Part shown: positions 1-46,259 of the stretch, piece by piece
How positions within the stretch are numbered: position 1 is the stretch's first letter
How the letters are laid out: each line of letters opens with the position of its first letter
Origin: an uncultured Frankineae bacterium
Lineage (GTDB): Bacteria; Actinomycetota; Actinomycetes; Mycobacteriales; SCTD01
Length of the DNA stretch: 46,259 bases
Reading direction: 5' to 3'
Assembly (NCBI GenBank): GCA_902805775.1
Contig: CADCUB010000044.1
Span: 1 to 46,259 of the forward strand
Program-made: the position numbers and the translations under genes
Notes under the pieces: generated by a model
The model's database searches: none
The model's input: only the letters and a program-made list of their open reading frames with translations
What the model was told of the DNA's origin: nothing

Positions 1-1
1 G

Positions 2-682
2 CAGGCCGAGAAGTCCTTCGACGCCGGCACGGCCGAGCGCATGGCCGGCAAGATGATGGAGGGCAAGGAGTTCGACCTCGAGGACTTCCTCGAGCAGATG
101 ATGCAGGTCAAGAAGATGGGCTCGCTGTCGAGCCTGCTCGGCATGCTGCCCGGCATGGGCCAGATGAAGGACGCCCTGGCCCAGGTCGACGACAAGGACC
201 TCGACCGCATCGCCGCGATCATCCGGTCGATGACGCCGCAGGAGCGGCGGACGCCGAAGATCCTCAACGGCTCCCGCCGGCTGCGCATCGCCAAGGGCTC
301 GGGCGTCACCGTCACCGAGGTCAACAACCTCGTCGACCGCTTCTACGACGCCCAGAAGATGATGAAGCAGATGGGCGGCATGGCGGGCATGGCCGGGATG
401 CCCGGGCTGCCGGGCGGGCGCAAGGCCAAGCGCCAGCAGGCCTCGGGCAAGAAGGGCAAGAAGGGTCCGGGTCGCGCCGGAGGCGGGCCGTCGAAGGACA
501 GCGCCGGAGGCGGGCCGTCGCGGGACAGCGCCGGGGGCGCGCGGGCGCTGCCGCCCGCGGCGTCGTCCGGCGGGAACCCAACCGGGCTGCCGCAGGGCTT
601 CCCCCAGCTGCCGCAGGGCTTCCCGCCGGCGCCCGGCCGCTCGGCACCGCCCGACCCCTTCGGCCTGCGCCGACCCCGCTAG
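2..682 (+). CDS. ffh: Signal recognition particle protein Ffh, C-terminal part (truncated at window start)
   Basis: Reading frame open from base 2 (QAEKSFDAGTAERMAGKMMEGKEFDLEDFLEQMMQVKKMGSLSSLLGMLPGMGQ...), a typical Met-rich Ffh M domain, followed by a low-complexity basic/Gly/Pro tail. Confidence 0.95.
   Translation, partial: QAEKSFDAGTAERMAGKMMEGKEFDLEDFLEQMMQVKKMGSLSSLLGMLPGMGQMKDALAQVDDKDLDRIAAIIRSMTPQERRTPKILNGSRRLRIAKGSGVTVTEVNNLVDRFYDAQKMMKQMGGMAGMAGMPGLPGGRKAKRQQASGKKGKKGPGRAGGGPSKDSAGGGPSRDSAGGARALPPAASSGGNPTGLPQGFPQLPQGFPPAPGRSAPPDPFGLRRPR
474..527 (+). repeat. Two tandem copies of a 27-bp unit in the Ffh C-terminal tail
   Basis: gcgccggaggcgggccgtcgaaggaca / gcgccggaggcgggccgtcgcgggaca; encodes AGGGPSKDS-AGGGPSRDS. 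Confidence 0.85.
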
Positions 683-697
683 TCCGCGGGCGGGAGC

Positions 698-1384
698 TCA
701 GAGGCCGTCCGCCACGGACGCCAGCACGCGGGCGAGCTCCTGCGGCGCGGTGAGCATCGGCCAGTGGCCGGTGTCGAGGTCGACGTACGACACCCGCGTG
801 GCGCGCGCCAGCTCCGGCACGTCACCGCCCTCCACCGCCGCGCGGGCCTCGTCCGGGCTGAACTCGGGGCACACCAGCACGACCGGGACCTCGTAGCGGC
901 GCTCGTCGGCGAGGCGCACCTCGCCCTCCGCGACCGCCTGCGGGACGGGCACGGCCGCCGCGGCGAAGGCCGTCCGTGCGGCCTCGTCGAGGTCGGCCGA
1001 GTCGGGCCCCTCGAACGGCTCCCAGCCCGGGAACGCCATCGCGCCGTCCTGCACCGGGAAGAAGGCGGCGTACGCCTCCCCGTCGGCGTTCGGGAAGCCG
1101 CCGACGAGCGCCACCGCGGCGACCCGGTCGGGACGCCGGTCGGCGGCGGTCCAGGCCAGGCTCGACGCCGCCGAGTGCCCGACCACGAGCGGCCGGTCGT
1201 CGGCCGCGTCGACCGCGGCCAGCACCGCCGCCTCCTGGTCGGCGAGGGTCGCCGACGCGGCCCCGTCGCCCTGCCCGGGCAGCCGCACCGGCACGCCGCG
1301 GTGGCCGTGCTCGCCGAGCGCACGCACGGTGTCGTCCCAGACCCCGGCGTCGAGCCACAGGCCGCCGATCAGCACGATGTCCAC
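698..1384 (-). CDS. Alpha/beta hydrolase family protein
   Basis: [39 protein letters not shown]...[12 protein letters not shown]...DTGHWPM; nucleophile-elbow-like GHSAAS and C-terminal His; GTG start at 1384 preceded by an AGGGAG-like SD. Confidence 0.8.
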
Positions 1385-1483
1385 GAGGAGCTCCCTGTCG
1401 TCGGTGTCCGCCGGCCCGCTGCGAGCCGGCAGTCGCGACGGTAGGGCCAGCCACCGACAACCTCCTCGTCGCGGCCGACGGGC

Positions 1484-1502
1484 ACCTCTGGCAGACTGGT
1501 CG
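1484..1502 (+). promoter_or_regulatory. Candidate promoter (extended -10-like) for the rpsP operon
   Basis: acctctggcagactggtcg; closely similar to acctgtggcagagtagagg upstream of rplS. Confidence 0.4.
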
Positions 1503-1622
1503 ACGATCCAGCACCGGGACACGGCCCTCTACCCGTCCCTGGTGTGTCATCACGACGCGTCCGGCGCGCCCCCACCGCTCCGGCTCCGCGCACCCCTTCT
1601 TCCGTCGGAGCAGTCGAACACC

Positions 1623-2312
1623 GTGGCAGTCAAGATCAAGCTCATGCGCCTGGGCAAGATGCGCGCCCCCTACTACCGCATCGTCGTCGCCGACGCGCGC
1701 ACCAAGCGCGAGGGTCGCGTCATCGAGACGATCGGCAAGTACCACCCCAAGGAGAACCCCTCCTTCATCGAGGTCGACGGCGACCGCGCCGCCTACTGGC
1801 TCGGCGTCGGCGCCCAGCCGACCGAGCCGGTCGCGGCGATCCTCAAGGTCACCGGCGACTGGCAGCGCTTCAAGGGCCTGCCCGCGCCGGCACCGATGCT
1901 GGTGGCCGAGCCCAAGGTCGACAAGAAGGTCGCCTTCGAGGCGGCCGCGCGCCAGAGCATCGAGGGCGGCGGTGGCGCCGCCACCACGCCGCGCAAGAAG
2001 GCCGCTCCCAAGGCGACCGCCTCCTCCACCGAGGTGGACGACGACACCGCGCCCGCCGGGCACGCCGCGCCGCCCGCGGACCAGCCGTCGACCGCGACGC
2101 CCGGCACCACGGCCACCCCCGACACGGCGGACGGCACCGGGCACTCCGCGACCGACGGCCCGCAGCAGTCGACCCCCGCGGGTGCGGCGCCGAGCGCGCC
2201 CGAGGCCGGCACCGGCAGCCCCCAGGAGGCCGGTGGCGCCGCGGACGCCTCCGCCGCCGCGCTGGCCGCCGACGCCGCCTCGAGCGGCGGTCCCACCTCC
2301 GACGGGGCCTAG
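1623..2312 (+). CDS. rpsP: 30S ribosomal protein S16 with long Ala/Pro/Thr-rich C-terminal extension
   Basis: [55 protein letters not shown] start. Confidence 0.97.
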
Positions 2313-2315
2313 TCC

Positions 2316-2552
2316 GTGCTCGAGAGCGCCCTCGAGCACCTCGTCAAGGGCATCGTCGACAACCCCGACGACGTCGACGTCGAGATGGTGAACGGCCGCC
2401 GCGGCCGCACCCTCGAGGTCCGGGTCAACCCGGACGACCTCGGCAAGGTCATCGGGCGCAACGGCCGTACGGCCAAGGCCCTGCGCACCGTCATCACCGC
2501 GCTGGGCGGCAAGGGCGTGCGCGTGGACGTCGTCGACACCGACGCCGTCTGA
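2316..2552 (+). CDS. khpA: KH-domain RNA-binding protein (KhpA/YlqC family)
   Basis: MLESALEHLVKGIVDNPDDVDVEMVNGRRGRTLEVRVNPDDLGKVIGRNGRTAKALRTVITALGGKGVRVDVVD; conserved position between rpsP and rimM. Confidence 0.93.
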   Translation: MLESALEHLVKGIVDNPDDVDVEMVNGRRGRTLEVRVNPDDLGKVIGRNGRTAKALRTVITALGGKGVRVDVVDTDAV

Positions 2553-2568
2553 CGAGGGGCGCCCGTCC

Positions 2569-3216
2569 GTGCCCCGCGTCGCCGGGCACCGTCGGCGTCC
2601 GGTCCGCCCCGCGCCGCCCGACCCCGCAGGGGGCCCGGCGGTCGCGGCGGCGGACGGCCCTGCCGCCGAGGCCGACCTGCTGGTCGTCGGCCGGATCGGC
2701 AAGCCCCAGGGCATCAAGGGCGAGGTCACGGTCCAGGTCCGCACCGACGACCCCGACGCCCGCTTCGCCGCAGGCTCGGCGCTGCTCACCGACCCGCCCG
2801 AGCGCGGCCCGCTGACCGTGTCGGCGGCGCGCTGGCAGAACGGCCGGCTGGTGGTCGCCTTCGAGGGGGTGGGTGACCGCAACACCGCGGAGCAGCTGCG
2901 CGAGACGCTGCTGCAGGTCGACGCGCGGACCCTGCCACCGCCGCAGGACGAGGACGAGTTCCACGACCACGTCCTGCGTGGGATGGCCGCCCGGCTGGCC
3001 GACGGCAGCGCGATCGGGGACGTGGTCGACGTGCTGCACCTCCCGCACGGCGACGTGCTGGTGCTCGCCCGGGCCGACACCGGGGCCGAGCTCCTGGTGC
3101 CCTTCGTCCGGGCGATGGTGCCGGTCGTCGACGTGGCCGGCCGCTGGCTGCAGGTCGACCCGCCGGAGGGGCTGCTGGACCTGACCTCCGACGCGGAGGG
3201 GACCGTCCCGTCGTGA
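2569..3216 (+). CDS. rimM: Ribosome maturation factor RimM
   Basis: [39 protein letters not shown]...[29 protein letters not shown]; synteny. Confidence 0.95.
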
Positions 3217-3998
3217 TCGTGGACGTCGTCACGATCTTCCCGGACTACCTCGCCCCGCTCGGCGTGTCCCTGCTGGGCAAGGCCCAGGAGCGCGGCCTGC
3301 TCACCGTGCGCGTGCACGACCTGCGCACCTGGACCTCCGACGTGCACCGCACGGTCGACGACAGCCCGTACGGCGGCGGACCGGGCATGGTCATGCGGCC
3401 CGAGCCGTGGGGCGCTGCCCTGGACGCCGTGCGCGCGGCGGGCGACGCCGGCGCACGGCCGGTGCTGGTCGTCCCGACGCCGAGCGGCCGCCCGCTCACC
3501 CAGGCGCTGGCGCAGGAGCTGTCCACCGAGCCCTGGCTGGTGTTCGCCTGCGGGCGCTACGAGGGCATCGACGCTCGCGTGCTCGACGACGCGGCCGAGC
3601 GGTTCCGGGTCGTCGAGGTCTCGCTCGGTGACTACGTCCTGGCCGGGGGCGAGGTGGCCGTGCTCGTGGTCGTGGAGGCCGTCGCCCGGCTGCTGCCCGG
3701 CGTGCTCGGCAACGCCGAGTCGCACCGGGACGACTCCTTCGCGCCCGACGGCATGCAGTCGCTGCTGGAGGGGCCGGTCTACACCCGGCCGCCGGTCTGG
3801 CGCGGCCGCGAGGTGCCCGCCGTCCTGCAGTCCGGCGACCACGCCCGCATCGCCCGCTGGCGCCGCGACCAGGCGCTGCGGCGCACGGCCGCCAGGCGGC
3901 CCGAGCTGCTGGCGGCGGCCGACGGCCTGGACGCCCAGGACCGGGCGGTCCTGCAGGCCTGCGGGGTCGAGAGCCGGCCGCGACCTGTGGCAGAGTAG
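3213..3998 (+). CDS. trmD: tRNA (guanine-N1)-methyltransferase TrmD
   Basis: [40 protein letters not shown]...[13 protein letters not shown]...[10 protein letters not shown]; overlaps rimM by 4 bp. Confidence 0.97.
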
Positions 3999-4001
3999 AG
4001 G
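3983..4001 (+). promoter_or_regulatory. Candidate promoter for rplS, overlapping the 3' end of trmD
   Basis: acctgtggcagagtagagg; similar to the element upstream of rpsP; about 100 bp leader before rplS. Confidence 0.4.
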
Positions 4002-4101
4002 GCTGCTGCGCCGTCCTGCGACGCGCGCCATCCCCCCGTACGACCGGACCCCGGCACCTGCGCGTCCGCGCGCGTGCCGCACGAGGAAGCGACGCCATCT
4101 C

Positions 4102-4545
4102 ATGAACGTCCTGGACGAGCTCGACGCCGCGCAGCTGCGCACCGACGTCCCCGACTTCCGCCCGGGCGACACGCTGGACGTCGGCGTCCGCGTCGTCGAG
4201 GGCAACCGGTCCCGCGTCCAGCGGTTCAAGGGCGTCGTCATCCGCCGTCAGGGCGCCGGCCTGCGCGAGACCTTCACGGTCCGCAAGGAGAGCTTCGGCG
4301 TCGGCGTCGAGCGCACCTTCCCGGTGCACACCCCCGTCATCGAGGACATCCTCGTCGTGACCCGTGGTGACGTCCGCCGGGCCAAGCTGTACTACCTGCG
4401 CGAGCTGCGCGGCAAGAAGGCGAAGATCAAGGAGAAGCGGTCCACGGTCCCGAGCACCAAGGGCTCCGCGCGCACCGCTCCTGCCGACCCGGCCGCCACC
4501 CCCGAGCCGCCGACCGCCGCACCCTCCGCGCCCGCCGAGGCCTGA
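4102..4545 (+). CDS. rplS: 50S ribosomal protein L19
   Basis: [78 protein letters not shown]. Confidence 0.97.
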
Positions 4546-4610
4546 CGCTGCGTGCTCGCCCCCTCGGGGCTCCGGCACTGCCCGCGGGTGCACGACGTTG
4601 GGTCTACGTG

Positions 4611-5531
4611 ATGAGCAGCGACACATCCGCGCCCTCGGGGGCGGACGGCGGCGGAGGCCCCGAGGGGCCGGACGCCGCCGGGCAGCCGGCTCGCAGCGGC
4701 GGGGGCGGAGGCTTCTTCCGCGAGCTGCCGTTCCTCGTCGTCATCGCCTTCCTGCTGGCGCTGCTGATCAAGGCCTTCCTCGTGCAGGCCTTCTACATCC
4801 CGTCCGGCTCGATGCAGCAGACCCTCGAGCTGCGCGACCGGGTGCTGGTCAACAAGCTGGTCTACGACTTCCGCGACATCTCCCGCGGTGAGGTCGTCGT
4901 CTTCAACGGGCTCGACTCGTTCACACCGGAGATCGAGGTCGCTCCGCCGAGCAACGCCCTGCAGCGGGTGCTCCGCGGCGTCGCCGGGGCCGTCGGGGTG
5001 GGAGCGCCGGGCGAGAAGGACTTCATCAAGCGGGTGATCGGCGTCCCGGGCGACCGGGTGGCCTGCTGCACCGACGGCAAGGTGACCGTCCAGCCGGGGG
5101 ACGGCTCGGCGCCCGTCGCGCTCGACGAGCCCTACGTGTTCGAGGACGACCGGATGGTCTTCTGCGCGGCGGGCACGGGGGAGGGCGTCTGCCCGCCCGG
5201 CGCGGAGGGCGTGCTCGTGCCCGAGGGCCGGCTCTGGGTCATGGGCGACCACCGGGGGTCGTCGGCCGACTCCCGCTTCCACATCGACGACGAGAACAAC
5301 GGCACCGTCCCGCAGGACAAGGTGATCGGCCGGGCGTTCGTCATCGTCTGGCCGCTCGACCGCGCCGCCCTGCTGCGGGTGCCCGACACCTTCGACGGAG
5401 CGCTGTCCGCCCTCGGGCCGCTGCCGTCCTACGGGCTGGCGGCCACGCCGTACGCCCTCGGCCTGGTCGGCGCCCTGCCGGTCGTCGCGCTGCGCCGTCG
5501 GGTGCGCCGCCGCGCCGGCCGGCGCTCCTAG
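4611..5531 (+). CDS. lepB: Signal peptidase I
   Basis: FLVVIAFLLALLIKAFLVQAFYIPSGSMQQTLELRDRVLVNKLVYDFRDISRGEVVVF...KDFIKRVIGVPGDRV...MGDHRGSSADSR; SGSM catalytic Ser motif and Lys motif present. Confidence 0.95.
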   Translation: MSSDTSAPSGADGGGGPEGPDAAGQPARSGGGGGFFRELPFLVVIAFLLALLIKAFLVQAFYIPSGSMQQTLELRDRVLVNKLVYDFRDISRGEVVVFNGLDSFTPEIEVAPPSNALQRVLRGVAGAVGVGAPGEKDFIKRVIGVPGDRVACCTDGKVTVQPGDGSAPVALDEPYVFEDDRMVFCAAGTGEGVCPPGAEGVLVPEGRLWVMGDHRGSSADSRFHIDDENNGTVPQDKVIGRAFVIVWPLDRAALLRVPDTFDGALSALGPLPSYGLAATPYALGLVGALPVVALRRRVRRRAGRRS

Positions 5532-5545
5532 GCCGCGCACCCGCC

Positions 5546-6043
5546 GTGGCGCAGACGGCCGGCCCGCTCCGGCTGTCGGTCAAGGGCTTCGTCGTGGACT
5601 CCGCCGACCGGCTGCTGCTGCTCGACTGCGCCGACCCCGACCGGCCCGGCGTGCGCTGGTGGGAGCTGCCGGGCGGCGGCGTCGAGCCGGGGGAGGGCGA
5701 GGTGGCGGCGCTCGTGCGCGAGCTGCTCGAGGAGACCGGGCTGGCGGTCGAGCCTTCCGCGGTCGGGCCGCTGCAGTGGACCCAGGACTCGACCTTCCTG
5801 TTCCGCTCCGTGCGTCGCTGGTCGCGCTGCCACGGCCGGCTGGTGCGCCTGCGCGAGCCCGGACCGTCGGTCGCCACGGTCCTCACCGACGACGAGCAGG
5901 GCTCGATCCTGGGGATGCGCTGGTGGACGCCCGCGCAGCTGGCCGCAGCGGACGAGCGGTTCTTCCCCCGGCGGGTGCCGGAGCTGCTGCCGCGGCTGCT
6001 CGCCGGCCAGCGCGTCGACGAGCCCTTCGACGCCTGGGACTGA
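5546..6043 (+). CDS. NUDIX hydrolase
   Basis: Nudix box GGGVEPGEGEVAALVRELLEETGLAVEP. Confidence 0.9.
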   Translation: MAQTAGPLRLSVKGFVVDSADRLLLLDCADPDRPGVRWWELPGGGVEPGEGEVAALVRELLEETGLAVEPSAVGPLQWTQDSTFLFRSVRRWSRCHGRLVRLREPGPSVATVLTDDEQGSILGMRWWTPAQLAAADERFFPRRVPELLPRLLAGQRVDEPFDAWD

Positions 6044-6082
6044 CCCGGCAGGGGCCGGAGCTGGCCTACTCTTGAGCCGGTC

Positions 6083-6538
6083 ATGACAGGCCCCGTCGAG
6101 CGCCGAGCGGCGCGCGTGCTGCTGCTCGACGATGCCGGCCGGATCCTGCTGCAGCAGTGCTGCGACCCCGCGGCACCGACCGCCGGCAGCTGGTGGAACA
6201 CCACCGGCGGCGGGGTCGACGAGGGCGAGAGCGCCTGTGAGGCGGCGGCCCGCGAGCTGCACGAGGAGACCGGCCTGCTCGTCGCCCCGGCCGACGTCGG
6301 CGAGGTCGTGCACCGGCGGGTCACCGAGTTCAGCTTCGGCGGCGCCGACTACCGCCAGCGGGAGGACTACTTCCTGCTGCGGACCGCCCCCTTCCTCGCC
6401 GCCCCGACCGCCCCGAGCGAGCTCGAGCTGGTGGCCGTGCTCGGCACCCGCTGGTGGAGCCGCGAGGAGCTGCGGGCCACGCGCGAGCGCGTCTACCCCG
6501 AGGAGCTGGTCGAGGTGCTCGACCGGCTCGGGGCCTGA
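6083..6538 (+). CDS. NUDIX hydrolase
   Basis: Nudix box GGGVDEGESACEAAARELHEETGLLVAP. Confidence 0.9.
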   Translation: MTGPVERRAARVLLLDDAGRILLQQCCDPAAPTAGSWWNTTGGGVDEGESACEAAARELHEETGLLVAPADVGEVVHRRVTEFSFGGADYRQREDYFLLRTAPFLAAPTAPSELELVAVLGTRWWSREELRATRERVYPEELVEVLDRLGA

Positions 6539-6539
6539 C

Positions 6540-7202
6540 GTGCGCGCCCCCCGGCCGGTGGTCCGGTCCGAGAACGGGCTGTGGGCGCTGGAGCGGGTGC
6601 TGCAGCGCAACGGCTTCCCGCTCGTCGCCGGGGCCGACGAGGCCGGGCGCGGTGCCTGCGCGGGGCCGCTGGTCGTCGCGGCGGCCGTGCTGCCCTCCGG
6701 CCGCCGCGGGGAGGTGCCCGGCCTGGCCGACAGCAAGCTGCTGACCGAGCCCGCGCGGGAGGCGGCGTACGACGAGGTCGTCGCCCGCGCCCTGGCCTGG
6801 TCGGTGGTCGTCGTGCCGTCCGCCGAGGTCGACCGGTCCGGGCTGCACGTCATGAACGTGCGGGCGATGCGCCAGGCCGTCGCGCGGCTCGAGCCGTCCC
6901 CGTCGTACGTCCTGACCGACGGCTTCCCGATCGCCGGGATGCCGGCGCCGACGCTGGCGGTGTGGAAGGGCGACCGCGTCGCGGCCTGCGTCGCCGCGGC
7001 GTCCGTGCTGGCCAAGGTGACCCGGGACCGGATCATGCGGGAGCTCGACCAGCAGTGGCCGCAGTACGACTTCGCGCGGCACAAGGGGTACGTGACGCCC
7101 GAGCACAGCGCGGCGCTGTCCGCCCACGGACCGTGTCCGCAGCACCGGCACTCCTACGTCAACGTCAAGGCGGCCGGCCGGCGGCTGGCTGCGGTTGGAT
7201 GA
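6540..7202 (+). CDS. rnhB: Ribonuclease HII
   Basis: LVAGADEAGRGACAGPLVVAAAVLP...GLADSKLL...AAASVLAKVTRDRIM...HKGYVTPEH; GTG start. Confidence 0.95.
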   Translation: MRAPRPVVRSENGLWALERVLQRNGFPLVAGADEAGRGACAGPLVVAAAVLPSGRRGEVPGLADSKLLTEPAREAAYDEVVARALAWSVVVVPSAEVDRSGLHVMNVRAMRQAVARLEPSPSYVLTDGFPIAGMPAPTLAVWKGDRVAACVAAASVLAKVTRDRIMRELDQQWPQYDFARHKGYVTPEHSAALSAHGPCPQHRHSYVNVKAAGRRLAAVG

Positions 7203-7288
7203 GCGGATGGTGAGCGCGTGAGTGTCATGTCGCAGACGTCCCGGATCTGCGTGCGGCCGCGGCGCGGACCCGGTCCCGGGGCCGGCCG

Positions 7289-7615
7289 ATGAGCGCCGAG
7301 GAGCTCGAGAAGTACGAGACCGAGATGGAGCTGCAGCTCTACCGGGAGTACCGCGACATCGTCCGGCAGTTCGACTTCGTGGTCGAGACCGAGCGCCGCT
7401 TCTACCTGGCCAACTCGGTGGACGTGCAGCCGCGCACCTCCGAGGGCGAGGTCTGGTTCGAGCTGACGCTCACCGACGCCTGGGTGTGGGACATGTACCG
7501 CCCGGCGCGCTTCGTGAAGTCGGTGCGGGTGCTGACCTTCAAGGACGTCAACGTCGAGAAGCTCGAGAAGCCCGACCTCGAGCTGCCGGGTGGGCGTCCT
7601 CCGTTCCCGGGGTAG
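7289..7615 (+). CDS. DUF2469 domain-containing protein (actinobacterial conserved)
   Basis: MSAEELEKYETEMELQLYREYRDIVRQFDFVVETERRFYLANSVDVQPRTSEGEVWFELTLTDAWVWDMYRPARFVKSVRVLTFKDVNVEKL. Confidence 0.92.
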   Translation: MSAEELEKYETEMELQLYREYRDIVRQFDFVVETERRFYLANSVDVQPRTSEGEVWFELTLTDAWVWDMYRPARFVKSVRVLTFKDVNVEKLEKPDLELPGGRPPFPG

Positions 7616-7624
7616 GGAGCGCCC

Positions 7625-8323
7625 ATGGGGATCTTCTCGCGCCGCCGCAGCAAGGACACCAGCGGTGCAGGCGCAGGCGGGCCGGGCACCGGCGGCGACG
7701 ACACGGGAGCGGTGAGCCAGCCCCAGGGCGACGGGCCGGTGACGCTGGCCGACCGCACCGCGCCGGGCGGTGAGGGCAGCCCCGACACCAACCAGGGCAA
7801 GACCGAGCCGCTGAGCCCGACGCCCGACCACCCGGAGCCGCTGGCCGCCCCGGACCTCGACTCGATGAGCGTCGGCGGCGCCGACCCGCAGGCCCCGAGC
7901 CACCCGGCCGCCGCGCCGCTGTCACCGCCCGGGTCGTACGGCGGCGACGACCCGGGTGTGCAGCCGCGGGGGCTCGGCGGCCGCGGCGAGGCGCCCACCG
8001 ACACCCGTCCGGACATCGACACGACCACCAGCACGGGGCGGGAGCGGGGTCCGGTCAAGCCCGAGCAGCACACCTCGGGGCAGGCCCACCGGGCGGGTGG
8101 GCTCAACGGCGTCGCTCCCGAGGGCGAGTCGATCGAGACCGACGTCGAGGGCGGTGCCACCCGCATGGGTGCGGCCCCGCCCGACGCGGTCCCCGGGATC
8201 TCCTCCGGCCACGGCGACACGGGCGGCGCCCCGGCCCCCGGCGACGCCGCGGCGCTCGGCACGTCGGAGTCGCAGCCCAAGGTCGAGGGGATCCGGCTGC
8301 CGGAGGCCGACCGACCCGCGTAG
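7625..8323 (+). CDS. Hypothetical low-complexity, probably disordered protein
   Basis: MGIFSRRRSKDTSGAGAGGPGTGG...; GGGAG-like SD upstream; Gly/Pro/Asp-rich, no recognisable domain. Confidence 0.6.
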   Translation: MGIFSRRRSKDTSGAGAGGPGTGGDDTGAVSQPQGDGPVTLADRTAPGGEGSPDTNQGKTEPLSPTPDHPEPLAAPDLDSMSVGGADPQAPSHPAAAPLSPPGSYGGDDPGVQPRGLGGRGEAPTDTRPDIDTTTSTGRERGPVKPEQHTSGQAHRAGGLNGVAPEGESIETDVEGGATRMGAAPPDAVPGISSGHGDTGGAPAPGDAAALGTSESQPKVEGIRLPEADRPA

Positions 8324-8417
8324 CGCGGCCGCGGGTCCGGCGTCCACAGGGCGCCGGTCGTCCCCAGACCGGTCCGGGGCGGTCCCGGTCGTCGCCGCGC
8401 GCGTGCAGGGTGGCGGC

Positions 8418-8786
8418 ATGGACGCCTCCCGCACCGCCGAGCTGGGGCGCTACGGCGAGCAGCTGGCGGCCGAGCACCTGACCGCCGACGGTCTGACGGT
8501 GCTCGCCCGCAACTGGCGCTGCAGACGCGGGGAGCTCGACCTCGTGCTGCGCGAGCCCGACGGCACGCTGGTCTTCTGCGAGGTCAAGACCCGGTCCGGG
8601 ACGGGGTTCGGCGAGCCGTCCGAGGCGGTCGGGCGGCGCAAGGCGGCCCGGCTGCGGTCCCTGGCCTGCCTGTGGCTCGCCGAGCACCGCCCGCCGGGGT
8701 CAGGCGCGCTCCGCTTCGACGTCGTCAGCATCGTGCGCCGGCGCGGGGAGGCGCCCCGCCTGACCCACCTGCGCGACGCGTTCTGA
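8418..8786 (+). CDS. yraN: YraN family endonuclease-like protein (UPF0102)
   Basis: GRYGEQLAAEHLTADGLTVLARNWRCRRGELDLVLREPDGTLVFCEVKTRSGTGFG; ATG at 8418. Confidence 0.93.
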   Translation: MDASRTAELGRYGEQLAAEHLTADGLTVLARNWRCRRGELDLVLREPDGTLVFCEVKTRSGTGFGEPSEAVGRRKAARLRSLACLWLAEHRPPGSGALRFDVVSIVRRRGEAPRLTHLRDAF

Positions 8787-8819
8787 CGGCCGTGCGCCAG
8801 GTCCCGGCGCGCCCTGCTC

Positions 8820-10367
8820 TCAGCCTGCGAGCACCGCGTCGATCAGGTGCGGTCCCGGCTCGGCGAGGGCGCGGGCGAGCTGCTCGGCGAGCTCCTCGGC
8901 GGTGCGGGCGCGGCTCGCGGGCACCCCCTGCCCGTGCGCGAGGGCGACGAAGTCGAGGTCCGGGGGGTGCAGCTCGAGCAGCTGGCGGGCACGCGCGCCG
9001 TCGCCCGAGGCGCCGACGCGGGCCAGCTCGGCGTCGAGGATGGCGTAGGCCCGGTTGTCGCAGATGACCGCCGTGACGTCGAGCCGCTCGCGGGCGCAGG
9101 TCCACAGGGCGGTGATGGTGTACATCGCGCTGCCGTCGGCCTGCACCGCGATCACCGGACGGTCCGGGCAGGCGACGGCCGCACCCACGGCGGTCGGCAG
9201 GCCCTGGCCGATCGCGCCGCCGGTCAGGGTCAGCCAGTCGTGCCGGGGGCAGCCCGCGGTCGCCTGCGCCAGCGAGCGGCCGGAGGTCAGTGCCTCGTCG
9301 ACGACGATCGCGTCCTGCGGCAGCAGGGCGCCCAGCACGTCGGCCAGCGCCTGCGGGGTGAGCGGTCCCTGCGGGAGGGCGGGGCGCGCCGGGGCGCTCA
9401 CGACCGGCGCCGTGTCGGGGGCGACCAGCTCGGCCAGGGCCTCCAGGGCCGCCGTCGCGTCCTGCCCCGGCTCGGCGAGCGCGTGCACGGCGCAGCCCTC
9501 GGGGACGAACGTCCCGGGCAGCCCGGGGTAGGCGAAGAAGGCGACCGGCTCCCGGGCGCCGGCGAGCACCAGGTGGCGGGTGCCGGCGAGCGCCTCCAGC
9601 GCCGGCTCCGGCGGGTAGGGCAGCGGCCGGACCGAGGGCAGCCCCGCCCCGCGGGGGAGCCGTGCGGGGAACGTCTCGCACAGCAGCCGGACGCCGGTGG
9701 CGGCGGCCACCCGGGAGGCGGCGAGCAGGCCCCGCTCGGTGAGCGCGTCCCCGCCGACGAAGAGCACGGCCCGCTCACCGAGGCCGAGCGCCGAGCCGAC
9801 CTCCGCGACCGTGTCGGGGTGCACGAGGGAGGGCCGCCGCCTCCGGCGCGGGGGAGCGGTCCGCCCGCCCTGCCCCCACGACACGTCGGCGGGCAGGACG
9901 AGCGTCGCGACACCGCCGGGCGGGCCGTACGCCGCCGCCAGCGCGTCCATGGCGTCGGCGGCGAGGTCCGCGGTCGTCAGGCAGCGACGCACCCAGGTGG
10001 ACACGCTGCCCGCCAGCGCGTCGACGTCGGACTCCAGCGGCGCGTCGTAGCGCTTGTGCGTGGTCGCGTGGTCGCCCACGACGTTGAGCACGGGGGTACG
10101 GGCCCGGCGGGCGTTGTGCAGGTTGGCGATGCCGTTGGCCAGGCCGGGCCCGAGGTGCAGCAGCGTGGCGGCGGGCCGCCCGGTCATCCGGGCCCAGCCG
10201 TCGGCGGCGCCGCTGGCCACCCCCTCGAACAGCGTGAGCACCGCGCGCATCTGCGGCACGTCGTCCAGCGCGGCCACGAAGTGCATCTCGGAGGTGCCGG
10301 GGTTGGCGAAGCAGACGTCGACGCCCGCGTCGACCAGTGACCGCAGCAGGGCCTGCGCGCCGTTCAC
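8820..10367 (-). CDS. Thiamine-pyrophosphate-dependent enzyme (acetolactate synthase/benzoylformate decarboxylase-like)
   Basis: NGAQALLRSLVDAGVDVCFANPGTSEMHFVAALD...LHLGPGLANGIANLHNARRARTPVLNVVGDHA...GGAIGQGLPTAVGAAVACPDRPVIAVQADGSAMYTITALWTCARERLDVTAVICDN (TPP-binding motif GDGS-like: ADGS...N). Confidence 0.88.
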   Translation of the reverse strand: MNGAQALLRSLVDAGVDVCFANPGTSEMHFVAALDDVPQMRAVLTLFEGVASGAADGWARMTGRPAATLLHLGPGLANGIANLHNARRARTPVLNVVGDHATTHKRYDAPLESDVDALAGSVSTWVRRCLTTADLAADAMDALAAAYGPPGGVATLVLPADVSWGQGGRTAPPRRRRRPSLVHPDTVAEVGSALGLGERAVLFVGGDALTERGLLAASRVAAATGVRLLCETFPARLPRGAGLPSVRPLPYPPEPALEALAGTRHLVLAGAREPVAFFAYPGLPGTFVPEGCAVHALAEPGQDATAALEALAELVAPDTAPVVSAPARPALPQGPLTPQALADVLGALLPQDAIVVDEALTSGRSLAQATAGCPRHDWLTLTGGAIGQGLPTAVGAAVACPDRPVIAVQADGSAMYTITALWTCARERLDVTAVICDNRAYAILDAELARVGASGDGARARQLLELHPPDLDFVALAHGQGVPASRARTAEELAEQLARALAEPGPHLIDAVLAG

Positions 10368-10400
10368 CGCGGTGCCCCGACCATCTGCGACCGCCCCTCC

Positions 10401-10467
10401 GTCGACCCGTCCACAGGTCGCGCCACCGTAGGCCCCCGTCCACAGACCGCCCGCACGGCCTGGGCGC
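10401..10467 (+). repeat. 67-bp direct repeat, copy 1 (contains two CCGTCCACA motifs)
   Basis: gtcgacccgtccacaggtcgcgccaccgtaggcccccgtccacagaccgcccgcacggcctgggcgc; 66/67 identical to 12587-12653. Confidence 0.95.
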
Positions 10468-10554
10468 CGGCCCGGGAGCGGCCCAGGCACGTTCCGGCGG
10501 CTCGCCGATCGCAGCGATGACGGTGAGCAGTCGCCTTCTCACCCTTCGGGGGCC

Positions 10555-10560
10555 TATCGT
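10555..10560 (+). promoter_or_regulatory. Possible -10 element (TATCGT) of the first LVIVD gene
   Basis: gcctatcgtcc; resembles gcctaccgtcc upstream of the second LVIVD gene. Confidence 0.3.
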
Positions 10561-10623
10561 CCGGGCGATCGATCCCGAGAGCCGGCCACGGCTCCGAACT
10601 GCTCCGCCTCACCTGGAGGGCGA

Positions 10624-12498
10624 ATGCTCCGTTCCCGCACACCGCTGATCGTCGGCGCTGGTCTTGCCGCCGCTGCGGTCCTCGCGACGGGTGCTCCCGC
10701 CGCAGCGCATCCCGGCCATGCCCATGACGGCGGCTTCACGGCCGAGGACGGGGCGCGTGACACGCGTCAGCACGGCGAGAGCAGCGGGCACCTGCCGGCC
10801 ACGAGGGACAACGTCCGGCTCGTCAGCAAGCTCGAGCTCAGCAACGTCACCCCCGGCAAGATCGCCGATGTCGCGGTCTGGGGCAACTACGCCTACCTCA
10901 ACTCCTGGGGCGGCGCGGGAGTGTGCGAGAACAACGGCGTCTACGTCGTCGACATCCGCGACCCCCGCAAGCCCAAGGAGGTCGGGTTCATCCGCTCCAC
11001 CCCCGGCAGCTACCCGGGTGAGGGTGCGCAGGTCGTGCACCTCGACACGTCCGCGTTCAAGGGCGACGTGCTCGTCACCAACAACGAGATCTGCACCGGG
11101 TCGACGACCGGCAAGGGCGGCATCGACCTGCACCTGGTGAACGACCCCCGCAAGCCACGAGTCCTCGCCCAGGGCGTGGGCGACGTCACCCGTGACGGGG
11201 CGACGCGCGGCATCGCCAACCAGACGCACAGCGCCTTCATCTGGGACGCCGGTGAGAAGGCCTACGCGGTCGCCACCGACAACGAGGAGGGGACCGACGT
11301 CGACATCTTCGACATCACCGATCCGCGCCGACCGGTGCTGGTCGCCGAGTACGACCTCGCCGATGCGTTCCCGCAGATCCTGCAGGACAAGCCCGACAAC
11401 CTCACCGAGGTGTTCCTGCACGACATGGTGGTCAAGGAGATCGGCGGCGCACAGGTGATGCTGCTGTCCTACTGGGACGGGGGCTACGTGACCCTCGACG
11501 CGACCGACCCGACGAAGCTGAAGTACATCGGGGACACCGACTTCGCCGAGGTGGACCCGGAGCTGGTGCGGCAGAGCGGCATCAAGGAGAAGTCGGAGGG
11601 CAACGCCCACCAGGCCGAGTTCACCAAGGACAACCGCTACGTCGTCGCCGCTGACGAGGACTTCGCGCCGAACGGGGTGACCGGCAGTGCTGACGACAGC
11701 GGCGCCTTCTTCGTGTCGCAGGGCGGTGGCACCAAGCAGCTGCCCTCCGGCTCGACCACCGGCACCGCGGTCTACGTCGGCCAGGCCTGCAACGCCGACA
11801 CCGCCGTGCCGCAGGCCACGGCAGCGTCGCAGATCGCTGTGGCCGTGCGCGGTGTCTGCACCTTCACCGAGAAGGTGGCCAACGTCACCGGCAAGGGATA
11901 CGCCGCCGTCGTCATCGTCAACCGGGAGGGCTCCAACGGCTGTGCCCCGTTCGGCATGAACGTGGAGGGCGACACCCCGGCCGTCGCGGTCGACCGGCGC
12001 GTCGGCCTCGGGCTGTTCGACCTCGACAGCGGCTACACCGACGCCGCCTGCCTCGCGGGCACGGCCACGGAGCTGGCCGGGGTCAGTCTCGGTCAGACGG
12101 GCGACGTCATCACCCTTCGGGCGTTCTTCGACGGGTGGGGCTACGTGCACCTGTACGCCAACGAGGCGGGCAAGATGCGCGAGCTCGACACCTACGCGAT
12201 CCCGGAGGCCACCGAACCGGCCTTCGCAGAGGGCTTCGGCGACCTGTCGGTGCACGAGGCCGCGACCTCCCAGCGCAACAGCCGTATCGCGTACCTGTCG
12301 TACTACAGCGGCGGGTTCCGCGTCGTCCGCATCAACGAGAACGCGAACGGTGCATCGCTGCAGGAGGTGGGTCGCTTCATCGACGAGGGCGGCAGCAACT
12401 TCTGGGGCGTCGAGGTGTTCCAGGGACGCGGTGGCCGTGAGTTCGTCGCGGCGAGCGACCGTGACTTCGGCCTCTACATCTTCGCCTACGCGCCGTAG
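10624..12498 (+). CDS. Secreted LVIVD-repeat beta-propeller protein with protease-associated (PA) domain
   Basis: Signal peptide MLRSRTPLIVGAGLAAAAVLATGAPAAAHPGH; repeated NGVYVVDIRDPRKPKEVGF / VDIFDITDPRRPVLVAEYDLAD motifs; PA-like VRGVCTFTEKVANVTGKGYAAVVIVN; SD ctggaggg. Confidence 0.88.
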   Translation: MLRSRTPLIVGAGLAAAAVLATGAPAAAHPGHAHDGGFTAEDGARDTRQHGESSGHLPATRDNVRLVSKLELSNVTPGKIADVAVWGNYAYLNSWGGAGVCENNGVYVVDIRDPRKPKEVGFIRSTPGSYPGEGAQVVHLDTSAFKGDVLVTNNEICTGSTTGKGGIDLHLVNDPRKPRVLAQGVGDVTRDGATRGIANQTHSAFIWDAGEKAYAVATDNEEGTDVDIFDITDPRRPVLVAEYDLADAFPQILQDKPDNLTEVFLHDMVVKEIGGAQVMLLSYWDGGYVTLDATDPTKLKYIGDTDFAEVDPELVRQSGIKEKSEGNAHQAEFTKDNRYVVAADEDFAPNGVTGSADDSGAFFVSQGGGTKQLPSGSTTGTAVYVGQACNADTAVPQATAASQIAVAVRGVCTFTEKVANVTGKGYAAVVIVNREGSNGCAPFGMNVEGDTPAVAVDRRVGLGLFDLDSGYTDAACLAGTATELAGVSLGQTGDVITLRAFFDGWGYVHLYANEAGKMRELDTYAIPEATEPAFAEGFGDLSVHEAATSQRNSRIAYLSYYSGGFRVVRINENANGASLQEVGRFIDEGGSNFWGVEVFQGRGGREFVAASDRDFGLYIFAYAP

Positions 12499-12516
12499 GT
12501 CCCGGCGCTGCGCAGA

Positions 12517-12548
12517 CGAAGGGGTCGCCCGGCAGGGCGGCCCCTTCG
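12517..12548 (+). terminator. Strong stem-loop terminator after the first LVIVD gene
   Basis: cgaaggggtcgccc-ggca-gggcggccccttcg: 14-bp stem (one G-U) with a 4-nt loop. Confidence 0.75.
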
Positions 12549-12586
12549 CCGTGCGAGGGCTCGACCTCGCGTCGGCTGACGCTGCC

Positions 12587-12653
12587 GTCGAACCGTCCAC
12601 AGGTCGCGCCACCGTAGGCCCCCGTCCACAGACCGCCCGCACGGCCTGGGCGC
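12587..12653 (+). repeat. 67-bp direct repeat, copy 2 (upstream of yifB)
   Basis: gtcgaaccgtccacaggtcgcgccaccgtaggcccccgtccacagaccgcccgcacggcctgggcgc; 66/67 identical to 10401-10467. Confidence 0.95.
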
Positions 12654-12695
12654 TGCCGGTCGGCAGGGGGAGCCTCGACCGCGGAGGTGAGGCGC

Positions 12696-14222
12696 GTGGC
12701 GTTGGCACGGGCGTTCGCGGTGGCACTGGTCGGCGTCGAGGGCCAGGTCGTGGAGGTGGAGGCCGACCTGGCGCAGGGCCTGCCGGGGCTGACCGTCATC
12801 GGCCTGCCCGACGCCGCCCTCGCCGAGGCACGCGACCGGGTGCGCGCCGCGATCGTCAACAGCGGCCACTCCTGGCCGTCCCGGCGCATCACCCTGGCCC
12901 TGTCACCGGCGTGGCTGCCCAAGCGGGGCAGCGGCTTCGACCTCGCGCTGGCCGCCGCCGTGCTGTCCGCCGACGGCGTGGTGGCCGCGGCGTCCCTGCA
13001 CGGCCGGGTCCTGCTCGGCGAGCTCGGCCTCGACGGACGGGTCCGGCCGGTGCGCGGCGTCCTCCCGGCGGCGCTGACCGCTCGCAGGGCCGGCATCGAG
13101 CGCCTCGTCGTGTCGTCGGACAACCTGCGCGAGGCGCACCTCGTCCCGGGGCTGACGGCGCGGGGCGTCGGCTGCCTGCGCGACCTGGTGGCGCTGCTGC
13201 GGGGGGAGGACTACGACGAGTCGGTCCCGCCGGCTCCCGTGCGGCTGCCGGTCGAGCGTCCCGACCTGGCCGACGTCGTCGGGCAGGTCTCCGGCCGCAC
13301 AGCGGTCGAGGTCGCAGCGGCGGGCGGCCACCACGCACTGCTGCTCGGCCCGCCCGGCAGCGGCAAGACGATGCTGGCCGAGCGGCTGCCAGGACTGCTG
13401 CCGCCGCTGTCGCGCCAGGAGGCGCTCGAGGTCACCGCCGTGCACTCGGTCGCCGGACTGCTGCCCGAGGGCGAGCCGCTGGTGGAGCTGCCGCCGTTCC
13501 AGGACCCGCACCACACGGCGACCGTCGCCTCGATCGTCGGCGGCGGCAGCGGGATCGCCCGGCCCGGGGCCGCGTCCCTGGCCCATCGCGGGGTCCTGTT
13601 CCTCGACGAGGCGCCGGAGTTCTCCTCCCGGGTGCTCGACGCGCTGCGCCAGCCGCTCGAGAGCGGCCGGCTGAGCATCACGCGCGTGGGCGGCACGGCG
13701 GTCTACCCGGCCGCCTTCAGCCTGCTCCTGGCGGCCAACCCGTGCCCGTGCGCCAAGCCGGACGGCGACTGCAGCTGCCCGCCCGACACCCGCCGGCGCT
13801 ACCTGGCCCGGCTCAGCGGGCCGCTGCTGGACCGCGTCGACATGCACGTCGAGGTCCCGCAGATCACCCTGACCGAGCTGCTCGCCGACTCCGGCCACAC
13901 CGAGACCACCGCCGTCGTCGCGGCCCGCGTGCGGGCCGCCCGCGCGCGGGCACGCAGCCGTCTGGCGGGCACGCCCTGGCGCACCAACAGCCAGGTGCCG
14001 GCCGTGGAGCTGCGCCGCCGGTGGCCCCTGCCGCGCACCTCCACGGCCACCGCCGACGTCGCGCTCGACCGCGGCCGGCTCACCGCCCGCGGCTACGGAC
14101 GCGTCCTGCGCCTGGCGTGGACGCTGGCCGACCTGCAGGAGTGCGACCGGCCGGGTCCCGAGCACGTCGACCACGCCCTGCGGTTCCGCCTGGGGACCGC
14201 CGTCGGCGAGCTCGCCGCATGA
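12696..14222 (+). CDS. yifB: YifB/ComM-like Mg-chelatase-type AAA+ ATPase
   Basis: VEADLAQGLPGLTVIGLPDAALAEARDRVRAAIVNSG...LLLGPPGSGKTMLAERLPGLLPPL...FLDEAPEFSSRVLDALRQPLESG...LLLAANPCPCAKPDGDCSCPP; GTG at 12696 with GGAGGTGA SD. Confidence 0.93.
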   Translation: MALARAFAVALVGVEGQVVEVEADLAQGLPGLTVIGLPDAALAEARDRVRAAIVNSGHSWPSRRITLALSPAWLPKRGSGFDLALAAAVLSADGVVAAASLHGRVLLGELGLDGRVRPVRGVLPAALTARRAGIERLVVSSDNLREAHLVPGLTARGVGCLRDLVALLRGEDYDESVPPAPVRLPVERPDLADVVGQVSGRTAVEVAAAGGHHALLLGPPGSGKTMLAERLPGLLPPLSRQEALEVTAVHSVAGLLPEGEPLVELPPFQDPHHTATVASIVGGGSGIARPGAASLAHRGVLFLDEAPEFSSRVLDALRQPLESGRLSITRVGGTAVYPAAFSLLLAANPCPCAKPDGDCSCPPDTRRRYLARLSGPLLDRVDMHVEVPQITLTELLADSGHTETTAVVAARVRAARARARSRLAGTPWRTNSQVPAVELRRRWPLPRTSTATADVALDRGRLTARGYGRVLRLAWTLADLQECDRPGPEHVDHALRFRLGTAVGELAA

Positions 14223-15418
14223 GCGCGACAGCGGCTGCTCGGCCGAGCAGCCCCTGCGACCAGGACCGGCTGGCCCGGCTCGCCCTCACCAGGGTCACCG
14301 AGCCGGGCTCGCGTCCGGTCTTCCGGGCGGTGGAGGAGATCGGGGCGAGGGCGGTGTGGGCGGCGCTGCGCACCGGTCGGGCCTGCCCGGCGCTGTCCCC
14401 CGACGCCCGTGCCGCAGCGTCCGCACGGGCCGAGGGCTACGACCCGGCCGACGACCTGGCCCGGCTGCGCGCCGCCGGCGCCCGCCTCCTGGTCCCCGGT
14501 GACGCCGAGTGGCCCGGCGACCGGCTGGGCTGGCCCGACGGCGCACTGCCCGACGCCCCGCCGCTCGCGCTGTCGGTGCGCGGTCCGCACCCGCTCGGCG
14601 CGGCGACGGCGCGGTCCGTGGCGGTCGTGGGCGCTCGGGCCGCCACGGCCTACGGCGTCCACGTCGCCGGTGAGCTCGCCCGCGGACTGGCCGAGCGCGG
14701 CGTGGCGGTCGTCAGCGGCGGTGCCTACGGCATCGACGCGGCGGCGCACGTCGGCGCGCTCACCGCCGAGCAGGCGCCGACGCTCGCCGTGCTGGCCTGC
14801 GGGGTCGACGTCGCCTACCCGCGAGGCAACGACCGGCTGCTCGCGCGCCTGGCGGAGCAGCACCTGGTGGTCTCCGAGCTGCCGGCCGGCAGCGGCCCCA
14901 CCCGCGCGCGCTTCCTCGTCCGCAACCGGTTGATCGCCGCCCTCACGCTCGGCACCGTGGTGGTGGAGGCCGCGCACCGCAGCGGGTCGCTGGCCACCGC
15001 CGACCGGGCCCGCTCGCTGAGCCGGCACGTGATGGCGGTGCCCGGTCCGGTCACCTCCGCCCTGTCGGCGGGGTGCCACGCGCTGCTGCGCAACGGCGCC
15101 TCCTGCGTCACGTCCCCCGACGACGTCCTCGAGCTCGTCGGGGTCCTCGGCGCCGACGCGGCCGCGCCGCAGCGCGGGCCCACGTCGCTGCGCGACGAGC
15201 TGTCCGAGACCGTGCGGCGGGTCCTCGACGCCGTCCCGGTCCGCGGCGGGGCGGGCGAGGCGGCGCTGGCGCGCGACGCAGGGGTGACCACCCTCGTGGT
15301 GCAGCAGGTGCTGCCCCCGCTGCTCGTGCACGGCCTGGTCGAGCGCACGCCGCAGGGCTGGCGCCTCACCGCCCTCGGCGCGAGCGGCCCCGCTCCCCGG
15401 TCGGTCGACCGTCCGTGA
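14219..15418 (+). CDS. dprA: DNA-processing protein DprA
   Basis: VAVVGARAATAYGVHVAGELARGLAERGVAVVSGGAYGIDAAAHVGAL...LACGVDVAYPRGNDRLLARLAEQHLVVSELPAG; ATGA overlap with yifB. Confidence 0.93.
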   Translation: MSATAAARPSSPCDQDRLARLALTRVTEPGSRPVFRAVEEIGARAVWAALRTGRACPALSPDARAAASARAEGYDPADDLARLRAAGARLLVPGDAEWPGDRLGWPDGALPDAPPLALSVRGPHPLGAATARSVAVVGARAATAYGVHVAGELARGLAERGVAVVSGGAYGIDAAAHVGALTAEQAPTLAVLACGVDVAYPRGNDRLLARLAEQHLVVSELPAGSGPTRARFLVRNRLIAALTLGTVVVEAAHRSGSLATADRARSLSRHVMAVPGPVTSALSAGCHALLRNGASCVTSPDDVLELVGVLGADAAAPQRGPTSLRDELSETVRRVLDAVPVRGGAGEAALARDAGVTTLVVQQVLPPLLVHGLVERTPQGWRLTALGASGPAPRSVDRP

Positions 15419-15501
15419 CGACGCAGCGACGAAACGTCGATCTCGGGCCTGTCGACCGACGAATCTCCGCCGAAACGCGTGAGATCCCACACATCTGCGC
15501 C

Positions 15502-15507
15502 TACCGT
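15502..15507 (+). promoter_or_regulatory. Possible -10 element (TACCGT) of the second LVIVD gene
   Basis: gcctaccgtcctcgcatcc in a comparatively lower-GC intergenic region, 43 bp before the start. Confidence 0.3.
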
Positions 15508-15550
15508 CCTCGCATCCGTGGGCGAGCGCCCCCACCTGTCAGGAGATGCC

Positions 15551-17494
15551 GTGTCCTCAGTCCTCCGCAGAGCGAGGACGGCGACCGCCGTCCTCGCCCT
15601 GTCCGCTGCCGCCGTCAGCCTCACGGGGCTGACCGCGCAAGCGCACCCAGGTCACGACGGCGGCGGCGCCGTCGACGACGCCCGCGACGCCAAGCAGCAC
15701 GGGCCTGCGGCCGGTCACCTGCCCGGCAGCCGGCACAACGTCGAGCTGGTCGGCGAGACCACCGTCAAGAACGTCGAGCCCGAGAAGATCGCCGACGTCA
15801 GCGTCCACAAGGGCTACGCCTACCTGGCGGCCTGGGGCGTGACGACCTGCAAGTACAACGGCGTCCACGTCGTCGACATCGCCGATCCTGCTGCGCCGCA
15901 GGAGGTGGCCTTCGTGCCCTCGAAGGAGGGCAGCTACCCGGGTGAGGGCGTGCAGGCCACGACCATCGACACCCCCGCCTTCCGCGGCGACATCCTGGTG
16001 ACCAACAACGAGCGCTGCAAGCCGACGGCCGGGTTCGGCGGGCTGAACATCTACGACGTCAGCAACCCGCGGCGCCCGACGCCGCTCGCCGTCGGCATCG
16101 GCGACTCCTCGAGCGCCGGCATCGCCACCGCCTCGGGCGAGGGCAAGAAGGGCGCGCACAACATCCACAGCGTCTTCGCGTGGGACGCCGGCGACCGCGC
16201 GTACGCCGCCATCGTCGACAACGACGAGGCCGTCGACGTCGACATCATGGACATCACCAACCCCAAGACGCCCGTCCTGGTCGCTGAGTACGACCTCGCC
16301 GACCGCTTCCCGTCCATCCTGCAGGCAGCGCCCGCCAACCTCACCGAGGTCTTCCTTCACGACATGGTCGTCAAGAAGGTGGGCACCCGCTTCCACATGT
16401 CCGCCAACTACTGGGACGCCGGCTACGTCGTCCTCGACGTGACGGACGTCAAGGCGCCGACCCTCGTGGGGCAGACCGACTACGCCAAGACCGACCCCGA
16501 GCTGGCCGGCACGGCCTTCGCGGCCGAGGCTCCCGAGGGCAACGGCCACCAGTCGGAGTGGACCAAGGACCACACCCACCTGATCGGCACCGACGAGGAC
16601 TTCGCGCCCTACCGCAGCGGGCCGTTCCTCATTGACGGCGTCGAGTACCCCGCGGCCGCGGTGAGCGGCGGGGGCACCGCCGCCGACACGAAGGACTCCA
16701 CGCTGAACGGGCCGGTGGTCTACGGCGGCTACGGCTGCCCCGGCTCGGCGCCCATCCCGCCGGCGGCGACCGCGTTCGGCAACCGGCAGTTCGCCGTCGG
16801 CGAGGAGAGGATCGTCGTCCTGCAGCGAGGCCCCTCCGGCGACCCGAACGCCACCGAGGAGGCGTGCTTCCCCGGCGAGAAGGCGGCCAACGCCGTCGCC
16901 GCGGGCTACGACGGCGTGGTGCTGGTCAACCGCCACTTCGGCTCCGAGGCCGCCGACGAGGCGTACTGCGGCGCCGGTGCGTTCCCCGCCGGCACGCCGA
17001 TCCCGACGGTGTGCACCACCCACGCGGCCTTCCACGACCTGTTCTCCACCCCGCGCCAGTTCGGCACCTACCCGGAGGCACCGGCGGTGGGCACGCTCGG
17101 CAAGCCGGTCTCGACCACGGCCTTCTTCAACGGGTGGGGCTACGTGCACCTGTTCAACGCCAAGCCGACCAGGGCCAAGCTGCTGACCGAGCTCGACACC
17201 TACGCGGTCCCGGAGGCGATGGACCCGAAGCACGCCCGCGGGTCCGGTGACCTCTCGGTCCACGAGGTGGCGACCAGCCCCACGCGCAACGACCTGGCCT
17301 ACTACGCCTACTACGCCGCCGGCATGCGCGTCACCAAGATCGTCAACGGCAAGCTCGTCGAGGTGGGCCACTACATCGACCCCGACGGCAGCGACTTCTG
17401 GGGCGTCGAGGCCTTCACCTCCGGCGGCCAGGAGTACTTCGCCGGCACGGACCGCAACGCCGGACTGCAGATCTTCAGGTACACGGGCAACTAG
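15551..17494 (+). CDS. Secreted LVIVD-repeat/PA-domain protein, paralog of 10624-12498
   Basis: Signal peptide VSSVLRRARTATAVLALSAAAVSLTGLTAQAHPGH; NGVHVVDIADPAAPQEVAFVPSKEGSYPGEGVQ, VDIMDITNPKTPVLVAEYDLADRFPSILQ; closely parallels the first paralog; AGGAG SD. Confidence 0.88.
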   Translation: MSSVLRRARTATAVLALSAAAVSLTGLTAQAHPGHDGGGAVDDARDAKQHGPAAGHLPGSRHNVELVGETTVKNVEPEKIADVSVHKGYAYLAAWGVTTCKYNGVHVVDIADPAAPQEVAFVPSKEGSYPGEGVQATTIDTPAFRGDILVTNNERCKPTAGFGGLNIYDVSNPRRPTPLAVGIGDSSSAGIATASGEGKKGAHNIHSVFAWDAGDRAYAAIVDNDEAVDVDIMDITNPKTPVLVAEYDLADRFPSILQAAPANLTEVFLHDMVVKKVGTRFHMSANYWDAGYVVLDVTDVKAPTLVGQTDYAKTDPELAGTAFAAEAPEGNGHQSEWTKDHTHLIGTDEDFAPYRSGPFLIDGVEYPAAAVSGGGTAADTKDSTLNGPVVYGGYGCPGSAPIPPAATAFGNRQFAVGEERIVVLQRGPSGDPNATEEACFPGEKAANAVAAGYDGVVLVNRHFGSEAADEAYCGAGAFPAGTPIPTVCTTHAAFHDLFSTPRQFGTYPEAPAVGTLGKPVSTTAFFNGWGYVHLFNAKPTRAKLLTELDTYAVPEAMDPKHARGSGDLSVHEVATSPTRNDLAYYAYYAAGMRVTKIVNGKLVEVGHYIDPDGSDFWGVEAFTSGGQEYFAGTDRNAGLQIFRYTGN

Positions 17495-17505
17495 TCCCGC
17501 ACCAC

Positions 17506-17544
17506 CCGAGGTCCGGTCGCCGCTCCGCGGCGGCCGGACCTCGG
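17506..17544. terminator. Bidirectional stem-loop between convergent genes
   Basis: ccgaggtccggtcgccgc-tcc-gcggcggccggacctcgg: 18-bp stem (one G-U), 3-nt loop. Confidence 0.75.
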
Positions 17545-17568
17545 CGCGTTCCCGGCCTGCTGCGGCGG

Positions 17569-18516
17569 TCAGGACTCGCGCAGCAGCGCCTCGGCCAGCG
17601 CCGTGTGCGTCACGACGCTGTTGACCAGACCGCTGCGCAGGGCCGCGCGCACGGCCGGCGCCTTGCTCTCGCCGTAGGGGATCCCCAGCACGTCCGGCAC
17701 CGACCACAGCGCCTCGCCGATGCCGATCATCCGCTCTCCCATGTCCGAGGGGACCGGCTCGCCGTCGCAGGACAGGAAGATCCCTGACACCTCGGCGCAC
17801 ACGCCGAGGCTGCGCAGGTGGTCGCGCTCGGCGGGGGCGCTCACGTCGTGCACGGTGGACAGGCCCGCCTCCCAGCGGCCGATCCCCACCACGGCGAGCG
17901 TCACCGAGGGGAACTGCGCGTAGGCCCGCGCCACCTCCGGCTGGCGGCGCAGCGCGGTGGTCGTCGCCGGGTCGGGCAGCGTCAGCGGCGCGTAGAAGAA
18001 GTACGCCGGCCCTCCCGAGATCCGCGACAGTCCGCGCACCAGCTCGACCGAGCTGTCCTCGATCCCGCGTCCCGACAGCGCGCCGGTGAGCTGCACCACG
18101 GGCACCGGCGGCAGGGAGCGGACCTGCGCCGCCATGGCGCTCACCGCCCGGGCCCAGGCGACGCCGAGCACGTCCGCCGCCGTCGTCACCTCCGTGAGCA
18201 GGTCCGCAGCGGCGGCCCCGACCGAGGACCGCAGGGCTGCCACGTCCTCGGCCGCCGCGTCGACGACCACGGCGTGGCGCAGGCCGAAGGCCTCCTGCAG
18301 CCGGCTCGAGGCGTCGAGGTCGAGCACGCCGGGGCGTGCGATCTCGATCCTGACCAGGCCGGTCGACCGAGCCCGCTCGAGAAGCCGGGCGACCTGGAAG
18401 CGGCTGAGCCCCAGCTCGTCGCCGATCTGCACCTTGGACTGACCGCCGATGTGGAAGCGGCGGGCCACCGAGGCCATGAGCACCTGGTGCGCCGGCCCGT
18501 CCTCACGCCCCGCCAT
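17569..18516 (-). CDS. SorC-family sugar-binding transcriptional regulator
   Basis: ASVARRFHIGGQSKVQIGDELGLSRFQVARLLERARSTGLVRIEIARPG (HTH) followed by a SorC effector-binding domain; start chosen at 18516 with GGAGGTGG SD (alternative start 18534). Confidence 0.88.
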   Translation of the reverse strand: MAGREDGPAHQVLMASVARRFHIGGQSKVQIGDELGLSRFQVARLLERARSTGLVRIEIARPGVLDLDASSRLQEAFGLRHAVVVDAAAEDVAALRSSVGAAAADLLTEVTTAADVLGVAWARAVSAMAAQVRSLPPVPVVQLTGALSGRGIEDSSVELVRGLSRISGGPAYFFYAPLTLPDPATTTALRRQPEVARAYAQFPSVTLAVVGIGRWEAGLSTVHDVSAPAERDHLRSLGVCAEVSGIFLSCDGEPVPSDMGERMIGIGEALWSVPDVLGIPYGESKAPAVRAALRSGLVNSVVTHTALAEALLRES

Positions 18517-18602
18517 GCCCACCTCCCCGCTCATCTGAGCGACTCGGAGCACATCCTGCCACTGAGCCTTGACCGGCGCAGCCGCCGCAACCACCCTTTC
18601 GG

Positions 18603-18616
18603 GTGATCGACGTCAC
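18603..18616. promoter_or_regulatory. Candidate operator, GTGA-N6-TCAC palindrome
   Basis: GTGAtcgacgTCAC in the divergent regulator/transporter intergenic region; adjacent CACCC-tttc-GGGTG inverted repeat. Confidence 0.35.
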
Positions 18617-18665
18617 GGGTCGAGCACGACGCGCGACACCCGGGCGCAACCGGCTGGAGGCACGC

Positions 18666-20066
18666 GTGGCCCGTCCTGACCGTCGGACGCGAACGGCCTC
18701 CGGTCGCGCGCGTCTTCCCCGCGTCCTCGTCGCGGCCCTGCTCGGGAGCTCCGTCCTGAGCGGCTGCGCCCTCGGCTGGGGCGGCGGTGTCGGCGGCGGC
18801 GGCGCCGACACCATCAACGTCCTCATGGTCAACAACCCCCAGATGGTCGACCTGCAGAAGCTCACCCGGGAGCACTTCACCGCCGAGACCGGCATCGAGG
18901 TCAACTACACGGTGCTGCCCGAGAACGACGTCCGCGACAAGATCAGCCAGGAGTTCTCCAGCCAGGCCGGCACCTACGACGTCGCCTCGCTGAGCAACTT
19001 CGAGATCCCGATCTACGCCGACAGCGGCTGGGTGGCCCCCCTCGACGAGCACATCGCCGAGACGCCCGACTTCGACCAGGGCGACATCCTGGGGCCGATG
19101 GCCGAGTCCTTGAAGGGCGAGGACGGCAAGATCTACGGCGAGCCGTTCTACGGCGAGTCCTCGTTCCTCATGTACCGCAAGGACGTGCTCGAGGCGGAGG
19201 GCATCGAGATGCCCGAGAAGCCGACGTGGCCGCAGGTGGCCGAGATCGCCGCCCAGGTCGACGGCGCCGAGGACGGCATGGCGGGCATCTGCCTGCGCGG
19301 GCTGCCCGGCTGGGGCCAGGTCTTCGCGCCGCTCACCACCGTCGTCAACACCTTCGGCGGCACGTGGTTCACCGAGGACTGGGAGGCGCAGGTCGACTCG
19401 GAGGAGTTCCGCGAGGCGACGCAGTTCTACGTCGACCTGGTGCGCGAGCACGGCCAGCGCGGCGCCGCGCAGTCCGGGTTCACCGAGTGCCTCAACAACG
19501 TGCAGCAGGGCAACGCCGCGATGTGGTACGACGCGACCTCCGCGGCCGGGTCCCTGGAGGCGGCGGACTCCCCGGTCAAGGGGAAGATGGGCTACGTCGC
19601 CGCGCCGGTCGTCGAGACCGACAGCTCGGGCTGGCTCTACGCCTGGTCGTGGGCGATCCAGCAGGCCAGCTCGAAGAAGGACCAGGCCTGGCAGTTCATG
19701 GCCTGGGCGTCGAGCAAGGAGTACGAGGAGCTCGTCGGCAACGAGCTGAGCTGGTCGCAGGTGCCGGCCGGCAAGCGTGCCTCGACCTACGAGAACCCCG
19801 ACTACGTCGCCGAGGCCCAGGCCTTCGCCGAGCCCACGCGGCGGGCCATCGAGGCCGCCGACCCGACCGACCCCGGCGTCCAGCCGCGTCCTGCGATGGG
19901 CATCCAGTTCGTCGGCATCCCCGACTTCCCCGACGTCGGCACAGCGGTGTCCCAGCTCGTCAGCTCGGCCATCGCCGGGAAGCTGACGGTCGACGAGGCG
20001 CTGGAGCAGGGCCAGGCGCTGGCGGAGGACACCGCGGACGCCTACCGCGAGCGGGAAGCCCGATGA
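18666..20066 (+). CDS. ABC transporter sugar/polyol-binding lipoprotein
   Basis: Lipobox LGSSVLSGC; INVLMVNNPQMVDLQKLTREHFTAETGIEVNYTVLPENDVRDKISQEFSSQAGTYDVASLSNFEIPIYADSGWVAPLDE; operon context. Confidence 0.9.
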   Translation: MARPDRRTRTASGRARLPRVLVAALLGSSVLSGCALGWGGGVGGGGADTINVLMVNNPQMVDLQKLTREHFTAETGIEVNYTVLPENDVRDKISQEFSSQAGTYDVASLSNFEIPIYADSGWVAPLDEHIAETPDFDQGDILGPMAESLKGEDGKIYGEPFYGESSFLMYRKDVLEAEGIEMPEKPTWPQVAEIAAQVDGAEDGMAGICLRGLPGWGQVFAPLTTVVNTFGGTWFTEDWEAQVDSEEFREATQFYVDLVREHGQRGAAQSGFTECLNNVQQGNAAMWYDATSAAGSLEAADSPVKGKMGYVAAPVVETDSSGWLYAWSWAIQQASSKKDQAWQFMAWASSKEYEELVGNELSWSQVPAGKRASTYENPDYVAEAQAFAEPTRRAIEAADPTDPGVQPRPAMGIQFVGIPDFPDVGTAVSQLVSSAIAGKLTVDEALEQGQALAEDTADAYREREAR

Positions 20067-20112
20067 ACCGCCGGCCAGTCCGACGTCCCGTCCGCTGCGA
20101 GAGGACCCGCCC

Positions 20113-21078
20113 ATGACCGCCGCCGTCGACGCCCCCCGCGTCGCCTCACGCAAGGCCGCCGGCGCATCGGCCGGCAAGGGTCCCGGCCCCCGGTCCGACG
20201 CCTGGGCGCGCCGCCTGCCGCTGCTGCCGGCGCTGATCTTCCTGATCGTCCTGACGCAGCTCCCGTTCATCGTCACGCTGATCACGTCGTTCATGAACTG
20301 GAACGCCTACTACCCGGAGGAGCGGGGGTTCGCCGGCCTGGACAACTTCACCCGCGTCCTCACCGACGTGGCGACCCGCAACGCGATCCTCACCACGATC
20401 GTGCTCACGGCCACCGTCGTGCTCGTCAGCCTGGCGCTCGGCCTGGGCATCGCGCTGCTGCTCGACCGCCAGTTCCGCGGCCGCGGCATCGTCCGCACCA
20501 TGATGATCGCGCCGTTCCTCGTGGTCCCGGTGGCCGCCTCCCTGCTGTGGAAGCACGCGCTCTACAACCCCGAGTACGGCCTGTTCAACGGGTTGCTGAC
20601 GGCGGTGTGGGGCCTGTTCGGGTCGAACGACCCGCCGCAGGTCGACTGGATCTCGTCGATGCCGCTGATCGCCATCGAGGCCTCGCTCATCTGGCAGTGG
20701 ACGCCGTTCATGATGCTGATCCTGCTGGCCGGGCTGCAGAGCCGGCCGCTCGACGTCATCGAGGCGGCCAAGCTCGACGGCGCGAGCTCGTGGCAGGTCT
20801 TCCGCTACATGACCTTCCCGCACCTGCGGCAGTACCTCGAGCTCGCCGGGCTGCTCGGCGCCATCTACGTCGTGCAGAACTTCGACGCCGTCTTCACCAT
20901 CACCTCCGGCGGCCTCGGGACGTCGAACCTGCCGTTCACGATCTACCAGACGTTCTACAACGCCCACGACTACGGCCGCGCCTCCGCCGCGGGCGTCGTG
21001 GTCGTCATCGGCACCATCATCATCGCGACGTTCGCCCTGCGGACCGTGTCCACGCTCTTCAAGGAGGAGTCCAAGTGA
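20113..21078 (+). CDS. ABC transporter permease (MalF-type)
   Basis: Multiple TM segments; EAAKLDGASSWQVFRYMTFPHL EAA motif. Confidence 0.92.
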   Translation: MTAAVDAPRVASRKAAGASAGKGPGPRSDAWARRLPLLPALIFLIVLTQLPFIVTLITSFMNWNAYYPEERGFAGLDNFTRVLTDVATRNAILTTIVLTATVVLVSLALGLGIALLLDRQFRGRGIVRTMMIAPFLVVPVAASLLWKHALYNPEYGLFNGLLTAVWGLFGSNDPPQVDWISSMPLIAIEASLIWQWTPFMMLILLAGLQSRPLDVIEAAKLDGASSWQVFRYMTFPHLRQYLELAGLLGAIYVVQNFDAVFTITSGGLGTSNLPFTIYQTFYNAHDYGRASAAGVVVVIGTIIIATFALRTVSTLFKEESK

Positions 21079-21956
21079 GCACGATCACCGACGTCGCGCC
21101 GGTCCCGGCGACCCGCACCCGCGGCGGTGAGCCGCGGCAGAAGCGCCGGGAGCGGGCCGGCGCGCTGCTGGGGGTCCTCGCCTGGGTCATCGGCCTGCTG
21201 TTCATCGCACCGATCCTGTGGATGCTGCTCACCTCCTTGCACACCGAGCAGGACGCGGCCACCAACCCCCCGTCGATCGCCGCGCCGCTGTCGCTGCAGG
21301 GCTACCGGGAGTTCTTCGGCACCGACCCCTGGCCGTCGCTGCTCAACTCCATGACCGCCAGCATCCTGTCGACGGTCCTCGTGCTCGCCCTGGCGATCCC
21401 CGCGGCCTACGCGCTGTCGATCCGTCCGGTGAAGAAGTGGACCGACGTCCTGTTCTTCTTCCTGTCGACCCGCATGCTCCCGGCGGTGGCAGGCCTGCTG
21501 CCGATCTACCTGTTCGCGCAGTACGTCGGTCTGCTCGACAACATCTTCCTGCTCGTGCTGCTCTACACGTCGATGAACCTGCCGATCGCGGTGTGGATGA
21601 TGCGCTCGTTCCTCGTCGAGGTGCCCGGCGAGATCCTGGAGGCCGCGTCGATGGACGGCGCCGGGCTCGTCCGGACCCTGAAGTCGGTGGTCATGCCGAT
21701 CGTGTCGCCGGGCATCGCGGCGACCGCGCTCATCTGCTTCATCTTCAGCTGGAACGAGCTGCTCTTCGCCCGGGTGCTGACCTCCACGGCCGCCCAGACG
21801 GCCCCGGTGTTCCTGACCGGCTTCGTCACCAGCCAGGGCCTGTTCCTCGCCAAGGTCTGCGCTGCGGCCGTCGTCGTGTCGCTGCCCGTCCTCATCGCCG
21901 GGTTCGCGGCCCAGGACAAGCTGGTGCAGGGCCTGTCGCTGGGTGCGGTCAAGTAG
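21075..21956 (+). CDS. ABC transporter permease (MalG-type)
   Basis: LFIAPILWMLLTSLHTEQDA...EILEAASMDGAGLVRTLKSVVMPIVSPGIAATALICFIFSWNE. Confidence 0.92.
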   Translation: MSTITDVAPVPATRTRGGEPRQKRRERAGALLGVLAWVIGLLFIAPILWMLLTSLHTEQDAATNPPSIAAPLSLQGYREFFGTDPWPSLLNSMTASILSTVLVLALAIPAAYALSIRPVKKWTDVLFFFLSTRMLPAVAGLLPIYLFAQYVGLLDNIFLLVLLYTSMNLPIAVWMMRSFLVEVPGEILEAASMDGAGLVRTLKSVVMPIVSPGIAATALICFIFSWNELLFARVLTSTAAQTAPVFLTGFVTSQGLFLAKVCAAAVVVSLPVLIAGFAAQDKLVQGLSLGAVK

Positions 21957-21960
21957 CCCG

Positions 21961-23451
21961 ATGGCGCTCCTGCGCACCGCGAGCCTGCCCGAGCTGACCG
22001 GCGCCCTGGAGGTCCCCGCGTACGACCGGTCGCGGCTGACCGTCGGCATCGTCCACCTCGGCGTCGGTGGCTTCCACCGGGCCCACGAGGCGATGTACCT
22101 CGACCGGCTCATGTCGCAGGGCACGGCCCTCGACTGGGCCGTCTGCGGGGTCGGCGTCCTGCCCTCGGACGCCCGCATGCGCGACGCCCTCGTCGCGCAG
22201 GACGGGCTCTACACGCTGGTGCAGAAGGCGCCGGACGGAGCGTGGGAGGCCCGGGTCGTCGGGTCGATCCTCGAGTACCTGCTCGCTCCCGACGACCCCG
22301 AGCGGGTGGTGGAGCGGATGGCCGACCCGGCCGTGCGCATCGTCTCGCTGACGGTCACGGAGGGCGGGTACAACCTCGACCCGGTCGACGGTCGGTTCGT
22401 CGAGGACGACCCCGACGTGCGCGCAGACCTGCAGGCCGGTGCCGTGCTCAAGACCAGCTTCGGGCTGGTGACCGAGGCCCTCGTCCGCCGCCGCGCCCGG
22501 GGGATCGCGCCCTTCACGGTCATGTCCTGCGACAACATCCAGGGCAACGGCGACGCTGCCCGACGCAGCTTCGCCGCGTTCGCCGGTCTGCGCGACCCCC
22601 GGCTCGGTGCGTGGGTGCAGCACGAGGTGGCCTTCCCCAACTCGATGGTCGACCGGATCACGCCCGTCACCACCGACGAGGACCGGGCGGCGGTCGCGCA
22701 GCGCTACGGGGTGCAGGACCGGTGGCCCGTGGTCTGCGAGCCCTTCACGCAGTGGGTCCTCGAGGACGCCTCCAGCGACGGACGCCCGCCGTGGGAGGAC
22801 GCCGGGGTGCAGGTCGTCGAGGACGTCGAGCCGTACGAGCTGATGAAGCTGCGCCTGCTCAACGCCAGCCACCAGGCGCTGTGCTACTTCGGCTACCTGT
22901 CGGGCTACCGGCTGGTCCACGAGGTCGCGCAGGACCCGCTGTTCGCCTCGTTCCTGCTCGCCTACATGGTCGAGGAGGCGACGCCGACGCTCGCGCCCGT
23001 CCCCGGGATCGACCTCGCGGCCTACCGCGAGCAGCTGATCGCGCGCTTCTCCAACGCGCACGTCCGCGACACCGTGGCGCGGCTGTGCGCCGAGAGCTCG
23101 GACCGCATCCCGAAGTGGCTCCTGCCGGTGGTGCGGACCAACCTCGCCGAGGCGGGCTCGGTGCGCCTGTCCGCCGCCGTCGTCGCCAGCTGGGCGCGCT
23201 ACGCCGAGGGGCTCGACGAGGACGGCCGGCCCATCGAGGTCGTCGACCGGCTGCGCGAGCCGTTGCAGGCGGCGGCGCGCCGCTCGTCCGAGGACCCGCT
23301 CGCCTTCCTGCGCGACCGCGCGGTGTTCGGTGACCTCGTCGACGAGCCGCGGTTCACCGAGCCCTACCTGTGGGCACTGGACCGCCTGCACCGGGTCGGC
23401 GCCCGGGCGACGCTCGAGCAGCTCAGAGCCGCCGTCCGACAGGAGGTGTGA
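21961..23451 (+). CDS. Mannitol dehydrogenase-family polyol dehydrogenase
   Basis: VGIVHLGVGGFHRAHEAMYLDRLM...FTVMSCDNIQGNGDAARRSFAAFA...FPNSMVDRITPVT...KLRLLNASHQALCYFGYLSGY. Confidence 0.93.
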   Translation: MALLRTASLPELTGALEVPAYDRSRLTVGIVHLGVGGFHRAHEAMYLDRLMSQGTALDWAVCGVGVLPSDARMRDALVAQDGLYTLVQKAPDGAWEARVVGSILEYLLAPDDPERVVERMADPAVRIVSLTVTEGGYNLDPVDGRFVEDDPDVRADLQAGAVLKTSFGLVTEALVRRRARGIAPFTVMSCDNIQGNGDAARRSFAAFAGLRDPRLGAWVQHEVAFPNSMVDRITPVTTDEDRAAVAQRYGVQDRWPVVCEPFTQWVLEDASSDGRPPWEDAGVQVVEDVEPYELMKLRLLNASHQALCYFGYLSGYRLVHEVAQDPLFASFLLAYMVEEATPTLAPVPGIDLAAYREQLIARFSNAHVRDTVARLCAESSDRIPKWLLPVVRTNLAEAGSVRLSAAVVASWARYAEGLDEDGRPIEVVDRLREPLQAAARRSSEDPLAFLRDRAVFGDLVDEPRFTEPYLWALDRLHRVGARATLEQLRAAVRQEV

Positions 23452-23453
23452 GG

Positions 23454-24467
23454 ATGCGCGTCGCCGTCCTGAACCGCCCGGGCGAGCTCGTGCTCGAGGA
23501 CCGCCCGGAGCCGCAGCCGGGACCCGGCCAGGTGCAGGTGCGGGTCGCCTCGGTCGGCGTCTGCGGCTCCGACACCCACTACTACGAGCACGGGCGCATC
23601 GGCGACTTCGTCGTCGAGTCGCCGCTCGTGCTGGGCCACGAGGCGTCCGGCGAGGTCGTGGCCGTCGGCGACGGGGTGACCTCCCTGCAGCCCGGCCAGC
23701 GGGTCTCGATCGAGCCGGGGGTGCCCGACCTGGTCTGCGAGCAGTGCCTGGCGGGCCGCTACAACCTCTGCCCGCAGATGCGCTTCTTCGCCACCCCGCC
23801 GGTCGACGGGGCCTTCGCTGAGCACGTCGTCGTGCACGCCGCCTTCGCCCACCCGGTGCCCGACAGCATGAGCGACGACGCCGCCGCCCTGCTCGAGCCG
23901 CTGTCGGTCGGGGTGTGGGCCTGCCGCAAGGGTCGGGTCACGGCCGGGTCGCGCGTGCTGGTCACCGGCGCCGGTCCGATCGGCCTGGTGGCGGTGCAGA
24001 CCGCTCTGGCGTTCGGAGCCACGCAGGTCGTCGTCTCCGACGTCAACCCGCACCGGCTGGCGCTGGCCCGCGAGCTGGGTGCGACCGACGTCGTCGACGC
24101 CCGCGAGCACAGCGTGCGCGACCTGCCCCGCCCGCCGCAGGTGCTGCTCGAGTGCTCGGGCTTCCCTCCCGCGATCGGCGAGGGCCTGCGGGCGCTCGAC
24201 CGCGCGGGACGGGCCGTCCTGGTGGGCATGGGCGGCGACGAGGTGCCGCTGCCGCTGTCCACCGTGCAGACCCGCGAGCTGGAGGTCACCGGCACCTTCC
24301 GCTACGCGAACACCTGGCCGACCGCCATCGCGCTGGTCAGCTCCGGCCGGGTCGACCTGGATCGGCTGGTGACCGGGACGTACGGCCTCGCGCAGGCGGC
24401 GGACGCCCTGACCGCGAGCCGTGACGACGCGACGGCCGTCAAGGTCGTGGTCCGGCCGGGAGCGTGA
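23454..24467 (+). CDS. Zinc-dependent medium-chain polyol dehydrogenase (sorbitol/xylitol dehydrogenase-like)
   Basis: VGVCGSDTHYYEHGRIGDFVVESPLVLGHEASGEVVAVGDGV...VLVTGAGPIGLVAVQTALAFGATQVVVSD. Confidence 0.92.
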   Translation: MRVAVLNRPGELVLEDRPEPQPGPGQVQVRVASVGVCGSDTHYYEHGRIGDFVVESPLVLGHEASGEVVAVGDGVTSLQPGQRVSIEPGVPDLVCEQCLAGRYNLCPQMRFFATPPVDGAFAEHVVVHAAFAHPVPDSMSDDAAALLEPLSVGVWACRKGRVTAGSRVLVTGAGPIGLVAVQTALAFGATQVVVSDVNPHRLALARELGATDVVDAREHSVRDLPRPPQVLLECSGFPPAIGEGLRALDRAGRAVLVGMGGDEVPLPLSTVQTRELEVTGTFRYANTWPTAIALVSSGRVDLDRLVTGTYGLAQAADALTASRDDATAVKVVVRPGA

Positions 24468-25144
24468 GCGCCGACCCGGTCGGCGCCGAGCCCGAAGACC
24501 TCGACCGGGTGGACGCCGCCGTGCAGTCCGTGGCGCTGGAGCACCTCGTGCAGCGGGCGGCAGCCCTCGTCACGCCCGGCGGCCGGGCGCTGCTGGGGAT
24601 CGCCGGCGCCCCCGGCTCCGGCAAGTCGACCCTCGCCGAGGCGCTGGTCACCGCGCTCGGGGACGCCGCCGTGCTGGTGCCGATGGACGGCTTCCACCTC
24701 GCCGACCCCGAGCTCGCTCGGCTCGGCCGCGCCCAGCGCAAGGGCGCCCCCGACACCTTCGACGCCGCCGGCTACGTGCACCTGCTGCGACGCCTGCGCG
24801 ACCGGACCGACGAGGTCGTGTACGTCCCGGTCTTCGTGCGCGAGCAGGAGCAGGCGGTGGCCGGTGCGCTGCCCGTGCACCGCGACGTCCCCCTCGTCGT
24901 CACCGAGGGCAACTACCTGCTGGCCGAGGGGCCGTTCGCGCCGGTCCGCGAGCTGCTCACCGAGAGCTGGTACGTCGACCTGGCTCCCGAGCTGCGGGTG
25001 CCGCGCCTGATCGCCCGGCACGTCGCGCACGGGCGGCCGCCGGCGCAGGCGGAGCGGTGGGTGCTCGACAGCGACGAGCGCAACGCCCGCCTGGTCGAGG
25101 CCACGAGGGGCCGGGCCGACCTGGTCCTGCAGCTGCTGGCCTGA
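24464..25144 (+). CDS. P-loop nucleoside/sugar kinase family protein (PanK/uridine-kinase/FrcK-like)
   Basis: LLGIAGAPGSGKSTLAEALVTAL...MDGFHLADPELARLGRAQRKGAPDTFDAAGYVHLLRRLR...VTEGNYLL. Confidence 0.85.
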   Translation: MSADPVGAEPEDLDRVDAAVQSVALEHLVQRAAALVTPGGRALLGIAGAPGSGKSTLAEALVTALGDAAVLVPMDGFHLADPELARLGRAQRKGAPDTFDAAGYVHLLRRLRDRTDEVVYVPVFVREQEQAVAGALPVHRDVPLVVTEGNYLLAEGPFAPVRELLTESWYVDLAPELRVPRLIARHVAHGRPPAQAERWVLDSDERNARLVEATRGRADLVLQLLA

Positions 25145-25210
25145 CCGCCCACCCGCGGACGACCGGCACGCCGACTTGACCTGCCGACCGGCCCGCACGA
25201 CGGTGCGGCG

Positions 25211-26155
25211 GTGACGGACCGCGCCGCTCCCGACAGCCAGGCCGGTCCCGACGTCCTCCCCGCGGCGTTCGCCCAGGCCCTGGCCGGCTTCGCGCGCCAC
25301 CTGGAGCTGGAGCTGTCGCGCTCGCCGCACACCGTGCGCGCCTACACCGGCGACGTCGCGAGCCTGCTCCACCACGCCGCCCGCAGCGGGCTCGACTCTC
25401 CCGCGCAGCTCGACCTCGCCCTGCTCCGGAGCTGGCTGGCCCGGCTGCGCAGCAGCGGCGTGGCCCGGACGACGCTGGCCCGGCGGGGCTCGAGCGCCCG
25501 GGTCTTCACGGCCTGGGCCCTGCGCCGCGGACTGGTGCAGAGCGACCCGGGAGCGGCGCTCGCCACCCCGAAGGGCGCCCGCCCGCTGCCGGACGTGCTG
25601 CGGGCCGACGAGGCGGCCCGGCTGGTCGACCAGGTCGACGGCGACGAGGCCGAGGACCTGCGCGACCGGCTCGTGCTCGAGCTGCTGTACGCCACCGGCA
25701 TCCGGGTGTCGGAGCTGTGCGGGCTCGACGTCGACGACGTCGACACCTCGCGCGCGGTGCTGCGCGTGCTGGGCAAGGGCGCCCGCGAGCGGTCGGTGCC
25801 GTACGGCGGACCGGCCGACGACGCGCTGCAGGGCTGGCTCGCGGTGGGCCGTCCGGTTTGGGTGCAGCCGCGCAGCGGGCCGGCCCTGCTGCTCGGCCGG
25901 CGCGGCGGGCGTCTGGACCCGCGGACGGTCCGCACGCTGGTGCACCGGCGCCTGGCCGGCGTCCCCGGCGCTCCGGACCTGGGACCGCACGGGCTGCGGC
26001 ACAGCGCCGCCACCCACCTGCTCGAAGGCGGCGCCGACCTGCGCAGCGTGCAGGAGCTGCTGGGCCACGCGAGCCTGGCGAGCACCCAGATCTACACGCA
26101 CGTCAGCGTCGAGCGGCTGCGGTCCAGCTACGCCGCGGCTCATCCGCGGGCATGA
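25211..26155 (+). CDS. xerC: Tyrosine recombinase XerC
   Basis: [22 protein letters not shown]...[40 protein letters not shown]; complete R...H-x-x-R...H...Y set. Confidence 0.9.
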
Positions 26156-26201
26156 GGGACGGGCGGGATGCGCAGTTCGCGCCGTAGCAGAGCGGTCACG
26201 C

Positions 26202-26207
26202 TAGGCT
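26202..26207 (+). promoter_or_regulatory. Possible -10 element (TAGGCT) upstream of the whiG leader ORF
   Basis: ggtcacgctaggctcgtgaac. Confidence 0.25.
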
Positions 26208-26252
26208 CGTGAACGGGCCAGGGGGCCCCTCGACCTGGAGCGGAGACGAGCC

Positions 26253-26297
26253 ATGAGCGGGCGCACGCCGAACTGCCACGGGTCGGGCTGCCCGTGA
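26253..26297 (+). CDS. Putative 14-aa leader [17 protein letters not shown], overlapping the whiG start
   Basis: atgagcgggcgcacgccgaactgccacgggtcgggctgcccgtga with purine-rich ggagcggag upstream; stop TGA overlaps whiG GTG (GTGA). Confidence 0.35.
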
Positions 26298-27187
26298 CCG
26301 CCGCCGCCACGGGCAGCACGACCGGACCCGACGAGACCACCGACCTCCCGCAGCCGCCGGCGGTCCCCGCCCCGCCGCGCCGCGGCCGCTACGCCGGCGT
26401 CAGCGACGAGGAGCGCGACGAGATCGAGGCGGCGATCGCGCAGCTGTGGCAGGACTTCAAGGCGACGGGGGAGGAGCGGCTGCGCGAGCGGCTGATCCTG
26501 CACTACTCGCCGCTGGTGAAGTACGTCGCGGGCCGCGTCGGCGTGGGCCTGCCGTCCAACATCGAGCAGGCCGACCTCGTCTCGTACGGCATCTTCGGGC
26601 TCATCGACGCCATCCAGAAGTTCGACCTCGACCGCGCGATCAAGTTCGAGACCTACGCCATCAGCCGGATCAAGGGCGCCATCATCGACGAGCTGCGCTC
26701 GATCGACTGGATCCCGCGGTCGGTGCGCTCCAAGGCCCGCGAGGTCGAGAAGGCCTACGCCGCCCTGGAGGCGCGGCTGCACCGCTCGCCCACCGAGCCG
26801 GAGGTCGCGGCCGAGATGGGCATCGCCCTCGAGGACCTGCACGCGATCTTCAGCCAGGTCAGCTACGTCAACGTCGTCGCGCTGGACGAGCTGCTCACCC
26901 CTGGTGGCGGCGAGAAGGGCGACACCCTCTCGCTGGTCGACACCCTCGAGGACACCAAGGCCGAGGACCCCGTCCAGGCCTTCGAGACCGAGGAGACCAA
27001 GCACCTGCTCGCCAGGGCGATCAACACGCTGCCCGAGCGCGAGAAGATCGTCGTCACCCTCTACTACTACGAGGGGCTGACCCTGGCCGAGATCGGACAG
27101 GTGCTCGGCGTCACCGAGAGCCGGATCTGCCAGATGCACACCAAGGCGGTGCTGCAGCTGCGCGGCAAGCTGTCCGAGACCGACTGA
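26294..27187 (+). CDS. whiG: RNA polymerase sigma factor, WhiG/FliA family
   Basis: [109 protein letters not shown]...[37 protein letters not shown]. Confidence 0.93.
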
Positions 27188-27259
27188 GTCGGCGGGCGCG
27201 CTCCCTAGTCTGGAGCGACCGGGCGCGACCGCACCGGCGAGTCGGCCCCGAGGAGTGCA

Positions 27260-27334
27260 GTGCCCGCGCCCCGTGTGCCCGCTCCTGGTGTGCCCGCTCC
27301 TGGTGTGCCCGCGCCGGGTGTGCTCGCGCCCGAG
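27260..27334 (+). repeat. Five imperfect 15-bp tandem repeats, each beginning with GTG
   Basis: gtgcccgcgccccgt/gtgcccgctcctggt/gtgcccgctcctggt/gtgcccgcgccgggt/gtgctcgcgcccgag; encodes VPAPR VPAPG VPAPG VPAPG VLAPE. Confidence 0.9.
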
Positions 27335-28555
27335 CGCGGACCCGGCGCCCCTGCCGACCGGAGGCGCGGTCGTTGGACGCTGCTGCTCGCCGTCGTCCTC
27401 ACGGCGGTCAACCTGCGCACCGCCGTCACCAGCGTCGGTCCGCTGCTCAGCGAGGTGCAGGCCGCCACCGGCCTGAGCAGCGCGCTGGCCGGAGTGCTCA
27501 CGACGCTGCCCGTGGCCTGCTTCGCCCTGGTCGGCTGGTACGCCCCGGCGCTCGCCCACCGCTTCGGCGAGCACCGGGCGGTGGCGGCGGCGCTGGCGCT
27601 GATGACGGTCGGGCTGGCCGGCCGGGCGGCGGTGGCCTCACCTGCGCCGTTCCTCGCCCTGAGCGGGGTGGCCCTGCTCGGCGGCGCTGTCGGCAACGTG
27701 CTGCTGCCCTCGCTGGTCAAGCGCCACTTCCCCGACCGGATCGGGCCCATGACGGCGGTCTACACGACGGCGCTGGCGGTCGGGCTGACCGCGGCGGCCG
27801 CAGGTGCCGTACCGCTCGCGCAGGCCGTCGGCGAGGGCGGGTGGCGCGTCGGGCTGGGGGCCTGGGCGCTGCTGTCCGCGGTGGCCGTGCTGCCGTGGCT
27901 GCTCCACCTCGGTGAGCGCGGCGGCCCCGCGTCCCTCGGCGGAGCCCGCAGCGGCGCGCGGATGCTGCGCAGCCGCACGGCCTGGGCGCTGGCGCTGTTC
28001 TTCGGGGCGCAGTCGCTGCACGCCTACGTCTCGTTCGGCTGGTTCGCGCTGTTCTTCGCCGAGCGGGGCGGCTTCTCCGCGGCGACGTCCGGCCTGCTGG
28101 TCGCCGTCGTGGCCGGGCTGTCCATCCCCGTCTCGGCCGTGGTGCCCTCGGTGGCCGGCCGGCTGACCTCCCAGTGGCCGCTGGTCCTGCTGCACACCGC
28201 CTGCTACGTCGTCGCCTACACCGGCATGCTGCTCGCGCCGTCGGCCGGCGCGTGGCTGTGGGCGGTGCTCGTCGGGATCGCCTCGGGCGCCTTCCCGCTG
28301 GCGCTGACGATGATCGCGCTGCGGGCCCGGACCGCCGACGGCACCGCGTCGCTGTCCGCCTTCGCGCAGAGCGTCGGGTACGTCCTGGCCGGCAGCGGCC
28401 CGCTGCTCGTCGGGGTGCTGCACGACGCCGAGGGCGAGTGGGCCGGCACCTTCGTCCTGCTGTTCGCCACCCTCGGCGTCATGGCGGTGTCGGGCTGGTT
28501 CGCCTCGCAGCCGCGCGTCGTCGAGGACGAGCTGCCGCCGCGGCCCGTCGGCTGA
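27260..28555 (+). CDS. MFS transporter, CynX/NimT-like
   Basis: LLLAVVLTAVNLRTAVTSVGPLLSEVQAATGLSSALAGVLTTLPVACFALVGWYAPALAHRFG...GNVLLPSLVKRHFPDRIGPMTAVYTTALAVGLTAAA; 12-TM pattern. Confidence 0.88.
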   Translation: MPAPRVPAPGVPAPGVPAPGVLAPERGPGAPADRRRGRWTLLLAVVLTAVNLRTAVTSVGPLLSEVQAATGLSSALAGVLTTLPVACFALVGWYAPALAHRFGEHRAVAAALALMTVGLAGRAAVASPAPFLALSGVALLGGAVGNVLLPSLVKRHFPDRIGPMTAVYTTALAVGLTAAAAGAVPLAQAVGEGGWRVGLGAWALLSAVAVLPWLLHLGERGGPASLGGARSGARMLRSRTAWALALFFGAQSLHAYVSFGWFALFFAERGGFSAATSGLLVAVVAGLSIPVSAVVPSVAGRLTSQWPLVLLHTACYVVAYTGMLLAPSAGAWLWAVLVGIASGAFPLALTMIALRARTADGTASLSAFAQSVGYVLAGSGPLLVGVLHDAEGEWAGTFVLLFATLGVMAVSGWFASQPRVVEDELPPRPVG

Positions 28556-28612
28556 CGGCCGACGGTCGGTCCGAGGCCCGTCAGCCCCGCCCGGCGCCCG
28601 TCTGCTCGGCGC

Positions 28613-30025
28613 TCACAGCGGCGGGGCCGCGGCGGCCAGCGCCTCCAGGGCGGCGTCGAAGCACTCGGGGGGAGGGGTGACCAGGCCCGCGCCGACCTGG
28701 CCGGTCCCCGCCACCCGACCGGCCATCCCGGTGTTGATCTGCGGCAGGACACCGGTGCGCACGACCTGGACGACGTCGATGCCGGTCGGGGTCCCGCGGA
28801 AGTCCAGCACCGGCACCGTGAAGGCCCGGCTCTCGGCCAGGGTGATCTCGTACATCCGGGTGGTGGTCGACAGGGCGTACGCCGCGTCGCCCCCCACCAG
28901 CCGGACGATGGCCGGGGCCGCGGCCATGGCGAAGCCGCCGAGCCCGCCGGTCTCGGTGATCGCGGAGTCACCGATGTCGGGGTTGGCGTCCTGCGGGCCG
29001 AACGAGCCCAGGAACAGGCCGTCGGCCACCAGGGCGGGCGCGGTGAACCAGGCGTCGCCCGTGCCGGAGGTCTGCACGCCGAAGTCGGTGCCGTTGCGGG
29101 CCATCGCCACCACGAGCGTCGAGCCGGGCACGTCGCGGGCGGCGTCGGTCGCCAGCTTGCAGGCCGGCATCACGAGGTTGAGGAAGAAGTGGTCGTTGCC
29201 GCCGACGAAGCGCGCGACCTCCGCCACGTCGCGGGTCGGGGCGCCGCTCGACAGCAGGTCGGGCAGCAGCTCGCGCAGCAGCATGAGCGTGCCCGCGCGG
29301 TTGCGGTTGTGGCCCTCGTCGCCCATCTGCAGCATCTGGGCGACGATCGCCCGCACGTCGACGGGTCCGTGCCGCCGGACGGCCGCGCCGAGCAGCGGGC
29401 CGAGCACCGCCGACATCCACCGCAGCCGGTCGAGGACCTCCGGGCCGAACGCGCCGTAGCGCAGCACCTTGCCGAGCCCCTCGTTGAGCGAGCACCAGGC
29501 GCGGCCGCCGTGCACGGCGTCCTCCAGCTCGACCATCCACATCGACGGGCTGACGACGCCGGCCATCGGCCCCACCGCCCCGCGTCCGTGGCAGGGCTCC
29601 AGGACGATCCCGTCACCCGCCGCGAGCGCCGCCTCGGCCCGCTCGGGGGTGTCGGCGAGGCCCTCGAGCAGCACGGCGCCGATCAGCGCCCCGCGCAGGG
29701 GGCCGGACGCGCGCTCCCAGGTGAGGGGCGGCCCGGCGTGCAGGAAGGTGCCGGGCTCCAGGCCGAGCGCCTGCGCGGCCGGGCGCACGTCGACGAGCGT
29801 CGCCTCGGCCGACAGCAGGCGCTCCACGGCCGTGGCGTTGGCCGCCTCGCGCCGGGGGTCGGCGACGACCCGGGCGAGCGCGTCAGCACTGCCGCGCGGC
29901 GGTCGCCAGTCGACCGCCTCGACGACCGCGGCCTGGTCCTGCAGCGCCTGCGTGAGGACGGCGGCGCCCGCGGTGACCGTACGGGGCTCGCGGGTGAGCA
30001 GGCCCGACAGCGGGGCGGAGGTCAT
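28613..30025 (-). CDS. DUF1116 protein, YlbE/AllG-like (oxamate carbamoyltransferase-type component)
   Basis: LGPLLGAAVRRHGPVDVRAIVAQMLQMGDEGHNRNRAGTLMLLRELLPDLL...VARFVGGNDHFFLNLVMPACKLATDAARDVPGSTLVVAMARNGTDFGVQTSGTGDAWFTAPA...DSAITETGGLGGFAMAAAPAIV; next to fdrA. Confidence 0.9.
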   Translation of the reverse strand: MTSAPLSGLLTREPRTVTAGAAVLTQALQDQAAVVEAVDWRPPRGSADALARVVADPRREAANATAVERLLSAEATLVDVRPAAQALGLEPGTFLHAGPPLTWERASGPLRGALIGAVLLEGLADTPERAEAALAAGDGIVLEPCHGRGAVGPMAGVVSPSMWMVELEDAVHGGRAWCSLNEGLGKVLRYGAFGPEVLDRLRWMSAVLGPLLGAAVRRHGPVDVRAIVAQMLQMGDEGHNRNRAGTLMLLRELLPDLLSSGAPTRDVAEVARFVGGNDHFFLNLVMPACKLATDAARDVPGSTLVVAMARNGTDFGVQTSGTGDAWFTAPALVADGLFLGSFGPQDANPDIGDSAITETGGLGGFAMAAAPAIVRLVGGDAAYALSTTTRMYEITLAESRAFTVPVLDFRGTPTGIDVVQVVRTGVLPQINTGMAGRVAGTGQVGAGLVTPPPECFDAALEALAAAAPPL

Positions 30026-31524
30026 GCGATCGCCTCCCGAGCGACGAGCGAGACCGCTCGCCGGGCGGCGGCGGCGTTGGACAGCAGGACGGTGGCGCCC
30101 GCGTCGCGCAGCGCCTGGGCCTGGCGGTCCAGGCCCTGCGGATCACCCGCCGCCCCGCACAGGGACACGACCAGGTCGAGCGGACGGCCCGCGTCCCGGC
30201 GGGCCGCAGCGAGGGCCGGGGCGAGGGACGCGGCCGGGTCGGGGTCGGCGCCGTGCCCGAGCACGACGTCGAGCAGCACGACGCCGACCGCCGGGTCGGC
30301 GGCCTCCTGGGCGAGGCGCTCCAGGCGCAGCGTCGGGTCGATCATCGGGTGCGGCCGGCCGGCGGTGAGCCGGTCGTCGCCGAAGTCGACCATGACGTGC
30401 CCGTCGGCCCGCAGGTCGTCGGGCAGCGCCCACTCCGGCCGCAGCGGGATGTTCGAGCGCACCGGTCCCAGCGCCGCGGCGGCGATCGCCATCGCCTCGT
30501 CGCACAGCGTCCCCCCGCTGAACAGCCCGCGCAGCGCGCCGCCGCCCTGCGCACCGCCCTCGGCCTGGCGGACCTGCGGCGCCGGCCAGACCGGCCACTC
30601 GGGCACCGGGAGGTCGAGCTCGCGCAGGACGTCCTCGACGACCGCCGTCAGGTCGGGCTGGCCCTCGCCGAGCAGCGCCAGGCGCACCGGGGTGCGCAGC
30701 GCGCCGGCCCGTGCCCGGACGCGCTCGGAGACCTCGGGCGCAGCCGGCTTGGACACCACCACGACCAGGTCGGTGCCGGGGTCGGCGTCGAACGCGTCGA
30801 GCGCCTGCAGCGTCGAGCGACCGCCGACCGCCGCCGACAGGTCGCGTCCCCCGACCCCCAGGCAGGCGCTCAGCCCCGCGCCCGCGGCGTCCAGCAGGCA
30901 CATCACCTGCTGGGCGCCGGTGCCGGACGCCGCCACCAGGCCCACGCGACCGGGCCGCACGACGTTGGCGAAGCCCAGGCCCACGCCACCGACGACGGCG
31001 GTGCCGCAGTCGGGGCCCATGACGAGCAGGTCGCGCCGGGCCGCCTCGTCCTTGAGCCGGACCTCGTGCTCGACGGGCACCCCGTCGCTGAAGACCAGGA
31101 CGGACAGGCCGGACTGCAGCGCGTCCATCGCCTCGACGAAGGCGTAGCGGCCGGGCACCGAGACCAGCGCCAGGTCGGCGTCGGAGCGCGCCGCGGCCGA
31201 GCGGGTCGTCCGGGCCGCCGGCGGCGCGCCCCCCGGTGCGCCGCTCGACGTCGGGGCCTGCGCGCTCAGGGCGGCCTCCAGCGCCTGCAGGGCGCCGGCG
31301 AGCGCGCCGCCGTCCTCGGCCCGCACGCCGACCAGCAGGTCGTCCGGTCCGGCGCCGTCGGGGACCCGCAGTCCCATGCCCTCGAGCAGCTCGAGGTTGA
31401 GCCCGGTGGCCATGGCGACCAGCGCGGCCGTGACGCCGGGGGAGGAGCGGACGGCCCGGGTGACCTGCATCAGGGCGACCGAGTCGCGGTAGGCGCCCCG
31501 CCGCAGCTCGACGTGGTCGCTCAT
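30022..31524 (-). CDS. fdrA: FdrA family protein (AllF-like, acyl-CoA-synthetase-like fold)
   Basis: VELRRGAYRDSVALMQVTRAVRSSPGVTAALVAMATGLNLELLEGMG...LLVMGPDCGTAVVGGVGLGFANVVRPGRVGLVAASGTGAQQVMCLLD. Confidence 0.9.
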   Translation of the reverse strand: MSDHVELRRGAYRDSVALMQVTRAVRSSPGVTAALVAMATGLNLELLEGMGLRVPDGAGPDDLLVGVRAEDGGALAGALQALEAALSAQAPTSSGAPGGAPPAARTTRSAAARSDADLALVSVPGRYAFVEAMDALQSGLSVLVFSDGVPVEHEVRLKDEAARRDLLVMGPDCGTAVVGGVGLGFANVVRPGRVGLVAASGTGAQQVMCLLDAAGAGLSACLGVGGRDLSAAVGGRSTLQALDAFDADPGTDLVVVVSKPAAPEVSERVRARAGALRTPVRLALLGEGQPDLTAVVEDVLRELDLPVPEWPVWPAPQVRQAEGGAQGGGALRGLFSGGTLCDEAMAIAAAALGPVRSNIPLRPEWALPDDLRADGHVMVDFGDDRLTAGRPHPMIDPTLRLERLAQEAADPAVGVVLLDVVLGHGADPDPAASLAPALAAARRDAGRPLDLVVSLCGAAGDPQGLDRQAQALRDAGATVLLSNAAAARRAVSLVAREAIA

Positions 31525-32429
31525 CGGTCCTCCGGGAGGTCGGGGGCAGCGGGCCGGGCCCGTGCGCACAGGGCCTGCGCCGCGGCGAGCACGCCGCGGG
31601 CCGTGTCGGCACCCGAGGTGTGACCGACCGCCAGCAGGGCGTTCAGCGCCGGGCGCAGCGCGGGCCGGCCGGTCAGCGCGTCGACGAGGTCGAGCACCGC
31701 AGGTGCGGCTGCCCCGCGCGCGGCGTGCCGGAGCAGCGCCGCTGACAGCGCGCAGGTCCGGCCGCGGGCCGTGCGGCTCACGTGCTCCCCGAGCCCGTCC
31801 GCGGTGGCCGCCAAGGCGGCCGCGCCGGGCGTCGTCCTCAGCCGGGCGCAGGCGACCAGTGCTCCGGCCAGGACGTCGTCGCCGGACGGCGTCAGGCCCG
31901 GCCCCAGGCCCATCAGCGCGTCCGCGGCTCGACGGGCCGCGGCGACGTCGAGCGCGGCCAGCGCGGCGGACACCTGCGCGCTGCCGGTCCGCAGCGCGGC
32001 GGACAGGGGGCCGACGTGCGGGTCGGGCAGCGCGCCGGCCAGCTCGTCGAGGCGGTCGTCGCCGACGGCGGCGCCGGGAGGGACGGCTGCGGCGTCGGCC
32101 CGCCAGCGCGCGACCGGGTAGCGGACGCCGGCCACCTCCAGCACCCCGTCGCGCACCCGGGCCGGCTGACCGGCGCGGTGCACGGCGAGCGGCCCGGCCG
32201 TGCTGGCAGCGGCCAGGACGAGGGCGTTGGGCAGGCGCAGGCCGTCGCAGGTGACGACCGCGACGACCTCGCCCCCGCCCTCCCCGTCACCGTCACGGTC
32301 GCCGCCGCCGCGCTCGAGCTCGACGTACACCGCGGACGGGAACGCGCCGAGGACCCGGCCGCGCGCGGGGGCGGCCAGCGCGGGGCGCACAGCGGCGCTG
32401 CCCACCGTCGGTCGGTCCGTCGTCGGCAC
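31521..32429 (-). CDS. DUF2877 protein (YlbF/AllH-like)
   Basis: GRVLGAFPSAVYVEL...ADALMGLGPGLTPSGDDVLAGALVACARLRT (GLGPGLTPSGDDxLxG signature); 4-bp overlap with fdrA. Confidence 0.9.
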   Translation of the reverse strand: MPTTDRPTVGSAAVRPALAAPARGRVLGAFPSAVYVELERGGGDRDGDGEGGGEVVAVVTCDGLRLPNALVLAAASTAGPLAVHRAGQPARVRDGVLEVAGVRYPVARWRADAAAVPPGAAVGDDRLDELAGALPDPHVGPLSAALRTGSAQVSAALAALDVAAARRAADALMGLGPGLTPSGDDVLAGALVACARLRTTPGAAALAATADGLGEHVSRTARGRTCALSAALLRHAARGAAAPAVLDLVDALTGRPALRPALNALLAVGHTSGADTARGVLAAAQALCARARPAAPDLPEDR

Positions 32430-32645
32430 ACCGGGACGCTAGTGGGTGGTCGGGTGGCGGCGGGTGCCCGCCCCGCGACCGGCCGGCGACCGTGACGGGC
32501 CAGGACCGCGCGACTCGCCAGCGACGTCGTCGGCGTTTGCGCCTCGGGACGGGCCGGCCGGGGCTACCGTCCGTCCCGCCGCACCGCGACCCCTGCGGGA
32601 GACCACCTCCAGGGACCGGGCGGTCGCGTCTCGGGGGGAGCGGGC
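32430..32645. promoter_or_regulatory. Divergent control region between DUF2877-fdrA-DUF1116 and the permease/Mo-hydroxylase operon
   Basis: 216-bp intergenic gap between head-to-head starts; ctaccgtcc at 32564-32572 resembles TANNNT -10 elements. Confidence 0.55.
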
Positions 32646-34106
32646 ATGCAGCTGGGTCTCGGGTGGAAGCTCCACGGCGACGGGTCGACGCCCCGGGCGG
32701 GGGAGGTCGTCCGCCCGGACGAACGCCTGTCCTGGGGCCGGACGGTCGGTCTGGGCGCCCAGCACATCGTCGCGATGTTCGGGGCGACGTTCGTCTTCCC
32801 GCTCATCATGGGGCTCAGCCCCCAGCTCGCGATCATGATGAGCGGCGTCGCCACGATCCTGTTCCTGCTGCTGGTGCAGGGCCGGGTGCCGAGCTACCTC
32901 GGCACGAGCGCGTCCTTCGTGGGCGGCGTCGCGGCCATCCGCGAGCAGGGCGGCACCAGCCAGGAGGTGACCGGTGCGATCCTCGTCGCCGGTGCGGTGC
33001 TCGCCGTCGTGGGCCTGGTCATCCACGTCGCGGGCGCCCGCGCCATCTTCGCCGTCCTGCCGCCGGTCGTGACCGGCGCCGTCGTCATGCTCATCGGCTT
33101 CAACCTCGCGCCCGTCGTGGCGAACGTCTACTGGCCACAGGACCAGTGGATCGCGCTCATCGTCATGTTCGCCGTCATCGTCATGAGCCTGGCGCTGCGC
33201 GGCTTCCTCGGCCGCATCTCGATCTTCCTGGGGCTGGTCTTCGGCTACGCCCTGTCCTGGGTCTTCGACCGGACCTTCGGCCAGATCACCTCCTTCGACG
33301 CCGCGGCCCGTGACATCACCACGCGCTACCGCGTGAACTGGGACAGTGTGCGGTCCGCCGACTGGATCGGCTTCCCGCCGGAGACGACGACCGCGGCCGA
33401 CGGCATGTCGGTCGCCGGCTGGCACCTCCCCGACTTCCGCCTCGCGTTCGTCCTGCTCGTGCTGCCGGCCGTCATCGCCCTGGTCGCCGAGAACGTCGGC
33501 CACGTCAAGGCCGTCGCGGAGATGACCGACACCGACCTCGACCCGGTCATGGGTCGCGCCGTCGCCGCCGACGGCATCGCGACGGTGGTCACGAGCAGCG
33601 TGGGCGGCTCGCCGACCACGACCTACGCCGAGAACATCGGCGTCATGGCCGCGACCCGCGTCTACTCCACGGCGGCCTACTACGTCGCCGCGGTCGTGGC
33701 GATCCTGTTCGGCCTGTCGCCGAAGTTCGGCGCGCTCATCTCCGCCACACCCGGTGGCGTCCTGGGCGGCATCACCGTCGTGCTGTACGGGATGATCGGC
33801 CTGCTGGGCGCGAAGATCTGGATCGAGAACCGCGTCGACTTCGGCAACCCGGTGAACCTCGTCCCGGTGGCCGCGGGCATCATCCTCGCGATCGGCGACA
33901 CCGAGCTGCAGGTCACCGACGAGTTCACGCTCAGCGGCATCGCGCTGGGCACCATCGTCACGATCCTCGGCTACCACCTGGCCCGCCGGCTCGCGCCGGC
34001 CCACCTGCGCGGCGCGGCCGACTCCTCCACGTCGCTGGTGCTCAACGAGCCGGACATGTACCGCGCGGACCCGCAGGACGACGACCGCGACCGCCTGCGA
34101 CGCTGA
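32646..34106 (+). CDS. Uracil/xanthine permease family (NCS2) transporter
   Basis: TVGLGAQHIVAMFGATFVFPLIMGLSPQLAIMMSGVATILFLLLVQGRVPSYLGTSASFVGGVAAI...ALVAENVGHVKAVAEMTDTDLDPVMGRAVAADGIATVVTSSVGGSPTTTYAENIGVMAATRVYST. Confidence 0.93.
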   Translation: MQLGLGWKLHGDGSTPRAGEVVRPDERLSWGRTVGLGAQHIVAMFGATFVFPLIMGLSPQLAIMMSGVATILFLLLVQGRVPSYLGTSASFVGGVAAIREQGGTSQEVTGAILVAGAVLAVVGLVIHVAGARAIFAVLPPVVTGAVVMLIGFNLAPVVANVYWPQDQWIALIVMFAVIVMSLALRGFLGRISIFLGLVFGYALSWVFDRTFGQITSFDAAARDITTRYRVNWDSVRSADWIGFPPETTTAADGMSVAGWHLPDFRLAFVLLVLPAVIALVAENVGHVKAVAEMTDTDLDPVMGRAVAADGIATVVTSSVGGSPTTTYAENIGVMAATRVYSTAAYYVAAVVAILFGLSPKFGALISATPGGVLGGITVVLYGMIGLLGAKIWIENRVDFGNPVNLVPVAAGIILAIGDTELQVTDEFTLSGIALGTIVTILGYHLARRLAPAHLRGAADSSTSLVLNEPDMYRADPQDDDRDRLRR

Positions 34107-34138
34107 TCCGCCGTGCCCACCCCCCGACAGGAGCCGCG

Positions 34139-35040
34139 GTGAAACCGGCGCCCTTCACGCTGCACTCGCCCTCGACGCTCGACGAGACGCTCGAGGTGCT
34201 CGAGGAGCTCGGCGACGACGCGAAGGTGCTGGCCGGCGGCCAGAGCCTGATCCCGATGCTCAACATGCGCCTGGCCGCACCGGCCCACCTCGTCGACGTC
34301 AACGGCGTGCGCGAGCTGGCCACGGTGTCGGCCTCGGCCTCGGGAGTGCGGGTCGGCGCGCTCGCCCGGCACACCCAGGTCCTGCGCGACGCCGGCGCCG
34401 CCGCCGCTGTACCGCTGCTGCCCCAGGCGCTCTCGCTGGTGGCGCACCCGGTCGTCCGCAACCGGGGGACGACCGTCGGCAGCCTGGTGCACGCCGACCC
34501 GTCGGGCGAGATGACCGCCGTGCTCGCCCTGCTGGGCGGCAGCCTCGAGCTGCGCAGCCGCACCCGCACGCGCACCGTGGGGGCCGACGCGTTCTTCCTC
34601 GGCCCCCTCGAGGCCGACCTGCAGCCCGGCGAGCTGGCGGTCTCGGCCACCTTCCCGGCCCTGCCGCCGCGCTCCGGCACGGCCTTCCGCGAGGTCGCCC
34701 GCCGGCACGGCGACTACGCGGTCTGCGGGGTGGCGGCGGCGGTGACGCTCGACGCCGCCGGACGGGTGGAGCGCGCTGCGGTGTCGTACATCTCGATGAC
34801 GCCGACACCGGTCGTCGTCGACGCCACCGACGCCGTGTCCGGCCGGCTGTGGGACGCCGCCGACTGGGCGGCCGCGGCCCGGTCCTGCGGCGACGCCGTC
34901 GACCCCGAGCCCGACCTGCACGCCAGTGCCGCCTACCGCCGGCACCTGGGCACGGTGCTGACCCGGCAGGCGCTGTCGGAAGCGGCGGCGCACGCTCGTA
35001 CGGCGACCGACGCCCCGCTCGAGACCGCCGGAGGAGCAGC

Positions 35041-35044
<4 letters not shown>
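34139..35044 (+). CDS. Molybdenum hydroxylase FAD-binding subunit (CoxM/XdhB-like)
   Basis: LAGGQSLIPMLNMRLAAPAHLVDVNGV...HPVVRNRGTTVGSLVHADPSGEMTAVLALLGG. Confidence 0.92.
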
Positions 35045-35552
<508 letters not shown>

Positions 35553-35556
<4 letters not shown>

Positions 35557-37976
35557 CGACCCGGCTGTTCGGCGCGCCGGTGCCGCGCTCCGAGGACGCC
35601 CGCCTGCTCACCGGCGGTGGCCGCTACCTCGACGACCTCGGCCACGACGCGGCTGCGGTCGCCTTCGTGCGCAGCCCGCACGCCCACGCGCGCATCGTCG
35701 ACGTCGACGTCACCGACGCGCTCGACGTCGAGGGCCTGCTCGCCGTCTACACCTACGAGGACCTCGAGGGCGCGCTCGCGGAGCCGCTGCCGCTGCTCAT
35801 CCCGCACCCGAGCATCGTCGCCGGCCGCACCGCGCACGCCCTGGCCTCGGGCGTCGTCCACCACGTCGGCGAGCCGGTCGTCATGGTCGTCGCGAGCGAC
35901 CGCTACGTCGCCGAGGACGTCTGCGACCGGATCCGCGTCGAGTACGACGTGCTGCCCGCCGTGGTGGGCGTGCGCAACGCCCGCGACGCGACCCACCTGG
36001 CGCACGCCGACGTGCCCGGCAACGTCGCGGCGCACCTGGTGCAGGAGGTCGGTGACGCCCGCGCCGCCATCGACGCGGCGCCGCACGTGCTCGAGCTCGA
36101 GCTCGACATCGAGCGCAGCGCCTGCACGCCGCTCGAGGGCCGGGGCGTCTACGCGCGCTGGGACGCCGACGAGTCGCGCCTGCGGCTGTGGAGCTCCACG
36201 CAGACCACCACCGGCGTGCGCGCCGCCGTCGCCGCCAAGCTCGAGCTGCCGCTGAGCGCCGTCGACTGCACGGCGCCGGACGTCGGCGGAGGCTTCGGCG
36301 TGAAGATCATGCACCCGTGGCCGGAGGAGGTGCTCGTGCCCTGGGCGGCGCGCCGGCTCGACCGCGAGCTCAAGTGGACCGAGGACCGGCGCGAGCACTT
36401 CGTCTCCTCCGCCCACGAGCGCGCGCAGGTGCAGCAGGTGCGCGTCGGCTTCGACGACGCCGGCCGGCTGCTCGGACTCGACGTGCGCTTCTGGCACGAC
36501 AACGGCGCCTACCTGCCGTACGGCGTCATCGTCCCGATCATCACCTCGACGCAGCTGCTCGGGCCGTACAAGCCGGGCGCCTACCGGGTCGAGTTCGACA
36601 GCCTCTACACCAACACCGTCATCGTGACGCCCTACCGCGGCGCCGGCCGGCCGCAGGGCGTGTTCGCGATGGAGCGGACGATGGACGCGATCGCCGACCA
36701 CCTCGGGCGAGACCGGGTCGCGGTGCGGGAGGCCAACTTCATCGGTCCCGACGAGATGCCGTACGACCAGCAGATGACCTTCCAGGACGGCCGTCCGCTG
36801 GTCTACGACTCGGGCGACTTCCCGGCGACCATGGCCAAGCTCAAGGACCTGGTGGGCTGGGACGAGTTCGCGGCCTACCGCGAGCAGGCGCGCGCCGAGG
36901 GCCGCCGGGTCGGCATCGGCGTCGCCTGCTACGTGGAGGGCACCGGAGTCGGGCCGTACGAAGGCGGTCACGTGCAGGTCGAGACGAGCGGCAAGGTCGT
37001 CGTCGCCACCGGTCTGACGACGCAGGGGCAGGGCCACGAGACGGTGTTCGCGCAGATCGTCGCGGACGAGCTCGGCGTGCCGTTCGAGGACGTCACCGTG
37101 ACGACCGGCGACACGCGGCGGATGCCCTACTCCGTCGGCACCTTCGCGTCGCGGGCGGCCGTGATGAGCGGCAACGCCGTCGGTCTCGCGGCGCGCAACG
37201 TGCGCACCAAGGCGCTGCGCATCGCCGGTGACGCGCTCGAGGCCGACCCGCAGGACCTCGAGATCGTCGACGGCCAGGTGCGGGTGAAGGGCAACCCGTC
37301 GGTCGGCCTGCCGCTGTCGACCGTCGCGGTGCTGTCGAACCCGCTCCGGTACGCCTTCGACAAGGCCTCCCAGGCCGCCACGCAGTTCGTCGTCGGCGAC
37401 CCCGACTCGCCGCCGGTCGCCGAGGACGACGAGCCGGGGCTCGAGGGCCGCGACTTCTACTCCCCGCCGCAGTCCACCTACGCCAACGGCATGCACGCCG
37501 TCGTGGTCGAGACCGACCCGGAGACCGCCGAGATCCGCATCCTGCGCTACTGCGTCGTGCACGACTGCGGCAACGTCGTGAACCCCATGATCGTGGAGGG
37601 CCAGATCCACGGCGGCGTGGCGCAGGGCGTCGGCGGCGCGCTGTACGAGCGGATGGCCTACGACGAGGACGGCCAGCTGCTCAACGCCTCGTTCATGGAC
37701 TTCCTCATGCCCTACGCGACGGAGGTGCCCGCGACCGTCGAGATCGACCACCTCGAGACCCCGTCGCCGCTCAACCCCCTCGGCATCAAGGGCGCCGGCG
37801 AGGCCGGGGTCATCCCGGGCGCCGCGGCGTTCGCCTCGGCGATCGAGGACGCCGAGGGCTTCCGCATCAGCGCCATGCCGATCTCGCCCAGCGAGCTGTT
37901 CGCGCTGCGCGCGCGCTTCGCCGCAGGGGACATCCCGGCGGTCCGCACCGCACCCCGTCCGGAGGGCACCTCGTGA
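35553..37976 (+). CDS. Molybdopterin-binding large subunit, xanthine dehydrogenase/form II CoxL-like
   Basis: APDVGGGFGVKI...TPYRGAGRPQG...GTFASRAAVMSGNAV...KGAGEAGVIPGAAAFASAIEDA (catalytic Glu motif). Confidence 0.93.
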
Positions 37977-38650
37977 AGATCGCCGGCTCGGCCGTGCTGC
38001 ACGCCCCCGTCGAGCGCGTGTGGGGGGCGCTGAACGACCCGGCGGTGCTCGAGCGCACCATCCCCGGCTGCTCGCGGCTCTCGCCCACCGGCCCGGACGC
38101 CTACGCCATGACCGTGACGGCGGGAGTGGCCTCCATCAAGGGCGTCTACTCCGGATCGGTCGCCCTGCACGACCAGCAGCCGCCCGGCTCGTTCCGCCTG
38201 ACGGCCTCGGGCGCGGGCGCTCCCGGCACCGTGCGCGCCGACGTCCTGGTCCGGCTCGTCGACGGCGGCGACGGGACGACGCAGCTCTCGTACGACGCGG
38301 ACGCCGTCGTCGGCGGCATGGTGGGCGGAGTGGGGCAGCGCGTGCTCAGCGGCGTCGCGAAACGGACGGCAGGGGAGTTCTTCTCCGCCGTCGACGACGT
38401 GCTGACGGGGGCGGCGCCGCCCGTGCCCGAGAGCGGGCCGGGAGGCCCGGCGGGGCAGGACGCGGCGCCGCTCGCACCCTCGACGCCCGCGTCGGCGGTC
38501 GAGCCGGCCTCGGCCCCGGTGCCCGTCCGTTCCGCCCCCGTCCCGGCCGGCGCCGACGGCGGCGGGCAGTTCCTGCGCGGCGCCCTCATCGGTGCGGCCG
38601 CGGCGCTGCTCGGGGTCCTCGTCGGCGCCCGCGTCGCGCGTCGGCCCTGA
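37973..38650 (+). CDS. CoxG-like SRPBCC protein with C-terminal hydrophobic anchor
   Basis: MKIAGSAVLHAPVERVWGALNDPAVLERTIPGCSRL...; C-terminus FLRGALIGAAAALLGVLVGARVARRP. Confidence 0.88.
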   Translation: MKIAGSAVLHAPVERVWGALNDPAVLERTIPGCSRLSPTGPDAYAMTVTAGVASIKGVYSGSVALHDQQPPGSFRLTASGAGAPGTVRADVLVRLVDGGDGTTQLSYDADAVVGGMVGGVGQRVLSGVAKRTAGEFFSAVDDVLTGAAPPVPESGPGGPAGQDAAPLAPSTPASAVEPASAPVPVRSAPVPAGADGGGQFLRGALIGAAAALLGVLVGARVARRP

Positions 38651-38658
38651 GCGGCGCC

Positions 38659-40761
38659 GTGACGACCCCGTCGTCCCGCCGGATCCGGATCGGCATCGAC
38701 ACCGGCGGCACGTTCACCGACGTGGTCGCGGTCGACGAGGACACCGGCGAGCTCGTCACCACGAAGACGCCCTCCACGCCGGCCGATCCGGCCGACGGGT
38801 TCCTGGCCGGCGTCGACAAGGTGCTCGGGCTGCTGGGCGCGCGGGGCGCCGACGTCACCGCCGTCAGCCACGGCACCACCGTCGCCACGAACCACCTGCT
38901 GCAGGGCTCGCTCGGCCGGATCGGCTTCCTCACCAACGAGGGCTACGAGTTCGTGCTCGAGATCGCCCGGCAGTCGGTGCCCGACGGCTACGGCAACAGC
39001 TACTTCTGGGTCAAGCCCGACCGCATCGTGCCCCCCGACCTGGTCGGCACGGTCGGGGGACGGATGGACTTCCGCGGTCGCGAGCTGCGGCCCTTCGACG
39101 AGGCCTCCGCCGTACGCGCCGTCCGCCTGCTCCGCGACCGGGGCGTGACGTCGGTGGGTGTCTGCCTGCTGCACGCCTACGCCAACCCGGCCCACGAGCA
39201 CGCGGTCCGGGAGGTGCTGCGTCGCGAGCACCCCGACGCCGTCGTGTCGCTGTCCTGCGAGGTGCTGCGGGAGTACCGGGAGTACGAGCGCAGCGTCACC
39301 ACGCTCGTCGACGCGGCCGTCAAGCCGCGGGTCAGCACCTACGTCCGCGGCATCGCCGACCGCCTGGGGGAGCGGCTGTCCGCGGGCGAGGCGGCGCAGC
39401 GGCACGTCCCCTTCTACGTCATGAAGTCCAACGGCGGTGTCCTGTCGGCGCAGGAGGTCGTGCACCAGCCGATCTCGACGGTGCTGTCCGGCCCGGCCGC
39501 CGGTGCGCTGGGCGCGGCCTTCGTGGCCGGCCGGGCCGGCGTGGACCGCCTGCTGACCTGCGACGGCGGCGGCACGTCGACCGACGTGTCCGTCGTGCTG
39601 GGCGGCGAGCCGACGCTCACCACCGAGGGCAGCGTCGGCCCGTACCCCTCCAAGATCCCGATGATCGACGTGGTGACCGTCGGCGCCGGCGGGGGCTCGA
39701 TCGCCCACGTCTCGCCGGAGGGCACCCTCAAGGTCGGCCCGCGCTCGGCGGGGGCCGACCCCGGTCCGCTCTGCTACGGCCGGGGCGGCACGGACCCGAC
39801 CGTCACGGACGCGCACCTGGTGCTCGGCCGCATCCCCCCGCACCTGCTCGGGGGCGAGATCCCGCTCGACGTCGACGCGGCACGCACCGGGCTGCAGCTC
39901 CTGGCCGACCGGCTCGGGATGTCGCTGATCGCCTGTGCCATCGGCGTTCTGGAGGTCTCGGCCTGGAACCAGGCCAACGCCCTGCGCCAGGTGACGGTCA
40001 AGCGCGGCCTGGACGTCCGCGAGTTCACGATGGCCACCTTCGGCGGCTCGGGCTCGCTGCTGCTGTGCCGGCTGATCGACGTGCTGGGCCTGCGCGGGGT
40101 GCTCGTGCCGACCGACCCGGGCAACCTGTCGGCCTTCGGGCTGCTGACGGTCGACGTCCGCAACGACTACGTGCAGACGGCGGTCCGCCGGCACCGAGAC
40201 CTCGTCCCGCAGGAGGTCGCGGGAGCCTTCGAGGTCCTGCAGGCCAGCGCGGCCGCTGCTCTCGACGACGAGGGCTTCACCCCGCCGCAGCACCGGTTCG
40301 TCCGCAGCGCCGACCTGCGCTACTTCGGCCAGGCCTTCGAGGTCCGGGTGCCGGTGCCGGCGGGCCCGGTCGACGCCCGGCTCGCCGACGCGGTGGCCGA
40401 GGCCTTCCACAGCGCGCACGAGCAGCTGTACGGCTACAGCTTCCGCGACGACCCGCGGCAGCAGGTGGAGTGGGTCAACCTGCGGGTCACGGGCATCGGG
40501 CCGCTGCGCCGGCCCGAGCTGCGTGAGCTCGAGGTCCGGCCGGGCGGCGCCGAGCGCGCGCGCTCCGGGACGCGCAGCGTCTTCTTCGACGACGAGCGGG
40601 ACACGCCGGTCTACTGGCGGCCCGACCTGTCACCCGGGGACGAGGTGCACGGGCCCGCGGTCCTCGAGGAGTTCGGCTCCACGATCCCGCTGCACCCGGG
40701 CTTCTGCGCCCGGGTCGACCGCTTCGGCAACGTGCACGTCACGGCGGAGGGCAGCGCATGA
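38659..40761 (+). CDS. hyuA: Hydantoinase A/oxoprolinase family protein (HyuA)
   Basis: RIRIGIDTGGTFTDVVAVDEDTGELVTTKTPSTP...GTTVATNHLLQG...VLSGPAAGALGAAFVAGRAGVDRLLTCDGGGTSTDVSVV; GTG start. Confidence 0.92.
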   Translation: MTTPSSRRIRIGIDTGGTFTDVVAVDEDTGELVTTKTPSTPADPADGFLAGVDKVLGLLGARGADVTAVSHGTTVATNHLLQGSLGRIGFLTNEGYEFVLEIARQSVPDGYGNSYFWVKPDRIVPPDLVGTVGGRMDFRGRELRPFDEASAVRAVRLLRDRGVTSVGVCLLHAYANPAHEHAVREVLRREHPDAVVSLSCEVLREYREYERSVTTLVDAAVKPRVSTYVRGIADRLGERLSAGEAAQRHVPFYVMKSNGGVLSAQEVVHQPISTVLSGPAAGALGAAFVAGRAGVDRLLTCDGGGTSTDVSVVLGGEPTLTTEGSVGPYPSKIPMIDVVTVGAGGGSIAHVSPEGTLKVGPRSAGADPGPLCYGRGGTDPTVTDAHLVLGRIPPHLLGGEIPLDVDAARTGLQLLADRLGMSLIACAIGVLEVSAWNQANALRQVTVKRGLDVREFTMATFGGSGSLLLCRLIDVLGLRGVLVPTDPGNLSAFGLLTVDVRNDYVQTAVRRHRDLVPQEVAGAFEVLQASAAAALDDEGFTPPQHRFVRSADLRYFGQAFEVRVPVPAGPVDARLADAVAEAFHSAHEQLYGYSFRDDPRQQVEWVNLRVTGIGPLRRPELRELEVRPGGAERARSGTRSVFFDDERDTPVYWRPDLSPGDEVHGPAVLEEFGSTIPLHPGFCARVDRFGNVHVTAEGSA

Positions 40762-42614
40762 CCGAGGTCGACCCGGTCCTGCTCGAGATCGTCGAGGGGA
40801 GCCTGGCCTCGATCGAGCGGGAGGTCGAGACGGCGATCGGCCGCACGTCGCGCTCCCCGATGATCCGCGACGCCCACGACTACCGGGCCGGCATCCACGA
40901 CCGCAGGCTGCGCAAGCTGACGGGCCGGTCGTACTCCGCACTGGTGCACCCGGTCGTCCGCGACTTCCCCCTCGACACGATGCGGCCCGGGGACGTCTTC
41001 TTCCACAACGACGTCTACCTGTCCGAGGGGGGCATCGGCCACCTGCCCGACCTGTGCGTCACGGTGCCGGTCTTCGTCGACGGTGACGTCGTGGCCTTCG
41101 TGCAGGCCTTCGGCCACCACGACGACATCGGTGGCGCCTGCCCGGGGTCGATGCCGAGCGGGGCGACGGAGATCTACCAGGAGGGGCTGATGGTCCCGCC
41201 GATCCGCCTGTGGGACCAGGGCGTGCCCAACGACGCGGCGCTGAGGATCATGACGCGCAACTCGCGGATGCCCGACTCGCTCGCGGCCGACCTCGACGCG
41301 GAGTGCTCGGCCTGCCTCATGGGCGCCCGGCGGCTGTCCGAGCTGTTCACGCGCTACGGGCGCGCGACCGTCGAGGCGTGCTTCGACGCGCTGGTCGACA
41401 AGACCACGCAGACCTACCGGCGCGAGGTGCTGTCGAAGATCCCGGACGGGCAGTACGTCTGGGAGGACTACGCCGAGCACGACGGCGTCGACGAGCCGCA
41501 GCTGCACACCCAGCGGATCACCCTCACCAAGACCGAGGACCGGCTCGTCATCGACTTCACGGGCACCAGCAGGCAGGCCCGCGGACCGATCAACCACTGC
41601 GGCGACTACGCCGACGGCAACTTCCTCAAGAAGTGGCTGGCGCCGATCCTGCGCAACCTGGCCGACACCCCCGAGCGGATGGCCGAGCTCGACGTCAACG
41701 AGGGCGTCGTCCCGCTGATCGAGATGCGCTTCCCCGAGAAGGGGACGCTGCTCACGCCGGTCTTCCCGGCACCGGTCAACGCCCGGACGTTCGTCATCCT
41801 GCGCCTGCTGGGCGTGCTGGCCGGAGTGCTGGCCAAGGCCGTCGACGGCCGGATGCCGGCGGACCAGGAGACCATCCGCTACACCGGCGTCCACGGCACC
41901 GACGACGCCGGCGAGCCCTACCTCATGCGCGAGGTGCTGGGCGGCGGCTCGGGCGGGCGCTGGTACGCCGACGGGGAGGACACCATCCACGTCGTCCCCG
42001 ACTCGCGGAACCTGCCGACCGAGTTCACCGAGTCGCGCTTCCCGTTCCTCGTCGAGCGGCTGTCCTTGGCGCAGGACTCGGGCGGACCGGGTCTGTTCCG
42101 CGGCGGGCTGGGCTACGAGAAGGACATCCGCATGCTGCGCGACGCGTCCTTCATGTGCATCGCCGACCGCTCGATCCTGGCCTGCTGGGGCGTCAAGGGC
42201 GGCCGGGCCGGCAGGCCGTTCTCGGTCGTCGTCGACCCCGGCGGCCCCCACGAGCGCGCGCTCGAGGGCCTGGTCGACGCCGAGCCGGTGCGCGCGGGAG
42301 AGGTCATCCGCATCCGCACCACCGGCGGCGGCGGCTGGGGCGACCCCCTCGAGCGCAGCGTCGAGGCCGTGCTGCGCGACGTGCGCTGGGGCAAGGTGTC
42401 GGCCGCGGGTGCCCGCGACGACTACGGCGTCGTCGTGACCGGTGCGCCGGGTGACGCCGTCGCGGACCTCGACGCGACGACCGCTCTGCGGGAGAGCCGT
42501 CGGGCGCAGCGCGGCCCGGAGCCGTTCTTCGACCGCGGCCCCGGCTACGCGCGCCTGTCGGGAGGCCGGGCGCACTCGCCGTACGACTGGCTCGACGGCG
42601 CCGCCCCCGGGTGA
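40758..42614 (+). CDS. hyuB: Hydantoinase B/oxoprolinase family protein (HyuB)
   Basis: DPVLLEIVEGSLASIEREVETAIGRTSRSPMIRDAHDYRAGIHD...GDVFFHNDVYLSEGGIGHLPDLCVTVPVF...IDFTGTSRQARGPINH; ATGA overlap with hyuA. Confidence 0.92.
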   Translation: MTEVDPVLLEIVEGSLASIEREVETAIGRTSRSPMIRDAHDYRAGIHDRRLRKLTGRSYSALVHPVVRDFPLDTMRPGDVFFHNDVYLSEGGIGHLPDLCVTVPVFVDGDVVAFVQAFGHHDDIGGACPGSMPSGATEIYQEGLMVPPIRLWDQGVPNDAALRIMTRNSRMPDSLAADLDAECSACLMGARRLSELFTRYGRATVEACFDALVDKTTQTYRREVLSKIPDGQYVWEDYAEHDGVDEPQLHTQRITLTKTEDRLVIDFTGTSRQARGPINHCGDYADGNFLKKWLAPILRNLADTPERMAELDVNEGVVPLIEMRFPEKGTLLTPVFPAPVNARTFVILRLLGVLAGVLAKAVDGRMPADQETIRYTGVHGTDDAGEPYLMREVLGGGSGGRWYADGEDTIHVVPDSRNLPTEFTESRFPFLVERLSLAQDSGGPGLFRGGLGYEKDIRMLRDASFMCIADRSILACWGVKGGRAGRPFSVVVDPGGPHERALEGLVDAEPVRAGEVIRIRTTGGGGWGDPLERSVEAVLRDVRWGKVSAAGARDDYGVVVTGAPGDAVADLDATTALRESRRAQRGPEPFFDRGPGYARLSGGRAHSPYDWLDGAAPG

Positions 42615-42656
42615 GGCGCCGCCCGTCCGCACGGCCCGATCCGCGACGGACCATCA

Positions 42657-42723
42657 TGTCCGCCGGAGCACCCCTGTCCGCCGGCACACCTGTCGCCGGA
42701 GCACCTGTCCGCCGGAGCACACC
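42657..42723 (+). repeat. Four imperfect 15-18-bp tandem units upstream of the CoA-transferase gene
   Basis: tgtccgccggagcacccc/tgtccgccggcacacc/tgtcgccggagcacc/tgtccgccggagcacacc. Confidence 0.85.
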
Positions 42724-42763
42724 GGAGTCGCCGCGGGGCGGCCCCCGACGCGAGGAGACCGCC

Positions 42764-44050
42764 ATGTCCGCCGCCCCACCCGGACCGCTGTCGGGCGTCG
42801 TCGTCGTCGACCTGAGCCGGGCGCTCGCCGGACCGCACGCGGCGATGATGCTCGGTGACCTCGGCGCACGGGTCCTCAAGGTCGAGACGCCGGGCACCGG
42901 TGACGACACCCGCGGGTGGGGCCCGCCCTTCGTCGGTCCGCAGGACGCCCGCGAGTCGACGTACTTCCTGTCCTGCAACCGCAACAAGGAGTCGATCGCC
43001 CTCGACCTCAAGAGCGACGACGGCCGGGAGACGCTGACCCGGCTCGTGCGGTCCGCCGACGTGCTGGTCGAGAACTTCCGCACCGGCGTGCTGGACCGCC
43101 TGGGCTTCTCGGTCGAGCAGCTGCAGGCGCTCAACCCGCGCCTGGTGGTCCTGTCGATCACCGGCTTCGGCCACGACGGACCGGAGGGCGGCCGGGCCGG
43201 CTACGACCAGATCGCCCAGGGCGAGGCCGGGCTGATGTCCCTCACCGGCCCCGACGCCGACAGCCCGACGCGGGTCGGCCTGCCGATCGGCGACCTGCTG
43301 GCGGGGATGTACGGCGCGTACGGCGTGGCCGCGGCGCTGGCCGAGCGCGCGCACACCGGCCGGGGCAGCGTCGTGCGCACCTCGCTGCTGGCCGCCATCG
43401 TCGGCGTGCACGCCTTCCAGGGGACGCGGTACACGGTCGCCGGCGAGGTGCCGCACGCCTCGGGCAACCACCACCCGTCGCTGTCGCCGTACGGCTCGTT
43501 CCACTGCCGGGACGCCGTGGTGCAGGTGGCGGTCGGCAGCGAGGGGCTGTGGCGCAAGTTCGCCCCCGTCGTCGGACTGGACCCCGAGGACCCGCGCTTC
43601 GCCCACAACCGGGCCCGCGTCGAGCGGCACGGCGAGCTGGTCGACCTGATCGACGCCGCCTTCGGCGACCGGCTCGTCGACGACGTGCTCGCCGACCTGG
43701 CACGCGCCGGTGTCCCGGCCGGCGAGGTCCGCACCCTGGACCGGGTCTACGACTGGGAGCAGACCCGCTCGCAGGGCCTGCTCGTCGAGGTCGAGCACAG
43801 CTCGCTCGGGACCATCACGCTGCCCGGGCCGCCGCTGCGCTTCGACGGCGCTCCCGCCGGCCAGCACCGCCCGCCGCCGCGCCTCGACGAGCACGGGGCG
43901 CAGATCCGGGCCTGGCTCGACGAGCAGGACTCCGCACGCCCTGACCGGGCGGGGGAGCCCGGGGCGGGGCAGCCCGCGACGGGGTCGGACGCTGCTGGGC
44001 AGCCCGCGACGGGGACGGGCGCTGCGGCGCAGCGCGGGGCGGCCGGATGA
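42764..44050 (+). CDS. CaiB/BaiF family (type III) CoA-transferase
   Basis: LSGVVVVDLSRALAGPHAAMMLGDLGARVLKVETPGTGDDTRGWGPPF...RNKESIALDLKSDDGRETLTRLVRSADVLVENFRTGVLDRLGF; ATG at 42764 with GAGGAG SD (in-frame upstream ATG at 42656). Confidence 0.92.
   Translation: MSAAPPGPLSGVVVVDLSRALAGPHAAMMLGDLGARVLKVETPGTGDDTRGWGPPFVGPQDARESTYFLSCNRNKESIALDLKSDDGRETLTRLVRSADVLVENFRTGVLDRLGFSVEQLQALNPRLVVLSITGFGHDGPEGGRAGYDQIAQGEAGLMSLTGPDADSPTRVGLPIGDLLAGMYGAYGVAAALAERAHTGRGSVVRTSLLAAIVGVHAFQGTRYTVAGEVPHASGNHHPSLSPYGSFHCRDAVVQVAVGSEGLWRKFAPVVGLDPEDPRFAHNRARVERHGELVDLIDAAFGDRLVDDVLADLARAGVPAGEVRTLDRVYDWEQTRSQGLLVEVEHSSLGTITLPGPPLRFDGAPAGQHRPPPRLDEHGAQIRAWLDEQDSARPDRAGEPGAGQPATGSDAAGQPATGTGAAAQRGAAG
43967..44026 (+). 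repeat. Two 30-bp tandem repeats at the 3' end of the CoA-transferase gene
   Basis: gggcagcccgcgacggggtcggacgctgct / gggcagcccgcgacggggacgggcgctgcg; encodes GQPATGSDAAGQPATGTGAA. Confidence 0.85.
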
Positions 44051-44982
44051 GGGCGCTGATCGCTCTCGGCGGCAACGCCATGACCGGCCCCGACGGGTCG
44101 GCGACTCCGCAGGCGCAGGAGCGCGCGATCGCCACGGCGATGGAGCACGTCGCCGGTCTCGTCGCGGACGGGGTGGAGGTCGTCCTCACGCACGGCAACG
44201 GGCCACAGGTGGGAAACCTGCTCGTCAAGAACGAGGTGGCCGCCTCGGTCGTGCCGCCCGTGCCGCTGGACTGGTGCGGCGCCCAGACCCAGGCCACCAT
44301 CGGGTTCCTCGTCCTCGACGCGCTGGACGCCGCTCTGGCCGCCCGGGGCAGCGACCGCCGGGTGGCGGCACTGGTGACGCGCACGCGCGTGGACCCCGAC
44401 GATCCCGGCTTCGCCCGGCCCAGCAAGCCCGTCGGCCGCTACCTGCCCCGCGAGCAGGCCGAGACCCTGGTCGCCCACGGTGAGACCTGGCAGGACCGCG
44501 GTCCGCAGGGGTGGCGGCGCGTGGTCGCCTCGCCCGAGCCGCTGGAGGTGCTGGACGCACCGGCCGTCCTGGCGCTGATGGCTGCCGGGTTCGTGGTGGT
44601 GGCCGCCGGCGGCGGCGGGATCCCGCACACCCGTCACGCCGACGGCACGCTGCACGGCATCGGCGCGGTGCTCGACAAGGACCTCACGGCCGCGCTCCTG
44701 GCCCGCAGCACCGGCGCGGACGTGCTCGTGATCGCCACCGACGTCGACCACGTCCTGCTCGACTTCGGCACCGACCGGGCCCGGCCGCTCGAGCGGGCCA
44801 CGCCCGCCGAGCTGCGGGCGCACGCGGCCGACGGGCAGTTCGCGAGCGGCAGCATGGGTCCGAAGGTCGAGGCGGTCGCCCGCTTCGTCGAGCAGGGCGG
44901 CCGCCGGGCGGTCATCACCTCCCTCGAGCAGATCACCGACGCGGTGGCCGGCCGGGCGGGGACGGTGGTCGAACCGGGCTGA
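44047..44982 (+). CDS. Carbamate kinase (ArcC/AllK family)
   Basis: MRALIALGGNAMTGPDGSATPQAQERAI...LTHGNGPQVGNLLVKNE...PSKPVGRYLPREQAE...VVAAGGGGIPHTRHADGTLHGIGAVLDKDLTAALLA...GSMGPKVEA. Confidence 0.95.
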   Translation: MRALIALGGNAMTGPDGSATPQAQERAIATAMEHVAGLVADGVEVVLTHGNGPQVGNLLVKNEVAASVVPPVPLDWCGAQTQATIGFLVLDALDAALAARGSDRRVAALVTRTRVDPDDPGFARPSKPVGRYLPREQAETLVAHGETWQDRGPQGWRRVVASPEPLEVLDAPAVLALMAAGFVVVAAGGGGIPHTRHADGTLHGIGAVLDKDLTAALLARSTGADVLVIATDVDHVLLDFGTDRARPLERATPAELRAHAADGQFASGSMGPKVEAVARFVEQGGRRAVITSLEQITDAVAGRAGTVVEPG

Positions 44983-45135
44983 CACGGGCCCGGCGTCGAG
45001 GTGGGGCCCAGCCGGCCGGGGCCGGGTGCGAGGGCCGGGCCGAGCCGGGCGGCGCCCGGTGGCAGGGTGCAGGAGCAGGGCCGGCGGCGAGCCGTTCGCC
45101 GTCCAGGAGCACGACCGACGAGAGGTGCGACCCCC

Positions 45136-46251
45136 GTGGCACAGGGCCCACAGCCGATCGAGGTCCGCAAGGTCCCGATCGAGAGCGTCAGCGACGCGTC
45201 CGGACTCACCCGCCTGCTGGACGAGGGCGTGATCGAGGCCGACCGCGTCGTCGCCGTCATCGGCAAGACCGAGGGCAACGGCGGCGTCAACGACTACACG
45301 CGGATCATCGCCGACCGGGCCTTCCGGGAGGTGCTGGTGGCCCGGGGCAGCCGTACCGACGAGGAGGTGCGGCAGATCCCGATCGTGTGGTCGGGCGGCA
45401 CCGACGGGGTGCTGTCGCCGCACGCGACGATCTTCGCCACCGTCCCCGGGTCGAGCGCGCACCCCACCGACGAGCCCCGGGTGTCGGTCGGCTACGCGAT
45501 GAGCGACACGATCCTGCCCGAGGACATCGGCCGGCTCCCCATGGTGGAGAAGGTGGCCGCGGGGGTGCGCGTGGCGATGGAGCGGGCCGGCATCACCGAC
45601 CCCGCCGACGTCCACTACGTGCAGACCAAGACGCCGCTGCTCACCCTCGACACGATCAACGACGCCAAGCGGCGCGGGCAGGACGTGTGGACCGAGGACA
45701 CCCTGAAGTCGATGGACGTCTCCAACTCGACGACCGCCCTCGGCATCGCCGTGGCCCTCGGCGAGATCGAGATGCCGACGCAGGAGCAGATCCACAAGGA
45801 CCTGTCGCTGTTCTCCTCGGTGGCGTCGTGCTCGTCGGGCGTCGAGCTCGACCAGGCGCAGATCGTCGTCGTCGGCAACGTCCGCGGGCACGGCGGTCGC
45901 TACCGGATCGGCCACAGCGTGATGAAGGACGGCCTGGACGCCGACGGCGTCTGGGAGGCGATCCGCAGCGCCGGGCTGGAGCTGCCCGAGCGGCCGCACC
46001 CGTCGGACCTCGGCGACCGGGTCGTCAACGTCTTCTGCAAGTGCGAGGCCGACCCGTCCGGGCGCGTCCGCGACCGGCGCAACATCATGCTCGACGACTC
46101 GGACGTGCACTGGCACCGCCAGATCAAGGCCTGCGTCGGCGGTGTCGTGGCGTCGGTGACCGGCGACCCGGCGGTCTTCGTGTCGGTCGCCGCGGTGCAC
46201 CAGGGCCCCTCGGGCGGCGGGCCGGTGATCGCGATCGTCGACCACGGCTGA
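45136..46251 (+). CDS. Ring-opening amidohydrolase (cyanuric acid amidohydrolase/barbiturase family)
   Basis: [19 protein letters not shown]...[20 protein letters not shown]...KTPLLT...[21 protein letters not shown]...[22 protein letters not shown]; three repeated Ser-containing motifs typical of the AtzD/barbiturase fold; GTG start at 45136. Confidence 0.92.
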
Positions 46252-46259
46252 GGCGCGCG

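Follow-up and report, generated by a model that had tools for sequence, protein, structure and literature searches.

An AllFGH-type trio clustered with barbiturase in an uncultured Frankineae bacterium: a predicted phosphorolytic step in oxidative pyrimidine catabolism

The adjacent DUF2877, FdrA and DUF1116 genes on a contig of an uncultured Frankineae bacterium (Mycobacteriales; SCTD01) represent the AllFGH family (AllH/DUF2877, AllF/FdrA, AllG/DUF1116). It is quite likely, from comparative analysis, that the trio is an AllFGH-type carbamoyltransferase working as a phosphorolase within the oxidative pyrimidine pathway, where it would replace ureidomalonase. All function described here is predicted from gene context; ring-opened barbiturate is probably cleaved by the trio with phosphate, with ATP earned. 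The window, that is, the whole stretch of DNA analysed, is the 46,259-nt contig CADCUB010000044.1 of assembly GCA_902805775.1, from a genome that is 92% complete. Its relevant genes (Table 1) form a candidate gene set for an energy-conserving version of the pathway, testable with purified proteins, and would, if the assignment is true, extend a recently assigned enzyme family past its single proven substrate.

Table 1. Genes of the trio and of the divergent operon, in window coordinates
Feature	Position	Strand	Basis and remarks
AllH-like subunit	31521..32429	-	PF11392 (formerly DUF2877), 80.9 bits; GTG start
AllF/FdrA-like subunit	30022..31524	-	Ligase_CoA C-terminal domain, 114.6 bits
AllG-like subunit	28613..30025	-	PF06545 (formerly DUF1116), 311 bits
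NCS2 nucleobase permease, RutG-like	32646..34106	+	PF00860; top NCBIfam match RutG, under cut-off
Molybdenum hydroxylase, FAD subunit	34139..35044	+	PF00941, PF03450
Molybdenum hydroxylase, 2Fe-2S subunit	35041..35556	+	PF00111, PF01799; ATGA start overlap
Molybdenum hydroxylase, Mo subunit	35553..37976	+	PF02738/PF20256; GTGA overlap
CoxG-like protein	37973..38650	+	PF06240
HyuA, hydantoinase/oxoprolinase family subunit A	38647..40761 (start approximate)	+	PF01968/PF05378
HyuB, hydantoinase/oxoprolinase family subunit B	40758..42614	+	PF02538
CoA-transferase family III	42611..44050	+	PF02515; candidate for malonate activation
Carbamate kinase (AllK-like)	44047..44982	+	PF00696
Barbiturase (AtzD/Bar ring-opening amidohydrolase), by homology	45136..46251	+	PF09663, 499 bits

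All three subunit families are present and adjacent, with a carbamate kinase in the same system. The trio runs on the minus strand from 32429 to 28613, and ATGA at both the AllH/AllF and AllF/AllG junctions confirms the order DUF2877, fdrA, DUF1116 with 4-bp overlaps described in an earlier, sequence-only reading of this DNA. (The FdrA start in the open reading frame list lies 45 bp too far upstream.) The nearest PDB relative of AllG is 3clq; that of AllF is 3dmy, "Protein fdrA," with succinyl-CoA synthetase alpha next. AllF scores 395.9 bits to the FdrA subfamily model NF004760, under its cut-off of 433. For AllH, a PDB sequence search returned no relative, and a PDB fold search with its AlphaFold model (pLDDT 80.6) returned no match with E < 0.1, so the AllH fold was dropped as a clue to mechanism.

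A plus-strand operon (32646-46251) diverges from the trio and is one system with it. Its content (permease, molybdenum hydroxylase, HyuAB, CoA-transferase, carbamate kinase, barbiturase) points to the substrate of the trio, a clue that the sequence-only reading, sustained only in part overall, had missed. The ring-opening amidohydrolase of this operon is, by strong homology, a barbiturase (Bar): it is 76% identical to the solved barbiturase PDB 5HWE, scores 605 bits to that protein versus at most 326 to cyanuric acid hydrolases, and carries specificity residues N-H-K-V-A, a 5/5 fit to the Bar signature N-H-K-V-S/A (group VI of the AtzD family). An alternative start for its reading frame lies at 45001, and the contig ends at 46259, leaving the downstream side outside the sequence. 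The carbamate kinase passes the cut-off of 266 for NF009007 with 304.9 bits. The Mo subunit has a PYRGAGR motif and, as nearest PDB relative, quinoline 2-oxidoreductase; its NCBIfam name, CO dehydrogenase, is ruled out by the absence of the AYxCSFR motif. The enzyme is a candidate uracil/thymine hydroxylase of the N-heterocycle type, with uracil as its presumed substrate. HyuA resembles the caprolactamase alpha subunit with a score under the cut-off.

In the proposed pathway, the NCS2 permease would import uracil (perhaps thymine) and the molybdenum enzyme would hydroxylate uracil to barbiturate, whose ring the barbiturase, on strong homology, should open to ureidomalonate (HOOC-CH2-CO-NH-CO-NH2). 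AllFGH would then convert ureidomalonate and phosphate to malonamate and carbamoyl phosphate, a step proposed by analogy because the known substrate, oxalurate, is one CH2 shorter. Carbamate kinase, assigned at family level, would use carbamoyl phosphate and ADP to yield ATP, ammonia and CO2, while malonamate would be deamidated and then activated to malonyl-CoA. No malonamate amidase is seen in the cluster, in a contig that stops just past Bar. HyuAB is ruled out as a malonamate amidase that only AllFGH-type clusters would use, since HyuB is equally conserved in clusters without AllFGH (43 of 46 related genomes, AllFGH-bearing or not, have an orthologue, identity mostly 74-84%). The conservation of HyuAB in both cluster types counts against the scheme, which leaves its step unaccounted for. 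A literature search that covered subscription journals little found no paper linking barbiturase with AllFGH or with carbamoyl phosphate, which is weak evidence of novelty.

The window AllG falls within an Actinomycetota clade of 28 rows (support 100/99), and a Bar gene is present in all 28 genomes of this clade, in one of them (G035) solely as two contig-end fragments. The ring-opening amidohydrolase thus tracks with the clade, as the sequence-only reading had proposed to check. AllG and Bar share a contig, at most 60 kb apart, in 21 of the 28. Across 298 Actinomycetota genomes, AllG occurs in 37, AtzD/Bar in 19, and both in 15 (Fisher p ~4e-12, uncorrected for kinship). The dependence of AllFGH on Bar is not strict, as shown by a sister clade of five loci that pair AllFG with the Mo hydroxylase, HyuAB or both, in genomes from which the AtzD/Bar gene is absent.

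Nor does Bar always imply AllFGH, an idea ruled out by Mycobacteriaceae, where 14 of 15 Bar genomes have Bar without AllG. In 10 of the 11 such AllG-less loci read, an amidase lies 194-280 bp from Bar, and none of the 11 has a carbamate kinase. In 24 genomes with both Bar and AllFGH, a carbamate kinase gene lies no more than 13 kb from Bar on the same strand, and the Bar plus AllFGH loci read show no Mycobacteriaceae-type amidase beside Bar. (None of ureidomalonase type is seen beside the window Bar, just past which the contig stops.) It would appear from this distribution that AllFGH plus carbamate kinase substitutes for the hydrolytic ureidomalonase of Rhodococcus-type clusters. The case for this exchange comes from a single family, and the exchange may have happened only once. 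Its effect would be to conserve energy.

The sequence-only reading had proposed a carbamoyl donor other than oxalurate, and both gene context and trees favour this. The main alternative, an unlikely one, is an ordinary oxamic transcarbamylase that receives oxalurate by another route (e.g. HyuAB opening parabanate), with barbiturase as a neighbour serving a separate purpose. Oxalurate is indeed the family's only proven substrate (PMC11326118), and the Bar-less sister clade retains AllFG with Mo hydroxylase and HyuAB. Against this, AllD, the oxalurate-forming enzyme, scores above cut-off in 0 of 27 genomes checked from the window's AllG clade, and 11 of 25 have no allantoinase match that reaches the cut-off. 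The genome of the window is one of these 11 (top model match 240 bits, cut-off 357.85) and, at 92% completeness, has no AllD candidate; the oxalurate-making capacity that would mark an oxamic transcarbamylase sensu stricto was not found there. As stated earlier for the locus, the window genes scanned include no allantoinase, allantoate amidohydrolase or ureidoglycolate dehydrogenase. The trio also does not group with the allantoin-linked AllF and AllG of E. coli and E. faecalis, which form separate, well-supported clades, so that the combination named beforehand as counting against a distinct donor, nesting among allantoin-linked sequences plus a full oxalurate pathway, is not what is observed. 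The universal presence of Bar in the clade and the exchange with an amidase adjoining Bar likewise argue against oxalurate.

It is more doubtful still that the trio's substrate is a different acylurea of the network, such as methyl-ureidomalonate derived from thymine, and that HyuAB opens the ring in place of barbiturase. HyuAB and the Mo hydroxylase are kept beside AllFG even without Bar, but HyuAB is conserved equally in genomes lacking AllFGH and therefore does not track the trio, and Bar is present throughout the window's AllG clade. A chance neighbourhood, or an anabolic carbamoylation unconnected with barbiturate, is very improbable: in the window the trio and the Bar operon do lie on opposite strands, and AllG and Bar are 15 kb apart, but several other Actinomycetota carry, in this order on a single strand, Bar, NCS2, carbamate kinase, AllH, AllF, AllG and Mo hydroxylase, and the co-occurrence statistics also speak against chance.

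Sampling beyond Actinomycetota covered just E. coli and plasmid records. Proteobacterial plasmids (L023, L026, L089, L095, L098) carry AllFGH-like trios of another AllFG clade. Like the window trio, these are accompanied by a carbamate kinase and an enzyme yielding a carboxylated acylurea, here either a ring opener bearing the RTRGG signature of cyanuric acid hydrolases or a TrtA-type cysteine hydrolase. Carboxybiuret, the common product of cyanuric acid hydrolase and triuret hydrolase, is the likely substrate. Together with the window trio, these plasmid trios suggest that acylurea phosphorolases form a broader family in which each clade has its own substrate. Clade specificity was part of the "general ureido-acid phosphorolase" proposed previously, and that part stands; for the predicted activity, "acylureas" (HOOC-X-CO-NH-CO-NH2) is the better wording. 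We lean slightly towards AllFGH being general acylurea phosphorolases that act on oxalurate, which derives from allantoin and lacks X; on the barbiturase product ureidomalonate, where X is CH2; and on carboxybiuret, where X is NH, as formed by cyanuric acid hydrolase or triuret hydrolase. Four AllG positions are fixed in the Bar clade (A106, S107, T313, G436), but the idea of reading substrate size from them was dropped: at 106 and 436 the carboxybiuret-linked clade has the allantoin-clade residues, although its substrate is about as large as that of the Bar clade. If the general family is real, pyrimidine, s-triazine and triuret catabolism would each have a version that yields ATP, and oxalurate, assigned in the literature to allFGHK beside trtA/biuH in ammonia-oxidising microbes, would be the wrong substrate. 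Caution is needed before any FdrA/DUF1116/DUF2877 trio, those of nitrifiers and enterobacterial plasmids included, is called an oxamate carbamoyltransferase.

Catabolic ornithine or putrescine transcarbamylase with carbamate kinase follows the scheme proposed here for AllFGH, phosphorolysis to carbamoyl phosphate and then ATP, using an unrelated protein family. Rhodococcus has an oxidative pyrimidine pathway that runs through barbiturase and ureidomalonase (outlined in PMC3758960). Barbiturase, NCS2 permease, Mo hydroxylase, CoxG, HyuAB and CoA-transferase are common to the Rhodococcus-type pathway and the window; the former has an amidase beside Bar and hydrolysis to urea and malonate, whereas the window has AllFGH and carbamate kinase, with predicted phosphorolysis and ATP gain. 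AllFGH was established in 2024 as the oxamic transcarbamylase of E. coli, where its genes serve the final step of allantoin degradation; the enzyme, which converts oxalurate and phosphate to oxamate and carbamoyl phosphate, is unlike any known transcarbamylase (PMC11326118). E. coli AllFGH with AllK has the same three subunit families plus carbamate kinase, and the chemistry is predicted to be identical (acylurea and phosphate to carbamoyl phosphate and an amide). The gene order differs, AllF-AllG-AllH-AllK there and AllH-AllF-AllG here, as do the clades, and in place of oxalurate-forming genes and an allantoin pathway the window has a putative barbiturase, a Mo hydroxylase and a pyrimidine-type permease.

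The trio that the sequence-only reading had marked out as overlapping genes was matched to its three families by Pfam and NCBIfam, and both junctions prove to be ATGA overlaps. E. coli AllFGH has been known since 2024 as oxamic transcarbamylase, which converts oxalurate and phosphate to oxamate and carbamoyl phosphate with AllK as its carbamate kinase partner (PMC11326118), and the Pfam names of these families have since been changed to match. A fusion in Enterococcus faecalis, annotated as a single 1003-aa CDS with allD close by, supports a physical complex of FdrA and DUF1116. E. coli K-12 F128 has a further trio, in the cluster yahE-yahF(fdrA)-yahG-yahI-yahJ, which also includes carbamate kinase and an amidohydrolase. 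The window also has an MFS transporter of the CynX/NimT family, convergent with the trio, for which transport of an anionic intermediate is possible.

Features of the window and of compared loci
Feature	Coordinates	Strand	Remark
AllH/DUF2877	32429-31521	minus	Pfam + NCBIfam
AllF/FdrA	31524-30022	minus	Pfam + NCBIfam
AllG/DUF1116	30025-28613	minus	Pfam + NCBIfam
Divergent operon	32646-46251	plus	starts ~220 bp from trio
Mo subunit	35553-37976		in divergent operon
MFS transporter	27260-28555		
E. faecalis fusion (L092)	7414-10425		
E. coli K-12 F128 second trio (L091)	5589-12171		
E. coli plasmid cluster (L023)	8816-16026		
P. aurescens pTC1 (L099)	8983-10432		

The sequence-only reading proposed a carbamoyl donor other than oxalurate and clade-specific substrates, a view that our results partly support, and left the divergent operon unconnected with the trio. 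This operon encodes, in order, an NCS2 permease (RutG-like), Mo hydroxylase FAD, FeS and Mo subunits, CoxG, HyuA, HyuB, CoA-transferase III, carbamate kinase and a ring-opening amidohydrolase, after which the contig ends at 46259; most junctions read are ATGA or GTGA overlaps. Against PDB 5HWE, "Barbiturase," the amidohydrolase reaches 605 bits at 76% identity, versus at most 326 bits against cyanuric acid hydrolases, and it has all five residues, Asn, His, Lys, Val and Ala, by which PMC3758960 sets the barbiturase group apart. NCBIfam labels the Mo subunit as aerobic CO dehydrogenase (1516 bits), an assignment we rejected on finding PYRGAGR in place of the AYxCSFR loop. The name is likely misleading, and the subunit likely an N-heterocycle hydroxylase. 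Its nearest solved relatives are quinoline 2-oxidoreductase and 6-hydroxypseudooxynicotine dehydrogenase.

In a set of 298 genomes from the phylum, 37 carry AllG, 19 carry a member of the AtzD/Bar family and 15 carry both (Fisher p about 4e-12, uncorrected for kinship). Separation of the window's clade from allantoin-linked members, and its tracking with ring-opening amidohydrolases, had both been envisaged and were borne out: the window's AllG falls within a 28-row clade (support 100/99) that excludes the allantoin-linked AllG of E. coli and E. faecalis, AllF shows the same split, and a barbiturase gene is present in 28/28 genomes of the clade (in G035 only as two contig-end fragments). All 27 completely read barbiturase sequences have N-H-K-V plus S, A or G. 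AllG and Bar share a contig, at most 60 kb apart, in 21/28 genomes, and the single-strand order Bar-NCS2-carbamate kinase-AllH-AllF-AllG-Mo hydroxylase is seen in several.

Ureidomalonate and oxalurate differ by one CH2. AllD, which makes oxalurate, exceeds its cut-off in 0/27 genomes of the clade (the E. coli control was positive); allantoinase exceeds its own cut-off in 14/25, and not in the window's own genome. Our data establish what the genes are, how the operon is built, that the linkage is conserved and that the clade stands apart. That the substrate of AllFGH here is ureidomalonate is a prediction that we consider quite likely, a link between barbiturase and AllFGH that we did not find in the literature searched. 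The Mo hydroxylase would convert uracil to barbiturate; barbiturase, by strong homology, would open this to ureidomalonate; AllFGH would yield malonamate and carbamoyl phosphate by phosphorolysis; carbamate kinase, judged at family level, would make ATP from the latter; and malonamate would pass to malonate and malonyl-CoA. Other amidase subfamilies (AtzE-like PF01425 or CN_hydrolase) recur in related AllFGH clusters and could remove the malonamate amide; none is seen in the window's cluster.

Among 251 Mycobacteriaceae-type genomes (the family of G043, whose name we infer), 15 have a Bar-type enzyme, and AllG is absent from 14 of these. One group, at 98.6-99.7% identity to 5HWE, is by sequence the characterised barbiturase itself, presumably of Rhodococcus. 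These clusters share with the window's relatives the NCS2 permease, Mo hydroxylase, CoxG, CoA-transferase, PucR regulator and HyuAB, the last conserved in both amidase and AllFGH cluster types. Among the 11 loci of this kind that were read, 10 have a PF01425 amidase lying 194-280 bp from Bar, and carbamate kinase is present in 0/11. By contrast, carbamate kinase is encoded within 13 kb of Bar and on its strand in 24 genomes with both Bar and AllFGH; where these were read, no such amidase adjoins Bar. G368, which also belongs to this family, combines AllG with Bar and carbamate kinase, with no amidase seen. Ureidomalonase yields urea and malonate (PMC3758960). Since the amidase is presumably ureidomalonase, AllFGH with carbamate kinase most simply handles the same intermediate by phosphorolysis. 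Because most amidase-type genomes are closely related, this swap may have happened only once.

A sister clade, G215 (locus L059), G193 (L072), G092 (L068), G073 and G088, has AllFG with HyuAB, plus Mo hydroxylase where read, and no AtzD/Bar gene in these genomes; HyuAB may be its ring opener. G215 and G193 additionally have an amidase and acyl-CoA ligase. G016 has, on contig 118 (L106), a second ring-opening amidohydrolase; this one is divergent (signature RMKTG) and adjoins an amidase and Mo hydroxylase subunits of its own.

Outside the window's clade, AllFG trios with carbamate kinase have neighbours from two families that are unrelated to each other: TrtA-type cysteine hydrolases (L023; Actinomycetota G030 and G124) and ring-opening amidohydrolases bearing RTRGG, the signature of cyanuric acid hydrolase (L026, L089, L095, L098). 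Both cyanuric acid hydrolase and triuret hydrolase yield carboxybiuret (PMC7948467). In the trees of AllG and of AllF the two partner types interleave, the pattern to be expected had the upstream enzyme changed and the AllFGH substrate stayed constant. From carboxybiuret, phosphorolysis would produce allophanate and carbamoyl phosphate; one such cluster (L098) has the allophanate hydrolase gene atzF next to it. On pTC1 of Paenarthrobacter aurescens the atrazine gene atzC has a truncated AllG and a carbamate kinase as neighbours; on pSR8 (L026), AllFG, cyanuric acid hydrolase and carbamate kinase occur together with an AtzC-like amidohydrolase (31% identical). These arrangements hint at the origin of atzC. 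The E. coli plasmid cluster (cysteine hydrolase, AllHFG, carbamate kinase, cytosine-permease-like gene), whose hydrolase has the triuret hydrolase residues F35, N41, A134, E160, Y187 and I205, is probably a triuret/carboxybiuret pathway. Comammox and archaeal allFGHK beside trtA/biuH have been taken as oxalurate degradation (PMC12625717); the present comparison suggests that their substrate is carboxybiuret instead.
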